Assembly: GCF_011764445.1 (NCBI RefSeq)
Contig: NZ_BLPG01000001.1
Coordinates: 186,001 to 250,000, forward strand
Reading direction: 5' to 3'
DNA length: 64,000 nucleotides
DNA from: Phytohabitans rumicis
Lineage (GTDB): Bacteria; Actinomycetota; Actinomycetes; Mycobacteriales; Micromonosporaceae
The notes under the pieces are model-generated. The model did no database searches and was not told the origin of the DNA. It saw only the letters and a list, made by a program, of their open reading frames with translations. Made by a program: the position numbers and the translations under genes. This document shows positions 1 to 64,000 of this stretch, piece by piece. Position 1 is the stretch's first letter; every line of letters starts with the position of its first letter.

Positions 1-793
1 CCAGCAGGGCACCGTCCGGGTCGAGCACACGGTACCGGTCCATCTGTCCGGTGAGGACGAACAGCGCCGCCCGTGCGGCCGGGTCGTCGGGTGCGTAGCC
101 GCGGTCCCGGCACCACCGCAGGGCGTGCGAGGCCACCAGGTCCGAGCTGGCGCCGCTGAGCACCGCCGCGTACGTCTGTGCCGGTGTCGCCAGCCCCAGC
201 ACGACCCGGCTCAGCCGCCCTACGGCGCCGGTGGCGGCGGGGCGACCGTCCATTTTGTCCCACAGCCTGCGGTCCGGTGTGGACAGCCAGGCGGACCAGG
301 CCGCGCCCAGCGCGTCGTCGGGCAGCGGCTCCGGGTTGGCCAGCACGAGTTCGCGTACGCGCGGGGCGGGTGCGCGCGCCCGCCACAGGGTGGACAGCGC
401 CGGGCCGGACGCGGTGAGCGCGAACTGCTCGGCCGCCGCGACCACGTCCGGGTCCGGGTCGTCGAGCAGGGCGGGCAGCCCGTTGGCCACGCCCTGGGCG
501 GGTGCCTCGTCCAGCCGGCGATGCAGCGCCAGCGTCACGAGGTGGGGCAGCCGGAAGTCCGGGTCCGCCGCGGCTACCGCGCCGGTATGGACGACCACCG
601 CCCGCAACGCCGGATCGCGGGTACGCACCCAGAGTTCGGCGACCGCCGCCTGGGCCCGGGCGGCCAGCGGGTGGTCCGGGGTGCGGGCCAGCTGGCACAG
701 CTCGTCGGGGTGCAGGCGCCCCCACGCACGTTCGCCGCGCCGACCGGGCCGGCCGGCAAGCCAGCTCCACCACCGCACCCGCCACCGCCGCAT
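1..793 (-). CDS. Hypothetical alpha-helical repeat protein, N-terminal part (runs off window)
   Basis: The reading frame is open from an ATG at 793 to the left edge, giving about 264 residues beginning MRRWRVRWWSW. The translated part is a run of short helical units of about 35-40 residues with recurring LARTPDHPLA / LLDDPDPDVVAAA style segments, which resembles HEAT-like repeats found at the N-terminus of actinobacterial WD40-type scaffold proteins; no catalytic motif is visible. An in-frame GTG at 820 lies only two bases after an AGGAG, so the true start is uncertain. It follows the RraA-family gene by 37 bases on the same strand. Function is not recognised; the repeat assignment is inference from composition and spacing. 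Confidence 0.5.
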   Translation of the reverse strand, partial: MRRWRVRWWSWLAGRPGRRGERAWGRLHPDELCQLARTPDHPLAARAQAAVAELWVRTRDPALRAVVVHTGAVAAADPDFRLPHLVTLALHRRLDEAPAQGVANGLPALLDDPDPDVVAAAEQFALTASGPALSTLWRARAPAPRVRELVLANPEPLPDDALGAAWSAWLSTPDRRLWDKMDGRPAATGAVGRLSRVVLGLATPAQTYAAVLSGASSDLVASHALRWCRDRGYAPDDPAARAALFVLTGQMDRYRVLDPDGALL

Positions 794-830
794 CGCACCA
801 TGATGCCGGGTCGGCTCCACGTCTCCTGAG

Positions 831-1508
831 TCAGACGGTGAACCGCAGTGTCGACGGCTCGCCGCGGGCCAGCCGCTCCGCGTGCTCGGCGACGTTGAGG
901 CAGTCGCCGAGGCCGGCGCCCGCGGCCAGCCGCTCGGCGACCCGGGCCTCGGCCGCCATCAGCTCCGCGGCGGCGCCGAGCGACGCGATCGCGGTGGCCG
1001 GGTCGAGCACCACGATGCCGTTGTGATCGGCGATCACGATGTCACCGGCACTGACCCGGACGCCGCCGCAGCTGACCGTTTCACCGACCCGGGCCGGGCG
1101 TACGGTCGTACCGGCCATCGGGGTGACGTGCCGGCTGTAGACCGGCAGCTCGCACGCGGCGACGAACCGCAGGTCCCGGTACCCGCCGTCCACGATGATG
1201 CCGGCCAACGCCTTCGCGAGCGCGGCGCGGGCGAACAGCTCGCCGGCCAGCGCGGTCTCCCGGCCGCCGCCGTCGACCACCACGACCTGGCCGGGCGACG
1301 CCTGCTCGACGGCCTGGATCACGCCGAGGAAGTCGTCCCGGCAGCGCACCGTCAACGCCGGCCCGCACACCATCGGGTTGGCCGACCGGCACCGCAACGC
1401 CGGCGACATCACCTTGACGTCCTTCGCCACGTCGCACAGGGCGGTGGTGTCGACCGTCGCGGCGAGCCGCCGGATCGTTGCCAGGTCATCTGCTGTCAGC
1501 TGCGCCAC
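831..1508 (-). CDS. RraA / HMG-aldolase family protein
   Basis: 225 residues, the normal length for the RraA-like (4-hydroxy-4-methyl-2-oxoglutarate aldolase/oxaloacetate decarboxylase, formerly 'demethylmenaquinone methyltransferase') family. Visible motifs are the substrate-loop region VVVDGGGRETALAGELFARAA and the family signature IIVDGGYRD, where the Asp and Arg normally bind metal and the keto-acid; a DIVIADHNGIVV segment follows, as in family members. These proteins cleave or decarboxylate small 2-keto-4-hydroxy acids, or in enterobacteria inhibit RNase E. The sequence cannot say which. It lies between a secreted glycosidase-like gene (25 bases upstream) and a repeat protein, with no obvious pathway partner. 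Confidence 0.85.
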   Translation of the reverse strand: MAQLTADDLATIRRLAATVDTTALCDVAKDVKVMSPALRCRSANPMVCGPALTVRCRDDFLGVIQAVEQASPGQVVVVDGGGRETALAGELFARAALAKALAGIIVDGGYRDLRFVAACELPVYSRHVTPMAGTTVRPARVGETVSCGGVRVSAGDIVIADHNGIVVLDPATAIASLGAAAELMAAEARVAERLAAGAGLGDCLNVAEHAERLARGEPSTLRFTV

Positions 1509-1533
1509 GAGGCGACGGTACCGCCCCGACCGG

Positions 1534-2619
1534 CTATGGGATCACCACCGCCTCCAGCGCGTCGTCGTAGTACTCCAGGCCGTGGTCCGGCGGCACCTCG
1601 GCGATGGGCCAGCTGGTGTAGCCCTGGATCGTGCCGGGCAGTTCGACCGCGTTGGCCCCGTAGGTCAGCGCCATGTCCAGCGTCTCGTTCCAGATGGCCG
1701 TGGCGCACGTCGTGGGGTCACCGCAGACCTTGTCCGGGGTCGCGGTCTGGTACGCGATCGGCCCACCCTTGGCGGCGATGTACGCGTACATCTGGTAGTA
1801 GCTGTTGGGCCGGTCGGGCACCAGCGAGTTGTTGCCGAGCACGCACCGCTGGCCCAGCGCCGTACGGCAGTAGTCGATCATCTGCTTGGTGAACGGCAGG
1901 TCCACAGAGGACGTCCATGCCGTGCTGTTGATCCGCTGGTACGGGTTGAACGCCAGGTAGGAGCGCGTCTGCTCCCACACGTCGTGCGCGTCGATCTCCT
2001 CGTAGTGGCACAGGTCGTCGGCCGCGCTGGTGTAGCCGGCGGCCTCCAGACCGGGCTGGTTCAGGTCCAGCTGCCCGGTCTGCCGGATGTACGGCTCGGC
2101 GAACTCGGTCGTACAGCGGGCGATCGCCACGTCCAGCACCCGCGGATCGTCGTCGTACAGCGCGGCGAGCCGGTCCTGCAGGTTCTGGTACGCGGTGCCG
2201 TACTGCGACGTCCAGAAGCGGCCGATCGTGCCGACCTGCGTGCCCGGTGGGGCGTACCACGGGATGGGGGTGGCGCCGCCCAGCGTCTTGGCCCACTCCG
2301 GCGCGTTGATCCCGCCGACCACCCGCAACCGCACCTTCATGCCGGCCGCTGTCGCCGCCGCCAGGTCCTGGTCGATCGTCGTGGTGACGAGGGCGCCGCC
2401 GTGGTCGGTGCCGGGCTGCTGGTCCGGCTGGACTTCGCTCCAGTCGACCCGGATGACGAAGCGGTCGACGACCGCCGCGTACGCCCCGGTGGCCGGCTTC
2501 GCCCGGTCGAGCAGGCCCATCACCGGTTCCTTGAGGACGGTGGTGCCCTCCGCGGCGCCGGGTACGACTACCGCCGCGGCGGCCGACAGCAGGCAGGCGA
2601 TGCCCATTCGGATTCTCAT
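1534..2619 (-). CDS. Secreted glycoside-hydrolase-like (TIM-barrel) protein
   Basis: 361 residues with a signal peptide (MRIRMG, then a hydrophobic A/V-rich stretch ending in PGAAEG). The mature part has the beta-strand/helix rhythm of a glycosidase barrel: VDRFVIRVDWSEVQP near residue 50, GMKVRLRVVGGINAPEW near 95, and a later segment on VLDVAIARCTTEFAEPY that could carry the acid Glu. Family-level assignment (GH-A-like) is inference; no specific family is recognised. The ATG overlaps the stop of the upstream small membrane gene (ATGA), so the two are translationally coupled and both follow the RHS gene, as if co-acquired with its tip. Confidence 0.55.
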   Translation of the reverse strand: MRIRMGIACLLSAAAAVVVPGAAEGTTVLKEPVMGLLDRAKPATGAYAAVVDRFVIRVDWSEVQPDQQPGTDHGGALVTTTIDQDLAAATAAGMKVRLRVVGGINAPEWAKTLGGATPIPWYAPPGTQVGTIGRFWTSQYGTAYQNLQDRLAALYDDDPRVLDVAIARCTTEFAEPYIRQTGQLDLNQPGLEAAGYTSAADDLCHYEEIDAHDVWEQTRSYLAFNPYQRINSTAWTSSVDLPFTKQMIDYCRTALGQRCVLGNNSLVPDRPNSYYQMYAYIAAKGGPIAYQTATPDKVCGDPTTCATAIWNETLDMALTYGANAVELPGTIQGYTSWPIAEVPPDHGLEYYDDALEAVVIP

Positions 2620-2825
2620 TTTAAACCCTTTCCTGCCCGGATGGCGGCGCGACCAAACCCGAATGCACCGAACGCCGACACCGCCATATAGAACAATCCA
2701 CCGACCGCAATGCCCGGGACACCGTCTGTCAGTTGGTCAATCAGAACGACACACCCGAACGAAGTTATTGCCAACGAAGCGACGGCGAGCACGGCGGCCC
2801 GTTGTCGAGATTCACTTACAGCCAT
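2616..2825 (-). CDS. Small two-helix membrane protein, candidate immunity partner of the RHS tip
   Basis: About 69 residues starting MAVSESRQR, chosen because GGGGA lies nine bases upstream; a GTG at 2849 is an alternative without a good ribosome site. Two hydrophobic segments (roughly residues 11-31 and 36-56) and a basic C-terminus (RAAIRAGKGLK) are visible. The start overlaps the end of the RHS gene by 14 bases and the stop overlaps the next gene as ATGA. The local base composition is clearly lower in GC than the flanks. In polymorphic toxin systems the immunity gene sits exactly here, and a membrane immunity protein would suit a membrane-active tip. That role is inference; the sequence itself matches no family I recognise. 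Confidence 0.6.
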   Translation of the reverse strand: MAVSESRQRAAVLAVASLAITSFGCVVLIDQLTDGVPGIAVGGLFYMAVSAFGAFGFGRAAIRAGKGLK

Positions 2826-5800
2826 CACGATATGTCCCCGGTACGCCACCCGCTATACCCGTTCCCCACACGTAACTGATCTGGAGACATCTGCCAAGGT
2901 CGCGTGCCCGACTCGCCTGACTTCCCACCCACCAGAGCCAGGCACCCAGAACGGCCGCCACGATTGCCAGGTACGGTCCGAGCAGAGCCACCAACGCCGC
3001 CGGCACAAGCCGCTTTGCCGCGAATAGGACTGCCGCCGCTATCGAACCGTGAACCACCCAGCTCTCCAGCACCCAGTCATGCAACCAATAGTCTATGAAC
3101 CGCGTTTCAGACTTGTTGAAGAGCAGCTTGCATCCCCAGATGTAGCATTTCTTCCGTCGCTGGCCATCCGGGTCCGCGCAGTTGACGGAATCGCCCACAC
3201 AGTAGTCGTAAGGGTTGGCGTTTCCTGCATATACCGGGTCAGTGGATAGGAAGCGGCCGCTGTCGGGGTTGTACAGCCGGGCGCCCATGGTGATTAGCCC
3301 GCCGGGGTTGTCGGCCGGGCGCAGGGCCGCGCCCAGGTATCCGTACCGTTGATCCAGTGTCGCGCCGGAGCGGGACAGGCCGTGCTCGTCCGGCTCGTGA
3401 ACCGCGGCGATACCGGCAGCCGGGTCGAGAATTGTCGCTACCAGGTCGCCGTGCAGGTTTGTGATCTTCCACGCAACCTGGCTCGCCGCGCTGCTGTAGA
3501 CGCCGCTCACCGACGAGAAGCCGGGCACGATCCGGCTGTACCAACCGTCCTCGTCCGTCCAGACCGGGTTGTCGGTATCACCGGAGTAGTGGAACGTCTT
3601 CACCGCCGTCGTACCGCCGGCGGCGGCGTTCCGGATGCGTTTGTTGATGACGTCCGCCGTGTACGACGTCTGCGCTGAGCCTTGCGTCAGCTGGCGAACC
3701 GTGTCATCGGCGTAGTACGCGACGGTGGTGGCCGCGGCACCGGAGGTGGTGTCGCTGGCGGCGATGGTCGTGGTGCGCCCGAGGGCGTCGTAGGAGGTGC
3801 CCGCGGTGATGAGGCGGTCGGCGGTGTCGTATGTCCAGGTCGTGGTGGATGAGGATGTGGTCGTTTGGCAACCGCCGCCCGCGTCCGGGCCGTAGGTGGT
3901 CAGTCCGGTGCGGTTGGAGGCTGTGCTGTAGGTGTACGCGCGGGTGACACACGCGGCACTCCCGACGGCGTCCCCGATGGAGGTCAGGCGACCCGCCTGG
4001 TCGTATCCCAACTTCTGCGCGGACAGGGTGGACGTGCGGACCCGCGCCTGGCCGTGCACGCTGTTGGCCGCGCTCTCGTAGTAGAGCGTGCAGTCGGCGC
4101 TGCCGCAGCCGGCGTAGACGTAACCGATGCTGACAGTGGCGCCCGTCTCGTCGCTGTCCACAGTGGCGGAGACACCGTTCGGCCAGGACTGGCTCGCCGT
4201 CCTGCCATCGGCGTCGTACTGCGCGGTGAAGGTGCCAGCCTGGCTGTCGACGATCTGCGTCGGCAGGCCACGCCGCTCCGATCCCCCGTCATACGTGTAC
4301 GTCTGGGTCGCCTTGCCGTCGTTCGTGGTCGCCGTCCTCGACATCACGTCATACGTCGTCGTGGAGACGTTGCCGTCGGCGTCGGTGTAGGACACGACAC
4401 GTCCGAGCGTGTCGTAGGCGCGGATCACCTGGGCGGTGACGACGTTGCCGGCGTTCACGGTCTGCGTTCTGGTCAGTAACCCGGTGCTGGCGTCGTAGAC
4501 GTTGCGTCGCCGTTCCAGCGGTTCGCCGAGCCCGCTCGCGGTGGTCACCACGGTCTCGTACTGCCGGCCGGCCGAGTCGTAGACGACCGTCGTGGTCCGC
4601 TGCACGCCGGCGCTGGTCTTCTCGGTCTGCACGCGTGGCTGGCCGTACATGTCGTAGGTGGTGACCGTCGCGAGCAGTTCCGGCCCACTGCCCGGCTGCC
4701 CGCCCGGGTGGGCGCGGCACAGGGAGCCGGCCCATTCGGCGTGGTTGCCGCACTCCGGGTAGGTGGCGTTGGCGGCCGTCGTGTAGTAGACGACCACGCG
4801 AGTCGCGGGAGTGGTGTCGACGGCGCCGCCGGCCGGGGTGGTGTGGGCGGTAATCACGCCCGCGCCGTCGTACGACGTCCTGGTACGGAGGTTGAGACCG
4901 CTCGGATCCACGATCTCCACCGTGGGCTGACGCAGCGCCCAGGAGTACTCCGTCTTCGTGGTCCGGGCATCGGTGTTGAGGCCGTCGCCGTACTGGACCG
5001 TGGTGGTCGTCGTGGTGACCAGATTCGGCGGCGTCTGGCCAGCCGGCAGCCCTTCGTCGTATGTGTACGCGGTGTGGGTACGGCCACGCACGGCCGAGCC
5101 GTCGGGGAGCGCGACGTCGTGCTCCGGGCCGAACGTGTCGAGGAGCCGGACACCGTCGGCGGAGTAGGCCAGCACCTCGGACAGGGCCTCGGCGAGGGTC
5201 GCCTCGGCCGATGCGCTGTCCGAGGCGGAGCTGTCGAGCGCGCGGGCCCGGTTGGCCGGGGACAGCTCGCGCACGACGTCGCCGTACTCGTCGTACCACG
5301 TGGAGCTGACATGGCCGCCGGGCGCGACCGAGTTGACGGTGCGGCCGTTGGCGTTCAGGTAGGTGAGGCTGGCCCGCTCGTACGAGGACGGCAGCGTGCC
5401 GGTCGCCGGATTGCCGCTGGGCACCTGGGTGGCCGGGTAGACCGCGGTGGCGTCCACCGGTGGGGCGGTCTGTCCCCAGCGCGCCGTCTGGCCCGCGGAC
5501 AGGTCGTAGGCCGAGCCGCTACCCGAGATCGGCACCTGATAGACGACGGTGTTGACCGCGGTGCCGGCGCTGAGCGCGGACCGGGTGACCTTGTGCAACC
5601 GGCCCTTGCCCGCGTCGGTGGGCAGGGTCGTGTACGTCAGCTGCCACGGCTCCTGGCCGGCCGGGGTGATGGTCGTCAGGATGCCGTCGGCGTCGTAGGC
5701 GTACCGTTGCCACAGGTGGCGCGTCGTGGCCCCGTCGAGCCAGTCCAGCCGCGGGTCCCAGGAGGCCCGCAGCTTGCCCGCGTTGTCGTAGGCGTAGCGC

Positions 5801-8800
5801 GCCAGCACGACGGTGCGCATCGCCGGGGTGGCCAGGTCGGGGTCCCACGCGACGAACGAGACCTCCTTGACCCGGCCGGCGTAGTCACCCCACGCGGCCT
5901 CGGCCACGCCGGTCGCCGTCGTGGTCGTCGCATACGTGAACGTCAGGGCGCGGCACCCCTTGACCAGCGTGGTCCCGCAGGTGACACCGGCGGGTACGGG
6001 CGCCAGGACGCGGGTCGGCCGGGTGACGGTCTGCCCGCCGACCGTGGCCTGCTCCCACGAGTACGTGGTCGCGCTGCCCGAGCCCGGCGGCGTCGCGGAC
6101 GTCGGCATGTACTGCCCCGCCGGGTCCGTCGCCTGCCGGGTGAACGTCACGACGTTCCCGTCGCGGTCGGTCAGCGTGTACGAGTCACCGCTCGTCGTGT
6201 AGACCAGGGACAGCCCCGAGGTGCCGTTCTGCACATGGAACGTCGCACCGGTGCCCGTCGTGGCCTGCTGGGTGAACCCGATCGTCGTGTCGTCCGGCAA
6301 CCCCACCTGCACGAGGCTCCCGTAGGCGTTCAGCTGGGTGTAGGGCGCGGCCGCCTCGCCGACAGTGATGCCGGAGGCCCAACCCGGGCCGAACATCGCG
6401 TCGGACCGCCCCGCCTGGCGGGTGTTGAACGTGCGGCCCACCGACAGCCCGCCCACCTGCACGTCGCTCTGGTTGACGGTGTAGTTGCCGGTGATCAGGT
6501 TCGCCGCGCCGGGGCCGAGGGGCGTGGTGTCCGCCGTCGCGAGATTCTGGTCGAAGGTGATCTCGACGGCGTTGGTGGCGGTCAGGCCGGCGAACACCGC
6601 GCGCAGGTACAGCGGTCCGTCGCGGGCCACCGACGCGGCGTCCGCGGCGGCCAGTGTGGCCGCGACGTCCCAGGTGATCGCCGGGTAGGCGCCCGCGCCG
6701 GTCGACGCGACCGGCCAGCTGGCCACCGCGCCGCCGCCGACGGTGTACGTCACGTTCGCCAAGGGGATGTTGACCCAGGTGTCGGTCTCCGCGCGGCGCC
6801 ATTGGTACCGCACGCCGGTGGAGGTCGGGTGGCCCTGGACGGTGAGGTTGACCTTGGCGGCGGTGACGTCGCCCTCGACCGGCGTGACGATGCCGCCGGG
6901 GCCGACCAGGAACGCGTACGCGCGTACCGGTGAGAGGTTGCCGGCCCGGTCCCGGGAGCGGACGTAGAGCACGTGCGGGCCGTCGGTTTTCGGGGTGACG
7001 CTCACGTCGACGCTGCCGCCGAGTGCCGCCGGGGCGATCCGCTTGGTCGGCGGGTTCACGTCCAGGCCGTACAGGTAGGCGGCGACGTCGGTGACGCCCG
7101 CGGCGCCGAGGGTGAACGTGCCGGCGGTGTGCGCGCCACCGGCCGGTGCCGGCGGTGCCTCCGGGTAGTCGGTGGACGTCACGGTGGGCATGCTGGCGGG
7201 CACGGTGGTGTCCACGGTGAACTCGCACCAGCCGGACCAGGCGCCCCAGGCCGCGCCGTCGTAGCCCTGCGCCCGCCACTGGTAGCTGCCGTTGTTGGCC
7301 AGGACGGCGGAGGGGACGTCCACGACGCGCCACGAGCCGGACGGGCCCGCCGCGGTGGTCGCCGAGCCGATCGCGGCCGAACCGCCGACCGCCCACCACT
7401 CGAACTTCGCCTGCACGGGCGACGCGTCGGGGTCGGAGACCTGGGCGCGCAGCCGCGGCGTCGCCGAGCTGAGGTACGGGCGGGCGGAGCCGGTCACGCA
7501 CGGGGCCCACGGGTTGGTCGCCACGGCGTTGACCGACGGGGCGGTGTGGTACGTGAGCTGGATGTGCGGCGGGTTGCCCGCCTCGGTCGAGTCGAACCGC
7601 TTCCAGCCGTTGCTGTCGGTCTCCGAGGTCGCCCGCAGGCCGAGGTACGCCGTGCCGTCCGTGCCGCCCGCCGCCAGGTGCTGCAGGGCGCCGGTGACCG
7701 GCACGCCCACCCATCCGTCGGCGCACGCGGCGCTGAACCCCTTGGTCTCGGTGGAGGCGCCGACCTGTGCCAGCCACGCCGGCTGGGCGCTCCAGCGCAC
7801 CGCGTTCGTGACCGGGCCGACCCGCCACGCCTGCCACTCCGCCGCGGTGCACGAGGTGGACAGCTCGTTCCACAGCCGCAGCGTCGCCGACTGCACCTGC
7901 TTGCCCCACAGCCAGTCCAGGCCCGGGAACGTCAGGAACGACCGGGACACGACCGTCCCGCCGTCCTGCGTGCCGAACTTCAGGATGCCCTGCCCCGACC
8001 TGTCGTCCGTGACATCGGACTGCACGAACGTGTCGAAGCCCGCGGACAGCACGACGGACGGGTCGATGGTGACCGGGTACCGGGTGGCCGGGTTGGTCAG
8101 CCACGCCACGTCCGGCGTGAGGAGCAGGTCGGTGCGCCCGGACCGGGCGGTGGCGCGCGCCTTGACCGCGGCCACCCGGACCGGCTCGCCGGAGCCCACC
8201 CGCCGCTGCGCGTCCCACATCAGGGGTGCGGGCGAGGCACCCACCCGGGCGCCGCTGCGGCGGTCCTTGAGGGCGAAGCCGCCGCGGCCGTCCGGCTCGA
8301 ACCGTAGCCCCTTGCTCGACAGGGACAGCGGGACCGACCGGACCTGGGCGACCGCGGCGCTGTCGTGCACGACCAGGAACTGCGCGAACCCGGTGCGGGT
8401 CGCCTCGACCACCAGGTCGACGCCGGGGCGCACCCGCGGGTAGGTCGCCTTGGCGCCGTCCAGAACGGGTTCGGGCAACGGACCGGACCAGCTCATCGTG
8501 GCCGCCCGGTCCCCCGTACCGACCTGGACGAGGTCGTGGCGGCCGGCGCCGGCCTTGCCGGACAGGCGCAGCCCTGCGGGATGGGCGGTCGCGGCCACCG
8601 ACCCGTCGGCCTGACGTACCAGGGTCAGGTCGACCGGCCGCCAGCCGCCGGCGTCCCGGACCCGCACCGGTGCCGCGTACACCTCCGCCTCGATCGCGCC
8701 GGAGGGCAACGCCCAGAACGTCGCGGTCTCGCTCGTCCGGTCCGCGATCTGCACCTTCTTGCCGGTCATCCGGGCCGCGCTCAGCGCGGCCTGCTCGTCC

Positions 8801-8970
8801 GCGCGGGCCGACACGACGGGACCATCGGCTGTGGACGGTGCCGCCGGAGCCGCTTTCGCCCGGCCCGGCACCACCAGCACGGTCGCCGCGAGGACCAGCG
8901 CCACCGGCGCCGCTATCCCGCGCGCGGTGCGCACCCATCCGGTAAAGAACAAACCTCGCCAACCACGCAC
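2812..8970 (-). CDS. RHS/YD-repeat protein with hydrophobic C-terminal tip (polymorphic-toxin-like)
   Basis: About 2052 residues from a GTG at 8970 (GGGGAGG five bases upstream; another GTG at 8994). Order: signal/anchor segment ending near GRAKAAPAAP; N-terminal beta region; a DNRLRE-like carbohydrate-associated module containing QSATLRLWNELS; fibronectin-like repeats; the RHS entry segment NLITGNYTVNQSDV; a long series of YD repeats (YDNAGKL, YDADGRT, YDQAGRL and others); and the RHS core signature DSGRFLSTDPVYAGNANPY ending at DPDGQ. The core builds the shell that encloses a C-terminal effector. The last 116 residues (about 2815-3162) are unlike the rest: Cys-rich ends and two long hydrophobic stretches, with lower GC. 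This is the usual place for an exchangeable toxin tip. No nuclease or deaminase motif is seen, so membrane damage is the favoured but unproven activity. Confidence 0.9.
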   Translation of the reverse strand: MRGWRGLFFTGWVRTARGIAAPVALVLAATVLVVPGRAKAAPAAPSTADGPVVSARADEQAALSAARMTGKKVQIADRTSETATFWALPSGAIEAEVYAAPVRVRDAGGWRPVDLTLVRQADGSVAATAHPAGLRLSGKAGAGRHDLVQVGTGDRAATMSWSGPLPEPVLDGAKATYPRVRPGVDLVVEATRTGFAQFLVVHDSAAVAQVRSVPLSLSSKGLRFEPDGRGGFALKDRRSGARVGASPAPLMWDAQRRVGSGEPVRVAAVKARATARSGRTDLLLTPDVAWLTNPATRYPVTIDPSVVLSAGFDTFVQSDVTDDRSGQGILKFGTQDGGTVVSRSFLTFPGLDWLWGKQVQSATLRLWNELSTSCTAAEWQAWRVGPVTNAVRWSAQPAWLAQVGASTETKGFSAACADGWVGVPVTGALQHLAAGGTDGTAYLGLRATSETDSNGWKRFDSTEAGNPPHIQLTYHTAPSVNAVATNPWAPCVTGSARPYLSSATPRLRAQVSDPDASPVQAKFEWWAVGGSAAIGSATTAAGPSGSWRVVDVPSAVLANNGSYQWRAQGYDGAAWGAWSGWCEFTVDTTVPASMPTVTSTDYPEAPPAPAGGAHTAGTFTLGAAGVTDVAAYLYGLDVNPPTKRIAPAALGGSVDVSVTPKTDGPHVLYVRSRDRAGNLSPVRAYAFLVGPGGIVTPVEGDVTAAKVNLTVQGHPTSTGVRYQWRRAETDTWVNIPLANVTYTVGGGAVASWPVASTGAGAYPAITWDVAATLAAADAASVARDGPLYLRAVFAGLTATNAVEITFDQNLATADTTPLGPGAANLITGNYTVNQSDVQVGGLSVGRTFNTRQAGRSDAMFGPGWASGITVGEAAAPYTQLNAYGSLVQVGLPDDTTIGFTQQATTGTGATFHVQNGTSGLSLVYTTSGDSYTLTDRDGNVVTFTRQATDPAGQYMPTSATPPGSGSATTYSWEQATVGGQTVTRPTRVLAPVPAGVTCGTTLVKGCRALTFTYATTTTATGVAEAAWGDYAGRVKEVSFVAWDPDLATPAMRTVVLARYAYDNAGKLRASWDPRLDWLDGATTRHLWQRYAYDADGILTTITPAGQEPWQLTYTTLPTDAGKGRLHKVTRSALSAGTAVNTVVYQVPISGSGSAYDLSAGQTARWGQTAPPVDATAVYPATQVPSGNPATGTLPSSYERASLTYLNANGRTVNSVAPGGHVSSTWYDEYGDVVRELSPANRARALDSSASDSASAEATLAEALSEVLAYSADGVRLLDTFGPEHDVALPDGSAVRGRTHTAYTYDEGLPAGQTPPNLVTTTTTTVQYGDGLNTDARTTKTEYSWALRQPTVEIVDPSGLNLRTRTSYDGAGVITAHTTPAGGAVDTTPATRVVVYYTTAANATYPECGNHAEWAGSLCRAHPGGQPGSGPELLATVTTYDMYGQPRVQTEKTSAGVQRTTTVVYDSAGRQYETVVTTASGLGEPLERRRNVYDASTGLLTRTQTVNAGNVVTAQVIRAYDTLGRVVSYTDADGNVSTTTYDVMSRTATTNDGKATQTYTYDGGSERRGLPTQIVDSQAGTFTAQYDADGRTASQSWPNGVSATVDSDETGATVSIGYVYAGCGSADCTLYYESAANSVHGQARVRTSTLSAQKLGYDQAGRLTSIGDAVGSAACVTRAYTYSTASNRTGLTTYGPDAGGGCQTTTSSSTTTWTYDTADRLITAGTSYDALGRTTTIAASDTTSGAAATTVAYYADDTVRQLTQGSAQTSYTADVINKRIRNAAAGGTTAVKTFHYSGDTDNPVWTDEDGWYSRIVPGFSSVSGVYSSAASQVAWKITNLHGDLVATILDPAAGIAAVHEPDEHGLSRSGATLDQRYGYLGAALRPADNPGGLITMGARLYNPDSGRFLSTDPVYAGNANPYDYCVGDSVNCADPDGQRRKKCYIWGCKLLFNKSETRFIDYWLHDWVLESWVVHGSIAAAVLFAAKRLVPAALVALLGPYLAIVAAVLGAWLWWVGSQASRARDLGRCLQISYVWGTGIAGGVPGTYRDGCK

Positions 8971-9312
8971 AGTGGCCTCCCCGGCAGACGACACATGGCG
9001 CGCCGAACGCTATGGACGCGCCGATGCGCCGGCAACGACGCCGCCGGTTCGGCTGAATGCCGCAACGACCCCCAAACTGTCCGAACTGGAGCGTCACCGA
9101 TCGGCCTGCCAGGACAAACAAATCCGCCGTACGGCGCCGGGAATCCGGTTGTTCGCCGCGCACACCGGTTCCGAACAACCGGACGGTCTGGTGGGCTGGG
9201 CTCTGCGGCTGAACGGGGGGCCGGCGGCGCCCAGGCCAGAGCGGTGCGTCGCCGGCACGGCCCCGGCCATGTGACACCCCTGGATAGAATCCAGTCACTA
9301 CCAAGGGGGCCA
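8971..9312. promoter_or_regulatory. Divergent intergenic region between RHS and nSTAND-WD40 genes
   Basis: About 340 bases without a convincing gene. Just before the plus-strand gene there is a TAGAAT (9285-9290) suitable as a -10 box, lying inside an imperfect-centre palindrome CTGGAT-AGA-ATCCAG (9280-9294). No good -35 is visible at the expected distance. Because the downstream protein has its own N-terminal helix-turn-helix, autoregulation through this palindrome is possible (inference). Confidence 0.35.
9280..9294. promoter_or_regulatory. Palindrome over putative -10 box of nSTAND-WD40 gene
   Basis: CTGGAT and ATCCAG arms with a 3-base centre, containing TAGAAT at 9285-9290, about 20 bases before the ATG. 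Its position would let a bound protein block initiation. Only the sequence symmetry is seen; binding is inferred. Confidence 0.3.
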
Positions 9313-12300
9313 ATGCCGCGACCAGAACGGGCCGTCGACGCGTCATCAGGACCGGTGCAACGGCTGGCCGCCGAGCTGCGGCAGTTGCGGGAGAGCGCCG
9401 GCAAACCCACGTACCGGGAGTTGGCCAAGCGCTGCGGGTACTCGGTGACCGCGCTGGCCGACGCGGCCGGCGGGCGGCGGCTGCCGGCCCTGCCGGTGCT
9501 CAGAGGCTATGTCCAAGCCTGCGGCGCCGACCCGGCGCCATGGGAGGAGCGCTGGCGGGCGACGTCGCTGGAGCTGGCCCAGGTCCGCGCCGACCGGTCC
9601 GCCGACATCCCGCCGTACGTGGGCCTGAGCAGCTACCAGCAGGCCGACTCCGCCTTGTTCTTCGGCCGCGAGCGGCTGGTCGGCGAGCTGGCCGAGCGGT
9701 TGAAGGGCGGCGGCTTCCTGGCCGTGGTGGGCCCGTCCGGCTCCGGGAAGTCCTCGCTGCTGCGAGCCGGCCTGCTCCCGGCGCTCGTGGACAACCCGGA
9801 GACCGCCCTGGGCGCGGCGGACAGCCTCGTCCTCACCCCCGGGTCACACCCGTTCACCACCTACGCCGCCGCGCTGAACAGGCCGGCACCGCCGCTGCGG
9901 CTGATCGTGGTCGACCAGTTCGAGGAGCTGTTCACGCTCTGCGGTGACGAATCGGAGCGGACCCGGTTCGTCGACGCGTTGCTGGACATCGCCGCCGAGC
10001 CCGATGTACGCGTCGCGGTGGGGCTGCGCGCGGACTTCTACGGCCACTGCGCCGGACACTCCCGGCTGGCACAGGCACTGCAAGACGCCACCGCGCTGGT
10101 CGGCCCGATGGACGAGGAGGAGCTGCGCCGCGCGGTGACCGGCCCGGCCGCGCTCGTCGGGCTGAGCGTCGAGCGCGCGCTCGTGACCAAGGTGATCGGT
10201 GACGCGGCCGGCCAGTCCGGCGCGCTGCCGATGGTCTCCCACGCGCTGCTGCAGACCTGGCGGCACCGCCAGGGCGAGACGCTCACGCTCGCCGCGTACG
10301 AGGCGGCCGGTGGCCTCACCGGCGCGATCGCCCGCACGGCCGAGGCGGTGTACGAGTCGCTGACCGAGCCGCAACGGCGCGCCGCGCGGCAGATCCTGAC
10401 CAGGTTGACGGCGCTGGGCGACGGCACCGCGGACACCCGGCGCCGGGTCGACCGGTCCGAGCTGACCTTCGCCGGGGCGGACACGGTGCTCGAACGCCTC
10501 GCGCACGCCCGGCTCCTGGTCATCGACGGTACGGCGGTGGAGATCGCGCACGAGGCGCTGATCGGGGCCTGGCCGCGGTTGCGGGACTGGCTGACCGAGG
10601 ACCGGGAGGCCCTGCGGGTGCACCGGGACCTGACCGGCGCGGCGGCGAGCTGGCACGCGCTGGACCGCGACCCCGGCGCGCTGCACCGCGGGGCCCGGCT
10701 GGCGATCGCCCGGGAGTGGGTGGCGGGCGCGGGGCGGGCGGGCGAGCTCAATCCGGTCGAGACGGCCTTCCTGGCCGCCAGCGTCGCCGCCGAGGCGGAC
10801 GAGCGCGCGGCCGCCACCCGCCGTGCCCAGCAGCTGCGGAGGCTCTCGTCGGGGCTGGCCGGGCTGCTGGCGCTCGCCCTCGTCACCAGCCTGGTCGCCG
10901 TCTGGCAGTGGCGCTCCGCGGTACGGCAGCGGCAGGAGGCGACCTCCCGCCAGCTGGCCATGCAGGCGCTGTCCCTGGCCGAGACCGACGCCTCGGAGGC
11001 GGCCCGGCTCAGCCTGCGGGCGTACGACGAGGCGCCGACCGTCGAGGCCCGCGGCGCGCTGCTCAGCCTGGCCGGCAGCCCCGCCTACACGGCCCGACTG
11101 GCGCACGCCAGCGTGCTCACCGCGGTGGCGTTCAGCGCGGACGGCACGCTGCTGGCCGCGGCCGAGAACACCGGACCGGTGACCGTCTGGGATCTTGCGC
11201 GGCGGACCCGGCGGGCGCAGCTGACCGGGTACGGCGAGTCGGTGCGGTCGCTCGCCTTCACCCCGTCCGGACACCTCGTCACCGGCGGCCGCGGCGGCGC
11301 CGTCCTGGTCTGGGACGTGGAACGCGGGCACCTGGTGACCCGGCTGCGCGGCCTGCACGGCATCGTGGACAGCGTGGCCGTCAGCCCCGACGGCGCCATC
11401 GTGGCGGCGGTCGGCGCCGAGCGGCGGATCCTGCTGTGGCGCGCGACCGGCGGCGACCCCGTCGGGGAGCTGGGCGGGAGCGGCGGCCTGCGCAGCGACG
11501 TGGCGTTCAGCCCGGACGGCCGGCTGCTGGCCTCGGCCGGTGACGACGGCGCCGCGGTGCTGTGGGACGTCGCCACCCGGACCCGGGTCCGGAGCCTGCG
11601 GCCCGGCTCGCAGCCGCTGCACGCCGTGGCGTTCAGCCCGGACGGCGGCACGCTCGCGGTCGGCGGCGTGAGCCGCGACATCACCACCTTCGCGGTGGCC
11701 AGCGGCAAGCAGCTGCGGGTGCTGCGCGGGCACACCGCGACGGTGCGTTCGCTCGCCTTCACGCCCGCCGGGACCCTGGTGTCGTCCGCGAACGACCGCT
11801 GGCCCCGGCTCTGGGACGTGCGGAAGGGGCGGATGATGAGCCGGCGTGACGGCTCCACCAGCGAGGTGTACGCCATCGCGGTCAGCCCGGACGGCCGCCT
11901 GCTGGCCGGCGCCGGCCAGGACCGGGCCGTGTTGCTGTGGGACACCGCCGCGATGCCGCTGACCGGCCACTCCGAGCCGGTTCACGACGTCGCCGTGGCC
12001 CCCGGCGCGGGCACGGTGGCCTCGGCCGGCAACGACGGCCGGGTCATCCTGTGGGACCCGCGTTCGCACACGGCGCTGTCCGTGCTCTCGCCCGGCGCGG
12101 CCGTGACCGGTCTGGCCTACCGGCCCGACGGTCGCCAGCTCGCCTCCGCGCACCCGGACGGGGCCCGGATCTGGGACGTGGCGACCGGCCGGCCGGTGCG
12201 TACCCTCGGCGGAGCCGGCGACCGGCTGCTCAGCATCGCCTTCGCGCCGGACGGCAAGCTCCTGGCGACCGGCTCGGGCGGCGTGGTGGGCGGCTCGATG

Positions 12301-12909
12301 GGCGGCGCGGTGCGCCTGTTCGACGCCGAGCGCGGCACCCAGATCGCCGAGCTGTCCCATCCGACCCAGGTGGAGCGCGTCGCCTTCGCCGCAGGCGGCG
12401 CCGTCCTGGTCTCGGCGAGCCTGGACGGCACGGTCACCGTCTGGGACGTGGCCCGCCGGACCGTCCGCGCCGTGCTGCGCGACCAGCCGCTGCTCACCGT
12501 GGCAACCACCAAGGACGCGAGCCTGATCGCCATCGGCCGGGCCGACGGCACGGTCGCGCTCTGGACGGTCGGCACGCCACGCCCGGACGTCATCCTGCGC
12601 GGGCACAGCGGCCCGGTCGAGTCGATCGCGTTCAGCCCGGACGAACGGCTGCTGGCGACCGGCAGCTCGGACCGGGAGATCCGGCTCTGGTCAGGACCGC
12701 GGCGCACCCTGTACGCCGTGCTGGACGGCTACGGCGGCAAGGTGACGGCTCTGGCGTTCAGCGCGGACGGCCGGGTCCTGTACGCCGGCGGCAGCGACCA
12801 CACCGTCACCCCGTGGCCCGTCGACCCGGCCGACGCCCACCGCCAGACCTGTGACCATCTGTTGCGGGACTTCTCCCGCCCGGTGGGCCCGCCCTGCCCC
12901 GCCTCATGA
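9313..12909 (+). CDS. HTH-nSTAND1 ATPase-WD40 sensor protein
   Basis: 1198 residues; ATG at 9313 follows AAGGGGG at correct spacing. Domains: Xre-like helix-turn-helix (about 17-70, RELAKRCGYSVTALADAAGG); nSTAND1 NTPase from about 98, with Walker A GPSGSGKSS near 140 and Walker B LIVVDQFEELF near 197; winged-helix/helical arm with RRVDRSELTF; one membrane segment at about 512-534 (GLAGLLALALVTSLVAVWQW); then fourteen WD40 repeats, each with an AFSPDG-type and VWD-type strand, enough for two seven-bladed propellers. STAND proteins use the propeller as ligand sensor and oligomerise on ATP binding. The membrane segment places the propeller and the HTH on different sides or near the membrane. It converges on locus A, overlapping its last gene by 6 bases. 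Confidence 0.9.
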   Translation: MPRPERAVDASSGPVQRLAAELRQLRESAGKPTYRELAKRCGYSVTALADAAGGRRLPALPVLRGYVQACGADPAPWEERWRATSLELAQVRADRSADIPPYVGLSSYQQADSALFFGRERLVGELAERLKGGGFLAVVGPSGSGKSSLLRAGLLPALVDNPETALGAADSLVLTPGSHPFTTYAAALNRPAPPLRLIVVDQFEELFTLCGDESERTRFVDALLDIAAEPDVRVAVGLRADFYGHCAGHSRLAQALQDATALVGPMDEEELRRAVTGPAALVGLSVERALVTKVIGDAAGQSGALPMVSHALLQTWRHRQGETLTLAAYEAAGGLTGAIARTAEAVYESLTEPQRRAARQILTRLTALGDGTADTRRRVDRSELTFAGADTVLERLAHARLLVIDGTAVEIAHEALIGAWPRLRDWLTEDREALRVHRDLTGAAASWHALDRDPGALHRGARLAIAREWVAGAGRAGELNPVETAFLAASVAAEADERAAATRRAQQLRRLSSGLAGLLALALVTSLVAVWQWRSAVRQRQEATSRQLAMQALSLAETDASEAARLSLRAYDEAPTVEARGALLSLAGSPAYTARLAHASVLTAVAFSADGTLLAAAENTGPVTVWDLARRTRRAQLTGYGESVRSLAFTPSGHLVTGGRGGAVLVWDVERGHLVTRLRGLHGIVDSVAVSPDGAIVAAVGAERRILLWRATGGDPVGELGGSGGLRSDVAFSPDGRLLASAGDDGAAVLWDVATRTRVRSLRPGSQPLHAVAFSPDGGTLAVGGVSRDITTFAVASGKQLRVLRGHTATVRSLAFTPAGTLVSSANDRWPRLWDVRKGRMMSRRDGSTSEVYAIAVSPDGRLLAGAGQDRAVLLWDTAAMPLTGHSEPVHDVAVAPGAGTVASAGNDGRVILWDPRSHTALSVLSPGAAVTGLAYRPDGRQLASAHPDGARIWDVATGRPVRTLGGAGDRLLSIAFAPDGKLLATGSGGVVGGSMGGAVRLFDAERGTQIAELSHPTQVERVAFAAGGAVLVSASLDGTVTVWDVARRTVRAVLRDQPLLTVATTKDASLIAIGRADGTVALWTVGTPRPDVILRGHSGPVESIAFSPDERLLATGSSDREIRLWSGPRRTLYAVLDGYGGKVTALAFSADGRVLYAGGSDHTVTPWPVDPADAHRQTCDHLLRDFSRPVGPPCPAS

Positions 12910-13560
12910 CCGCCCGCGCCGGGACAGGGCGGTGAGACCGAGGGCGCCGGCCATGCCCGCGATCCCGTGCTCGATGTCGGCCGCGGTGTGCACCACGCCG
13001 GCGCCGGGCTCGTCGCCGGCGTCCTCGGTGGCGATCTGCGCCATCTGCCCGGCCGCGTACTCGCCGAGTCCACGCACGATGATCCGGATGCCGAGCGCCG
13101 CCGCCTCCCGTGACGACGCCAGCGCGGGCGCGACCGGACCGATGTCGCCGTCTCCGAAGATCGCCATGACCCGGTCGCCGGTCAGCGACCCGAGCTGCTG
13201 GATGCCGAGGCGCAGCGCGGGGTTGACGTTCGTGCCGCCCGCGGCGCGGGCCTGGCGTAGCCCGTCGAGCACCGGCCGCGGGTCGCGCGAGAGCGGCACG
13301 TGCCGCACGATCCCGCTGTTCCACAGCACCAGACCCACGTCGTAGTTGGCGCCGACGGCGTCGTTGACGAAGCGCTCGGCCCCCGCGACGGCGTGCGCCA
13401 CCCGGGTACGGCCGTCCTCGTGGCACCCCATCGAGCTGCTCACGTCGATGCAGAGCAGGACGCTGCCGCGGTACCGCGCCTGCAGGGCGGCGAGGTGGCG
13501 ACCGGGCGGCGACTGGGTGAGCCCGACGCCGCCGAAGTCACGCCTGATCCAGTCGGGCAC
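12904..13560 (-). CDS. vWA-domain protein (locus A)
   Basis: 218 residues; GTG start with GGAGG six bases upstream. Begins MPDWIRRDFGGVGLTQ, then a von Willebrand A fold with complete metal-site motif DVSSS near residue 40, a Thr at GGTNVNPALR, and the third metal-site Asp at FGDGDIG. vWA folds bind a divalent metal and a partner protein; in bacterial TerY/vWA systems they act as adaptor for kinases, phosphatases or GTPases. It is the last gene of the GrpE-to-vWA operon, 24 bases after the second Hsp70. A full-length paralogue (44864-45504) begins MSDWIRRPFAGIGLTQ and occurs in locus B beside another zinc-ribbon GTPase, which argues that vWA and GTPase work together. Confidence 0.85.
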   Translation of the reverse strand: MPDWIRRDFGGVGLTQSPPGRHLAALQARYRGSVLLCIDVSSSMGCHEDGRTRVAHAVAGAERFVNDAVGANYDVGLVLWNSGIVRHVPLSRDPRPVLDGLRQARAAGGTNVNPALRLGIQQLGSLTGDRVMAIFGDGDIGPVAPALASSREAAALGIRIIVRGLGEYAAGQMAQIATEDAGDEPGAGVVHTAADIEHGIAGMAGALGLTALSRRGRS

Positions 13561-13584
13561 GGTGCACCTCCTTCCGGCGTGGGG

Positions 13585-15249
13585 TCACTGGCGTACCGCG
13601 AGGCCGGCCAGGCTGCGCGCGGCGCGCTCCCGGCCGCTGCCGTCGAGCACCCCGTCGATGCACGCCTCGATCGTCAGGGCCGCGCCGCTCTTGGGCTCGG
13701 TCGCGACCAGGCTCAGCCGTCCGTCCAGGCCGATCCGCAGGGTCAACTGGATCGGTGAGCCGGCCGGCAGCCCGGGTGGCAGGCCCGACAGCTCGCCGTC
13801 GAGCACGAGCCGGTTGTCGTCGACCTCCGCCGACTCGACCGCGCCGGCCTGCTCGTACACCTCGATCCGGATGCTGGCCTGCCCGTCGAGGATGGTCGCG
13901 AGCGTGATCTGCCGGTCCACGACGGGCAGTGGGTCGTTCTGGTGCACGACGTGCCAGACGTACCGGCGCTGCCCGGACTTGTCGTGGCTGTCGTGCACGA
14001 GCGGGCCGAGGCCGCGGGCCACGACGGCGGCCACCGGGTGGGCGGCGAGGCCGGTGGCGCCCGCCGGCGGGTCCGGCTCGGCGGCCGGGCCGCCCAGCGT
14101 CGGCACCGGCCCGCGGGCGGAGATGTCGGCGCCGCCCGGCGCTTCCGCGGCCCGCCGCGGGCGCGGCGCCCACGTCTTCTCCGACACCGGCATCCGCAGG
14201 ATCTGGTGTGCGCGCAGCGCGGCGCCCTTGGCCACGGCCAGGTCCGGGTCGAACAGGCGCGGCTGCCAGCCGAACTCGTCCGCCAGCGTGGCCGCGATCA
14301 TCGGCATCCGGCTCGACCCGCCGACGAGCAGGCAATGGTCCACTTCGGACACGCCGGCGCGCCCGGCGGCGGCCAGCAGCCGGCGCAGGCACTGCGACGC
14401 GCTGTCCACGAGGTCGCGGGTGGCGGCCTCGAAGTCCGCCCGGCTGATCGTGATGGTGGCGCCGCGGCCGGCATACCACAGCGGGACGCGCTGCACGGCC
14501 GTGGTGGACAGGGCCCGCTTGGCGCGCTCCGCGGCGAGCTCCAGCTCGCTCATGAACACCTCGTCGTCGCCGGGGTCGGTGTCCGGGCGGACCTGCGCGG
14601 TGAACTGGTCGAGCATGTGCGAGACCAGCCGCCGGTCCCAGTCCGCGCCGCCGAGCTCGGTGTCGCCGTCCGTCGCCACCACCTGGATGCGCCCGCCGAG
14701 CGTGAGCACGGTGGCGTCGAACGTGCCGCCGCCCAGGTCGAACACCACGGCGGTACCGAGCCCGACCGTCTCCGAGAAGCCATAGTGGACGGCGGCGGCG
14801 ACCGGCTCGCTGACCAGCTCCAGCGTGTCGATGCCGGCGAGCAGGCACGCCTGCTGGGTGGCCTCCCGCTCGCGGATGCCGAAGTACGCCGGCACGGTGA
14901 CCACCGCCCGCACGGGCTGGTCCGGTTGCCGCCCCGGCAGTACGCCGTCCACGAGGGCGCGCAGGATCAGCGCCGACACCGCCTCCGGGGTGTACTCGAC
15001 GCCGTCGAAGGACAGCAGCCGGTCGGTGCCCATCTGCCGCTTGATGAGAGCGACCGTGCGATCCGGGTACGCCGGAGCGGCGTTGCGGGCGGCGGAGCCG
15101 ACCAGGATCGAGGTGGCCGACTCGAAGCAGACGACCGACGCGGTGGTCTCCTCGCCGAGCGGGTTGCGCAGCACGATCGGGCGTCCGTGCTCGTCGAGCG
15201 TGGCCACCACCGAGTACGTGGTGCCGAGGTCGATGCCGAGCGTCCTCAT
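13585..15249 (-). CDS. Hsp70-like chaperone without lid domain (second in locus A)
   Basis: 554 residues starting MRTLGIDLGTTYS; the ATG overlaps the previous stop as ATGA. The ATPase domain is intact: phosphate loop 1 GIDLGTTYS, EPVAAAVHYG hinge, phosphate loop 2 FDLGGGTFDATV, adenosine motif LLVGGSSRMP. A proline-rich linker near residues 370-400 leads to a beta-sandwich substrate domain ending in ...SLAGLAVRQ. The helical lid and an EEVD-type tail of classical DnaK are absent, so it is short (DnaK is about 610-640). It resembles the other Hsp70 of the locus in domain plan and C-terminal residues. Inference: a dedicated chaperone controlling assembly of the GTPase/GAP1/vWA proteins rather than housekeeping folding. 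Confidence 0.88.
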   Translation of the reverse strand: MRTLGIDLGTTYSVVATLDEHGRPIVLRNPLGEETTASVVCFESATSILVGSAARNAAPAYPDRTVALIKRQMGTDRLLSFDGVEYTPEAVSALILRALVDGVLPGRQPDQPVRAVVTVPAYFGIREREATQQACLLAGIDTLELVSEPVAAAVHYGFSETVGLGTAVVFDLGGGTFDATVLTLGGRIQVVATDGDTELGGADWDRRLVSHMLDQFTAQVRPDTDPGDDEVFMSELELAAERAKRALSTTAVQRVPLWYAGRGATITISRADFEAATRDLVDSASQCLRRLLAAAGRAGVSEVDHCLLVGGSSRMPMIAATLADEFGWQPRLFDPDLAVAKGAALRAHQILRMPVSEKTWAPRPRRAAEAPGGADISARGPVPTLGGPAAEPDPPAGATGLAAHPVAAVVARGLGPLVHDSHDKSGQRRYVWHVVHQNDPLPVVDRQITLATILDGQASIRIEVYEQAGAVESAEVDDNRLVLDGELSGLPPGLPAGSPIQLTLRIGLDGRLSLVATEPKSGAALTIEACIDGVLDGSGRERAARSLAGLAVRQ

Positions 15250-15440
15250 GACCCGCCGCTCCCCTCGATCGGCCACCACGACCGCACCAGCGCCGCCAGC
15301 TCCCGCCCGCCGCCGGCGGCGCCCGCCGCCAGCCCTGAGGTGAACGCCAGGGACACCAGGGCGACGAACGCCACGACGAGTGCCACCGCCAGCCCGGAGC
15401 GGGCGGCCGCGTGGCCCGGCGGCGCCTTGTGGAAAGCCAT
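15246..15440 (-). CDS. Small single-pass membrane protein
   Basis: 64 residues starting MAFHKAPPG, preceded by AAAGGA at five bases. One strong hydrophobic segment (about residues 16-42, GLAVALVVAFVALVSLAF) is followed by a short C-terminus with WW. It is embedded between GAP1 and the second Hsp70 gene and overlaps the latter by four bases, so it belongs to the operon. No family recognised; it could tether the Hsp70/vWA module to the membrane (inference). Confidence 0.6.
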   Translation of the reverse strand: MAFHKAPPGHAAARSGLAVALVVAFVALVSLAFTSGLAAGAAGGGRELAALVRSWWPIEGSGGS

Positions 15441-15483
15441 CGATGTCCTTTCTGGACGGTCGGGGAGGTCTGGACGATCGGGG

Positions 15484-17889
15484 TCAGCCGCCGAGGCGGC
15501 GCATCATCCGCCCCGCCGGGCCGCGCCGGAAGTCGGATACGAAGTCCCGCCACACCCTGCCGTAGTCCTTGCTCACCGCGTCGATCCGCTCCTCGGCCCG
15601 CTTGAGCAGCTTGTTCGACGCGTCGTTGACCCAGCGCTCGACAACCAGCAGGAGCGACTTGCGGTAGGACTCGCCGATCTGCGAGTTCACGCCCAGGAAG
15701 AACGCCGTCGTCAGGTGGGACAGTGAGCCGGCCTCGCGCAGCTCGTGCCGCAGCCGCCGGAGGTACGCCTCGCCGATCTCGATCGAAACCGCCTCCAGCG
15801 CCGCCAGGACGGTGCGCGGCGACTCGGTGCGCAGCATCGCCCCCACCAGTTCGTCGGCGCGCAGCGCGATCAGCCGCGCCGGCAGCTGCTTGAGCTTGTC
15901 GGTGAAGTTCGACGGGGGCTGCTCGGTGAGCGTGCGCTTGACCGCCTCGTCCCGCAGGCGCTGCAGCGTCCGGTCGGCGGACAGCATCTCCGTCACGCCC
16001 CGGCTCGGTAGCCACACGCCCAGCTCCACGAACGCCCGCGCGAGGGCGAGCGCGTCGTCCGTCAGCTCACCGCTTTCCAGGTCGTGCCGCAGCACCACGA
16101 AGACCCGGGGGTCGACGGGCGCCCGCTCGGGGAGCACCGAACGCAGGTCGCGCAGCTCGCCGTACGTCGGCGTGGCCCGGGACCACAGCAGCGACACCAC
16201 GTCGCCCACCGCCTGCTCCGGGTTCGGCCGGCCCAGCGCGTCCCGGATCAGATAGTCGGCGAGCTGGCGGCGCTTGGCTTCGCTCATGTGCACCATCGAC
16301 GCGGCGGCGACGGCCCGGTCCAGGTGGGTGTGCGGGCCCGGCAGGTGCTTGACCCGGCCGCGCCACCAGTCGTCGCCGATCACCGGGCTCAGCGTCGGCT
16401 TGGCGGCGATGCGGCCGCTCAGCTCGTCGGCGAGCAGGTCGTCCAGCTCCTGCCCGCACGGCCAGGCGGTCACGTCGTACCCCAGGTCCGGGTGGTCCGC
16501 CCAGTGCAGGACGAACCGGTGGGCGGGCTCGGCGATGTCGCCGACGCGTACCGGCAGGTCGAACCGGGCGGCGACCCGCAGGATCGCGTCGAACGCCGCC
16601 GGCCGCGCGGTGCTCAGCGCCTCGATGACGCTGGCCTGCGCCGCGTCCCGATACGCCGGGTGCCACAGGTGGTCCGGCAGCGCGGGCAGGGCGACGTCGG
16701 TCACCTCGGCGTGCCGGTGGGCGCGGTGCAGTTCGGCCCGGATCAGGGCCAGCCGCACGGGTGCCATCCGGTCCTCGGGCACCTGCCCGGAGCGGGACAC
16801 CTCGTCGAACAGCAGCAGCACATCCAAGGGCCACTGGTCGACGCCCTCCGCGAGCAGGTCGACGATCGTGCCCCGGTGCGCGGCCAGCAGGTCGCGCGGG
16901 GTGTCGCGCAGCCATCCCAGCAGGGTCCGGGCGGACTGCTCGGTCGGGCGCTCGCGCAGGATCGCGGTGCGGCCGAGCATGGCGGCGTCCTGGTCGTCCA
17001 GTGTGGACTCCGCCGCGACCTCGATCACGTCGACCACGTCGAACGGGTCCAGCGTGCAGAACAGCTCCACCCAGCGCCGCGCGCTGGGGGTCGGCTCCAC
17101 CTCGCTGCAGCCCCCGTTGACGAGGTCGAACACCGCGTACCCGAGGTCGTTGCCGACCCGGGCGGTGGTGGCGTCCCAGTCCGGGTGCACCGCGACGACC
17201 GGCTGGACGGCCCGCGCCGGATCGGGCGTGAACACCTTGAAGCCGACTGCCAGGGCCCGGCGCTGCGGCAGCAGGAGGGTGGCGGCGGCGATCCAGCGCA
17301 GCACCGGCTCCGGCTCGGTGGCCACGAAGAGGATCCGCCGCTTCTGCGGCGTGTCCAGGCGTTCCAGGGCGGACAGCAGGGCGAGCAGCAACGCCGGGCC
17401 GTCCGGGGTGTCCAGGACGAACTTCTGCGCCTGCTCGGCGTCGAACGGGCCGGGCTCCCAGCCGGCCGGGACGGGCGGGCAGTCGGTGCTGGCAGCCGGT
17501 TCGCCGGTCCAGAACGGGGCCCGGAAGAGCTGGGCCGGGCGGATCAGGCCGTACGCGGCCGGCTCGCGGGTGACGATGCTGTGCGTGAGCTGGTTGCCCT
17601 CGCGGCTGCCGTTCGCCTCCTTGCCCAGGTAGCGGCCGGCGGCGGTGGCGAGCCAGCCGTCCCAGACGTGCGCGAACGAGGGCGGGTACGCCTCGACAGG
17701 CCGCCGCTCGCGCATCCATTTGTCCGGCGCCTCGTACAGCAGGCTGCGCTGGACGACGGGCATGGCCGCCTGGTCGGCGTCCCGGGAGCGGGCCTGGAAC
17801 TGGAGGCCGGCCGACCTGTTCAGGCCCTGGCCCGGACGGCAATCGGTGTAGATGAACGTGGCGAAGCCGGGCTCGGTCGGGTCGCTCAT
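15484..17889 (-). CDS. GTPase-associated protein 1 (GAP1-N2/GAP1-M type)
   Basis: 801 residues starting MSDPTEPGFATFIYTDCRPG; the ATG shares a base with the GTPase stop (TGATG). The N-terminal beta-rich region with SAGLQFQARSRDAD and EAYPPSFAHVW, then RILFVATEPEPVLRWIAAATLLLP (about 190-220), fits the GAP1-N2 and GAP1-M domains that accompany bacterial double-GTPases; the rest is long and alpha-helical with no catalytic motif. Known comparative work places GAP1 next to DO-GTPases, vWA and chaperone genes in predicted NTP-dependent conflict systems; the exact contact is unknown. Tight coupling to the GTPase gene here supports a stoichiometric complex (inference). Confidence 0.75.
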   Translation of the reverse strand: MSDPTEPGFATFIYTDCRPGQGLNRSAGLQFQARSRDADQAAMPVVQRSLLYEAPDKWMRERRPVEAYPPSFAHVWDGWLATAAGRYLGKEANGSREGNQLTHSIVTREPAAYGLIRPAQLFRAPFWTGEPAASTDCPPVPAGWEPGPFDAEQAQKFVLDTPDGPALLLALLSALERLDTPQKRRILFVATEPEPVLRWIAAATLLLPQRRALAVGFKVFTPDPARAVQPVVAVHPDWDATTARVGNDLGYAVFDLVNGGCSEVEPTPSARRWVELFCTLDPFDVVDVIEVAAESTLDDQDAAMLGRTAILRERPTEQSARTLLGWLRDTPRDLLAAHRGTIVDLLAEGVDQWPLDVLLLFDEVSRSGQVPEDRMAPVRLALIRAELHRAHRHAEVTDVALPALPDHLWHPAYRDAAQASVIEALSTARPAAFDAILRVAARFDLPVRVGDIAEPAHRFVLHWADHPDLGYDVTAWPCGQELDDLLADELSGRIAAKPTLSPVIGDDWWRGRVKHLPGPHTHLDRAVAAASMVHMSEAKRRQLADYLIRDALGRPNPEQAVGDVVSLLWSRATPTYGELRDLRSVLPERAPVDPRVFVVLRHDLESGELTDDALALARAFVELGVWLPSRGVTEMLSADRTLQRLRDEAVKRTLTEQPPSNFTDKLKQLPARLIALRADELVGAMLRTESPRTVLAALEAVSIEIGEAYLRRLRHELREAGSLSHLTTAFFLGVNSQIGESYRKSLLLVVERWVNDASNKLLKRAEERIDAVSKDYGRVWRDFVSDFRRGPAGRMMRRLGG

Positions 17890-19058
17890 CAGGCTCCTCC
17901 GCGGCGCACCACACCGAACTGGCTGAGCAGCCAGACCAGCGGCTCGTCCACCCGGAAGGGCTGCACGCCGTTGACGTGGACGGCTCGGGCGTCGTAGTCG
18001 GGCGCCGCACCCAGCGACGAGACCGCGAAATAGCGGAAGTTCGCGTAGTTGTAGCGCAGGTGGGCGTCGATGTCGTCGGCCTCCCAGCTGTGCAGCAGCG
18101 CCCGGACGTGCTCGTGGGTGGCCTGCCCGGCGACGTCGTCGTACTGCGCCGAGGGGTGGGCCGGCTGGCGTACCAGCGGGTGGTCCGGCCCGAGCAGGTC
18201 GAAGAAGGCGTCGATCTTGGCGAACGCGACGGCGATCGGGAGCTTGATGTTCCGGCTCGATCGGATGCCGTGGGCGGCTCGCAGGGTCTCGGTGACCCGG
18301 TTGACGACGTCCACAGTGGACTCTTTCGTGCCCACGGCCGTGTCCGGGAGGCTGATCTGGTCGCGGGCGTGCGGGATCATGAACGGGTCGAGCAGCAGGA
18401 TCAGCGCGTCAGCCGCGCCCAGATATGCCAGGTCGTGCGTGGTGCCGATGTTGGTCAGATCCTCGCCGGCGGTGTCGTAGAACGACAGGTAGGTGGTCTC
18501 GTACCCGGTCACCCGCCGGGGCCGGCGCCACTCGAACACGAAGGGGTCGCGCCGGCCGCCGATCGCCTGGGCGGTCTGCGCGAAGAGCGCCCGGTCGTTC
18601 ATGACCGACGAAACGTCGATCTTGGCGGATCCGCTGGAGGCGCGGACGTCGGCGTCGAACCGCCGGCGCGTCCCGTTGAGCAACTCGTGGGCCAGCACAT
18701 GCAGGTACACCGTCTTGCCGGTGCCCTTGGCACCCACCATCGCGATGAGCGGGCTGGCCGAGCCGCCGAAGTTGGTCGACAGCGGGGTGTGGCAGCACGG
18801 GCAGACCCGGATCCCGGTCTCCGACCCGCACGTCGCGCAGCTGGCCTTGGCCGGGGAGAACGGGCCGCGGCCGGGCGGCGCGAACGCCGGCCGGGACGGC
18901 TCGAAGACGCCCGTCTCCCGCTCGCGCTCCGGATCCGGCACCGGCGTGCAGCCCGCCTTGCCCGGCGAGCCGCGGCCGGTGCACTGGTACCACAGGCGGC
19001 GGCCGTCGATCCGGTGATAGCAGTACGGGCAGGAGACCCGTCGGGCGAGGGGGTTCAT
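17889..19058 (-). CDS. Zinc-ribbon GTPase (DO-GTPase2-like), locus A
   Basis: 389 residues starting MNPLARRVSCPYCYHRI; the ATG shares a base with the upstream stop (TGATG), which decides this start over upstream in-frame codons. The first ~110 residues carry Cys pairs (CPYC, CATC, CPCC) forming zinc ribbons. Then a P-loop GTPase: Walker A MVGAKGTGKTVYL, a DTAGED switch II motif, LILLLDPF, and a base-recognition segment IAVAFAKIDAFF. The zinc-ribbon plus GTPase arrangement is that of the double-GTPase-2 group. It sits between the fibronectin-type protein and GAP1. The locus-B GTPase shares the ribbon, DAAGE switch and FVLDPFSIP motif but adds membrane helices. Confidence 0.85.
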   Translation of the reverse strand: MNPLARRVSCPYCYHRIDGRRLWYQCTGRGSPGKAGCTPVPDPERERETGVFEPSRPAFAPPGRGPFSPAKASCATCGSETGIRVCPCCHTPLSTNFGGSASPLIAMVGAKGTGKTVYLHVLAHELLNGTRRRFDADVRASSGSAKIDVSSVMNDRALFAQTAQAIGGRRDPFVFEWRRPRRVTGYETTYLSFYDTAGEDLTNIGTTHDLAYLGAADALILLLDPFMIPHARDQISLPDTAVGTKESTVDVVNRVTETLRAAHGIRSSRNIKLPIAVAFAKIDAFFDLLGPDHPLVRQPAHPSAQYDDVAGQATHEHVRALLHSWEADDIDAHLRYNYANFRYFAVSSLGAAPDYDARAVHVNGVQPFRVDEPLVWLLSQFGVVRRGGA

Positions 19059-21754
19059 CACGTCACCTTCAGGTTGTCGATCGGCGGGTCGACGACGCTC
19101 ACATGCGGCGGATGCACGACGAAGCAGCGCAGCCAGTACGGGCGCCGCAGGTCCGGGGGGATCGCGATGGGCAGCGTCAGCGACAGATCGCGGACGAGCG
19201 CGAGCCCGGCGTACCTGTTGACCTCCGTGCCCTGGTCCGGCCGCAGCGGCATCACCAGGCCCGGAGCGGCCACGACGACCAGCTCCACGTCGGCGCAGTC
19301 CGCGTCCACCCGGACCGACAGCGTCCGCTGCCGGGACAGCTTGGCCAGGACGCCGGGCTGGCGCTGGATCTCGTACGACAGCGCCGCCGAGCGCCCGTCG
19401 ACGCTCACCACCACGGGCGGCGAGGACGCCTCCCCGGATGCCCCGACGACGACCGCGGTCACCCGGGCGATGCCGCCGCCGGCCTGTACGGGCAGCCGGC
19501 AACCGCCGGCGCTGACGTACTGGGCCTTGGTGATCCGGCGCAGGTCAGTGCTGCGTTCGGGCGTCTTCCAGGCCACCTCCACCAGGCTCACCTCGGCCGG
19601 CCACACCCACGACACCACCGCCTCGGCGCCGATGCGCCGCACGGTGAGCTGCCGGACCGGCTCGGTCACGCCCATCATCACCACGCGCCCGACCACCGCG
19701 CCGGTGCCGCCGATCGTGAACGGGACGTACGCGTGATGCCCGGCGGCGACCTCGGCCTCCAGCACGGTCTCGGCGCCGTCCGCGCGCCGCGGGCCGGCCA
19801 CCTCGCGGCCGTACGCCTCCATGTCGGCCACCGGTACGGTGCTGCCCGCCGCCCAGGCCGGAGCGCGCTCGCCGTACCGGATCCGGGTCTGTCCACCGTC
19901 GACGGTCGGCCAGGCGATCCGGATCCGGACGCTGTCGCCGTCGACGCTGACCGGCGTCACGGTGAGCGCCTCCACCGGGCGCGCCGGCGCGCGCGGCGAC
20001 GCGGACGCCACCACCATCGGCGCCGCGACCTCCACCTGGCGCTCGCCGTGGTAGAGCGCGACGAGGCTGTAGTAGTACTCCCGCCCCTGCTCGACGTCGC
20101 GGTCGGTGAACGACTCCGCGTCGGCGCGGACGGCGACGCCCTCCTCCGGGCGCCGCGGCGGCCGGTCGGCGGTACGCCGTACCCGCACCGCGACGACGCC
20201 GGGATGCCGGGTCCACGAGCCGACGACGTGGTCGGTGTGGGCACGCACCTTGACGGCGCTGAGCCCGGGCGTGACCAGGACCGAGGTGGTCGCCGGCCGG
20301 GACCAGCTCCCGTCGCCGGCGCGGGCGAAGACGGCGTACCAGAGCTGGCGGGCGACCGGCGGGCGGCGGTCGACGGCGCCGGTGTCCTTGGTGGCGGCGA
20401 CCGGGGTGCCGTCGTCCGCGGCCGTGGCCACCCGCCCTTCGGTGCGCACGACCTGGTAGTGCACCTCGGCCGCGCCGGAGTCGGGCGCCTTCCACGCCAG
20501 CCGTACGCTGCCGTCGGCGTCCTCGACCGCGGACGGCTCCCGCGGCGGCGGCAGCGGCAGGCGGGCGAGCCGGGCGGCCAGGTCCTCGTCGTCGCCCGCG
20601 ATCCGGGTGGCCTCGCGCAGCCGGCGCTCGGCGTCCTCCTCGCGGTGGTCGCGCACGGCCTGCGCGGCCTGCTGTATCAGTCCCTCCACCGTGGCGTGCG
20701 CCGCCTCGACCAGCGCCTTCACCTCGTCGTGCTGCGGATCGGTGACCGGCAGCGCGGCCAGCGCCCGCTGCGCCTCCCGCAGCCGGCCCTCCTGCAGCAG
20801 GTCGCGGATCTGCGTGCCCGCGTCCCGCGGGCCGCCGCCGCCCGAGGGCAGGCTCGCCACCAGCAGCTCGGCGTCCTGCCGGTCCAGCCCCAGCTCGACC
20901 GCGCGCCGGCTCAGCAGCAGGTCGGCGACCCCCTGGGCCCGCCCGTCCGCGACCTGTTCGACCACCTGGAACAGGGCCACCTGCCGCAGGTCCGCGCCGC
21001 CGGAAAGGCCCGTGCGCAGCACCTTCAGGGCCGCCTTGCGGGCGCGCAGCGCCGGCGAGTCGGCCGTCGTCTCGGCCGCCTCGATCGCGGCGACCACCGT
21101 CGCCCGGTCCAGGGTCAGCCGCGGGCCGCCCGGCACGGTGAACGCCTGCACCAGGGTGAACGGCTTGTCCAGCCCGGGGTGCAGGAGCGGGACGATGGTG
21201 GGCAGGTCGAGCTCGGAGAGCCGGTCGGTCAGATCCTTGTACGCGGTGCGGTTCAGCCCGCTGGTGCGGGGCAGCTCGACGGCCTCCACCACCCGCAGCC
21301 CGGCCTGCCGGACCGCCTCGTCGATGTGTGCCTGGTCCAGCCCGGCGAAGTGCGCCGCGACCGCCCCCAACTGCGCCCGGGTGATCTGGCCGAGCGCCTG
21401 GTACGCCTTGGCGAGGTCGGCGGCGAGCTGGTCGACCACCGTGCGGGTGCGCTGTTGCCACTGCTGCTGCTGGGCCCGCCACCAGTCCGGGTCGTGCAGC
21501 TTCTCCCCCGCCGTACGCCGAAGCTCCTCGTCGGCGGCGAGCAGCAGCTTGCAGACCTGCCCCCGGCTGTCGCGGGCGCCGGACCGCTGGTTCCAGTACG
21601 TCCGGACCCGGCGCAGGTGCTCCTTGAGCTGCTCCCGGCTCATCCCCGACTCGACGGCGTACCGGCGGGCGAGGTCACCGGTGGGCAGCCGGCCGCGGTG
21701 GCCGCGCAGCGGCTTGACGACCTCCTCCTCGTACCGGGCCGGGTCGAACGCCAT
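19058..21754 (-). CDS. Coiled-coil/fibronectin-III-type protein, locus A
   Basis: 898 residues. The N-terminal ~420 residues are helical and charged (MAFDPARYEEEVVKPLRGHRG, long Q- and E-rich stretches), partly coiled coil with regular 35-residue helical repeats. From about 420 the chain becomes beta-rich: successive units with VRLAWKAPDSGAAEVHYQV, RQLWYAVFARA, YYYSLVALYHG fit fibronectin type III modules, with further beta units at the end. No enzyme motif. It begins two bases after the first Hsp70 stop and is coupled to the GTPase start. Proteins of this plan are regular members of GAP1/DO-GTPase loci; a scaffold binding Hsp70 at one end and the GTPase or surface at the other is an inference. 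Confidence 0.65.
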   Translation of the reverse strand: MAFDPARYEEEVVKPLRGHRGRLPTGDLARRYAVESGMSREQLKEHLRRVRTYWNQRSGARDSRGQVCKLLLAADEELRRTAGEKLHDPDWWRAQQQQWQQRTRTVVDQLAADLAKAYQALGQITRAQLGAVAAHFAGLDQAHIDEAVRQAGLRVVEAVELPRTSGLNRTAYKDLTDRLSELDLPTIVPLLHPGLDKPFTLVQAFTVPGGPRLTLDRATVVAAIEAAETTADSPALRARKAALKVLRTGLSGGADLRQVALFQVVEQVADGRAQGVADLLLSRRAVELGLDRQDAELLVASLPSGGGGPRDAGTQIRDLLQEGRLREAQRALAALPVTDPQHDEVKALVEAAHATVEGLIQQAAQAVRDHREEDAERRLREATRIAGDDEDLAARLARLPLPPPREPSAVEDADGSVRLAWKAPDSGAAEVHYQVVRTEGRVATAADDGTPVAATKDTGAVDRRPPVARQLWYAVFARAGDGSWSRPATTSVLVTPGLSAVKVRAHTDHVVGSWTRHPGVVAVRVRRTADRPPRRPEEGVAVRADAESFTDRDVEQGREYYYSLVALYHGERQVEVAAPMVVASASPRAPARPVEALTVTPVSVDGDSVRIRIAWPTVDGGQTRIRYGERAPAWAAGSTVPVADMEAYGREVAGPRRADGAETVLEAEVAAGHHAYVPFTIGGTGAVVGRVVMMGVTEPVRQLTVRRIGAEAVVSWVWPAEVSLVEVAWKTPERSTDLRRITKAQYVSAGGCRLPVQAGGGIARVTAVVVGASGEASSPPVVVSVDGRSAALSYEIQRQPGVLAKLSRQRTLSVRVDADCADVELVVVAAPGLVMPLRPDQGTEVNRYAGLALVRDLSLTLPIAIPPDLRRPYWLRCFVVHPPHVSVVDPPIDNLKVT

Positions 21755-21756
21755 GC

Positions 21757-23439
21757 CTAGGCCCGCACGGCGAGGCCGGACACCAGCTGCTGCGCGTCCA
21801 GCACCTCCTGCTCGCTCAGCACGCTGACCCGGACGTTGATGGTCAGCTTCTTCTCGGTGACCGGCTCCGTCGCGGTGACCGTCAGCAGCCCTTCGCTGTT
21901 GATCGTCATGGCGACGTCGATCGGGGCGCCCGCGGGCAGCGGCGGCAGGCCGGAGATGATGCCCTTGTCGTGGTCGACCAGCTTGTTGGCGGACAGCTCG
22001 CGGCTCTCCGTCGCGCCGGCCTGCTCGTAGATCTTCACCTCGACCTCGCGCTGGTTCGGCACCACGGTGCCGGCGTTGAGCACATGCGGGCCGCTGGGCA
22101 ACGACTCGTCGGCGTGCACCAGGTGCTCGATGTAGCTGGCCGCGTCCGGGTCGGCCTGCCAGCCCGGCTTGTCGGTGTCGACGAGCTTGATGCCGAACGC
22201 CTTGGGCAGCACGTTAGTGATCTGCTTCGCGGCGAGGTCGGCCAGCGCCTCCGGTCTCACGTTGGTCCGCTTCGCCAGCTCGTAGACGCGGGCCTGCTGC
22301 TCCGCGGCCGTCGGCGGGGTGGCGCCGCTGTCGCCCGAGTCCCAGTCCCACAGCGCCCGGCTGAGCGCGAACCGGGCCGCGCCCTTGGCCACCGAGAGGT
22401 CGGGGTCGTGGATCTTCGGCTCCCAGCCGTACTTCTCCGCCAGCCGGGCCTTGACCGCCGGCATCTTCGCGGAGCCGCCGACCAGCAGCACCTCGTCGAT
22501 GTGCCGGGCCGGGTCGGCGACGCCGAGCTTCCCGGCCAGCTTCTCCAGCGTGCGGTCCACGTAGTGCAGCGTGTCGTCGAGCAGGTCCTGGGTGATCTGC
22601 TCGAACGTCGCGCGGGTCACCTCGATCATCGCGGAGCCGCCGGCGAACCGCAGCGGGACCGACCGGGACTCCACTTGCGACAGCTGCCGCTTGAGGTCCT
22701 CGGCCGTCAGCTGGAGCTCCTGCATGAAGTGCTCGTCGTCCACCGGGTCCTGGGTCGGCGACGCCTTGGCCACGAACTCGTCGACGAGGTGCTTGACCAG
22801 TCGGTCGTCCCAGTCGGTGCCGCCCAGCTCCTGGTTGCCGTCGGTGCACAGCACGTCGATGGTGTCCGCCGCGATCCGGATGACGGTCGTGTCGAAGGTG
22901 CCGCCGCCGAGGTCGTACACGAGCACGGTCTTGTCGCCGTCGGCGCTCTTCACCTCGTACTGCAGGGCGGCGGCGACCGGCTCCGGCACGATCCCGATGA
23001 CGTCCAGCCCCGCGATCCGGCCGGCGTTGCGGGTGGCGTCGCGCTCCAGCATGCCGAAGTACGCCGGCACGGTGATGACCACCTGCCGCACCGCCTGGCC
23101 GGTCTCCTGCTCCGCGTGCTGGGCGAGCTGCTTGAGGATCAGCGCGGAGATCGACTCGGCGGTGTACGTCTTGCCGTCGAACTCCCACTGCCGGGTGCCG
23201 CCCATCTCGCGCTTCACCCGCTGCACCACGCGGTCGGGGAAGAGCTTCGCGACGTTCTTCGCGCTGGCCCCCACCACGATGCTGTCGGTGCTCTCGAAAA
23301 AGACCGCGGACGGCGTGGTGCCCGCGGCCGCCATCTCGTCGCGCACGACCGTCGGCAGGCCGTGGGTATCCACATAGGAGATCACCGAATAGGTGGTGCC
23401 CAGGTCGATCCCGAAGTACGTGACGGACTCCTCCGACAT
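21757..23439 (-). CDS. Hsp70-like chaperone without lid domain (first in locus A)
   Basis: 560 residues starting MSEESVTYFGIDLGTTYSV, with TAGGAGG just upstream. ATPase motifs are complete: GIDLGTTYSVISYV, EPVAAALQYE, VYDLGGGTFDTTV, VLLVGGSAKMPAV. The substrate beta-domain (about 430-540) includes GTVVPNQREVEVKIYEQAGA and ends SGLAVRA; there is no helical lid. It directly follows grpE, the nucleotide exchange factor, by eight bases, so the pair should function together. No HspR/HAIR-type inverted repeat is visible upstream, which suggests that the operon is not under the usual actinobacterial heat-shock repressor. Paralogue of the 13585-15249 protein. Confidence 0.9.
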   Translation of the reverse strand: MSEESVTYFGIDLGTTYSVISYVDTHGLPTVVRDEMAAAGTTPSAVFFESTDSIVVGASAKNVAKLFPDRVVQRVKREMGGTRQWEFDGKTYTAESISALILKQLAQHAEQETGQAVRQVVITVPAYFGMLERDATRNAGRIAGLDVIGIVPEPVAAALQYEVKSADGDKTVLVYDLGGGTFDTTVIRIAADTIDVLCTDGNQELGGTDWDDRLVKHLVDEFVAKASPTQDPVDDEHFMQELQLTAEDLKRQLSQVESRSVPLRFAGGSAMIEVTRATFEQITQDLLDDTLHYVDRTLEKLAGKLGVADPARHIDEVLLVGGSAKMPAVKARLAEKYGWEPKIHDPDLSVAKGAARFALSRALWDWDSGDSGATPPTAAEQQARVYELAKRTNVRPEALADLAAKQITNVLPKAFGIKLVDTDKPGWQADPDAASYIEHLVHADESLPSGPHVLNAGTVVPNQREVEVKIYEQAGATESRELSANKLVDHDKGIISGLPPLPAGAPIDVAMTINSEGLLTVTATEPVTEKKLTINVRVSVLSEQEVLDAQQLVSGLAVRA

Positions 23440-23447
23440 TCTTCCTC

Positions 23448-24014
23448 CTAGTTGGACGGCCCGGCGGGGGCCTCGACGATGGTGGGTTCCGTCCACCGCT
23501 GGACCAGGACGGTCGCCGCGGCGAGCGCGCGGTTCGTGACGGTGTCCAGGTATCCGTCGCCGAGCACGCCGGCGACCGTCCCGTCGAGCTGCGGCGACGG
23601 CGCCGCCACCACCCGGGTGGCCCGCTGCCCGGCCGGGTCGAACGCCGTGCCGACCTCCGGTCGCACCACCTCGACGCCGCAGCGGCTCAGCGCCATCTCG
23701 ACGGAGTACGCGAACGACTCCAGCAGTTCGGCCGTCTGCGCGATGGACATCTCCTCGGGCAGGGTGCCGGCCTGCCGCAGCAGGTCGTTTCGCAGCCTCA
23801 GCAGATCCGTGAGGACGGGCCGGAGCAACAGCATCCGCTCGCCGGAGCGCAGCCGCTCGTTCTCCTCGTGCAGGCGCTCGATCACCCGTTCCTGGGCGGC
23901 TGCCCGGTCGCGGCTGGCCGCCATGTCCCGCCGCATGTCCTCCACGGACCCGGTCAGGGCGTCCAGGCGCTCAACCACCGGATCCACCACAGTGGAGTCA
24001 ACCTCCTCCAGCAC
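23448..24014 (-). CDS. grpE: GrpE-type nucleotide exchange factor
   Basis: About 188 residues if started at GTG 24014 (GGGGAG nine bases upstream); a farther GTG at 24104 would add residues that do not look like coding sequence. The N-terminal part is a long coiled coil (VERLDALTGSVEDMRRDMAASRDRAA...RLHEENERLR), followed by a helical bundle LRPVLTDLLRLRNDLLRQAG and a small beta end containing FDPAGQRATRVV, in the order of GrpE. It releases ADP from Hsp70. First gene of the minus-strand operon ending in vWA. Divergence from housekeeping GrpE and linkage to lidless Hsp70s imply a specialised role. Confidence 0.7.
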   Translation of the reverse strand: MLEEVDSTVVDPVVERLDALTGSVEDMRRDMAASRDRAAAQERVIERLHEENERLRSGERMLLLRPVLTDLLRLRNDLLRQAGTLPEEMSIAQTAELLESFAYSVEMALSRCGVEVVRPEVGTAFDPAGQRATRVVAAPSPQLDGTVAGVLGDGYLDTVTNRALAAATVLVQRWTEPTIVEAPAGPSN

Positions 24015-24212
24015 GCCCTCACGCTCCCCACGACAGACGGCATTGCAAGCGAATGTGGTTCGCACCGTAGGCTCCGCTCTGGGAGCGGTCCATAGCCGCG
24101 GCACGCTCTTATCTGATCAACTGACGCCGATTGCCCATTTGACTTCCGATTCCGGAACAGTGGACGACCCTGGAACGGGAAGCCCGATCGGCCATGGCGT
24201 ACCGCCGTTTGG

Positions 24213-24833
24213 TCATCCGCACAGTGCCTCCCGCACCGTGCGGGTCAAGGTGCCCACCGCGTGGACGGCGGAGAACTGGCCCGGCCGGATCACCAGCAGG
24301 TCCTCCACCGCGCAGAGCGGCGGCGCGTAGTCCAGGGCGGACGCCACGCCCGCGTTGCGCCGCGCCCACTCCGCGACGGTCGACAGCAGCAGGTCGACCG
24401 AGGCCGACGCGTCCAGGTCTTCGATCCGGCAGCGCAGCGACAGGCACTCCCGGTGTGGCCAGTAGGTCCACACCTTGGTCTCGTCGATGAGCTGGTCGAT
24501 CGCGCAGGACCGCCGGTAGTAGAGGGCCAGCTGCAGCGCGTCGAGGTTGTCGTCGACGATGAGGTCATTGATCAACGGGTGCTTGGCGTGCGCCCCGGTC
24601 ACCTCGTAGAACGTGCTGCGGCTGCCGCGCGGCTCGACCGCCAGGGCGACCTCCGACCAGCCGAGTTGCGGCGTACCCGCGGCGAGGAGGCGGCTCACCG
24701 CCGCGTAGTACGCGGTTTTGGTACGCCAGTGCCGCTTCTCCTCTGGATTCGTGCCGGCCAGCCGGCGACGCCATCGCGCCGTGACCGTCCCGTCCAGGCC
24801 GGAGCCACGCAGACCCACCGACACCCCGCCCAC
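24213..24833 (-). CDS. Hypothetical protein with TetR-like N-terminal HTH
   Basis: 206 residues from GTG 24833; starts at internal GTGs are also possible. Residues about 38-95 read AYYAAVSRLLAAG, GWSEVALAV and GSRSTFYEV in the spacing of a TetR helix-turn-helix (recognition helix followed by TFY). The C-terminal half is helical with no ligand motif I know. It lies 33 bases after the FAD monooxygenase on the same strand and about 200 bases before grpE. It could be a local regulator of the monooxygenase, whose upstream region has a perfect palindrome, or of locus A. Assignment is tentative. Confidence 0.5.
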   Translation of the reverse strand: MGGVSVGLRGSGLDGTVTARWRRRLAGTNPEEKRHWRTKTAYYAAVSRLLAAGTPQLGWSEVALAVEPRGSRSTFYEVTGAHAKHPLINDLIVDDNLDALQLALYYRRSCAIDQLIDETKVWTYWPHRECLSLRCRIEDLDASASVDLLLSTVAEWARRNAGVASALDYAPPLCAVEDLLVIRPGQFSAVHAVGTLTRTVREALCG

Positions 24834-24866
24834 CCCTCCCGCCGTTGTGCGCTCCCGTTCCGGGAT

Positions 24867-26516
24867 CTAGGCGCGAGTCTGGCCGGCCAGGAGGGCGGGC
24901 ACATGGCGTGTTCGCGTGGGCTCTTGTCCGGTCACCCGATCGAGAACCGTGCCCCAGTCGGCCGGCGGGCTGTCGTCGCGCCACGCCACGTGCTGGTCGG
25001 GCCGGACCAGCACCAGGTCGCGTTCCCAACAGGCGCGGACCGCGAGGTCGTCGACGACCAGGTTGGTCATCGGGATCCCGCGCCCGTTCGCCTCCCGCAC
25101 CAGCGGCGCGCCCATGCCCCGGCCGGACAGGTCGACCAGGGTGAACGCGGCACCGAGCCGGTCGAAGAGCTCCCCGCCACCCCGCAGTCGCACCGCCGGA
25201 GCCCGGGTGCCGGGCCACGTGGTCGGGGTGATGCGCTCCCAGTGCCAGCTCGGCGCGTCGCCCCGCTCGTGCCAGATGACCGGCGAGTCCGCATAGCGCT
25301 GTCCGAAATGGACACCGAGGTTGTCGATCTGGTGGACGTCCTGCTCCAGGATGCCGGCCAGGTGCTCGCGGGAGACGCCGGCCGCGGCCAGCCGCTCGAA
25401 CCGCCGCCACACCTCGACCAGGCCGGCGCACAGCTCGCGGTTGAACAGCGCGACCGGGCGCCGCTCGGCCTCGTAGCTGTCCAGCAGCCGCGCCCCGCCC
25501 CAGCCGGACACCAGCGCGGCCAGCTTCCAGCCCAGGTCGACGGCGTCGGCGATGCCGGTGTTCACCGCGTGCCCGCCCACCGGGTAGAACCGGTGGGCCG
25601 CGTCCCCGACCAGGTACGCCGAGCCCTTGCCGTACGTCCGCGCGATCGCCAGCGAGCCCACCCACCGGGTCGCGCCGAGCACCTCGTCCACCGCCAGGTC
25701 GACGCCCAGCCGTTCCTGCACCAGACCCATCGGGTCGGTGGTCAACGGCTCGTCGACGGGCGCCCGGACGATGCCGATCCAGGTGTCCCGCTCGTCGTGG
25801 GAGACGAGCGTCAGGCCCCGCGCGACGATCGTGATGAAGGCCCGCCCGTGCCGGCGCAACACCGGATCGGCGCTCTTGAAGTGCACCGACAGGTGCTCGG
25901 TGGGGGTGCTCCACTCGTCGAACGGGATCTCCAGACACCGGCGCACCGTGCTGCCGGCACCGTCGCACGCCGCCAGGTAGCGGGCCTCGATGACGTGCCG
26001 CGTGCCGGTGCCCGGATCCACCACGGTCGCGGCCACGCCGCCCGCCTCGGACGCCAGGTCGGCGAAGGTCCACCCCTCCCGCACGTCGATGAGCGGATGG
26101 CGGCGGGCCGCGTCCCGGGTGAGGGCTTCGAGCAGCGATCCGGGAACCCGCTGGTACGGCTCGGCCGGCGCGGAGCCGTCGTTCACCGCGGCGTACCGCT
26201 GCCGCATCTGGTTGACCGACGGGTGGTGCCAGACCAGCACGGGGGGCTGCCCGAGGTCCTGCGCCCACAGCAGGTCGGTCGAGTGCTCCGGGTCGACGCC
26301 GCCCTCCCGGATTGCGCCGGCGAGGCCCAGCCGCCGCAGCAGCTCCATGCTGCGCCCGCTGAGGTAGCAGTCCATCTTCGGGTACGCGGCCGGCGCGACC
26401 GACCTTTCGATCACCACGCTGGGCACCTGATGGCGGGCCAGCTCCAGGGCGAGGAGCGCGCCCACGGCCCCGGCACCGACCACGAGCACCGGCGTGCTGA
26501 ATGTCTTCGCGGGCAA
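24867..26516 (-). CDS. FAD-dependent aromatic hydroxylase (PheA/TfdB/MhpA class)
   Basis: About 549 residues if started at TTG 26516, which has GGGGAGGA just upstream; a GTG at 26570 would extend it by 18 residues. Motifs of class A flavoprotein monooxygenases: dinucleotide site VLVVGAGAVGALLALELA, the DG-type segment AACDGAGSTVRR, and the second FAD site AYLVGDAAHRFYPVGGHAVNTG with WKLAALVSGWGG. A C-terminal thioredoxin-like part with LVLVRPDQHVAWR is typical for this class. It uses NAD(P)H and O2 to hydroxylate an aromatic ring. It follows the LAL regulator and PhzE on the same strand, so it is probably a tailoring enzyme of the aminohydroxybenzoate cluster. Confidence 0.85.
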   Translation of the reverse strand: MPAKTFSTPVLVVGAGAVGALLALELARHQVPSVVIERSVAPAAYPKMDCYLSGRSMELLRRLGLAGAIREGGVDPEHSTDLLWAQDLGQPPVLVWHHPSVNQMRQRYAAVNDGSAPAEPYQRVPGSLLEALTRDAARRHPLIDVREGWTFADLASEAGGVAATVVDPGTGTRHVIEARYLAACDGAGSTVRRCLEIPFDEWSTPTEHLSVHFKSADPVLRRHGRAFITIVARGLTLVSHDERDTWIGIVRAPVDEPLTTDPMGLVQERLGVDLAVDEVLGATRWVGSLAIARTYGKGSAYLVGDAAHRFYPVGGHAVNTGIADAVDLGWKLAALVSGWGGARLLDSYEAERRPVALFNRELCAGLVEVWRRFERLAAAGVSREHLAGILEQDVHQIDNLGVHFGQRYADSPVIWHERGDAPSWHWERITPTTWPGTRAPAVRLRGGGELFDRLGAAFTLVDLSGRGMGAPLVREANGRGIPMTNLVVDDLAVRACWERDLVLVRPDQHVAWRDDSPPADWGTVLDRVTGQEPTRTRHVPALLAGQTRA

Positions 26517-26568
26517 CCCGTCCTCCCCTCCCGGACCTCCGACAGCATGCGCTGGGAGGGGCAAATCC

Positions 26569-26590
26569 ACATGGCGTGTTCACGCCATGT
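26569..26590. promoter_or_regulatory. 22-bp perfect palindrome upstream of FAD hydroxylase
   Basis: Arms ACATGGCGTG and CACGCCATGT separated by TT, about 50 bases before the likely TTG start of the hydroxylase and just after the LAL regulator stop. Perfect 10-bp arms with a 2-bp centre fit a dimeric repressor (TetR/MarR size). A related sequence (ACATGGCGTGTTCGCG, 24900-24915) occurs at the 3' end of the same gene. Binding is inferred. Confidence 0.5.
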
Positions 26591-26606
26591 GTCCGGGCGG
26601 CGACGC

Positions 26607-29391
26607 CTACTTTCCGTGTAGCGCGTTGGTCAACGCGACCCGGCTGTTGACGCCGACCTTCTGGAAGATGTTGCGCAGGTGACTGTCCACAGTGTGCGGC
26701 GAGCAGCCCCGCTTCTCGGCGATCTCGCGGTTGCTCATGCCCTGCGCCACCATGCGGGTGATGGCCAGCTCGGTGGCGGTCAGGCCGCCGAGGGGGGTCG
26801 CGGGCGCGCCGCCCGGCGAGGACTTCACCCGGCTGCGTACGCCGAACCGGCGCAGCCTGCGCTCCATCCGTTCCACCGCCCGGCGCGCGCCGCAGGTGGT
26901 GGCCTCGGCGACCGCGTCCTCCAGCAGCTCGACCGCGCCGGAGCGGTGCCCCGCGTCGTGCTCGACCACCGCGAGGTCCTCCATCGCGCTGATCCGGGCC
27001 AGCGTGCGAGGGGTGGCCCGGTAGCGGTCGACGGCGTCGCGCAGGGCGACCGCGTCGCGTTTGAGCAGCCCTTCGGCGTGGGCCGCCGCGGCGGGCAGCG
27101 AGGGCACCGCCGGGTTGAGCTCGGCCAGCGCGCGTGCGGCGTCGACGGCCGCCCCGGCCACCGCCGGCTCCTTCGCCCGCAGCGCGACGCGCACCAGGTC
27201 GGCAGCCGCGCCGGGATCGTTGGCGAACAGCAGCAGGCGACCCGGCAGGGCATGGTGGATCTCCTCCAGGGTGGCCAGCGCCGCCTCGGGCTGGCCGTCC
27301 GCCGCCTGGAACACCGCGAAGGACCAGCCCACGTCCTCGGGCGCGGAGGTGATGCCCTCGTCGAGCAGGCGCTGCATGGCGCGCAGGTGCTCGCGGGCCA
27401 CCGGCATCTGGGCGCGGGCGACGGCCACCCTGGTCAGCATGCCGAGCAGGGGCAGGCACAGCTGCCAGGCGCTGAGCTGCTGCGCGATCCGGATGCCGGC
27501 CTCGGCCTCGGCCACCGCGTCGTCCAACCGGCCGCGCGCGGTGGCCAGCGAGGCGTTGTAGTACGCCCACAACGGCTGCGACCACGCCGTACCCAGCTCG
27601 TCCGCCTCGTGCCGGCCGACGGCGATGACCTCCTCGGCCTCGGCGAAGCGGTCCACCGCGGTGAGCGCGCCGCCCAACCAGATGCGCGGGTGCCGGTGCA
27701 ACGCGGCGCCACCGGCGCGGTCCGCGACCTGCACGGCGTGGCGGGCGTGCGCCACCGCGTCGGCGAGCCGGCCCTGGGCCTGGGCGACGACGCTGCGCGC
27801 CGCGCTGCCGAACGCCGACGCGGCGGGCTCGTCGTGCGCGGTGCCGAGCCGGTCGGCCTCGGCGCCGGCCTGCTCGGCCCCGGCAGGTCGTGCACGTACA
27901 GCAGCGCGTGCGCCTCGACGGCGTGCAGCCTGGCCCGGACCGCGGGCGGCACCGGCGACCCGGCCAGCGCCCGCCGGACGTAGTCGACGCACACCTGGTT
28001 CTGCCCGGCGTGCTTGAGCGCCTCCGCCAGGCCCAGCAGGACGGTGGCCTCGGTCTCGGCGTCCAGGCCATGGCGCAGCGCCGCCTCGCCCAGCTCGCGC
28101 GCCTCGGGCAGGCGCCCGGCGGATGCCAGCAGCCCGACCGCGGCCACGCTCAGCCGCAGCCGGCCGTCGGGATCGCCCAGCCGGTCGCGGGCCCGCAGGA
28201 TGAGGTCGGCGGCCGTGCTGGGGGCGCGGTCCGCGACCTCCTCGGCGGCGGCCCGCAACACCTGGACCGCGCCGTCGTCACCGGTCTGCCCGTCCAGCAG
28301 CAGATGCTCGGCGATCTCCGGCGGCGTGCCACCCGCCTGGCGGACCACGTCGGCGGCCTCGCCGTGCATGGCGGCGCGCACCGGCCCGCTCAGGTCGTCA
28401 TAGATCGCCTGCCGCAGCAGGTCGTGCGCGAAGGTCAGGGTCGCTCCCCGCGCCCGCAACACGCCGGTGGCCACCGCCTCGTCCACGGCCGTCAGCAGCT
28501 CGACCGCCCGCAGCCCCCACAGCTGGGCCGCGGCGTGCACCGTGAACGGGCGCCCGAAGACGGATCCGGCCTGCAGCAGCCGGATGGCCTGCGGCGACAG
28601 GCCGTACAGACGCTCGATGGCGGCCGCCCGGAAGTCGGCCGGCAGGTCGGCGCCCACCACCGAGGCGACGCCCTCGGCGACCAGGATCTGCCCGGCGGCC
28701 TGCAACGCGGTGAAGTACTGCTCCAGCAGGAACGGGTTGCCGTGCCCTCGGCGGCGAGGGCCAGCACCGTGGCGTCGGCCTCGGCACCGAGCACGTTCGA
28801 GCAGAGCGCGCCGACCGCGGCCTCGTCCAGCGGGGCGAGGGACAGTTGCTCGGCGCCCTCGCGGACCAGCCAGTCGATCGCCTCGTGGGCCGGCGACGGC
28901 GTCGCGGCCGGGCGCCGGGCCAGCACCCAGCGCACCGGCGAGGAGGACAGCCTCGGCACCAGCACGCGCAGGGCGAGCGCGCTGAACTCGTCCGTCCAGT
29001 GCGCGTCGTCGACGACCACCAGCAGCGGGCCGGCCGCCGCGTACTCCTCCAGGGCCTCGCCGATCCGCTCGACGTACCAGAGCCGGTCGCCCTGATGCTC
29101 GCGCAGCCCGGACAGGTCCACCGGGCGCGGTCGGGCCTCCCGCAGCGCCGAGACGACCGTCTTCAGCGGCGCCACCCGGTCCAGCTCGATCGCCTGCCCG
29201 GACGCCACCGCCAGCCCGGCCGCCGAGCCGTGCCGGATCATCTCAGCCAGCAGGCGGGTCTTTCCGATGCCGGGCGGCCCGGTGATCACCAGGCAGCCGC
29301 CGGTGCCGCCGGCGGTCGCGCGGAGCACATCGCGGAGTCGGGCCAGCTCGATGTCCCGGCCCACCAGCGCAGTCACCTGTCGGCTCTCCAT
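26607..29391 (-). CDS. LAL-family LuxR transcriptional regulator (two apparent frameshifts)
   Basis: About 925 residues when two 1-base losses (near 28740 and near 27880) are repaired. Start MESRQVTALVGRDIELARL. ATPase with Walker A GPPGIGKTRLL (about 40) and Walker B LLVVVDDAHWTD (about 125); the interrupted segment should read ...NPFLLEQYF...; a long TPR-like helical middle; C-terminal LuxR helix-turn-helix GLTATELAITRMVAQG, SNREIAEKRGCSPHTVDSH. LAL proteins are ATP-dependent activators, often pathway-specific in secondary metabolism. It lies between phzE (36 bases upstream) and the FAD hydroxylase, and is the likely activator of the cluster. All three frame segments are well conserved and collinear, so sequence error is favoured over a pseudogene. 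Confidence 0.85.
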
Positions 29392-29427
29392 ATGCGACCA
29401 TGCCTACCACATAGGACCCGAAGGCCG

Positions 29428-31311
29428 TCAGCCTCCGGAAGCACCGACTATCAGCTCCTGAAGGATCGAAGAACCGTGCACCGTCAGCACGGACTCCGGG
29501 TGGAACTGCACCGAGCGGACGCCCGGGCCGCGTAGCGCGTGGACCTCACCGGTGCCCGGGTCGCGGCTGACGTCGAGGGGTTCGGGCAGCAGCGGAGAGT
29601 CATGCCGATCGGTGCCGGCGTACGCGGCGAACGTGTTGTAGAAGCCGACGCGCTCCGCCCGCCCGAACAAGTCGATCTCCCGTTGCTCGCCCTGCGCCGG
29701 CGCCGGCCGCCGCCGCAGCGGCAGGCCGAGCACCGAAGCCAGGACCTGGTGACCGAGGCAGACGGCCACCAGCGGGGTACGCGCCGCGATCAGCGCCGCG
29801 ATCAGCCGGCGCAGCGCCGCGATCCTCGGCTCGGTGGCCAGCCGCGGATCCCCCGGCCCCGGCCCGGCGAGCACCGCGTCGTACCCGGCCGGCAGGCAGC
29901 CGTCGCCCACCGGCCGCACCGTCACGGCGAGCCGCAGGGCGCGCAGCTGGTACGCGATCATCGCGGTGAACGCGTCGCCGGCGTCGACCACCAGGACCCG
30001 CCGGCCGGCCGGCACCGCCGCGCTGGGGCGGCGCACCTGGCCCAGCCAGAACGGGGCGAGCCGCTCGTTGCGGGCGGTGAGCGCGGCCGCCACCCGCGGG
30101 TCCGTGCCGAACAGCGCCCGATTGCGCCGAAGCGGGCGTACCGGCCCGGCCGCGCCGCCGATCGCGGCGAGCAGACCGGCCGCCTTCGCCCGCGTCTCGG
30201 CGACCTCGCCGTCCGGGTCCGAGTGGCGGACCAGGGTCGCCCCGACGCCGATCTCCAGCCGGCCGTCCGCGCGGATGTCGGCGGTCCGGATGAGGATCGC
30301 CGAATCGAGCGTGCGGCGCCCGCCGCGCTGCCCGATCAGCGCCAGCACCCCGCCGTAGTAGCCGCGGCCGCGGGGCTCGTGCCGCTCGATCACCCGGCAG
30401 GCGTTCTCCAGCGGGCTGCCGGTCACGGTGGGCGCGAACATGGTCTGCCGCAGCACCTCGCGCACGTCCATGCCGGTCCGTCCGGCCAGGCTGTACTCGG
30501 TATGCGCCAGGTGCGCCATCTCGGTCAGCCGGGGGCCGGTGAGCGAAAGCTCGTCGTGGCAGATCCGGCCCAGCATCTTCAGCTCCTCGTCGACCACCAT
30601 GTAGAGCTCGTCGGTCTCCTTGCGGTCGGCGAGGAAGCGCAGCAGGCCGGCGGTGCTGGGCCCGCCCGCCGGATACCGGTACGTGCCGCTGATCGGGGTC
30701 ATCGCGGCCACGCCGCCGTCGAGGCTGACGTGCCGTTCGGGCGTCGCGCCGACGAGCGTCCGCCCTCCACAGTGGACCACGAAGGTCCAGTACGCGCCGC
30801 GTTCCAGGGCCAGCAGGCGGCGGAAGATGCCTAGCGCGGTACGGGGCGAGTGGTTGGCGACCGTCGCCACGAACGAGCGGCGGATCACGAAGTTGGACCC
30901 CTCCCCCGCGCCGATCTCGTCGGCGAGCACCCGGCGCACGACGGCGCGGTACTCGTCGTCGCCGGCGTCGAAACCCTGGGCGCCCAGGACGGCGCCGGTC
31001 GAGGGCAGCACGGCCAGCGCCTGCGCCACGGTCGCGGTTCCCCGCGCGCACGGCTGCAGGACCAGCAGCGGTGTGCCGTCGTCGTGGCACCCGAACCCGC
31101 GCTCGGTCAGCTGGCGGTACGGCACGACGGCCAGCAGGTCGTGGCCGTCCCGGCCCGGCCGTACCGGCGGCAGCGGCAGGTCGGCCAGCCGGTCGACGGC
31201 GCGGGCCGCGCCGAGGAGGATCTCCACCCGTTCGGGGGTGGCCGACCGGTGCACCAGCGCGAACGCCGGCGGGTCGGGGGCGAGCACGGTAGCCAGGTCC
31301 GCCATGGTCAT
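29428..31311 (-). CDS. phzE: 2-amino-2-deoxyisochorismate synthase (PhzE-type fused anthranilate-synthase-like)
   Basis: About 627 residues from ATG 31311 (MTMADLATV). The N-terminal ~420 residues are a chorismate-binding domain (GSNFVIRRSF, SGTYRYPAGG, DELKMLGRICHDELS-like region, ETRAKAAGLL); the C-terminal ~200 are a class I glutamine amidotransferase with nucleophile motif AVCLGHQ and FHPES. The TrpE-TrpG-type fusion in one chain is characteristic of PhzE. It converts chorismate and glutamine to 2-amino-2-deoxyisochorismate. Tryptophan-pathway anthranilate synthase is less likely because an isochorismatase and an SDR, the next two steps toward 3-hydroxyanthranilate, lie in the divergent operon. 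Starts 128 bases from that operon across a palindrome. Confidence 0.88.
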   Translation of the reverse strand: MTMADLATVLAPDPPAFALVHRSATPERVEILLGAARAVDRLADLPLPPVRPGRDGHDLLAVVPYRQLTERGFGCHDDGTPLLVLQPCARGTATVAQALAVLPSTGAVLGAQGFDAGDDEYRAVVRRVLADEIGAGEGSNFVIRRSFVATVANHSPRTALGIFRRLLALERGAYWTFVVHCGGRTLVGATPERHVSLDGGVAAMTPISGTYRYPAGGPSTAGLLRFLADRKETDELYMVVDEELKMLGRICHDELSLTGPRLTEMAHLAHTEYSLAGRTGMDVREVLRQTMFAPTVTGSPLENACRVIERHEPRGRGYYGGVLALIGQRGGRRTLDSAILIRTADIRADGRLEIGVGATLVRHSDPDGEVAETRAKAAGLLAAIGGAAGPVRPLRRNRALFGTDPRVAAALTARNERLAPFWLGQVRRPSAAVPAGRRVLVVDAGDAFTAMIAYQLRALRLAVTVRPVGDGCLPAGYDAVLAGPGPGDPRLATEPRIAALRRLIAALIAARTPLVAVCLGHQVLASVLGLPLRRRPAPAQGEQREIDLFGRAERVGFYNTFAAYAGTDRHDSPLLPEPLDVSRDPGTGEVHALRGPGVRSVQFHPESVLTVHGSSILQELIVGASGG

Positions 31312-31340
31312 GCACCCACGCTGGCATCCGTCGCCCGCCG

Positions 31341-31368
31341 GGGCCACTACCAGCACGAGTAGTGGCCC
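31341..31368. promoter_or_regulatory. Palindromic operator-like site between phzE and the plus-strand operon
   Basis: Perfect 10-bp arms GGGCCACTAC and GTAGTGGCCC with an 8-base spacer, in the middle of the 128-base divergent intergenic region. A TTGACG (about 31396-31401) lies between it and the plus-strand start. One bound dimer could control both directions. Regulator unknown; the LAL protein or the 80-residue LuxR protein are candidates. Confidence 0.55.
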
Positions 31369-31439
31369 GCCTGCCCCGGCTGACCTAGCGTCGAGTTGAC
31401 GGCGATCCACCGTCCGATGTAGACCGACGGGAGGCCGGG

Positions 31440-32231
31440 ATGTCCGGGCACGGGTCCTTCGCACGTACCTTGCGGCACCGCCGCCTCTGGCGGCACAGCG
31501 GCCGGCTCTTCGTGGTGCCGCTCGACCACGCCGTGACCACCGGGCCGATCGTTCCCGGTGCCCGCCTCGACCACCTGGTCGGCCAGCTCGCCGAGTGCGG
31601 CGTCGACGCGGTCGTCCTGCACAAGGGGTGCCTGCGGCGCGTCCGGGCCGAGCACTTCCAGGGCATGTCGCTGATCGTCCACCTGAGCGCGAGCACCTGC
31701 CGGGCCGCCGACCCGGACGCGAAGTACCTCGTCGCCACCGTGGCGGAGGCGGTACGGCTCGGCGCGGACGCGGTCAGCGTGCACGTCAACGTCGGCTCGC
31801 GCGACGAGGCGCGCCAGATCGCCGACCTGGCCGGCGTGGCCGAAGCCTGCGACCGCTGGAGCGTGCCGCTGCTGGCCATGATGTACCCGCGCGGACCGGC
31901 CACCCGCGACCCGCGCGACCCGGCGCTCATCGCGCATGCCGTCGCCATCGCCGCCGACCTCGGCGCGGACATCGTCAAGACCGTGTACCCCGGTTCGGCG
32001 GCGGCGATGCGGGACGTCACCCGCGCGGCCGGAGTGCCGGTCCTGGTGGCCGGCGGGCCGCAGCACGCCGCCGGCGACCTCCTCGACCAGATCGGTGCGG
32101 CGCTGCGCGGCGGGGCCGCGGGTGTCGCGATAGGACGGAACATCGCGCTGGCCGACGATCCGGCGGCGACGGCACGGAAGGTCGCCGACCTCGTGCACGG
32201 CCAGAGCGAGCCAGAAGCCATTATCCAATGA
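31440..32231 (+). CDS. griI: 2-amino-4,5-dihydroxy-6-oxo-7-(phosphooxy)heptanoate synthase (GriI-type aldolase)
   Basis: 263 residues, ATG preceded by GGGAGG. DhnA/class Ib fructose-bisphosphate-aldolase fold: VVPLDHAVTTGPI near residue 25, LIVHLSASTC, the Schiff-base region ADIVKTVYPG (Lys) and phosphate-binding VLVAGGP and GVAIGRNI. GriI and its relatives condense aspartate-4-semialdehyde with dihydroxyacetone phosphate to the C7 precursor of 3-amino-4-hydroxybenzoate; archaeal AroA' is the other family function (shikimate entry). The adjacent GriH-type enzyme supports the first. Its last codons and stop are part of a 38-bp tandem duplication. Confidence 0.88.
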   Translation: MSGHGSFARTLRHRRLWRHSGRLFVVPLDHAVTTGPIVPGARLDHLVGQLAECGVDAVVLHKGCLRRVRAEHFQGMSLIVHLSASTCRAADPDAKYLVATVAEAVRLGADAVSVHVNVGSRDEARQIADLAGVAEACDRWSVPLLAMMYPRGPATRDPRDPALIAHAVAIAADLGADIVKTVYPGSAAAMRDVTRAAGVPVLVAGGPQHAAGDLLDQIGAALRGGAAGVAIGRNIALADDPAATARKVADLVHGQSEPEAIIQ

Positions 32232-32283
32232 GGACAGAGATGAACGAGCCAGAAACCATTATCCAAGGAGGACAGAGATGAAA
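32208..32283 (+). repeat. 38-bp tandem duplication across the griI-griH junction
   Basis: Two adjacent copies beginning GAGCCAGAA and containing ATTATCCAA and GAGGACAGAGATGA, period 38 bases, differing at two internal positions and the final base. The first copy contains the griI stop and a Shine-Dalgarno/ATG; the second contains the griH Shine-Dalgarno and ATG. It creates a short leader reading frame at 32240-32281. Confidence 0.9.
32240..32281 (+). CDS. 13-residue leader peptide (MNEPETIIQGGQR) coupled to griH
   Basis: Created by the tandem duplication: AGGACAGAG precedes its ATG, and its TGA overlaps the griH ATG (ATGA). The codons mirror the last codons of griI (EPEAIIQ). Whether it is translated is unknown; it may couple translation of griH to griI or be neutral. 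Confidence 0.4.
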   Translation: MNEPETIIQGGQR

Positions 32284-33381
32284 CTGTGCTGGTTGGACAT
32301 CCGCGCCACGGGAGCGCTCACGGACGCGGTCCGCGCGGAGGCGATCCACGGGCGGATCGACGCGATCGTCGCGGGAGACGCCGCCGATCTGGCGCCGCTG
32401 CCGCCCACCGTCACCAAGGTGTTGCTGGCCAAGGACGGCCGGCTGCCGGACGACATCGGCACAGCGGACATCGTCGTGGTCGGCGCCGAACGGGCCGGTG
32501 AGTACGAGGAACTGGCCCGGCGCCACCCCGATGTCCACCATGGACGGTACGTCGAGGTGACCGACGCGGCGAGCCTGGACCTGGCCTGCCACTGCGCCAG
32601 CACCGGCGCGTGGACGGTGCTCTCGTTCCGCGACCCGACGAAGATCCCGCTGGAGATCGTGCTCGCCGCCGCCGCCGACGCGCCGGGCAGCGTCGTCACG
32701 GTGGTCGACGATCCCGCCGACGCGGCGGTGGTCTTCGGCGTCCTGCAGCACGGGTCGGACGGGGTGATGCTGGCGCCCCGCGCGGTCGGCGACGCCAGCC
32801 GGCTCAAGGCCGCCGCCGAGCCGCCGCTTCCCGACCTGGGGCTGGTGGAGCTGTCCGTCACCGGCGTACGGCACGTCGGCATGGGCGAGCGGGCCTGCGT
32901 GGACACCTGCACCTACCTGCGCCCCGACGAGGGGATCCTGGTCGGCTCGCACGCCAAGGGGATGCTGGTGTGCGCGAGCGAGACGCATCCCCTGCCGTAC
33001 ATGCCGACCCGGCCGTTCCGGGTCAACGCCGGCGCCATCATGTCGTACACGCTCGCCGGTGCGGGGCACACCCGCTACCTCAGCGAGCTGCGCGCCGGCG
33101 CCGAGGTGCTCGCGGTCGACGCGCACGGGCGTACCCGGCTGGTCACCGTCGGCCGCGTCAAGATCGAGACCCGGCCGCTGCTGGCCATCGACGCGGTCGC
33201 CGCGGACGGCCGCACGGTCAACGCGATCGTGCAGGACGACTGGCACGTACGGGTGGTCGGCAAGGGCGGCACGGCGCTCAACTCCACCACGCTCGCACCG
33301 GGCGACATCGTGCTCGGGCACCTGCCGACCCGGGAGCGCCACGTCGGCTATCCCATCGACGAGCTGTGCTACGAGCAATGA
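32278..33381 (+). CDS. griH: 3-amino-4-hydroxybenzoate synthase (GriH-type, 3-dehydroquinate synthase II family)
   Basis: 367 residues, ATG with AAGGAGG upstream. Family features: KLCWLDIRA at the start, DPTKIPLEIVLA (about residue 120), GERACVDTCTYLRPDEGILVGSHAKGMLVCASE (metal/nucleotide region), NAGAIMSYTLA, and C-terminal GHLPTRERHVGYPIDE. DHQS-II family enzymes cyclise the GriI product; GriH produces 3-amino-4-hydroxybenzoate. The coupled GriI-type gene supports this function over archaeal 3-dehydroquinate synthesis, since the host should have the standard shikimate pathway. Its stop overlaps the amidohydrolase start as ATGA. Confidence 0.9.
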   Translation: MKLCWLDIRATGALTDAVRAEAIHGRIDAIVAGDAADLAPLPPTVTKVLLAKDGRLPDDIGTADIVVVGAERAGEYEELARRHPDVHHGRYVEVTDAASLDLACHCASTGAWTVLSFRDPTKIPLEIVLAAAADAPGSVVTVVDDPADAAVVFGVLQHGSDGVMLAPRAVGDASRLKAAAEPPLPDLGLVELSVTGVRHVGMGERACVDTCTYLRPDEGILVGSHAKGMLVCASETHPLPYMPTRPFRVNAGAIMSYTLAGAGHTRYLSELRAGAEVLAVDAHGRTRLVTVGRVKIETRPLLAIDAVAADGRTVNAIVQDDWHVRVVGKGGTALNSTTLAPGDIVLGHLPTRERHVGYPIDELCYEQ

Positions 33382-34148
33382 CCGTCTTCGACTTCCACGC
33401 CCGCCTCACGCCGGAGCCGGAGGCGCTGCCGAGGCTGCTGCGCGCCCTGGACGCCGCCGGGATCGCCCGCGCCGCCATCGCCGCCGGCGGCGTGGTCGAC
33501 CTGGACCGGCTGTCCGCGCAGCTCGTCGACGGCGGCCACAGCCGGGCCACGGCCGACAACGAGACGGTACGCGCGGCCGGGGCGGGCAGCGGCGGCCGGC
33601 TGGTGCCGTTCTACTTCGCCAACCCGTACGCGGGAGTGCGCGCGTACCGCCGGGACGCGGCCCGCTTCCGCGGCCTCGAGCTGTCGCCGGCGGTGTACGG
33701 GGTGGGCTTTCGCGACCCGCGCACGGTCGCGCTGGTCGAGGTGGCCGCCGCGGCGGCGCACCCGGTCTACACCGTCGGCATTGGACAGTCCGGCGCCCGC
33801 ACGGCCGACCTGGTCGACCTCGCCCGCGAGTTTCCCGCCGTCCCGTTCGTGCTGGGGCACTGCGGCTTCACCGGCATCGACATCCACGCCGTCAACCTGA
33901 TCGCGCCCCAGCCGAACATCGCCGCCGAGACCTCCGGCTGCTACAGCGTCGTGGCCCGCGCGGCCGTGGACCTGCTCGGTGCCGACCGGGTGCTCTTCGG
34001 CACCGAGTACCCCTTGCAGCACCCGAGCGTGGAGCTCGCCAAGCTCGCCGCGCTCGACCTGGACCCGTGTTCGTTTCGGAAGGTGGCCTGGGAGAACGCC
34101 CACCGCCTGCTCGGAGAGACTCATCAAGCCGAGGGACGTGTACTGTGA
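33378..34148 (+). CDS. Amidohydrolase-like enzyme, candidate benzoxazole-forming cyclase
   Basis: 256 residues, coupled at both ends (ATGA and GTGA). It is a small amidohydrolase-2-type TIM barrel: VFDFHARL at the start, HPVYTVGIGQ, VLGHCGFTGID and LFGTEYPLQHP. The usual metal pair HxH is HxR here and the late Asp of GSDYP is Glu, so the metal site differs from hydrolytic relatives. In described benzoxazole pathways (nataxazole, caboxamycin, closoxazole type) an amidohydrolase homologue paired with an AMP ligase forms the heterocycle. The next gene is such a ligase. Function is inferred from context; simple amide hydrolysis remains possible. Confidence 0.7.
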   Translation: MTVFDFHARLTPEPEALPRLLRALDAAGIARAAIAAGGVVDLDRLSAQLVDGGHSRATADNETVRAAGAGSGGRLVPFYFANPYAGVRAYRRDAARFRGLELSPAVYGVGFRDPRTVALVEVAAAAAHPVYTVGIGQSGARTADLVDLAREFPAVPFVLGHCGFTGIDIHAVNLIAPQPNIAAETSGCYSVVARAAVDLLGADRVLFGTEYPLQHPSVELAKLAALDLDPCSFRKVAWENAHRLLGETHQAEGRVL

Positions 34149-35460
34149 CCGACACCCTGACCGCCCGGCCCGCCATCGGGCAGTGGCGCGACTACGCCGA
34201 ACTGGCCGGCCTGCAGGACCGCCGGCTGCCGTACGCGCTGGTGGCGGCGGCCCGATCCCCGTTCTACCGCGCCCGCCTGCGCGCCGGCGTGCCCGAGGAC
34301 CGGGCCGGGCTGCTCGACGTGCCGCTGACCACCAAGCGGGACCTGCGGGACAGCTACCCGTTCGGGCTGCTCGCCGTGCCCCGGGCCCGGCTGGCGACGT
34401 ACCACGAGTCCAGCGGCACCAGCGGGGTCCCGACCGCGTCCTACTACACCGCGGACGACTGGCACGACCTCGCCGAGCGGTACGCCCGCAAGTGGGTCGG
34501 CATCACCGCCGACGACGTGTTCCTGGTCCGCACGCCGTACGCCCTGATGATCACGGGCCATCTGGCGCACGCGGCGGCCCGCCGGCACGGCGCCACCGTC
34601 GTACCGGGCGACAACCGGTCGCTGGCCATGCCGTACGCGCGGGTGGTGCGGGTCCTGCACGACCTCGGCGTGACGCTCACCTGGTCGCTGCCCACCGAGA
34701 CGCTGCTGTGGGCCGCCGCGGCGAAGGCCGCCGGGTACCGGGCCGACCGGGACTTCCCCGCGCTGCGCGCCCTCTTCGTCGGGGGTGAGCCGCTGGGCAC
34801 CGCCCGCAAGGCGCGCATCGCCGAGCTCTGGGGGTGCCGGTCGTCGAGGAGTACGGGTCCACGGAGACCGGCAGCCTGGCCGGCGAGTGCCCGCACGGCC
34901 GCCTGCACCTGTGGGCGGACCGGGCGCTGTTCGAGGTCTACCACCCGGACACCGGGCTGACCTCGCCGGACGGCCGCGGCCAGCTCGTCGTGACGCCGCT
35001 GTTCCGCGAGGCCATGCCGCTGCTGCGCTACAACCTCGAGGACGACGTGGACGTCTCGTACGACGCGTGCGACTGCGGCTGGCAGCTGCCGACCGTGCGG
35101 GTGCTGGGCCGGTCGGCCGTCGGCTACCCGGTCGGCCACGGCACCGTCACCCAGGCCGCCGTGGAGGAACTCGTCTTCGCCCTGCCCGCCCGGTACGAGG
35201 TGACGTTCTGGCGGGCCCAGGCCGGCCCGGACCGCCTGCGGGTCGAGATCGAGGTGCCGGACCAGCACCGGGCGGCCGCGTGCGCGCAGCTGTGCGGGTC
35301 GATCCTGTCGGCGCTCGACGTCGACGCCCAGGTGTGCGGGCTGCCGCCCGGGCGGCTGGTGCCGCACCAGGTGCTCACCGCCCAGCCGGACGTTCTCAAG
35401 CCGCGTGGCCTGTTCGGCGCGGACGAGAACTGGGACAGCGCGCTGCTCTACTACCGCTGA
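34145..35460 (+). CDS. AMP-forming acyl/aryl ligase (PaaK-like; one apparent frameshift)
   Basis: About 438 residues after repairing one lost G in the GGGGG run near 34830. GTG start overlaps the previous stop. Motifs: ATP loop SSGTSGVPT (about residue 85), FVGGEPLGTARK, then EEYGSTETG after the break, PLLRYNLEDDV and the C-terminal domain from AAVEELVF. Relatives such as phenylacetate-CoA ligase activate aromatic acids as adenylates. Here it probably activates one aminohydroxybenzoate for coupling to a second one. Both halves are intact and collinear, so the break is likely sequence error. Confidence 0.8.
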
Positions 35461-35471
35461 GAGGGCCGGAG

Positions 35472-36620
35472 ATGACGAACGTTCGGGTCGCCGTCGTCGG
35501 CGCGGGCATCGCCGGCCTGTCCGCGGCCGCCTTCCTCGCCCGGGTGGGCGTGCGCTGCGACGTCTTCGAGCAGGCCGACCCGCCGGACGAGGCGGGCGCC
35601 GGCATCCAGCTGTCCCCCAACGCCACCCGGCTGCTGCACCGGGCCGGTCTGGCCGCGCACCTGGCGGCCACGGCGGTCCGCCCGGCCGCGATCGAGCTGC
35701 GCCGGTGGGCGAGCAACGAGGTCATCGGGCGCACCCGGCTGGGCGCCGCGTGCGAGTCCAGCTACGGCGCGCCGTACTACACGACGCACCGGGCGGACCT
35801 GCACCGCGGGCTGCTCGACCTGGTCGCGCGGGGGTCGACCGTCCACTTCGGCCGCCGATGCGTCGGCGTGCTGGAGCGGCCGGGCCGGGTCGAGCTGCGC
35901 TTCGCCGACGGCTCGGACGGCGCGGCGGACCTGGTGATCGGCGCGGACGGCATCCACTCCACCGTCCGCGCCGTGCTCGCCCCGGGCCGGTCCCGGCCGA
36001 CCGGCCTCGCCGTCCATCGTGGACCGGTGCCGGGCACCGCGTCGCGGGTCCGCGTCTGGCTCGGGCCCGGCCGCCATGTCGTCTGCTATCCGGTCGCCGA
36101 GAAACGGCTCAACGTCGTCGCGGTGACGCCCGCGGGCGACGCCGACCTCGCCACCGCGTACGAGGGCTGGCACGAGGAGGTGCGGGAGCTGCTGGCGGCG
36201 GGCCCGTTGACCACCCGGCCGCTGACCGAGCGCGATCCGCTGCCCCGCCGGCGTACCCGGCGCATCGCCATGGTCGGTGACGCCGCGCACCCGCTGCTGC
36301 CGTTCGGTGCGCAGGGCGCCAACCAGGCCGTCGAGGACGCGGCCGCCCTCGCCGCCTGTCTACGTACTCCCGGATCGGGTGGCGTGGCCGCGGCGCTGCT
36401 GCGGTACGAGCGGGTGCGGCTGCCCCGGCTCGCGCGGGTCGCCGGCCTCGTCGCGGACAACGCGGCCGCCCTGCACCTGCCGGACGGCGCGGCGCAGCGG
36501 TGGCGGGACCGCACCATGCGGGGACGGGAGGGGCTGCGGGCACGCGCCTGGCTGTACGGCTACGACGCGGAAGCCGCCGTCCTCGCGCCCGCCCGGCACC
36601 GCCAGGGAGCGGCGCGATGA
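35472..36620 (+). CDS. FAD-dependent monooxygenase (salicylate hydroxylase / PhzS-like)
   Basis: 382 residues starting [22 protein letters not shown] motifs: [42 protein letters not shown], and [26 protein letters not shown]. Length and motifs match single-component aromatic hydroxylases that often decarboxylate and hydroxylate in one step (NahG, PhzS, 6-hydroxynicotinate 3-monooxygenase). Substrate is presumably an aminohydroxybenzoate or the coupled product. The stop overlaps the SDR start (ATGA). Confidence 0.85.
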
Positions 36621-37390
36621 GCGCCGCGAACGTCGCCCTGGTCACCGGCGCGGCCGGCGGGATCGGCGCCGCGGTGGCGCGCACGCTGGCCGGAGGCGGC
36701 GCCCGGACGGCCGTGGTGGACGTGGACGCGGCCGGGGCGGCCCGGATCGCCGCCGACCTGAGCGCGCGCGGGCACGACGCCAAGGCGTACCGGGCGGACG
36801 TGCGCGACAGCGCGGCCGTCGAGCACCTCGTCGGCCGGGTCGAGGACGAACTGGGCCCGATCGGCGTCCTGGTCAACGTAGCCGGGGTGCTGCGCACCGG
36901 GTCCATCGTGGACTCCACCGACGCGGACTGGCGGGCGGTCTTCGACGTCAACCTGGCCGGCGTCGTGCACTGCTGCCGGGCGGTCGCCCGGCGGATGGTG
37001 CCCCGCCGGTCCGGCGCCATCGTCACGGTCGGCTCCAACGCGGCCGGCGTGCCCCGGACGGGCATGGCGGCGTACGCGGCGTCCAAGGCGGCTAGCGCCC
37101 ACTTCACCCGCTGCCTCGGGCTGGAACTGGCCCAGCACGGCATCCGCTGCAACGTGGTGGCGCCCGGGTCCACCGACACCGCGATGCAACGGTCGATGTG
37201 GACTGGCGGCGTCGACGCCGCGGCCGTGGTCCGGGGCTCCCCGGCGGCGTACAAGGTGGGCATCCCGCTGGGCCGGTTGGCGCAGCCGGAGGACGTCGCC
37301 GACGCGGTCGCCTTCCTCGCCTCCGACCGGGCCAGGCACATCACCATGCAGGAGCTGTACGTCGACGGCGGCGCCGCGCTGCGCGGCTGA
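36617..37390 (+). CDS. SDR oxidoreductase, probable 2,3-dihydro-3-hydroxyanthranilate dehydrogenase
   Basis: 257 residues, classical short-chain dehydrogenase: [12 protein letters not shown] cofactor loop, NVAGVL, catalytic Ser in VTVGSNAAG, YxxxK in AYAASKAAS, and a C-terminal DGGAAL. It resembles the 2,3-dihydro-2,3-dihydroxybenzoate dehydrogenase (EntA/DhbA) group. Between PhzE/PhzD and an aromatic product, the expected reaction is oxidation of trans-2,3-dihydro-3-hydroxyanthranilate to 3-hydroxyanthranilate. Adjacent to phzD (12 bases), which supports this. Confidence 0.8.
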
Positions 37391-37402
37391 AAGGAGAACC
37401 CG

Positions 37403-38068
37403 ATGAGCATTCCGGCCATCCGGCCGTACCCGATGCCGACCGAGGCCGACCTCGGCGCCAGCGTGCCGTCCTGGCGGCCGGACGCGGGGCGGGCGCTGCT
37501 GCTGATCCACGACATGCAGCGGTACTTCGTCGACCTGTTTCCGGCCGGCGAGGCGCCGATGCGGGACCTGCTGGCCAACCTGCGGCGCATCCGGCACGCC
37601 GCGACCGCGCTGGGGATGCCCGTGGTCTACACGGCGCAGCCGGGCCGGATGAGCCGGCGGCGGCGCGGCCTGCTGCGCGACTTCTGGGGTCCGGGGATGC
37701 GTTCGGACGGGCCCGACCGCGAGATCGTTTCCGCGCTCCGGCCGGGACCGGGCGACGTGCTGGTCGAGAAGTGCCGGTACAGCGCGTTCCACGACACCGG
37801 CCTCGCGGAGGTCCTCCGGACGCACCGGCGCGACCAGCTGATCGTGTGTGGCGTGTTCGCGCACATCGGCTGTCTCATGACGGCGTGCGACGCGTTCACC
37901 CGCGACGTGGAGCCGTTTCTGATCGCCGACGCGGTGGCCGACTTCACCGCGCCGGACCACCGGATGGCGCTGGAGTACGCGGCGCGCACGTGTGCGGTCA
38001 CCATGACGACCGGCCGGCTACTGGATCTGCTCGTCGCCCGGGACGATCCGGGCCAGCTCGACGCGTGA
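37403..38068 (+). CDS. phzD: Isochorismatase-family hydrolase (PhzD)
   Basis: 221 residues, AAGGAG before ATG. Catalytic features: Asp in LLLIHDMQRYF, Lys in VEKCRYSAFHDTGL, and the Cys-position segment VCGVFAHIGCLMTA, where the nucleophile-position residue is Ala-His (as in PhzD/EntB) rather than the Cys of nicotinamidases. N-terminal AIRPYPMPTEADL is typical of PhzD. It removes pyruvate from 2-amino-2-deoxyisochorismate to give trans-2,3-dihydro-3-hydroxyanthranilate. Last gene of the operon; its 3' end overlaps the convergent LuxR gene by about 50 bases. Confidence 0.9.
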   Translation: MSIPAIRPYPMPTEADLGASVPSWRPDAGRALLLIHDMQRYFVDLFPAGEAPMRDLLANLRRIRHAATALGMPVVYTAQPGRMSRRRRGLLRDFWGPGMRSDGPDREIVSALRPGPGDVLVEKCRYSAFHDTGLAEVLRTHRRDQLIVCGVFAHIGCLMTACDAFTRDVEPFLIADAVADFTAPDHRMALEYAARTCAVTMTTGRLLDLLVARDDPGQLDA

Positions 38069-38260
38069 GACGATGCCGAGCTTCCGGAAGATCTGCCGCA
38101 GGTGGTAGTTCACCGTGTGCGGCGACAGTTGCAGGCGCCGCGCGATCTGCTGGTTGGTGAGCGCCTGGCTGACCAGCCGGGCGACCGCGCGCTGGGTGTC
38201 GGACAGCGCGGCCCATCCGCCCGCGCCGGTGTGCGTACCGAGCATGCTGACGACGATCAC
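38018..38260 (-). CDS. Stand-alone LuxR-type HTH protein
   Basis: 80 residues from GTG 38260, with AAAAGGAG six bases upstream. It consists almost only of a LuxR/GerE DNA-binding domain: ALSDTQRAVARLVSQA, NQQIARRLQLSPHTVNYHLRQIF. There is no receiver or sensor domain. The domain resembles the C-terminus of the LAL regulator in this cluster (SPHTV..HLR.IF.K.G..SRV). Convergent with and overlapping phzD. Likely a cluster regulator; an inhibitor or partner of the LAL protein is possible. Confidence 0.75.
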   Translation of the reverse strand: MIVVSMLGTHTGAGGWAALSDTQRAVARLVSQALTNQQIARRLQLSPHTVNYHLRQIFRKLGIVSRVELARIVPGDEQIQ

Positions 38261-38334
38261 CGTAGGCTCCTTTTCCTCGCCGGTACGCCGATCGTGCGCG
38301 CGCCGGCCGCCGAAGATGGCCCAGTAGTAGGGGA

Positions 38335-39065
38335 TCAGGCGGTCAGACTTCGTACGTCCTCGGCGCCGTCGCCGAGGACGCGCAACGCCGGCACGTCCAC
38401 CACGGTGATCTGCCGGTAGCCCGTCCGGATCACGCCGCACTCGCGCAGCTCGCGGAACGCCTTCTGCACGGTGGCCTCGGCGACGCCGATCATCGTGGCC
38501 AGCTCGGGTTGGCTCAGCGGTACGCCGAGGCTCAGTCCGTCGTCGGTCTGCCGGCCACAGGTCGTGGCGATCTCGACCAGCAGCCGGGCGAGGCGCACCT
38601 CGGCCGGGTACGCGGCAAAGTCCGACCGGCGCTGGTTGGACCAGCGCAGCCGCTCCCCAGGGCCGCCGCCATGTTCAGCGCCGCCGCGGGGTTCTCCCGC
38701 AGGAACCGCCGGAACTCGCCCTTGGACAGCACGCAGGAGGTGACCCGGCCGCAGGTGGTGACGGTCGCCATCCGGGGCCGGCCGGTCAGCGCCGCCATCT
38801 CGCCGAGGATGTCGCCCGGCATCCGGATGGCCATCAGCACCTCGACACCGTCGAGCACGTTGGTGACCTTCACGAACCCGCGGATCAGCACCTCCACGTG
38901 CGTGCTGAGCTCGCCCTCGCGCAGCAGCGGGCGGCCGGCCCCGAACTGCCGCCGGACGCCGCTGGCAAGCAGTTCGGCGCACTTGTCCGGGGGCAGCGAC
39001 GCCAGGAAGCTGCCCGGCGTCCACCCGGGTCCGAACTGGCGGTTCATCGGCTTCACCGGCTTCAT
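38335..39065 (-). CDS. Crp/Fnr-family transcriptional regulator (one apparent frameshift)
   Basis: About 243 residues after repairing one lost G in the GGGG run near 38658. Start at MKPVKPMNR (39065) or MNRQFG (39047). N-terminal cyclic-nucleotide-binding fold: FGAGRPLLREGELSTHVEVLIRGFVKV, IRMPGDILGEMAAL, TTCGRVTSCVLSKGEFRRFL. C-terminal winged helix: LSQPELATMIGVAEATVQKAFREL. The effector could be a cyclic nucleotide; a nucleotide-cyclase-like gene is 0.7 kb away. It overlaps or abuts the transmembrane effector gene and is on the same strand. Confidence 0.85.
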
Positions 39066-39069
39066 CGCC

Positions 39070-39582
39070 TCATCGCCCCCAGCCCGCCGTCACGGCCACC
39101 AGCATGACAAGCATGGCGAGCAGTGTCAGCAACACCGAGCCCTGCAGCAGCCGGTGCTTGCGCCAATTCAGCCGGCTCATCCTGATCAGCTGGGTGGACA
39201 GCGCCCGCACCTCGTCCCGTTCCGTCAGCACGGCCAGCCGCGACTCCAGCGCCACCGGCTGCCACAGCCGCAGATGTCCGAAGTAGATCCAGTGCTGGCC
39301 GCATTCGCGCCGGTGCCGGCGTACCGCGCCCAGGGCGGGCAGGATGGCCGTCGCGGCGAAGCCCATCGCGGTCAGCAGCAGCACCATCGCCCCGGCCACG
39401 GCGCCCGGCCGGGCGCCGACGAGCGCCGGCGGCGACGTCGACACGAAGATGAGCACACCGCCCTGGAACGCCAGCATGATGGATGCCTTCATGTCCACCT
39501 TGGCCGTCCACGACTCCAGTGCCGTGTGCACCCGCCAGGCGAACTCCGCCGGCGAGGAGTCCATCGTCCGATCCGGTCTCAC
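39070..39582 (-). CDS. Pycsar-type transmembrane effector (PycTM/DUF5706-like)
   Basis: About 170 residues from GTG 39582 (GGGAG seven bases upstream; an ATG at 39615 is an alternative). The N-terminal AWRVHTALESWTAKVDMKASIMLAF is the diagnostic segment of PycTM domains. Two hydrophobic segments follow, then a charged middle region, and a third hydrophobic helix at the C-terminus (LLQGSVLLTLLAMLVMLVAVTAG). In Pycsar defence, cyclic CMP or UMP triggers the effector to disrupt the membrane. A cyclase-like gene is divergently transcribed next to it. Confidence 0.75.
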   Translation of the reverse strand: MRPDRTMDSSPAEFAWRVHTALESWTAKVDMKASIMLAFQGGVLIFVSTSPPALVGARPGAVAGAMVLLLTAMGFAATAILPALGAVRRHRRECGQHWIYFGHLRLWQPVALESRLAVLTERDEVRALSTQLIRMSRLNWRKHRLLQGSVLLTLLAMLVMLVAVTAGWGR

Positions 39583-39799
39583 GGTCACGCTCCCACCCCA
39601 TCCTGCCCCGCCCATGAGCCCAGCGTGACGGCGGTAGCACGCTCAGATGTACCAGGATTACGGGTTCAGCCGGATATATCATTCGGTGAAACTCGTGGGC
39701 GGTACGATGATCCGCCATTCCATCCGGCCGTTACGCGCATTGATTCCGGGTTTGGGAGCGTGCCAGACTGCACGGGCCCAATTCCGTAGGAGGCACCGC
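39583..39799. promoter_or_regulatory. Divergent promoter region, PycTM effector / cyclase-like gene
   Basis: 217 bases, AT-richer than the neighbours, with stretches such as GGATATATCATT at about 39671-39682. The cyclase-like gene has GGAGG before its GTG. No clear -35/-10 pair or known operator could be assigned. Confidence 0.35.
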
Positions 39800-41110
39800 G
39801 TGACGACAACGGATGCGGCGATTTACCTTGCGCCGCTGCGATCTTCCGACATTCTCGCGTACGCCGACCTGGGTACTCCGGACGAGCGTGGCGCCCACCG
39901 TCACGGCTTTCTCCGGGAAACCGGCGTCCATTGTGGGCGGCCACTCGTCTATCCGATCCAGCCCGCCGAGCTTCCGCCATTCCTGCGTACCCGGGCGGAG
40001 TCGACCGGTTGCCGCTATCACGGCGCGGTGTTCGCGTTCGACCTCGACGCGCTTCCGTCGGGAATCCGATACTCGCGGGCCCGGTTCGAGGTGGCCTTCG
40101 GCGACGAGCGGGCACTGGCCGTCCAGGTGCACGCCGACGGCGACGCGCTCGGGCTGCTGTACGGCGGCGGCGCGCCCACGCCGTTCTCGCTCACCGCCTC
40201 CCGCGTGGTCCGGGCGGTCCGGGCCAGACCCGGCTGGCTGGCCCGCCTCGCCCCGCGCGGCGGCCAGGCCCGCGCCTGGGTCTCCGGCGTGCAGAGCAAC
40301 GCGTTCCGCTGGACGTACGACGATCCGCGCGGCGACACGCTGGTCCCCCGCCACTACGCCATGCACGCGCTCGTCGAGGTCCCGCCGGACCTGAGCGCGC
40401 TCGACGGCACGCTCGGCGTCCAGGTCGAGCTGTCCGCGTCCAGCCCCACTCCGCCGGCCGGCATGCGCGAGGCGGTGCCGTTCGTCATCCCGCTGGCCCC
40501 CGGCGGGCCCCGGCCGCCCGCCGAGCCCGCGCTGGTACGCCTGTGCCTGTCCGCGGACGTCGAGGGCTACAGTCGCCGGCCGAACGACATCGCCGAGGCC
40601 ACCCAGCGGCGCCTGGTCGACGTGCTCGCCCGGGCCCGCCGGCACGCCGGGCTCGACGAGGACGGCGTGCACCGGCAGCCGCAGGGCGACGCGGAGTTCG
40701 CGATCCTGCCGGCCGGCCTGGACGAGTCGGTCGTCATCCCCCGGCTGGTGCAGGGGTTGGCCGGCGCCCTGCGGGACGTCAATCGAGACCTCAACTCGCT
40801 GGCCCGGATCCGGCTGCGGGTCGCGCTCCACCGTGGACTGATGAAGCCCGGTGCCAGCGGCTGGGTGGGGTCGGCGCCGATCGCGGTGCACCGGATCCTG
40901 GACTCCCCGCCGCTGCGGGCCGCTCTGCGCGACAACCCCGCGTCCGACTTCGTGCTGGGCGTGCCCGATGTGCTCTTCCAGGACGTCATCGCGCACTCGT
41001 ACGCCGGCCTGCCCGCCGACGACTTCACCCCGATGACGGTCGACCTGCCCGACAAGTCGTTCGTCGAGCACGCCTGGCTGTACGTGCCCGCTATCGCCCC
41101 ACGTGCGTGA
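39800..41110 (+). CDS. Nucleotide-cyclase-like protein with N-terminal beta domain
   Basis: 436 residues from GTG 39800 (TAGGAGG upstream). Residues 1-245 are beta-rich and not recognised. Residues about 250-435 resemble a class III nucleotide cyclase: VRLCLSADVEGYSRR supplies the first metal Asp, QPQGDAEFAILP the second, and RLRVALHRGLM and WVGSAPIAVHRILDS correspond to later strands, but the usual N...R pair in the VNLAARL segment is only partly kept (R present). It could therefore make an unusual cyclic nucleotide or be a degenerate sensor. It is divergent from the PycTM effector and overlaps the CHAT gene tail to tail by 20 bases. Confidence 0.6.
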   Translation: MTTTDAAIYLAPLRSSDILAYADLGTPDERGAHRHGFLRETGVHCGRPLVYPIQPAELPPFLRTRAESTGCRYHGAVFAFDLDALPSGIRYSRARFEVAFGDERALAVQVHADGDALGLLYGGGAPTPFSLTASRVVRAVRARPGWLARLAPRGGQARAWVSGVQSNAFRWTYDDPRGDTLVPRHYAMHALVEVPPDLSALDGTLGVQVELSASSPTPPAGMREAVPFVIPLAPGGPRPPAEPALVRLCLSADVEGYSRRPNDIAEATQRRLVDVLARARRHAGLDEDGVHRQPQGDAEFAILPAGLDESVVIPRLVQGLAGALRDVNRDLNSLARIRLRVALHRGLMKPGASGWVGSAPIAVHRILDSPPLRAALRDNPASDFVLGVPDVLFQDVIAHSYAGLPADDFTPMTVDLPDKSFVEHAWLYVPAIAPRA

Positions 41111-44100
41111 AGCCCGCCCAGGACACCGGGTGGGCCAGCGACTCCTGGCGGCAGTAGGCCGCCAGGTCGGCCGGCATTCCCGGCGGCGGCCGGCGGCCCG
41201 GGTCGAGCATCCACAGCTGCGCCGCGTGCAGCGCCTCGGCCGGCGGGCGGGATTCGGCGTTCAGGTGGTGGTGCAGCATGAACATCAGCAGCGACGTGCC
41301 CGCGTCCGGCACCGGCCAGAGCGAGCCGAACACGGTGTGCGCGCCGGCGGCCAGGAACGCCGACGCGAGGCTGAACGCCTCGTCGTAGTCCTCGCCGGCC
41401 AGGTTCGTCGTGCAGGCGGCGAGGAATACCTGGTCGATGACCAACTCGGCCACCCGGGACGCCTCGATCAGCTCACCCGCGGTCAGCCGCGCGCCGCCCG
41501 CCAGCGCCAGGTGTGCCTCGGCCGGGCGGCGCGGGTCGACGTACCCGTGGCAGGCAAGGTGCAACATGGACGGACCGGTGGCGCTCACGATCCAGTCGAA
41601 CACCTGCGCCGGGGTGCCGTCCGCGCCGGGTTCGTCCGCGAGCCGGCCCAGGTAGCGGCCGTACCGGTAGAAGGCTTGGTGCACGGCGCGCGCCTCCATG
41701 CCGGCGAAGGCCAGGTCGCCACCCGGATCGCCGACCACCAGCGCGGACCGGATCGGCCGTACCTCGTGCCGGGCGGCGGCGGACAGCATCCGCGCCGACG
41801 GAATGTACGAGAACACCATGTCCTGTACCGCGTACCGGCGCGCCCGACCCCGACCGCGGTGCGCGGCGTGCCACGGGACCAGCGCGAGCACCCCCATCGG
41901 CACCAGTACGAGGTGGGCCGGCCGGTCCTGGCGCCACTGGCTCGCCAGGTGGACCAGCGTGCCGGTGGCGGCCTGCCACGCCCAGGCACACAGCTCGTCG
42001 AGGGCCGCCCCGGCCACGCCCGAGCCCGCTCTCGCCCGCGCGAACCGCTCGACCGGGGTGCCCGGCCCGGTCACCAGCCACGGCAGCCGCACCACCCGCA
42101 CCACCCCGGAGGCCGCCACGACCACCGCGGCGCCGGGCAGGCCGGGCGTCGCGGGTACCAGATAGGCGAGCGCGTCGGCACCGACGGCGGCCAGGGACCG
42201 GGCGACCTGGTCGACGCGGACCGGCTCGCCCACGCCGCCGGCGCCCAGCGCGCGCAGTACCCGGGCCCGCAGGTCGTCCGGCAGCTCGCCGGCGCCGCCG
42301 GTGAGAAGCTGGCCGCCCAGCTGGTCGCGGCCCCGCCCGCCGGTGGCACGCCACTCCGCGGCCAGTGCCGCGTGGCCCCGGTCGGCCAGCTGGTCGGCCA
42401 CGTCGCGTGAGGCGGTCGCCGCGTGCAGCACCAGGCCGCGACCGGCGTCCAGCGCGGCCACCAGGTCCTCGTGCGCCCCGCCGGCAAGCGCCCACCCGGC
42501 CACGATCAGGGCGTCCTTGGCGGCCGCCCGCGCCGCCTCGATGGCGTGCTCGGTGCCGGCTTGCAGCATCACCCGCTGCGCGTGGCTGGCGAGGGCCGAC
42601 ATGGCGCTCTCCCGGGCGGGCCCGGGGTCGGCGCCGGCGAGCCGGGACGCCGCCGCCAGGCGGAGCGCCGCGTCCGGCCACAATGGATGCTCCGGCCCGC
42701 GCATGATCGCGCACGCCTCGGCGTAGTAGCGGTGCGCCTGTTCCGCCGCGGCGCGTTCGCCCCGGTGGCGCTGGGCGAGCTCCATGTGCGCCAGGGCCGT
42801 CGGGAGCACCACGAGCAGGCGCAACGGGTGCCTGGTCGGCACCCAGCTGGCGAGCGCCTCCAACTGGGCCGCCGTCGCCCGGAGCTCGGCCAGGTCGCCG
42901 CGCGCGGCCGCCCGCACGAGCCGCGACATGGGAACGCTCACCAGGTCCACGATCCGCAGGCCACCGGCGTACCCGTCCGGCAAGGGCTCGTCGAGGGACA
43001 GCTCGACGGCGGGCACGGGTTCGCCGTTCATGGCCGCCAGCAGGCGCCGCCCGAGCCGCAGCATGGCGACGACCGGGCCGTACGCCTGCGGCGGCTGGGG
43101 CAGCTCGGCCAGCCGCCACTCGGCCTCCTGGACCAGCGCGCCGAAGCCGGCCGTATCGCCCGTGCTGCCGCGCTGGAACGCTTCGAGGAGCAGAGCCAGC
43201 ACGTCCGCCTCGGTTTCCGGCCCGATCTCGTCACCTTCCGCCGGCTGGTCCTGGCGGGCACGCCGATTCATCGCGTCGAGGTCGCGCAGGTCCCCGCGGC
43301 TATTGCCGCGGGCGTGCACCGCCATCGACAATATCCACGAGAGGTCGCCCCGGAACTCGGTCAGATGCTTGGACTTGAGGGCCTGGGCCAGCCGCTCGAC
43401 GCCCCGCCCGCCGGCCGGTTGGCCGCTTTCCACCTCGATGGTGTGCTCGTACAGGCCGTTCGCGACGTCGAGAAAGGCCGGCCACAGCTCGGGTGGCCGG
43501 CGTACCTGCTCGGCGAGCGTGAGCAGGCCGCGGACCCGCGCCGGGTCGAACCACCCGAGATTGTGGCCGATGATCCACATCTCGCCGAAGCCGGCCATCC
43601 CGCCCAGGATCCCGCGCGTGTCGGGGTCGGCGCCGACCGCGCGGTCGAGGGCGGCTCGGGCCTCCGCCAGCAGCTGCCGGTACCGGATCGCGCTCTGCAC
43701 CACCGTGTCGTGCGGCAGCAGCTCGTCGCGTATCACCATGTTCTGCACGATGGCCAGCCGGGCGATGTGCGCCGAGACGACGTCCTCGTCGCACAGCCCG
43801 CCCCGCAGCGCCCGGCTCACGCACCGGTCGGCGGCTTCCAGGCTGCCGGGCGCCTCGCCCGCCGTCCACCTGGTGTGGTGGGTACGGCCCAGCTCCAGCC
43901 AGCGGGCGGCGGCGGTGGCCTCGTCCGGGCAGTCGCGCAGTGAGCGTTCGAGCAGGCGTACGGCCTCGGCCAGGTCGCGCGGGTCGCCCCGCTCGCGCAG
44001 CAGCCGGGCGCACGCCTCCGCCGCCCAGCCGTCGTCCTCGTGGGTGAGCACCACCGTCCAGGCAGCGATCGCCCGGTCGAGGTCGTCGCGGTCGCCGGCC

Positions 44101-44867
44101 AGCTCCCACCGCCTGCCGTGGCACAGGGCCTGGTTCTCGTGCGCCGACACCCACGTTGGCCGCCCGGCGTCGCTCAGCTCGACGGCCCGCCTACCGGCCA
44201 CTATGGACAGATCGAGGAGCTTCGGGTCGTCGTCCAGGAGGGCGCTCTCCCGGTACGCGGCGGCCAGCCGGAACGCGCCCATCGCGATCCACGGCGCGTC
44301 GTCGGGCAGCCCCGGCAGTGCCGCCGCCAGCGCCATCACACCCTGGTCCAGGTCGGCCCGGTCCTCGGTGATCTCGTGGCGTTCCAGGGCGACGAGGCCG
44401 AGGATCATCCCGGTGTACGCGGCGACCCGCGGGTCCGCTTCGCCGGCCGCCAGCCGCCGCACGTCCACGGCCACGTCGCGCACCAGCAGGGACGGGTGCG
44501 GCCCGCCCGCCTCGCCGTACCGCAGCAGCCAGAACCGGCTCCAGTGCGTGCTGGCGAGCGCGATCGCGACCACGCCGCGGTCGGGGTCGCCCGGGGGCAG
44601 CTCGGTGTGCAGCCGGTCGTACCAGTCGATGGCTCGCACGCAGTCGTCGACCGAGCCGTCCTCGTCGGCGCGCCGCTCGTAGCCGGAGCCGAGCGCCCAC
44701 CACCACCGCGTCCGGTCCGGGTGCTCGGGCGCGGCCGCGGCCGCGCGCTCCAGCTGGGCCAGGCCGGCGTCGATGCAGGCCCGATCGCCGTCCTCGTCGG
44801 CGGCGGCGACCAGGGCGCAGCCGAGCCGGCCCAGTTCCTCCGCCGCGGCCGGGTCGGGTGCCGTCAT
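41091..44867 (-). CDS. TPR-CHAT protease (caspase-like)
   Basis: 1258 residues; the ATG at 44867 overlaps the vWA stop (ATGA). About 950 residues of TPR-like helical repeats (WALGSGYERRADEDGSVDDCV, AIAAWTVVLTHEDDGW) precede a CHAT domain from about 980. The catalytic pair is present: His in MLHLACHG (about 1107) and Cys in VFLAACTTN (about 1152). CHAT proteases cleave after activation by partner sensors; known TPR-CHAT proteins act in CRISPR-guided and other bacterial death systems. Here the operon partners are vWA and membrane GTPase, so nucleotide-gated activation is inferred. Confidence 0.9.
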   Translation of the reverse strand: MTAPDPAAAEELGRLGCALVAAADEDGDRACIDAGLAQLERAAAAAPEHPDRTRWWWALGSGYERRADEDGSVDDCVRAIDWYDRLHTELPPGDPDRGVVAIALASTHWSRFWLLRYGEAGGPHPSLLVRDVAVDVRRLAAGEADPRVAAYTGMILGLVALERHEITEDRADLDQGVMALAAALPGLPDDAPWIAMGAFRLAAAYRESALLDDDPKLLDLSIVAGRRAVELSDAGRPTWVSAHENQALCHGRRWELAGDRDDLDRAIAAWTVVLTHEDDGWAAEACARLLRERGDPRDLAEAVRLLERSLRDCPDEATAAARWLELGRTHHTRWTAGEAPGSLEAADRCVSRALRGGLCDEDVVSAHIARLAIVQNMVIRDELLPHDTVVQSAIRYRQLLAEARAALDRAVGADPDTRGILGGMAGFGEMWIIGHNLGWFDPARVRGLLTLAEQVRRPPELWPAFLDVANGLYEHTIEVESGQPAGGRGVERLAQALKSKHLTEFRGDLSWILSMAVHARGNSRGDLRDLDAMNRRARQDQPAEGDEIGPETEADVLALLLEAFQRGSTGDTAGFGALVQEAEWRLAELPQPPQAYGPVVAMLRLGRRLLAAMNGEPVPAVELSLDEPLPDGYAGGLRIVDLVSVPMSRLVRAAARGDLAELRATAAQLEALASWVPTRHPLRLLVVLPTALAHMELAQRHRGERAAAEQAHRYYAEACAIMRGPEHPLWPDAALRLAAASRLAGADPGPARESAMSALASHAQRVMLQAGTEHAIEAARAAAKDALIVAGWALAGGAHEDLVAALDAGRGLVLHAATASRDVADQLADRGHAALAAEWRATGGRGRDQLGGQLLTGGAGELPDDLRARVLRALGAGGVGEPVRVDQVARSLAAVGADALAYLVPATPGLPGAAVVVAASGVVRVVRLPWLVTGPGTPVERFARARAGSGVAGAALDELCAWAWQAATGTLVHLASQWRQDRPAHLVLVPMGVLALVPWHAAHRGRGRARRYAVQDMVFSYIPSARMLSAAARHEVRPIRSALVVGDPGGDLAFAGMEARAVHQAFYRYGRYLGRLADEPGADGTPAQVFDWIVSATGPSMLHLACHGYVDPRRPAEAHLALAGGARLTAGELIEASRVAELVIDQVFLAACTTNLAGEDYDEAFSLASAFLAAGAHTVFGSLWPVPDAGTSLLMFMLHHHLNAESRPPAEALHAAQLWMLDPGRRPPPGMPADLAAYCRQESLAHPVSWAGFTHVGR

Positions 44868-45504
44868 GAGGCGCCGCGCCGGGTGAGCGCGGTCATGCTG
44901 GCGACCATCGACGAGATGCCGGTGGCCACGCCGTCGATACCGGCCACCACCATGGCCTCGGCGGGGTCGGACGCGATGGCGCGCAGCGCCGCGGCGGCGT
45001 GCTCCCCCAGGCCCCGCACGATGATGCGGATGCCGGCGGCCTGGGCCTCGCGCGCCAGTTCGAGCGACGGCGCGACCGGCCCGATGTCGCCGTCGCCGAA
45101 GATGGCCATCACCCGGTCCCGGTGCGGTCCCGCAGCTCCCGCATGCCCAGGCGGAGCGTGTGGGTGACATCGTTGCCGCCGGCCGCCACCGCGGACCGGA
45201 GCGCGGTGAGCACCGGCGCCGGATCCCGGGTCAGCGGCACGAATCCGGCCACCTGGTGATGCCACAGGACCAGACCGATCGCGTAGTGCGCGGCCAGCGC
45301 CTCGGCGACGAAGCGCTCCGCGCCGGCGACCGCGTGCTGCAGCCGGGTCCGCGCACCGCCGTCGGCGCACGCCATGGACCCGCTGACGTCGATGCACAGC
45401 AGCACGCTTCCGCCGTACCGTTCCTGGAGCTTGCGCAGGTGCCGGCCGGGCGGGCACTGGGTCAGGCCGATCCCGGCGAACGGCCGGCGGATCCAGTCGG
45501 ACAT
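44864..45504 (-). CDS. vWA-domain protein (locus B, one apparent frameshift)
   Basis: About 213 residues after restoring one G near 45118. Starts MSDWIRRPFAGIGLTQ; metal-site motif DVSGS near residue 40, Thr-equivalent at GGNDVTHTLR, and FGDGDIGPVAP after the break; ends SMTALTRRGAS. It aligns along its whole length with the locus-A vWA protein (12904-13560). It sits between the membrane GTPase (about 19 bases) and the CHAT protease (ATGA overlap). Adaptor between GTPase and protease is inferred. Confidence 0.82.
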
Positions 45505-45523
45505 GTCAGTCGCGCCCTTTCCC

Positions 45524-47116
45524 TCAGACCGACACGCGGTCGGCCGCCAGCAGCCAGCGGAACGGCTCGATCGCCGCACCGCGCTCGGGATCCCGCGCCG
45601 ACACGAGAAAGAACCGGACCTCGCCGAAGTCGCGGGTCGCGATCGTGACGAGGTTGTCCAGGCCGACCGTGACCAGCCACGACCGCACGGACCCGGAGTC
45701 GGGGTCGAGGCCCGACGCGATCGGCAGCCGCGCCAGCAGGTCCGCTTTGGACACCACGAACGCGAGTCGCTGCCGGTGCGTGTCCACCCCGTAGAGCCGC
45801 AGCCGGTTGACGGTCACGTGGTAGGCGTCCGCCACGTCGTAGGTGGCCGGGTTGGCCTCGCTCAGCAGGTCCGGGTACCCGGCGGCGGCCTGGTCGCGCA
45901 CGTCCGGGATGGAGAAGGGATCCAGCACGAACGTCAGCGTGCGGGCCTGGTCCAGGTACGCCAGTTGGCCGTTCTGCCCGGAGTCGGCCAGCGTCTCCCC
46001 GGCCGCGTCGAAGAAGTGCACCAGCGCGGCGCGCCCGCCACCGCGCAGCCGGACCGTGACGGCCACCGGCACCGCGGCGCTCGTCTTGGCCGCCGACTGT
46101 CCACTGTCGACCAGCGCGCGGTACTGCTCGTACGCGGTCCGGCTGTGCTCGTCCAGAAACCCCACGGTGCCGCGGCGGGTGCCCGCGCGCGAGAGGGCGA
46201 CCAGGCCCGCCATGATGAGGTGGGTCTTGCCGGCCGAGGCCGCGCCGAACACCGGCACCCGCACGTCCGTCATCGCCGCCGCCCCGGACGGCAGCGGCTC
46301 ACCGCAGGCCGGGCAGCACGCCTGCACGCTGTGCGCCGCGCGGAGGACCGTCGTGGGGAGGCGGTGCCCGCAGCCGCACCGGCGCCAGAGCACGCCGAGC
46401 CGCCCGGGGCGGATGTCGCGGTGCAGGTCCAACCCGGCCTCGCGGTCCTCGGCGGAATGCGGCCCCGGACACCGGTACGCCGGCAGCGACGTCACATGAA
46501 AGCAGTGCTGGCAGCTGCCCGACGCGCGGAAGACCGACTGCCAGAGCCCGTCGACGGCGCGCAGCAGGCCCACCGCGGGCAAGCCCATCCCCCACACAAG
46601 CGCCGCGGCGGCGCCCGCCAGGACGGCGGTCAGCGTCACCGCCGCGGCCGCGCCCACCGACACTCCCACCAGAGCGGCCAGCACCGGCGGGAAGAGCGGC
46701 CAACCGAACAGCAGGATCCGCCGTGTCTCGCCGGCGGCGAGCGGCCGCAGCGTCCGCGCCCAGACATGACTCACGGTCGCCGCGACCGCCCGCGTCACCG
46801 CGGTGACATCCCACCGGATCTGCACCGCGAAATACTGCGGCCAGGCGTGGTCGCGCCGGATCGACTCCTTGCGGACCCCACCCGCGATCCGCCCGGCGAC
46901 CACGTCGTCGGGCGTACGGACGTAGCCGGCGGGCACCCGGCCGGCCAGCACCGCGAGGCTCCGGTGCAGGCCGATGAGCGCGCCGGCGCCGGCGCCGGCC
47001 GCGATGCCGACGAGCACCGCCGGCGGGGCCAGGAACACGAGCACCGCCGCCGCGACGAACAGATACGTCAGAGCCAGAACGACCAGTCCGGCGAGGGCGA
47101 AGAGGGGACGCATCAC
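45524..47116 (-). CDS. Membrane-anchored zinc-ribbon GTPase (DO-GTPase2-like), locus B
   Basis: 530 residues starting MMRPLFALAG. Two N-terminal hydrophobic helices (about 5-50) and a second pair around 135-185; then zinc-binding Cys clusters (CQHC, CGCGHRL, CCPACGEPL); then a GTPase with P-loop VFGAASAGKTHLI (about 295), DAAGETLADSG switch, FVLDPFSIPDV and base-recognition-like FVVSKADLL. The soluble part parallels the locus-A GTPase, which has the same DPF and DxAGE motifs but no membrane helices. First gene of the GTPase-vWA-CHAT operon. Divergent from the vWA/propeller pair. Confidence 0.85.
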   Translation of the reverse strand: MMRPLFALAGLVVLALTYLFVAAAVLVFLAPPAVLVGIAAGAGAGALIGLHRSLAVLAGRVPAGYVRTPDDVVAGRIAGGVRKESIRRDHAWPQYFAVQIRWDVTAVTRAVAATVSHVWARTLRPLAAGETRRILLFGWPLFPPVLAALVGVSVGAAAAVTLTAVLAGAAAALVWGMGLPAVGLLRAVDGLWQSVFRASGSCQHCFHVTSLPAYRCPGPHSAEDREAGLDLHRDIRPGRLGVLWRRCGCGHRLPTTVLRAAHSVQACCPACGEPLPSGAAAMTDVRVPVFGAASAGKTHLIMAGLVALSRAGTRRGTVGFLDEHSRTAYEQYRALVDSGQSAAKTSAAVPVAVTVRLRGGGRAALVHFFDAAGETLADSGQNGQLAYLDQARTLTFVLDPFSIPDVRDQAAAGYPDLLSEANPATYDVADAYHVTVNRLRLYGVDTHRQRLAFVVSKADLLARLPIASGLDPDSGSVRSWLVTVGLDNLVTIATRDFGEVRFFLVSARDPERGAAIEPFRWLLAADRVSV

Positions 47117-47388
47117 TCACCCCTTCGGCTGGACTCGGACGTGACAGCGCGCCTTGGCCGATTTCGACGTTAGGTGTCCGCAAACAATCACGTCTATGCC
47201 CGTTCGGCGAATACCGTCGCTACGTCTGTCCAGGCCCTTCTCCGACAAGCGTTCCGATGTGGAATGCACTCACCCGATCGGGGGAAACGACAAGCCAAAG
47301 GACGCTTTAGTCTGCCTCCACCATCCCACGAACGCGAATAGGATTACCTGCCATTGTCGTGCAGGCCCGCCGATGGATTGGCTCACGC
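47117..47388. promoter_or_regulatory. Divergent intergenic region, locus B
   Basis: About 270 bases separating the GTPase-vWA-CHAT operon from the secreted vWA/propeller operon. Less GC-rich than flanking genes, with AT-containing stretches (GCAAACAATCACG, GAATAGGATTACC). TAGGAT near 47337 is a possible -10 for the plus-strand gene. No convincing operator palindrome was seen. Confidence 0.4.
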
Positions 47389-48873
47389 ATGAATTCGTAC
47401 GCCCCTCGCGCCGTACTGGCCGGTCTGGCGCTCGGCGCCCTGCTCCTCGCCGCGCCCGGTCCCGCAGCGGCGGGTCCGTCCACTGACGACATTCATCGGG
47501 CCCTGGGCATCGACAGCGTCGCGGCCGACTACATCGTCCTGGTCGACACCTCGTCGTCGATGCAGGGCGCGCGGTACGCCGGGGTGAAGACCGGGCTGCT
47601 CAGCTTCCTGGCCGCCCTGGCACCCGAGGACCAGGTCTCCCTGGTGACGTTCGACGCCCGCGCGACCGCGGTGTGGACGGGGCCGGCCGGGCGGTCCCCG
47701 CAGCGAATCGTCGACCGCCTGCCCAAGGAGGCACGCGGCACCAACACCGACATCGGGCTCGCGCTGGAGCAGGCGATCCGGTTGCTCGGCCGGGACGGCG
47801 CACCCACCATCGCCACCGTCGTCCTGCTCACCGACGGCATCCACGACCCGAAGCGCGGCAGCCCCTATCCGTTCGACAAGGGCTACGCCTGGGATCAGCT
47901 GCGCCGCACGGCGCAGCGCCTCACCAAGGACTCGCTGAGCGGGTACGCGATTCCGCTCGCGGGCGCCACCGGCGCGAAGCTGCTGAGCAAGGTCGTACCC
48001 GGGACGGTCGTGCTGAACCCCACCGCCATCGACCGCGCCACCCAACTGCTGGAGCAGCCCAAGCGGAAGGTCCAAGCGGTGAAGGCGCGGCAGCGGCTCG
48101 GCGACGACCTGACCCGGGGCGTCGTCGTGACATGGCCGCCAGAGGCCGGCCGGCTGCGCGCCGGGCGGCAGGAGCTGACGGTGGTCCTCCGGTCGACCAC
48201 CGCGCACATCCCCATCGAGGTACGCGACCTGGTGGTGTCGTCGGACCGTCCGGACGTCACCGTACGGCCGCCGGACACGACCGTCACGCTCGAGCCGAAC
48301 CAGTCCGCCTCGGTCACCCTCGCCGTGGAGTGGGACCCCGGCGCGCCGACCTGGAAGCCGTGGGACACCACGTCGGTCGAGGGCACGTTCAGCCTCTCCG
48401 GTCGGGCGAGCACCCCCTGGGCCGACGCGCTGGCGGCGGACGGCATGACGTTCGAGCCGCGCCTGTCCGGCGGGGCGGGCGACATCCGGGGCACCGCCCA
48501 GCACGGCCGGCCGCTCTGGTGGCTGAGCTTCCTGGCCGGTGCCGTGCTGCTGGTGCTCCTCGGCCGGACGCTGGTACGCGGCCGGCTCCGCCCCGCCATG
48601 CTCGGCGCGCTGGTCGCGACCGCACCGGCGACCCGGGAGCGGACCACGATGCCGCTCAGCGGGCGCCAGGGCACGATCAGCAAGGCGACGGCCGGCATCG
48701 GCGGCAGCGGCCGGGTGCGCGGCGTACGCGAGGGCCTGCTGTCCCGGCAGGCCCGGATCGAGATCAGCTACACCCACAACGGCTCACCCGACCACACCGA
48801 GACCAAGCGTTGCTCGCCGGGCGAATCCGTCGTCGTCAGCGGAGTCGAGTTCCTGTGGCAACCGACGCGATGA
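47389..48873 (+). CDS. Secreted/membrane vWA protein
   Basis: 494 residues from MNSYAPRAVLAG. Signal peptide with hydrophobic LAGLALGALLLAAPGPAAAG; vWA fold with metal-site DTSSS (about 55), Thr in ARGTNTDIGLAL, and LLTDGIHDPK; a beta-sandwich region with TLEPNQSASVTLAVEW; a membrane helix LWWLSFLAGAVLLVLLGR (about 370-390); and a cytosolic C-terminal part of about 100 residues. So the vWA lies outside the cell. Its stop overlaps the next start (ATGA). Partner or substrate unknown; extracellular sensing for the GTPase operon opposite is an inference. Confidence 0.8.
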   Translation: MNSYAPRAVLAGLALGALLLAAPGPAAAGPSTDDIHRALGIDSVAADYIVLVDTSSSMQGARYAGVKTGLLSFLAALAPEDQVSLVTFDARATAVWTGPAGRSPQRIVDRLPKEARGTNTDIGLALEQAIRLLGRDGAPTIATVVLLTDGIHDPKRGSPYPFDKGYAWDQLRRTAQRLTKDSLSGYAIPLAGATGAKLLSKVVPGTVVLNPTAIDRATQLLEQPKRKVQAVKARQRLGDDLTRGVVVTWPPEAGRLRAGRQELTVVLRSTTAHIPIEVRDLVVSSDRPDVTVRPPDTTVTLEPNQSASVTLAVEWDPGAPTWKPWDTTSVEGTFSLSGRASTPWADALAADGMTFEPRLSGGAGDIRGTAQHGRPLWWLSFLAGAVLLVLLGRTLVRGRLRPAMLGALVATAPATRERTTMPLSGRQGTISKATAGIGGSGRVRGVREGLLSRQARIEISYTHNGSPDHTETKRCSPGESVVVSGVEFLWQPTR

Positions 48874-50720
48874 ATCCCGCCGTCCCCGCCGACTTCGGCT
48901 CGTCCGCGCGTACGTCGACGCCGCCCGGCTCGGCCGGCGGAAACCCGCTCGCCTGGCTCGCCGGGGCATGGGCGCGCGCGGTGCTCGCCCGGGAGGGCGA
49001 CGCCGCCGGGGCGGTGACGCTGCCCTGGCTGACCCTCTCCGTCCTGGCCATGGTCGAACTCGTCGGCCAGATCCCGTCCGTCCGGACCTGGACCACGCCC
49101 AGCCCCTCGTTCGTCAACGGAGTGGCTCGCGCAGCCGAGCACCTCGGCCACGCCCCGGCACCGCTGGCCGCCATCGTCGACCCGCTGCGCGCCTGGGTAC
49201 AGCCGGCGTTGCCGGCGACGTCCACCTGGCTGGCGGTCGCCGCCGTTCCGGTGCTGCTCGTGTCCTGCCTGGCCGTGGTCCGGCAGTACCGGCAGCCGAC
49301 CGTCAACGCCCGCGCGCTGCGACTGGCCGCGCTCCTCGTGGGCGGCGCGGTCATGGTGGCGTACGTGCTCCACCTGGCCGCCACGGTGCTGGCCCCGATC
49401 GCCGTCGGCGTGACGGCGGTCCACACGGCGCTGCTGGTCGGCCTGGTCATCGGGTCGGGCCTGCTGTTCCGGCTGGCGGTCGGGCGCCGGACCGCGACGG
49501 ATCTGCCTCCCGCCGGCCGCCGCCGGCGCCGCGTACGCCGGGCCGCTGTCGCGTGCGCCGCCGTCGTCGCGCTCGCCATCGCGCTGAGCGTGGCGCCCAA
49601 GCCGACCTTCTGGCCGGTCCTCGCGCTGCCGGGCACCGCCCTCGCCGGCCACGCCGCGCTGCTCGCCGGCGGGCGGGCGTACTTCGCGACCGGCACCCCC
49701 GGCATCCTCAACGTCACCGCGGTCGACCGGGACTCCGGCGAACGGCGCTGGAGCCGGCAGCTGCGGCGGGACGGCGATGCGATGCCCGCCTCCGTCCGGC
49801 TGAGCGGTTCGTCCCGCGTCCTGCTCGTCGACGACGGCGTGGCGAGCACCGCCCTGCGCGCCGACGACGGCCATCCACTCTGGACAAAGCCGGCCGGCAC
49901 GGTGCGCGCGTTCGGCAACGCGATGATCCTGCTCGACGCGGCCAAGGCCACGATCGCGGCGCTGGACGAGACGACCGGGGCGGCACTGTGGACCCGCCGC
50001 CACCCCGCCAAGACCGGCCTGTACGGGCGGACCACCGAACCGGGCACCCTCGCGCCGATCAGCGCGCTCGTCCAGTTGGAGCCCGACGGCACGGTACGCG
50101 TCCTGCGCCCGAGCGACGGTGCGGTGCTCGGCCAGCAGCCCCGGCTGACCCGCGGGGCACAGCGGATCTGGCTGCTCGGCGACACTCTCCTGTGGACGCT
50201 GACCGCACCGAGCCCGCGGGTCGTCGCCTACTCGACCGACGATCTCACCAAGCCGGTCTGGACCGCCCCCACCGGCAAGCCCAGCACGGTGGCCGCCGCG
50301 CCGTGCGGCCGGCAGCGGATCTGCGTCGCCGACGCCACCGGCGCCCGCGCGTACGACGCCCGCACCGGCCGCGTGGCCTGGCGGCTCACCGGCGCGCGGG
50401 ACCGGGCGTTCGGCGGCCCGGACGGCACGGTCGTGGTGTGGTCGGGCACCGAAACCGTCCTGCTCGACCAGCGAGGCACCGTGCTCGCCACGTACCCCGA
50501 CGTGCGCGGCTATCCCCTCGACGGCGAACGCGTCCTGCTGATCGCCGGCGCCATCGGCGAGCGCGGCGAACGCGAACGCGCGTTCGCCCTGTTCCAGCCG
50601 TCCAACCGGACCCGCCAACCACTCGGCCGCTCGTCCGTCGACCCCGCCGCCTGCGCCTGGGAAGCCACCCACCTAGCCTGCGCCGGCTCCACCCTCCGCC
50701 TCTGGCACCTCCCCACCTGA
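48870..50720 (+). CDS. Membrane protein with PQQ-type beta-propeller
   Basis: 616 residues, coupled to the vWA gene. Several N-terminal hydrophobic helices (about 50-240) are followed by an extracytoplasmic propeller from about 270 with repeats such as LNVTAVDRDSGERRWSRQL, TALRADDGHPLWTKPAG, IAALDETTGAALWTRR, ARAYDARTGRVAWRLTG; each has the D..G..LW pattern of PQQ/BamB-like blades without evidence of quinone binding. Scaffolding or ligand sensing is likely. It forms a two-gene unit with the vWA protein. Confidence 0.75.
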   Translation: MNPAVPADFGSSARTSTPPGSAGGNPLAWLAGAWARAVLAREGDAAGAVTLPWLTLSVLAMVELVGQIPSVRTWTTPSPSFVNGVARAAEHLGHAPAPLAAIVDPLRAWVQPALPATSTWLAVAAVPVLLVSCLAVVRQYRQPTVNARALRLAALLVGGAVMVAYVLHLAATVLAPIAVGVTAVHTALLVGLVIGSGLLFRLAVGRRTATDLPPAGRRRRRVRRAAVACAAVVALAIALSVAPKPTFWPVLALPGTALAGHAALLAGGRAYFATGTPGILNVTAVDRDSGERRWSRQLRRDGDAMPASVRLSGSSRVLLVDDGVASTALRADDGHPLWTKPAGTVRAFGNAMILLDAAKATIAALDETTGAALWTRRHPAKTGLYGRTTEPGTLAPISALVQLEPDGTVRVLRPSDGAVLGQQPRLTRGAQRIWLLGDTLLWTLTAPSPRVVAYSTDDLTKPVWTAPTGKPSTVAAAPCGRQRICVADATGARAYDARTGRVAWRLTGARDRAFGGPDGTVVVWSGTETVLLDQRGTVLATYPDVRGYPLDGERVLLIAGAIGERGERERAFALFQPSNRTRQPLGRSSVDPAACAWEATHLACAGSTLRLWHLPT

Positions 50721-50766
50721 CCCCCGCCTCCCCACCCGCGCCCCGCCCCCGCCGCACCCCCTCTCT

Positions 50767-50833
50767 CCGTCGATCAAGGGCAAATGGCCGTACTTCGATC
50801 TCCAAACCGCGACCATTTGCCCTTGATCGACGG
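50767..50833. repeat. Palindromic repeat element, copy 1
   Basis: Two 21-bp perfect arms (beginning CCGTCGATCAAGGGC and ending GCCCTTGATCGACGG) around a 25-base centre containing GATCTCCAAACCGC. Would form a strong hairpin. A partner copy in inverted orientation occurs at 51038-51102. Located just after the propeller gene, so it may also end transcription. Confidence 0.85.
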
Positions 50834-51037
50834 AGAAATCCTTGATCGGCGCGACGCAGCACGGCACGGCGGGTGCGTGCCGGCCCAGGGACGTGGCGAA
50901 CGGCCGGGTCGTGCCGATGCGGGCCGAGCCCGCGCGGACGGCGCCCGCACGGCGCTAGCCCACGCGGTCCGCGATCGAGGACCCCTCTCCACAGTGGCGC
51001 CGCCCTTCCCGCAGCCCTCGTCGATCAAGGAATTCCA

Positions 51038-51102
51038 CGTCGATCAAGGGCGAATGGTCGTGGTTTGGAGATCAAAGCACGGCCATTCGCCCTTGATCGA
51101 CG
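51038..51102. repeat. Palindromic repeat element, copy 2 (inverted)
   Basis: Perfect 20-bp arms CGTCGATCAAGGGCGAATGG and its complement around a centre containing GGTTTGGAGATC, the reverse complement of the copy-1 centre with few changes. An extra GTCGATCAAGG lies at about 51020-51030 and CTTGATCGGCG at 50840-50850. This looks like a REP-type dispersed element; no coding sequence is supported. Confidence 0.85.
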
Positions 51103-51171
51103 CGCAAAGGGCGGGGCGGGCAGCGCAAAGGGGCGGCGGGGGTGCGGGCGGAGGTGGGGAAATCGATCGCC

Positions 51172-51200
51172 TTGACAGGTGGGGGTGGGGCGGGTGAAGA
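51172..51200 (+). promoter_or_regulatory. Promoter of the cellulase gene
   Basis: TTGACA at 51172-51177 and TGAAGA at 51195-51200, 17 bases apart; the -35 is perfect, the -10 weak. It is followed directly by the CebR-type operator, a position suited to repression. Confidence 0.55.
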
Positions 51201-51214
51201 TGGGAGCGCTCCCA
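51201..51214. promoter_or_regulatory. CebR-type operator TGGGAGCGCTCCCA
   Basis: Perfect 14-bp palindrome identical to the CebR (LacI-family, cello-oligosaccharide-responsive repressor) binding site of actinomycetes, directly downstream of the -10 and 30 bases before the cellulase ATG. Indicates induction by cellobiose/cellotriose. Confidence 0.9.
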
Positions 51215-51243
51215 GTGACTTCCTTCGATATCTAGGGGATTGT

Positions 51244-52675
51244 ATGAGGCGCTCCGCCGCACTCCTCACGGCCGGCGCGGTAGCGGCCGCCCTCACGGCC
51301 GCGGTGTTGCCACACGCCTTCGCGGCGGCAACCGGCTGCCGGGTGGACTACACCGTCGTGAGCCAGTGGCAAGGTGGCTTCCAAGGCGACGTGAAGATCA
51401 CCAACCTGGGCGACCCGATCACCAGCTGGTCGCTCGGCTTCGACTTCGCGAACACCGGCCAGCGGATCACCCAGGGCTGGAACGCCACCTGGAGCCAATC
51501 CGGCACGCGGGTCACCGCCGCCAGCTACAGCTGGAACGGCAACCTCGCCACCAACGGCGCCACCTCCATCGGCTTCACCGGCTCCTGGTCGGGCGCCAAC
51601 CCCGTACCGGCCAGCTTCGCCCTCAACGGGACGACCTGCACCGGCGCGGTCGGCCCGACCACCGGCGCCCCGACGACCAGCCCGACCACGGGCACGCCCA
51701 CGACCGGGCCGACCACCCCGCCCCGCCGACCGGCACCACACCGGTGGCGATCAACGGCCAGCTCCGGGTCTGCGGCGTCAACCTGTGCAACCAGTTCAAC
51801 CGCCCGATCCAGCTGCGCGGCATGAGCACGCACGGCATCCAGTGGTTCGGCGGCTGCTACAACAACGCCTCGCTCGACGCGCTGGCCAACGACTGGAAGG
51901 CGGACGTGTTCCGCATCTCCATGTACGTGCAGGAGCAGGGGTACGAGACCAACCCGACCGCGTTCACCAACCAGGTGAACAACCTGGTCGAGATGGCCAC
52001 CGCCCGCGGCATGTACGCGCTGATCGACTTCCACATCCTGACCCGGGTGACCCCAACTACAACCTCCAGCGGGCCAGGACGTTCTTCGCCGCCGTGTCCG
52101 CCCGGCACGCCAGCAAGAACAACGTGATCTACGAGATCGCCAACGAGCCCAACGGGGTGAGCTGGGCGTCCATCAAGAGCTACGCCGAGCAGGTCATCCC
52201 GGTGATCCGCGGCAACGACCCGGACGCGCCCGTCATCGTCGGCACCCGCGGCTGGTCCTCGCTGGGCATCTCCGAGGGCGGCAACGAGACCGAGGTCATC
52301 AACAACCCGGTCAACGCCCAGAACATCATGTACGCGTTCCACTTCTACGCCGCCTCGCACCAGGGCCCGTACCGGGACGCGGTCAGCCGGGCGGCGAGCC
52401 GGATCCCGCTGTTCGTCACCGAGTTCGGCACCGTGGACTACACCGGCAGCGGGCCGTTCGACCAGGCCAGCAGCACCACCTGGCTCAACCTGCTGGACTC
52501 GCTGAAGATCAGCTACGCGAACTGGACGTTCTCCGACCACACCGAGAGCAGCGCCGCGCTGCTGCCCGGCACGTGCTCCGGCAGCAACTACAGCGGCAAC
52601 GGCGTGCTCAAGCCGTCCGGCCAGTTCATGCGCAGCCGCATCATGACCGCGGACAACTTCCCCACAAGCTAAAAC
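51244..52675 (+). CDS. Secreted cellulase: CBM2 + GH5 endoglucanase (two apparent frameshifts)
   Basis: About 475 residues after repairing one lost C near 51725 and one near 52053. ATG 51244 follows AGGGGATTGT. Signal peptide to about residue 30 (AFAA); CBM2 cellulose-binding module about 31-135 (CRVDYTVVSQWQGGFQGDV, SWSLGFDF, the conserved Trp residues); Thr/Pro linker; GH5 catalytic domain with HGIQWFGGC, general acid in YEIANEPNGVSW and nucleophile in FVTEFGTVDY. It cleaves internal beta-1,4-glucosidic bonds outside the cell. A CebR operator and TTGACA promoter lie upstream. Both breaks lie in C runs and each reading frame is conserved, so sequence error is likely. Confidence 0.9.
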
Positions 52676-52693
52676 CTCATCGGGTACGGCACT

Positions 52694-52722
52694 GAGGGCG
52701 TCCTTCGTGGAGGGACGCCCTC
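52694..52722 (+). terminator. Hairpin terminator after the cellulase gene
   Basis: GAGGGCGTCC and GGACGCCCTC arms (10 bp, perfect) with a 9-base loop, about 20 bases after the cellulase stop. No T-run, as is common in high-GC actinomycetes. Confidence 0.65.
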
Positions 52723-52732
52723 GGTGTGTCGC

Positions 52733-52899
52733 TAGGGCGTGTCTGGTGGATCTTGTGGGTGCGAGGCGAGGTCCAGGCGGCGTCCGGTGGTGCCGGGCGG
52801 AAGGTCGCATACCGGTGTTGTATGCGGCCTTCCGACCGGTGCCGCTGGTCGTCGTCTGGGCCCGCCGCAGCCCCACAAAGATCCGCCAGACACGCCCTA
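52733..52899. mobile_element. MITE-like element (167 bp) with long inverted ends
   Basis: Ends TAGGGCGTGTCTGG and CCAGACACGCCCTA are perfect complements. Similarity continues inward (GATCTTGTGGG / CCCACAAAGATC and a central GGTCGCATACCGGTG / TATGCGGCC region), so most of the element is one imperfect palindrome. No transposase gene. Its right end contains the stop codon of panE. Confidence 0.75.
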
Positions 52900-53859
52900 T
52901 ACCCCGGCCATGAACTCGGCCAGGCTCCTCGTGCCCGGCCGCGCACCCGCGCGGGCGTGGGCGTTGGCGACGCGCTGCGCGTGCGCGTTCACCGGTGTCG
53001 GTACGCCGTGCAGGCGCCCCAGCAACACGATCTCGCCGTTCAGATAGTCCGTCTCGACGGACCCCGTCCCGCGCGCCAGGCTCTGCCATGACGAGCTGCC
53101 GTCGCGCGACTGGCCCTCGACCGGCTGCCGCCGCAGGATGTCGCCGCGGCGTTCGGCGTCTTCGGACTCAGAAGCGAACGCGATGCCCGCCGCCCGCAGC
53201 ACCGCCTCCCCTTCGGCCCGCAGCCGCGCCACCACCTCCGCACCGGCGGGGAGCCGGCCGCACACCGCCTCGACCGCGTTGGACAGATTGGTCAGCAGCT
53301 TGCGGTACTTCCACCGCATGACGTCCGGCCTTAGTACACTGTGGAACGTCGCCGCCCGGAACGCCTCCGCGATGGCCTCGGCCGTACCGTCGACGCCGTG
53401 CGGGTACCGTCCGATGTCGAGGATCCCCGGCACCGGCGCGCAGTGCGCCACGACGACCCCCGGCGTCACGTGCGTCGCCGGAAACATGACGCACACGCCG
53501 TACACGTCCGCGAAGCGGCGCAACGCGGTCCGCTCGTTCGCCACGCCGTTCTGCACGCACACCACCGGCGTCCCGGAGTCCGCGCACGCCGCCAAGGCGC
53601 GGACAGCCGCGCTCGTCTGCGCGCCCTTCACACCCAGCAGCACCACGTCGCCCGGCCGCCAGTCCAGGTCGCCGGGCGCGTCCGTCGCGGGCAGCCGGTA
53701 CGTCCGCGAGCCGGCCGGCGACAGCACCCGCAACCCGTCACGGCGGATCACCGCCAGATGCGCACCCCGCGCGACGAGCCGCACCTCGTACCCCGCGTCG
53801 GCCAGCAGGCCGGCCAGCGTACCCCCGACCGCGCCCGCCCCGTACACCACAAACCGCAC
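52897..53859 (-). CDS. panE: 2-dehydropantoate 2-reductase family protein
   Basis: 320 residues. Rossmann motif MRFVVYGAGAVGGTLAGLL, VVLLGVKGAQT, QNGVANE, catalytic Lys in MRWKYRKLLTNLSNAVEA and the C-terminal S..D (SSSWQSLARGTGSVETDYLNGEIV). It reduces 2-dehydropantoate with NADPH in pantothenate synthesis, or a related 2-keto acid; the family contains many paralogues and the symbol is provisional. The TAG stop lies inside the MITE end. It starts 18 bases after the antiporter stop. Confidence 0.85.
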   Translation of the reverse strand: MRFVVYGAGAVGGTLAGLLADAGYEVRLVARGAHLAVIRRDGLRVLSPAGSRTYRLPATDAPGDLDWRPGDVVLLGVKGAQTSAAVRALAACADSGTPVVCVQNGVANERTALRRFADVYGVCVMFPATHVTPGVVVAHCAPVPGILDIGRYPHGVDGTAEAIAEAFRAATFHSVLRPDVMRWKYRKLLTNLSNAVEAVCGRLPAGAEVVARLRAEGEAVLRAAGIAFASESEDAERRGDILRRQPVEGQSRDGSSSWQSLARGTGSVETDYLNGEIVLLGRLHGVPTPVNAHAQRVANAHARAGARPGTRSLAEFMAGV

Positions 53860-53877
53860 GACCGGACAATAGCCCGC

Positions 53878-55686
53878 TCAGCTTGGCTCCATGGTGGCGC
53901 GGCGCTCGTTGGTCGTGGCGATCCCGGGATCGCGGACGCTGGACAGGTCTGGGCCGAGCAGCACCGTCGTGTCGCCGTCCTGGGGCGCGGGCTCCCCGTC
54001 CTCGGTGACCGGGGCGAGCTGACCGCCGGCGCGTACCCGGAAAAGGAGCTCGTGCCCGGCGGGCACGGCGCCGTCGCGGCGGGCCAGGATGGTGGCGCCG
54101 TTGCCTATCCGGCGTTCCACGGCGGGCCTGGTGGTGCCGGCGGCGAAGAGGATGGCGCAGCCGAGGTACGGGGCGACGACGCCGCGGTGGGCCGCCGGTT
54201 GGAGGCGGTAGACGGGGCCGTCGACGGTGTCGTCGATGATCGCCGACGCCAGCGCGTTGAAGTCGTCCTCGGCGGTGAGCAGGAGCACCGCCGTGACGTG
54301 TTCCAGTTGTGCGCCGCGGGTGGCGGCCGTGGCTATCGACTCGTCGGGCACGAGTTCCAGGCCGGCGCGGGCGACGCGGTCGCGCTGCTCGTCGGTCGCC
54401 GCCCACATCAGCACGTCGAGGCCCGCGGTCCGCAGCGCCCGCCCGAGGTCGATGACCCACGGGTCGCTGCCGACCAGCAGTGGCCTGGTGCGGACGGACC
54501 GGGTGACGCCCAGCCGGCGGGCGACGGGTCCGGCGGTGAGACCGTACAGGGTCACCGTGGCGACGATGACCAGGAAGGTCGCCGGCATGATCCGTGACGC
54601 GCCGGCGACGCCTTCGGCGACGAGGGCCGCCGAGAACGTGGTCGCGGTGGCGGCGGCGACGATGCCGCGCGGGTACATCCACGCGATGAATCCGCGCTCG
54701 GCCCAGCTCAGGTCCGAGCGGAGGGTGGCGACGTACGCCGCGACCGGCCGGGCGACCAGCACCAGCAGGGCGACGAGCCCGAGCGTGGGCAGCACGTGGT
54801 GGCGCACAGTTTGCGGGGCCACGGTCGCCGAGATGGAGACGAACAGGACGCCGAGGATGAGCTGGACGAAGGTCTCGAAGAACGGCCGGCGCGCCGGCAT
54901 GTCGAAGCTGGGGAGGTTGGCGGCCGCCAGGCCCATGACGATCGCCGCGATGAGCCCGGTGTCGTCGCGTACGACGTCGCAGGTCGCCGCCGCGGCGACC
55001 ACGGCCGCGAGTTGCGCGCTGGTGCCGAGCACCTCGCCGAGCCGCAGCTTGTTCAGCAGCAGCCAGAGCAGGGCGGTGCCGAGCGCGCCGCCGACCAGCC
55101 CGACGGCGAAGCTGGCCAGGAAGTGCAGGACCTGTGGGCCGGGCCCGTACCGGGTGGGCGCGACGATGGCGCCGAAGACGACGGCGCCCAGGATCGCGCC
55201 CACCGGGTCGATCAGGGTGCCTTCCCAGCGCAGGATCCGGTGCAGCCGCTCGGCCGGCCGGACGACGGCCAGGAGCGGACCGACGACCGTGGGCCCGGAC
55301 ACGACGAGGATCGCCCCGAGCATCAGGGCCGCCTGTTGGGGCAGCCCGAGGATCATGGCGCTGCCGAACCCCGCGAAGGCCCAGGTGATCGGCGTCCCGA
55401 GCGCGATCAGGCGGATCACGACGCGGCGGTGGGCGCTGATCGCACGCAGGTTCAGGGCGAGCCCGGCGTCGTAGAGGATCACCGCGACGGCCAGCCCCAC
55501 CACCGGCTGGAACGCCGTGCCGAGCAGCCGCTGGGGATCGACGTCGTCGGTCAGCGCACCGGCCAGGAAGCCCACGGGCAGCAGGATGACCAGCGACGGG
55601 ATGCGCAGCCGGCTCGCGAGCACCTGGGAGCCCACCGCGAGGACCAGGGTCAGCGCGACACCGAGGAGGACCTCGTCAGCCGTCAC
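53878..55686 (-). CDS. Cation/proton antiporter (CPA1 type) with cytosolic TrkA-like domain
   Basis: 602 residues: about twelve hydrophobic segments in the first 390 residues (LLGVALTLVLAVGSQVLA, ILVVSGPTVVGPLLAV with the TP-type motif, GTLIDPVGAILGAVVFG carrying the conserved Asp), then a nucleotide-binding-like domain starting PLLVGSDPWVIDLGRALR and a TrkA-C-like end (LLGPDLSS). It exchanges Na+ or K+ for H+. Part of the minus-strand run with panE and GMC oxidoreductase (12 bases apart from GMC). Confidence 0.85.
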   Translation of the reverse strand: MTADEVLLGVALTLVLAVGSQVLASRLRIPSLVILLPVGFLAGALTDDVDPQRLLGTAFQPVVGLAVAVILYDAGLALNLRAISAHRRVVIRLIALGTPITWAFAGFGSAMILGLPQQAALMLGAILVVSGPTVVGPLLAVVRPAERLHRILRWEGTLIDPVGAILGAVVFGAIVAPTRYGPGPQVLHFLASFAVGLVGGALGTALLWLLLNKLRLGEVLGTSAQLAAVVAAAATCDVVRDDTGLIAAIVMGLAAANLPSFDMPARRPFFETFVQLILGVLFVSISATVAPQTVRHHVLPTLGLVALLVLVARPVAAYVATLRSDLSWAERGFIAWMYPRGIVAAATATTFSAALVAEGVAGASRIMPATFLVIVATVTLYGLTAGPVARRLGVTRSVRTRPLLVGSDPWVIDLGRALRTAGLDVLMWAATDEQRDRVARAGLELVPDESIATAATRGAQLEHVTAVLLLTAEDDFNALASAIIDDTVDGPVYRLQPAAHRGVVAPYLGCAILFAAGTTRPAVERRIGNGATILARRDGAVPAGHELLFRVRAGGQLAPVTEDGEPAPQDGDTTVLLGPDLSSVRDPGIATTNERRATMEPS

Positions 55687-55698
55687 CGCTGGCCGGCC

Positions 55699-57282
55699 TC
55701 AGCCCCGCGCCGCGCCCGTCGGGACCCGCGCGTCCAACCTTTCCCGCAGATGGTCCGCGACCCGGATGGCGTTGGCCATCGCGGTCAGCGCCGGGTTCAC
55801 CGCGCCGATGCTGGGGAAGAAGCTGGTGTCCACCACGTACAGGTTGTCCAGTTCGTGGGCGCGGCAGTCGACGTCGAGCACGGACGTGGCCGGATCCGTG
55901 CCGAACCGGCAGGTGCCGGCCTGGTGGGCCACGCCGGCGACGGGGATGTCGCTCTTGAGGTACGCGAACCGGTGGATCAGGTGGTCCGGGTGCATGCCGA
56001 GGTGTCCGAGCATGCTCTTGAGCTGGTGGTAGAGCCGCTTGGCGGCGGTCGGGTTGCTGGGCTGGTAGCTGAGCCGGATGGCTTCGCCGCCGTCGAGCGT
56101 GACCCGGTTGTCCGGGTTCGGAAGGTCCTCCGTGGACAGCCAGAAGTCGATGGCGTGCCGGGCCACGTCGTGCAGCGTCCACTGTGGCGCGAGCTTGGTC
56201 TCCAGGGGTTTCTCGCCGCGGTACATGTCCGCCTGCGACTTGCCGACCATCTGGATGTTGCCCATCGGGTACGGGAAGTCGGGGCCGCCGAAGTAGAAGT
56301 CGTTGACGCCGAGGGTCTTCTGGAACACCGTCGGGTTCGGCTCGCGGGACAGCGCCAGCACGGCCTGGCTGTCGTGGAACATGTAGTTGCGCCCGACCTG
56401 GTCCGAGCCGTTGGCCAGGCCGTTCGGGTGCTTGTCGTTCGCGGAGCGCAGCAGCAGCTTGGCGGAGTTGGCCGCGCCGCAGGCGACCACCACGATGTCG
56501 GCCGCGTACCGCTCCTCGTGGCCGTCATGCTCGACCACGACCTGGGTGACAGCGGTGCCGGATTCGTTGGTCCGCAACCGGACCGCCTCGGCGTCGGTCA
56601 GCAGGTCGACGTTGGGGTGTTGCAGCGCCGGGCGTACGCCGAAGACCTCCGCGTCCGACTTGGCGTGTAGCGGGCAGGGAAAGCCGTCGCAGTTCGCGCA
56701 GCGCACGCACCGGCTCTCCGGCATGTTGGCCTCGTTCAACCGGATGCCGCACGGCGCGTGGAACGGGTGGTAGCCGGCGCGGGCCAGGTCGTCGGACAGC
56801 TGCTGGATGCGCGGTTCGTGGGAGACCGGCGGGAACGGGTACGCCCCGCTGGCCGGCGGCTCGGTCGGGTCCTCGCCGTGCACGCCGTGCACCTGGTAGA
56901 GCCGCTCGGCCTTGGTGTAGTAGGGCTCCAGGTCCTCGTACGCGATCGGCCACGCGGGTGAGACGCCGTCGTGGTGCCGCAGCTCGCCGAAGTCCTCCCG
57001 GCGCAGCCGGTACAGCGCCGCCCCGTACAGCTTGGTGGCGCCGCCGATGTAGTAGTGCACCTGCGGCTGGAACGCCTTGCCGTGCTGGTCGTACCAGGTG
57101 TCCGGCGAGATGTAGCGGTTGTCCACGAAGACGTCGGCGGCGAGCCAGTTCTGCGGTTCGCGTGGCAGCCACCCGCCGCGTTCCAGCAGCAGGATCCGCT
57201 TTCCGGTCGGCGCCAACTGCCGGGCCAGGGTGCCGCCGCCGGCCCCCGTACCGATGATGATGACGTCGTAGGTCTCGCTCAC
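55699..57282 (-). CDS. GMC-family FAD oxidoreductase
   Basis: 527 residues from GTG 57282, which overlaps the previous stop (GTGA) and has AGGGA upstream. FAD motif DVIIIGTGAGGGTLARQLA; GGATKLYGAALYR; Cys cluster CVRCANCDGFPCPLHAK, characteristic of GMC members near gluconate/sorbitol dehydrogenases; C-terminal His in HQAGTCRFGTD and NPALT motif with active-site Asn. It oxidises a sugar or alcohol, electron acceptor unknown. The neighbourhood (GH15, G6PD, NDH-2) suggests carbohydrate oxidation feeding the respiratory chain (inference). Confidence 0.85.
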   Translation of the reverse strand: MSETYDVIIIGTGAGGGTLARQLAPTGKRILLLERGGWLPREPQNWLAADVFVDNRYISPDTWYDQHGKAFQPQVHYYIGGATKLYGAALYRLRREDFGELRHHDGVSPAWPIAYEDLEPYYTKAERLYQVHGVHGEDPTEPPASGAYPFPPVSHEPRIQQLSDDLARAGYHPFHAPCGIRLNEANMPESRCVRCANCDGFPCPLHAKSDAEVFGVRPALQHPNVDLLTDAEAVRLRTNESGTAVTQVVVEHDGHEERYAADIVVVACGAANSAKLLLRSANDKHPNGLANGSDQVGRNYMFHDSQAVLALSREPNPTVFQKTLGVNDFYFGGPDFPYPMGNIQMVGKSQADMYRGEKPLETKLAPQWTLHDVARHAIDFWLSTEDLPNPDNRVTLDGGEAIRLSYQPSNPTAAKRLYHQLKSMLGHLGMHPDHLIHRFAYLKSDIPVAGVAHQAGTCRFGTDPATSVLDVDCRAHELDNLYVVDTSFFPSIGAVNPALTAMANAIRVADHLRERLDARVPTGAARG

Positions 57283-57557
57283 GCCGGTCCCTGCGCGTTG
57301 GCCGGCGAGGCCGCGCGCCACGCCTGGGCGCCGGCGCGCGAGGCTTCTCTGGTCTGCCGCCACGTCTGCATGGCCATGTCGCGCGGGTGTACCTCGTTGC
57401 GCCGCATCCAGCGCCGGCCGGCGGCCAGCACGGCGCCGCTTCCGATGGCCAGCCCGGCGAATCCCAGGGCACCGCCCACGCCGACGAGCACGGCGGCGAC
57501 CATGATCAGTCGTCGATCCAGTCCGGTGTCGGTAGACAGCATCTCGTATGACCTCAT
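57279..57557 (-). CDS. Small membrane protein
   Basis: 92 residues (MRSYEMLSTDTG; another Met at 57542). One or two hydrophobic helices (LIMVAAVLVGVGGALGFAGLAIGSGAVLAAG), then a basic/amphipathic end. Located between the NADH dehydrogenase and GMC genes and coupled to the latter, so it may anchor the GMC enzyme. No family recognised. Confidence 0.65.
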   Translation of the reverse strand: MRSYEMLSTDTGLDRRLIMVAAVLVGVGGALGFAGLAIGSGAVLAAGRRWMRRNEVHPRDMAMQTWRQTREASRAGAQAWRAASPANAQGPA

Positions 57558-57592
57558 GGCTGGAGGATGGCCCCGTCCGCCCCGCTCGGGGA

Positions 57593-58866
57593 CTACCCGT
57601 CGCGGGTAGTTGCCAGGCCGACGGGCGGGACCTGGTCGTTGGTCGGGTCGAGCAGTTCCGCCGAGCGGTGGTGCGGGCGCAGGTAGAATTCCTCCGCCCA
57701 GGTGGTGAACGCCTTCATCTCGGCCCCCGCGTTCGCCAGGAGGCTGGCGTGCACGCCCAGCCAGGCCGCGAACGCGAAGCGGCCGCGCATCTCGTGGCGG
57801 TGCTCGCCGACCTCGGCGACCGCGGCCTTGCGGCCGATCATCGCCATGATCCCCTTGTCGCGGTAGTGGAACGACTCCCGGCCGTCGCCTTCGAGATCGG
57901 CGATGATGTTGCGGGCCGCCCAGTCGCCGGCCTGCGCCGCGACGCTGCCCAACTGCGGCAGGGCCGGCTCGTCCCCGTACGGGATGTTCGCGACGTCGCC
58001 GACCGCGTACACGGCGGGGTGGCCCGTCACGGTCAGGTCGGGCCGCACGTCGATGCGCCCGCCCGCGCCCTGCGGCAGGCCCGAGCGGGCGGCCAGCGGC
58101 GCGGCCATCTCGCCGCCGCCCCACACGACCAGGTGCGTCCTGATCGTCGTGCCGTCGGCGAGCGCGATGTGGTCGGCCGCGACCTCGCTCACCGCCGTGC
58201 CGAGGCGCAGTTCCACGCCGCGGCGCTTGAGCTGGGTCACCGCGTACTCGTGTGCCTTTTCGGAGAAAGCGGGCAGGACGATGTGGCCGAGGTCGACCAG
58301 CATCACCTTCGCGCGCACGTGCTCCATCACATCCCGGACCAGTTCGGCGAGCGCGCCGGCGGTCTCCACCCCGGTGGGCCCGGCGCCGACGACCACGAAC
58401 GTCAGCGCGCCGTCCTCGGCCAGTTCCGGCTTCGCGGCGGCGGCGCGCAGCAGCTCGAGCACCCGGGCGCGGACCCGTTCGGCGTCGTCGACGCTGTACA
58501 GCGGGAGGGCGTACCGCGCCGCGCCGCTGGTGTGGAAGAAGTTCGGCTGCGCGCCGCCGGCCAGCACCAGCACGTCACCGTCCACTGTGGTGCCGTCGGC
58601 CAGCGTGACCGAGGGCGCCTCCGGGTCGACGGAGACCACGTCGGCGGTGCGGGTCCGGACGCTGTCGTGCCGGTGGAACATCTTCGCCAGGTCGAACTTG
58701 ACGTCCTCGGCGGCGAGTTCGGCGGTCGCCACCTGGTAGAGCAGCGGCTGGAACTGGTGGTAGCCGTTGCGGTCCAGCAGCGTGGTACGCACCAGCGGCT
58801 CGCCGGCGAGCCGGTTGGCGCAGGCCACGCCGGCGAACCCACCACCGACCACGACGACTCGCGTGG

Positions 58867-58870
<4 letters not shown>
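57593..58870 (-). CDS. ndh: Type II NADH:quinone oxidoreductase
   Basis: 425 residues, ATG 58870 overlapping the GH15 stop (ATGA). FAD-binding MTTRVVVVGGGFAGVACANRL, quinone-side GYHQFQPLLYQVATAELA, NAD-binding FVVVGAGPTGVETAGALAEL and AVYAVGDVANIP near the C-terminus. It transfers electrons from NADH to menaquinone without pumping protons. Same operon as glucose-6-phosphate dehydrogenase and a GMC oxidoreductase; cytochrome bd genes are divergent, so a complete short electron route is encoded here. Confidence 0.92.
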
Positions 58871-60744
<1,874 letters not shown>

Positions 60745-60761
60745 CCGTTCCTCGACGGCGG

Positions 60762-62150
60762 TCACGACGCGGTCCAAGGCTCGTGCCAGCGCCCGATGCC
60801 GGCAACGACGGACTCCGCCGCGTCCGGGCCCCACGACCCGGGCGGGTACGCGTGCACGGGCGGTGGCGCGTCCAGCAGCGGCTGCATCACCCGCCAGCAC
60901 TCCTCCACGCCGTCCTGGCGCATGAACCGGGTGCTGTTGCCGATCAGCGCGGCGCCCAGCAGCACCTCGTACGGCGTGGCGCCCTCCCCGCCCTGCCGGG
61001 CCAGCTCCGCGTCCAGGCCGATCCGCTGCGGTCCCGGCGCGTCGGCGCGGCGGCCCTCCAGGAGGATCCGCACCCCGGTCGTGGGATCGAGCCGGACGAC
61101 CAGCTCGTCCGCTTCCGGCGCGCGGTCGTGCGCCAGCCGCAGCCCGAGCCGGGGCGGCCGGCGGAACACCAGCCGCAGCTCGGTCTGCGTCACGGGCAGG
61201 CGCTTGCCGGTACGGATGAAGAACGGCACGCCCGACCAGCGCCAGTTGTCGATGTCCAGGCGCAGCGCCGCGTACGTCTCGGTGGTCGAAACGGGCCGCA
61301 CGCCGGGGATGTCCCGGTAGCCGGTGTACTGGCCGCGCACGTACTGGGCCGGGTTGGCGTCCAGGACCGATTTCCACACCGACACCTGGTTGTTCTTGAT
61401 CATGTCCGGGTCGCGGCCGGCCGGCGGCTCCATCGCGCCGCCCGCGACGAGCTGCATGAGGTGGTTGACCACCACGTCGCGCAGCGCGCCGACCGGGTCG
61501 TAGAAGTGCCCGCGGTCCTCGACGCCGAAGCTCTCCGCCATCGTGATCTGCACCGACTCGACGTAGTTCCGGTTCCACACCGGCTCCAGCATCGTGTTGG
61601 CGAACCGCAGGTAGAGCAGTTCCTCCACGCCCATCTTGCCGAGGAAGTGGTCGATCCGGAAAAGCTGCGGCTCGGCGACGTACTGGTGCAGCTCGGCGGC
61701 CAGCGCGCGGGCCGAGGCCAGGTCGTGCCCGAACGGCTTCTCCACGACCACCCGGCCGTCGCGTACCAGGCCGGCCTTGGACAGACCCTTGATGACCCGG
61801 CTGAACAGGACCGGCGGGATCTCCAGGTAGAAAACCGGCGCGCGGGCGTCGCCGACGACGTCGGCGACCCGCCGGTACGTCGTCTTGTCATCGAAGTCGC
61901 CCGGCACGTACGACAGCCGCGCCTCCAACCGTTCGAAGACCTCCGGCTCGACCGACTCGCCGGCCGCCTCGATCGCCTCTCCGGCGTGTTTACGCAGGTC
62001 GTCGACGCTCCAGTGGTCGACGGCCACCCCCACTACCGGGACCTTGAGCAGCCCGCGCCGCTCCAGCCGGTACAGCGCCTGAAACGTCATCTGCTTCGCC
62101 AGGTCCCCGGTGATGCCGAAGATCACGAAGACGTCCGCGTCGGTAGCCAT
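60762..62150 (-). CDS. zwf: Glucose-6-phosphate 1-dehydrogenase
   Basis: 462 residues starting [19 protein letters not shown], with the nucleotide-binding GITGDLA motif, [11 protein letters not shown], substrate motif RIDHFLGK and C-terminal [15 protein letters not shown]. Normal length. It makes 6-phosphogluconolactone and NADPH. First gene of the minus-strand run; divergent from cydA across 84 bases. It is probably a paralogue of the opcA-linked pentose-pathway enzyme, since opcA, tal and tkt are not here. Confidence 0.95.
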
Positions 62151-62234
62151 GGGCCCACGGTCGTCGCCCGGCGGGCGCCCAGACATCGCCCGGCGCGGGT
62201 GATTCGCCGTCCCACGTCCCGGCGCGACGCTGGC
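62151..62234. promoter_or_regulatory. Divergent promoter region zwf/cydA
   Basis: 84 bases of mostly GC-rich sequence between the two start codons. No clear promoter boxes, no Rex-type operator recognised by eye. Confidence 0.3.
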
Positions 62235-63644
62235 ATGACTATGGGGGACTTGATCTGGGCGGCGGAGCCGGCGCAGCTGCTGCCGGCGCGTTCGCAGATG
62301 GCGTTCACGCTGATGTTCCACATCATCCTGGTGCCGATGGGCGTCGCCCTGCCCGCGATCATGCTGATCGCGAACTACAAGGGCCTGCGGCACGGCGACA
62401 GCGTGGCGCTGACGCTCGCGCGCCGCTGGTCGCACGCGGCCGGCCTGACGTTCGCCGTCGGCGCGGTGTCCGGCACCGTCCTGTCGTTCGAGATGGGGTT
62501 GCTCTGGCCGGGGTTGACCCGCAAGTACGGCGACGTGTTCGGCCTGCCGTTCGCCATCGAGGGGGTCGCGTTCTTCCTGGAGGCCATCCTGGTGGCCGTC
62601 TACATCTACGGCTGGCAGCGCCTGCGCGGCTGGACGCACTTCTGGCTGGGCGTGCCGATCCCCTTCGTGGCGCTCGTCGGCGCCTTCTCCATCATTTCCG
62701 CCAACGCGTGGATGAACACGCCGGAGGGGTTCACCGTCGACAGCAACGGCCAACTGGTCGACATCGACCCGATCGACGCGATCTTCAACAAAGCACTCCC
62801 GCTGGAGATGGCCCACTTCGTCCTCGCCGCGTACATGGCGGCCGGCTTCACCGTCGCCTCGATCTACGTCGTGGGCTGGCTGCGCGGCCGCCGGGACCGC
62901 TACCACCGGCTCGGCATCCTCATCCCGTTCACGGTCGCCGCGATCGCCACCCCGGCGCAGTTCGCCGTCGGCGACTCCATCGCCCGCTGGCTGGCCAACA
63001 ACCAGCCGACCAAGTTCGCGGCCATGGAGGTGGTCACCGAGTCCGGGCCGGACCAGCCCGAGATCCTGTTCGGCCGGTACGACGAGCAGACCAACACGGT
63101 CTCCGGCGGCATCCGGATACCCGGCCTCAACTCGATCCTCACCGGCGGCAGCCGGGACACCAACGTGACCGGGCTCGACACGGTGGCACCGCAGGACCGA
63201 CCGTCCAACGTGGACATCGTGCACTGGTGCTTCGACATCATGGTGGGCATCGCCAGCCTGCTGGTGCTCCTGGTCGCCTGGTTCGCCATCGCGTACTGGC
63301 GGCGCCGGGACGTGCCGAGGTCGAAGCTGTTCCTGTGGACGGCCTCGGCGGCCGGGGCGTTGACGTACGTGGCCATCGAGGCGGGCTGGATCGTCACCGA
63401 GGTGGGCCGGCAGCCCTGGATCGTGTACGAGGTCGAGCGCACCTCCGACGCGGTCACCCAGGCCGACGGCGTGTGGGTCAGCTTCACCGTCGTCCTGGTG
63501 CTCTACGCGGTGCTGGCCGCCGGCACCGTCGCCGTCCTGCGCGCCATGAGCCGCCGCTGGCGCCGGCAGGACGTCGCGGACGCCGCCGTGCCGTACGGGC
63601 CCCGACCGGCGGCCCCCGAGCCCGCCGAGCCGGGGCCGAGATGA
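62235..63644 (+). CDS. cydA: Cytochrome bd ubiquinol/menaquinol oxidase subunit I
   Basis: 469 residues (MTMGDLIW; second Met at 62241). Nine or so membrane helices; haem ligand His in [16 protein letters not shown], His in [14 protein letters not shown], and the conserved GRQPW near the C-terminus; the Q-loop is short. Reduces O2 to water at low oxygen. Its stop overlaps the cydB start (ATGA). Confidence 0.95.
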
Positions 63645-64000
63645 CCGCCGCCGACGGCACCGCCGTGATCCTGGTGATCGCGGTGACCATCTACGCGTGC
63701 ACCGGCCTGGCCGACTACGGCGCCGGGCTCTGGGACCTGCTCGCCGGCGGCCGGGCGCGGGGCAGCCGGCCGCGGGCGCTCATCGACACGGCGCTGACCC
63801 CGATCTGGGAGGCCAACCACGTCTGGCTCGTCTTCCTCCTGGTGACCTGCTGGACCGGCTTCGGGCTGGCGTTCGGCTCCCTGATGAGCACCCTTTTCAT
63901 ACCGCTGTCGCTGGCCGCGCTCGGCATCGTGCTGCGCGGCGCCAACTTCGCGCTGCGCAAGGACGCCGCCCGGGCCGGCGCCCGGCACCTGTCCGGCTGG
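63641..64000 (+). CDS. cydB: Cytochrome bd oxidase subunit II, N-terminal part (runs off window)
   Basis: 120 residues: [20 protein letters not shown], then [15 protein letters not shown] and [16 protein letters not shown], all characteristic of CydB. The ATG overlaps the cydA stop. Truncated by the window edge. Confidence 0.95.

Follow-up and report, generated by a model that had tools for sequence, protein, structure and literature searches.

The gene cluster of Phytohabitans rumicis analysed here, which lies within a stretch of 64,000 nucleotides (the window), appears to be of the type that makes the antitumour compound diazepinomicin, and its most likely product, as judged from comparisons of genes and proteins, is an unprenylated dibenzodiazepinone. 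Prenylation, which gives diazepinomicin its lipid tail, is not expected, because neither a prenyltransferase of the dzmP type nor mevalonate genes are present. A wider proposal, tentative as a whole, is that unprenylated dibenzodiazepinones are widespread in actinomycetes and that their ring is closed by an amidohydrolase-fold enzyme which joins an aromatic amine to a quinone and has lost its metal site through the changes His9 to Arg, Lys101 to Glu and His133 to Val; ring B of diazepinomicin would, in addition, originate from 3-amino-4-hydroxybenzoate.

The left edge of the cluster probably reaches position 24213, the end of a conserved gene (24213..24833, minus strand) for a protein without Pfam match that looks HTH-like by eye. 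By tblastn, this gene was detected in 13 of the 47 family loci (66% in locus L035), some of the loci being cut before the gene is reached, and it adjoins FMO1 in related unprenylated clusters. FMO1 itself (24867..26570, minus) is an FAD aromatic-ring hydroxylase with the Pfam domains FAD_binding_3 and Rng_hyd_C and with 4eip and RebC (2r0c) as best PDB chains. An LAL-type LuxR regulator (26607..29391, minus; GerE, AAA_16) is spread over three frames, all of which are matched by a 925-aa protein of a relative, and the PhzE-like 2-amino-2-deoxyisochorismate synthase (29428..31464, minus; Pfam Chorismate_bind and GATase) probably has its true start further downstream. As NCBIfam anthranilate synthase models score far under their cut-offs with this protein, its identity is based on the domain architecture and the adjoining PhzD gene.

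The plus strand carries a GriI/BagB-like aldolase of the 3-amino-4-hydroxybenzoate route (31440..32231; NCBIfam PRK07226 above cut-off, BagB_FevI at 353 bits under its cut-off of 500), a GriH/BagC-like 3-amino-4-hydroxybenzoate synthase of the DHQ synthase II family (32278..33381; Pfam DHQS, PRK02290.1-3 above cut-off, BagC_FevH at 540 bits under its NCBIfam cut-off of 750), an amidohydrolase-fold protein (33378..34148; Pfam Amidohydro_2, structure model with pLDDT 95), a NatL2/AjiA1/BagE-like AMP ligase in two frames (34145..35460; PDB 6wuq, 6siw), FMO2, an FAD monooxygenase resembling decarboxylative hydroxylases (35472..36620; 8x38, 8uiq and 8gsm among the best PDB matches), an SDR proposed to be the dihydro-3-hydroxyanthranilate dehydrogenase (36617..37390; Pfam adh_short, found on the longer ORF 36500-37390), and a PhzD-like isochorismatase (37403..38068; Pfam, with the PhzD structures 3r77 and 1nf9 as best PDB matches). 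A short LuxR-type regulator (38018..38440; GerE), a CRP-type regulator with cyclic-nucleotide domain (38380..39065; cNMP_binding) and a PycTM-like membrane protein (39070..39615; Pfam PycTM, near the cluster in 5 of 47 family loci) follow on the minus strand. The CRP-type regulator, which also adjoins related unprenylated clusters, is in two frames, whose pieces 39029-38688 and 38652-38380 match relatives. At 39647-41110, a nucleotide cyclase was suspected by eye; searches with Pfam, PADLOC and the PDB yielded no informative match, and this assignment is a tentative one. PhzE, PhzD, the SDR, GriI/GriH, the AMP ligase, the amidohydrolase, two FAD monooxygenases and LuxR regulators had all been named in a sequence-only reading of this DNA, and Pfam, NCBIfam and PDB recovered every one of them in place; its view that the cluster is free of NRPS and PKS genes agrees with the absence of matches to these families among the window ORFs searched, which were a part of all ORFs. 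The GriH-like gene is present in a single copy in the genome, and a role of GriI/GriH as sole shikimate entry was rejected, in line with that reading, on account of a canonical AroB at 1.88 Mb, so that GriH is not the only such enzyme.

The link to diazepinomicin comes from Micromonospora chalcea, in which a core of the window type adjoins genes for a polyprenyl synthase, a diphosphomevalonate decarboxylase, an HMG-CoA synthase and an ABBA prenyltransferase. The published primers for dzmP, orf10 and orf12, as given in PMC3871700, match this locus with 0 mismatches, and the prenyltransferase has 296 aa, like DzmP. GriI, GriH, the amidohydrolase, the ligase, FMO2, the SDR, PhzD and PhzE are present in 8/8 loci with a dzmP-type prenyltransferase. 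Gene content, homology, the linkage of the core to an authenticated dzmP, the trees and the residue patterns are direct observations. In P. rumicis, HMG-CoA synthase (PF08540), the one mevalonate gene covered by the search, has no match in the whole genome.

According to PMC3871700, diazepinomicin has been described as having a structure unique among natural compounds and got to a phase II trial, the prenyltransferase studied there is the one diazepinomicin gene tested individually, and 3-amino-5-hydroxybenzoate has been proposed, as a speculation, to be the precursor of ring B. Since GriI and GriH occur in all eight prenylated clusters, the comparison suggests that ring B probably derives from 3-amino-4-hydroxybenzoate instead. 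A search of the literature accessible without subscription found no paper that pairs diazepinomicin with an amidohydrolase, grixazone or GriH, and papers naming both diazepinomicin and 3-amino-4-hydroxybenzo- compounds mention them, in their available portions, apart and in unrelated contexts. The cluster comparison points to a ring B precursor and to ring-closing candidates for diazepinomicin, which are testable with purified proteins.

The ligase groups with NatL2 and AjiA1 in the tree as well as in the PDB search. Both fall within its 66-row clade with an SH-aLRT support of 99%, the trees being quick searches with this kind of support only; the N part is 64% identical to NatL2, and the C part reaches 276 bits with the BagE_FevW model, below the NCBIfam cut-off. 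AjiA1 is an enzyme of the AJI9561 pathway. The position of NatL2 Glu235 is conserved in the window ligase, and it is this residue that touches the hydroxyl of 3-hydroxyanthranilate, whereas ClxA carries Tyr218 at this site (PMC12519233). These properties support the earlier view that two precursor routes are present and probably joined.

From such comparisons, we infer the substrates, the order of steps, the role of the amidohydrolase and the product. The NatL2-like ligase would adenylate 3-hydroxyanthranilate, and the activated acid would acylate the amine of the second ring, either directly or via the ortho-hydroxyl. FMO2 resembles vanillate 1-hydroxylase, 6-hydroxynicotinate 3-monooxygenase and 4-hydroxybenzoate decarboxylase in the PDB search, and an enzyme similar to decarboxylative hydroxylases would strip the aminohydroxybenzoate of its carboxylate, which would be replaced by a hydroxyl. 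FMO1 may then put on a further hydroxyl; this second hydroxylation is uncertain, because the FMO1 proteins of prenylated clusters share only about 40-46% identity with that of the window and their genes are placed elsewhere. The resulting quinone would be closed by the anthranilate amine, aided by the amidohydrolase-fold protein as proposed ring-closing condensase, which could dispense with the usual metal, given that a quinone carbonyl does not require activation by a Lewis acid. The pathway would end there, without dzmP-type prenylation. By LC-MS, diazepinomicin was not seen in four Phytohabitans strains, of which P. rumicis grew poorly (PMC7692728).

An affiliation of both ligase and amidohydrolase with benzoxazole enzymes had been anticipated, and while this holds for the ligase, the amidohydrolase departs from it in part: in the window clade, three presumed metal-site residues are replaced by Arg9, Glu101 and Val133, whereas ten relatives keep the presumed site (His9 in 9/9 readable cases, Lys101 in 10/10, His133 in 10/10). 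One of the His/Lys-type proteins belongs to the nocarbenzoxazole producer Nocardiopsis lucentensis DSM 44048. Among the named loci, 58 have the Arg/Glu type and 10 the His/Lys type, and within 10-kb flanks an FMO2-like gene accompanies 52/58 of the former but 0/10 of the latter, and PhzD or PhzE 44/58 versus 0/10. The split is incomplete, because in the His/Lys-type locus L155 (Streptomyces sp. NRRL F-5135) SDR, PhzD and PhzE lie about 18-21 kb off on the same contig, a gene with weak similarity to FMO2 (33%, 132 bits) following beyond this cassette, and because a PhzD-like gene is found somewhere in 5/8 His/Lys genomes searched. When the amidohydrolase profile was searched against the PDB, no enzyme named as benzoxazole-forming was among the matches listed, and 2,6-dihydroxybenzoate and 5-carboxyvanillate decarboxylases rank first in the fold search. 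A plain decarboxylase would be conceivable, but FMO2 already explains the loss of the carboxylate. Enzyme clades with the metal site kept or lost offer a system for asking how one fold moves from oxazole to diazepine closure.

In 47 related loci from 46 other genomes of the family, in which genes were scored at fixed bit-score thresholds, the ligase is present in 47/47, GriH in 46/47, FMO2 in 44/47, and PhzD or PhzE in 36/47, so that the association of these genes is far above chance. An aspartokinase-like gene, found in 37 of the 68 named loci (including 5 of the 10 His/Lys loci), would feed aspartate-semialdehyde, the precursor of 3-amino-4-hydroxybenzoate. Nine family genomes were chosen for loci without PhzD and PhzE, and as 6/9 have no PhzD-like match genome-wide, the acyl half may vary or have another route. 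The compared clusters predict that the bare ring system is made by many actinomycetes.

Which other outcomes could in principle be reconciled with this cluster? The sequence-only reading had favoured a benzoxazole of undescribed type, for which the ligase would join 3-hydroxyanthranilate and 3-amino-4-hydroxybenzoate and the amidohydrolase would close the oxazole. The closest PDB ligases are indeed the benzoxazole ligases NatL2 and AjiA1, the window amidohydrolase matches that of N. lucentensis at 53%, and the distant 3-hydroxyanthranilate cassette of L155 would be compatible with such a product. However, NatAM is described as zinc-dependent (PMC12118335), whereas the presumed metal site is lost in the window protein, FMO2 would take off the carboxylate, and the same core is found together with dzmP in the cluster for diazepinomicin, which makes a mixed benzoxazole unlikely. 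Other fused or open products of both halves, such as a phenoxazine, a dibenzoxazepinone or a simple amide, appear rather improbable; the ring type is read from sequence comparison, and the neighbours vary (three Phytohabitans loci have a PhzF-like gene and lack a match to the SDR), but the conserved core is common to the diazepinomicin cluster. The mycemycin-type dibenzoxazepinone route, which relies on a tryptophan dioxygenase, a salicylate synthase and an amide former that is ketosynthase-like (PMC5867642), was rejected, as these are absent among the cluster genes searched.

A prenylated diazepinomicin-like product would require a prenyltransferase encoded elsewhere in the genome, and two ABBA prenyltransferase genes do lie at 1.09 Mb. 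Their products share 51% and 42% identity with DzmP of M. chalcea, versus 79-100% for the eight cluster-linked ones, and in the 23-row amidohydrolase clade of the window, the 22 other loci all lack a prenyltransferase nearby (L100 and L101 end at contig edges, and their genomes show no such prenyltransferase), which renders this product very improbable. There is equally little probability that the cluster is decaying and inactive. Four frame breaks across three genes (the ligase, near 34830-34840, the LAL regulator and the CRP-type regulator) could be taken as a sign of decay, but they are probably assembly errors, because the essential rpoC is also split in the same assembly; the authors of the genome themselves raise the question of artefacts for split genes (PMC7692728), and the remaining eight core genes have open frames.

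With an unprenylated dibenzodiazepinone as the preferred product, the cluster can be compared with known systems. The bagremycin and ferroverdin clusters (bag/fev) likewise have GriI/GriH-type genes and a ligase, BagE_FevW, that is matched by the C part of the window ligase, but all three matches are under the NCBIfam cut-offs and the partners differ. The closoxazole clusters (clx, pfx) also combine 3-amino-4-hydroxybenzoate genes with AMP ligase and amidohydrolase (PMC12118335), but have two ligases of the ClxA/ClxC type, whereas one NatL2-like ligase was found in the window, where the 3-hydroxyanthranilate route (PhzE, PhzD, SDR) and FMO2 are added. The nataxazole-type clusters (NatL2-NatAM; AjiA1) share the NatL2-type ligase with Glu235 and the 3-hydroxyanthranilate route; the window differs from them by GriI/GriH and a decarboxylative-type FMO, and its amidohydrolase, an Amidohydro_2 protein whose presumed metal site is changed in comparison with its closer relatives, may differ from NatAM as well. 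From the dzm cluster of diazepinomicin (ECO-4601/TLN-4601), the window deviates by the lack of dzmP and the mevalonate genes and by the position of FMO1, and the aspartokinase and multicopper oxidase of the M. chalcea cluster were not found in it, but both have GriI, GriH, the amidohydrolase, the NatL2-like ligase, FMO2, the SDR, PhzD and a divergent PhzE in identical order.

Genes called by codon-position GC and then by family searches include every one that had been named from the sequence alone. Seven of them lie almost end to end on the plus strand, namely GriI (31440-32231), GriH (32278-33381), the Amidohydro_2 protein (33378-34148; hereafter amidohydrolase), the AMP ligase (34145-35460), the FAD monooxygenase FMO2 (35472-36620), the SDR (36617-37390) and PhzD (37403-38068), and PhzE (29428-31464), FMO1 (24867-26570) and a LAL regulator are divergently oriented on the minus strand. 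The ligase occupies two frames with a break at about 34830-34840, the LAL gene three frames, and the CRP-type regulator of the window is split over two. Assembly error is the likelier cause of these breaks, because in the same assembly (10,714,690 bases in three contigs, source of locus L177 and of the window) the essential rpoC is likewise in two frames, so that indel errors seem common, and because the genome authors themselves asked whether split genes in the genus Phytohabitans are artefacts (PMC7692728).

Of 354 family genomes, 47 encode the amidohydrolase, a count that includes the genome of the window. At 47 loci from the 46 other genomes, several of these loci being truncated by contig ends, we found GriH 46 times, the ligase 47, FMO2 44, the SDR 28, PhzD 32 and PhzE 35 times, with PhzD or PhzE at 36. 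A GTDB genome scan gave 68 named loci, many from genomes already in the family set, and within 10-kb flanks and at set thresholds these have the ligase (66), GriH (61), FMO2 (52) and PhzD or PhzE (44). Nine family genomes were chosen for loci without PhzD and PhzE; six of them have no PhzD-like match genome-wide (E up to 1e-30), and these six still carry amidohydrolase, ligase, FMO2 and FMO1. Next to three unprenylated Phytohabitans clusters that lack an SDR match (L055, L051 and L052) stands a PhzF-like gene, in L055 at 5105-5911, and a gammaproteobacterial MAG contig (L128) carries GriI, GriH, FMO2, a distant ligase and an amidohydrolase of the window's type in a different gene order. In the window, the CRP-type regulator, a PycTM-like membrane protein and a protein of 487 aa that looks cyclase-like by eye adjoin the cluster (38380-41110); their homologues occur at 18, 5 and 5 (29-34% identity) of the 47 family loci. 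Hsp70, GrpE-like, GAP1, VWA, DO-GTPase2 and CHAT genes on either side (12904-24104 and 41091-48873) suggest that the cluster is embedded in an island of defence or conflict genes, for which PADLOC gave weak matches.

In Micromonospora chalcea, the same core adjoins genes for a polyprenyl synthase, a diphosphomevalonate decarboxylase, an HMG-CoA synthase and an ABBA prenyltransferase of 296 aa, the same size as DzmP. The dzmP, orf10 and orf12 primers that Bonitz et al. published for Micromonospora RV115, a producer of diazepinomicin (PMC3871700), match this cluster with zero mismatches, as they do in another family genome (G182), and at the other prenylated loci among the 14 loci tried they have 1-3 mismatches or are unmatched at that limit. 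In 8 of the 46 other genomes, a dzmP-type prenyltransferase, 79-100% identical to the M. chalcea protein, is encoded at most about 13 kb away from the amidohydrolase, and all eight loci contain GriI, GriH, amidohydrolase, ligase, FMO2, SDR, PhzD and PhzE, six also an HMG-CoA synthase match. Judged by its gene content, the core in the window is the diazepinomicin core. The genome that carries the window gave no match to HMG-CoA synthase, and its only prenyltransferases are distant ones encoded about 0.87 Mb from the cluster; Komaki and Tamura assigned a diazepinomicin-like cluster to P. houttuyneae and to P. suffuscus, not to P. rumicis. Phytohabitans suffuscus has one prenylated and one unprenylated cluster (L119, L130). 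As FMO1 of the prenylated clusters is more distant in sequence and placed elsewhere, the exact hydroxylation of the window's product is uncertain, also in view of other contrary results.

From which precursor does ring B derive? McAlpine's proposal of 3-amino-5-hydroxybenzoate is repeated in PMC3871700 and PMC6524458. The eight prenylated clusters have GriI and GriH instead, the enzymes for 3-amino-4-hydroxybenzoate, and an aspartokinase-like gene, an upstream supplier of the GriI substrate, is present at 37 of the 68 named loci. The synthase for 3-amino-5-hydroxybenzoate belongs to the DegT-type family, of which a scan of 20 genes around the M. chalcea cluster, a part of its genes, showed no member. 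By our atom mapping, the amino group at C3 would become the amide nitrogen, the hydroxyl-bearing C4 would be the carbon bonded to the second nitrogen, and C1 of the same ring would exchange its carboxylate for a hydroxyl. FMO2 would fit this last step, since vanillate 1-hydroxylase, 6-hydroxynicotinate 3-monooxygenase and 4-hydroxybenzoate decarboxylase are among its best relatives in the PDB; tropone 2-monooxygenase is high in the ranking as well.

In a tree of 75 amidohydrolases, the window groups with two MAG loci (98%), every one of the 51 rows that have PhzD or PhzE falls in a 65-row group (96%), and the ten loci outside it have neither gene inside 10 kb. One of the ten, a candidate source of nocarbenzoxazoles, is from Nocardiopsis lucentensis DSM 44048, a producer of these compounds (PMC5983278). 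Among window positions 1-249, columns 9, 42, 101, 103 and 133 tell the two groups apart at 85% or more; at three of them, the ten loci have His at position 9 (9/9 readable), Lys at 101 (10/10) and His at 133 (10/10), whereas the others have Arg (64/64 readable), Glu (65/65) and Val (62/65). In the predicted barrel, these three positions lie on strand 1, on strand 4 and directly past strand 5, which we take to be the usual metal-binding places of amidohydrolases. FMO2 accompanies 52 of 58 Arg/Glu-type loci and 0 of 10 His/Lys-type loci within 10-kb flanks, contig ends truncating some loci of both types. The swap between His/Lys/His and Arg/Glu/Val may well mean a changed reaction, because an attack on an amide or ester carbonyl requires a metal and an attack on a quinone carbonyl does not. 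It is also possible that the amidohydrolase is a decarboxylase, as aromatic acid decarboxylases are the top likeness of both amidohydrolase models. Nocardiopsis sp. JB363 encodes both types on a single contig, separated by about 20 kb (L142, L159), a natural pair for enzyme comparison.

For each of the two ligase fragments, AjiA1 and NatL2 are the nearest enzymes (N piece 64% identical to NatL2), and in a tree of 76 ligase N parts these two fall within the window's 66-row clade (99% SH-aLRT); outside are nine ligases from His/Lys-type loci and the proteobacterial L128. Glu235 of NatL2 touches the 3-hydroxyanthranilate hydroxyl (PMC12519233), and it is conserved in 61 of the 63 rows that share the window's type, window included, versus Asp in 9/9 of the other type.

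Some results run against the diazepinomicin-type reading. A PhzD-like gene is present somewhere in 5 of 8 His/Lys genomes searched. In Streptomyces sp. NRRL F-5135 (L155; L178-L179), a His/Lys-type amidohydrolase with GriI/GriH has SDR, PhzD and PhzE at 18-21 kb and, beyond these, a gene with weak similarity to FMO2 (33% identity, 132 bits). This L155 cassette, the genomes without PhzD, the PhzF-like loci and the divergence of FMO1 indicate that the cluster family may make several products.

The sequence-only reading had proposed a mixed benzoxazole, for which L155 is perhaps the better candidate. Its two building blocks are probably joined in the window's pathway, and the cluster bears testable consequences for the unsettled diazepinomicin pathway; with the same core standing beside dzmP, the nearest described pathway is that of diazepinomicin rather than those of the benzoxazoles.
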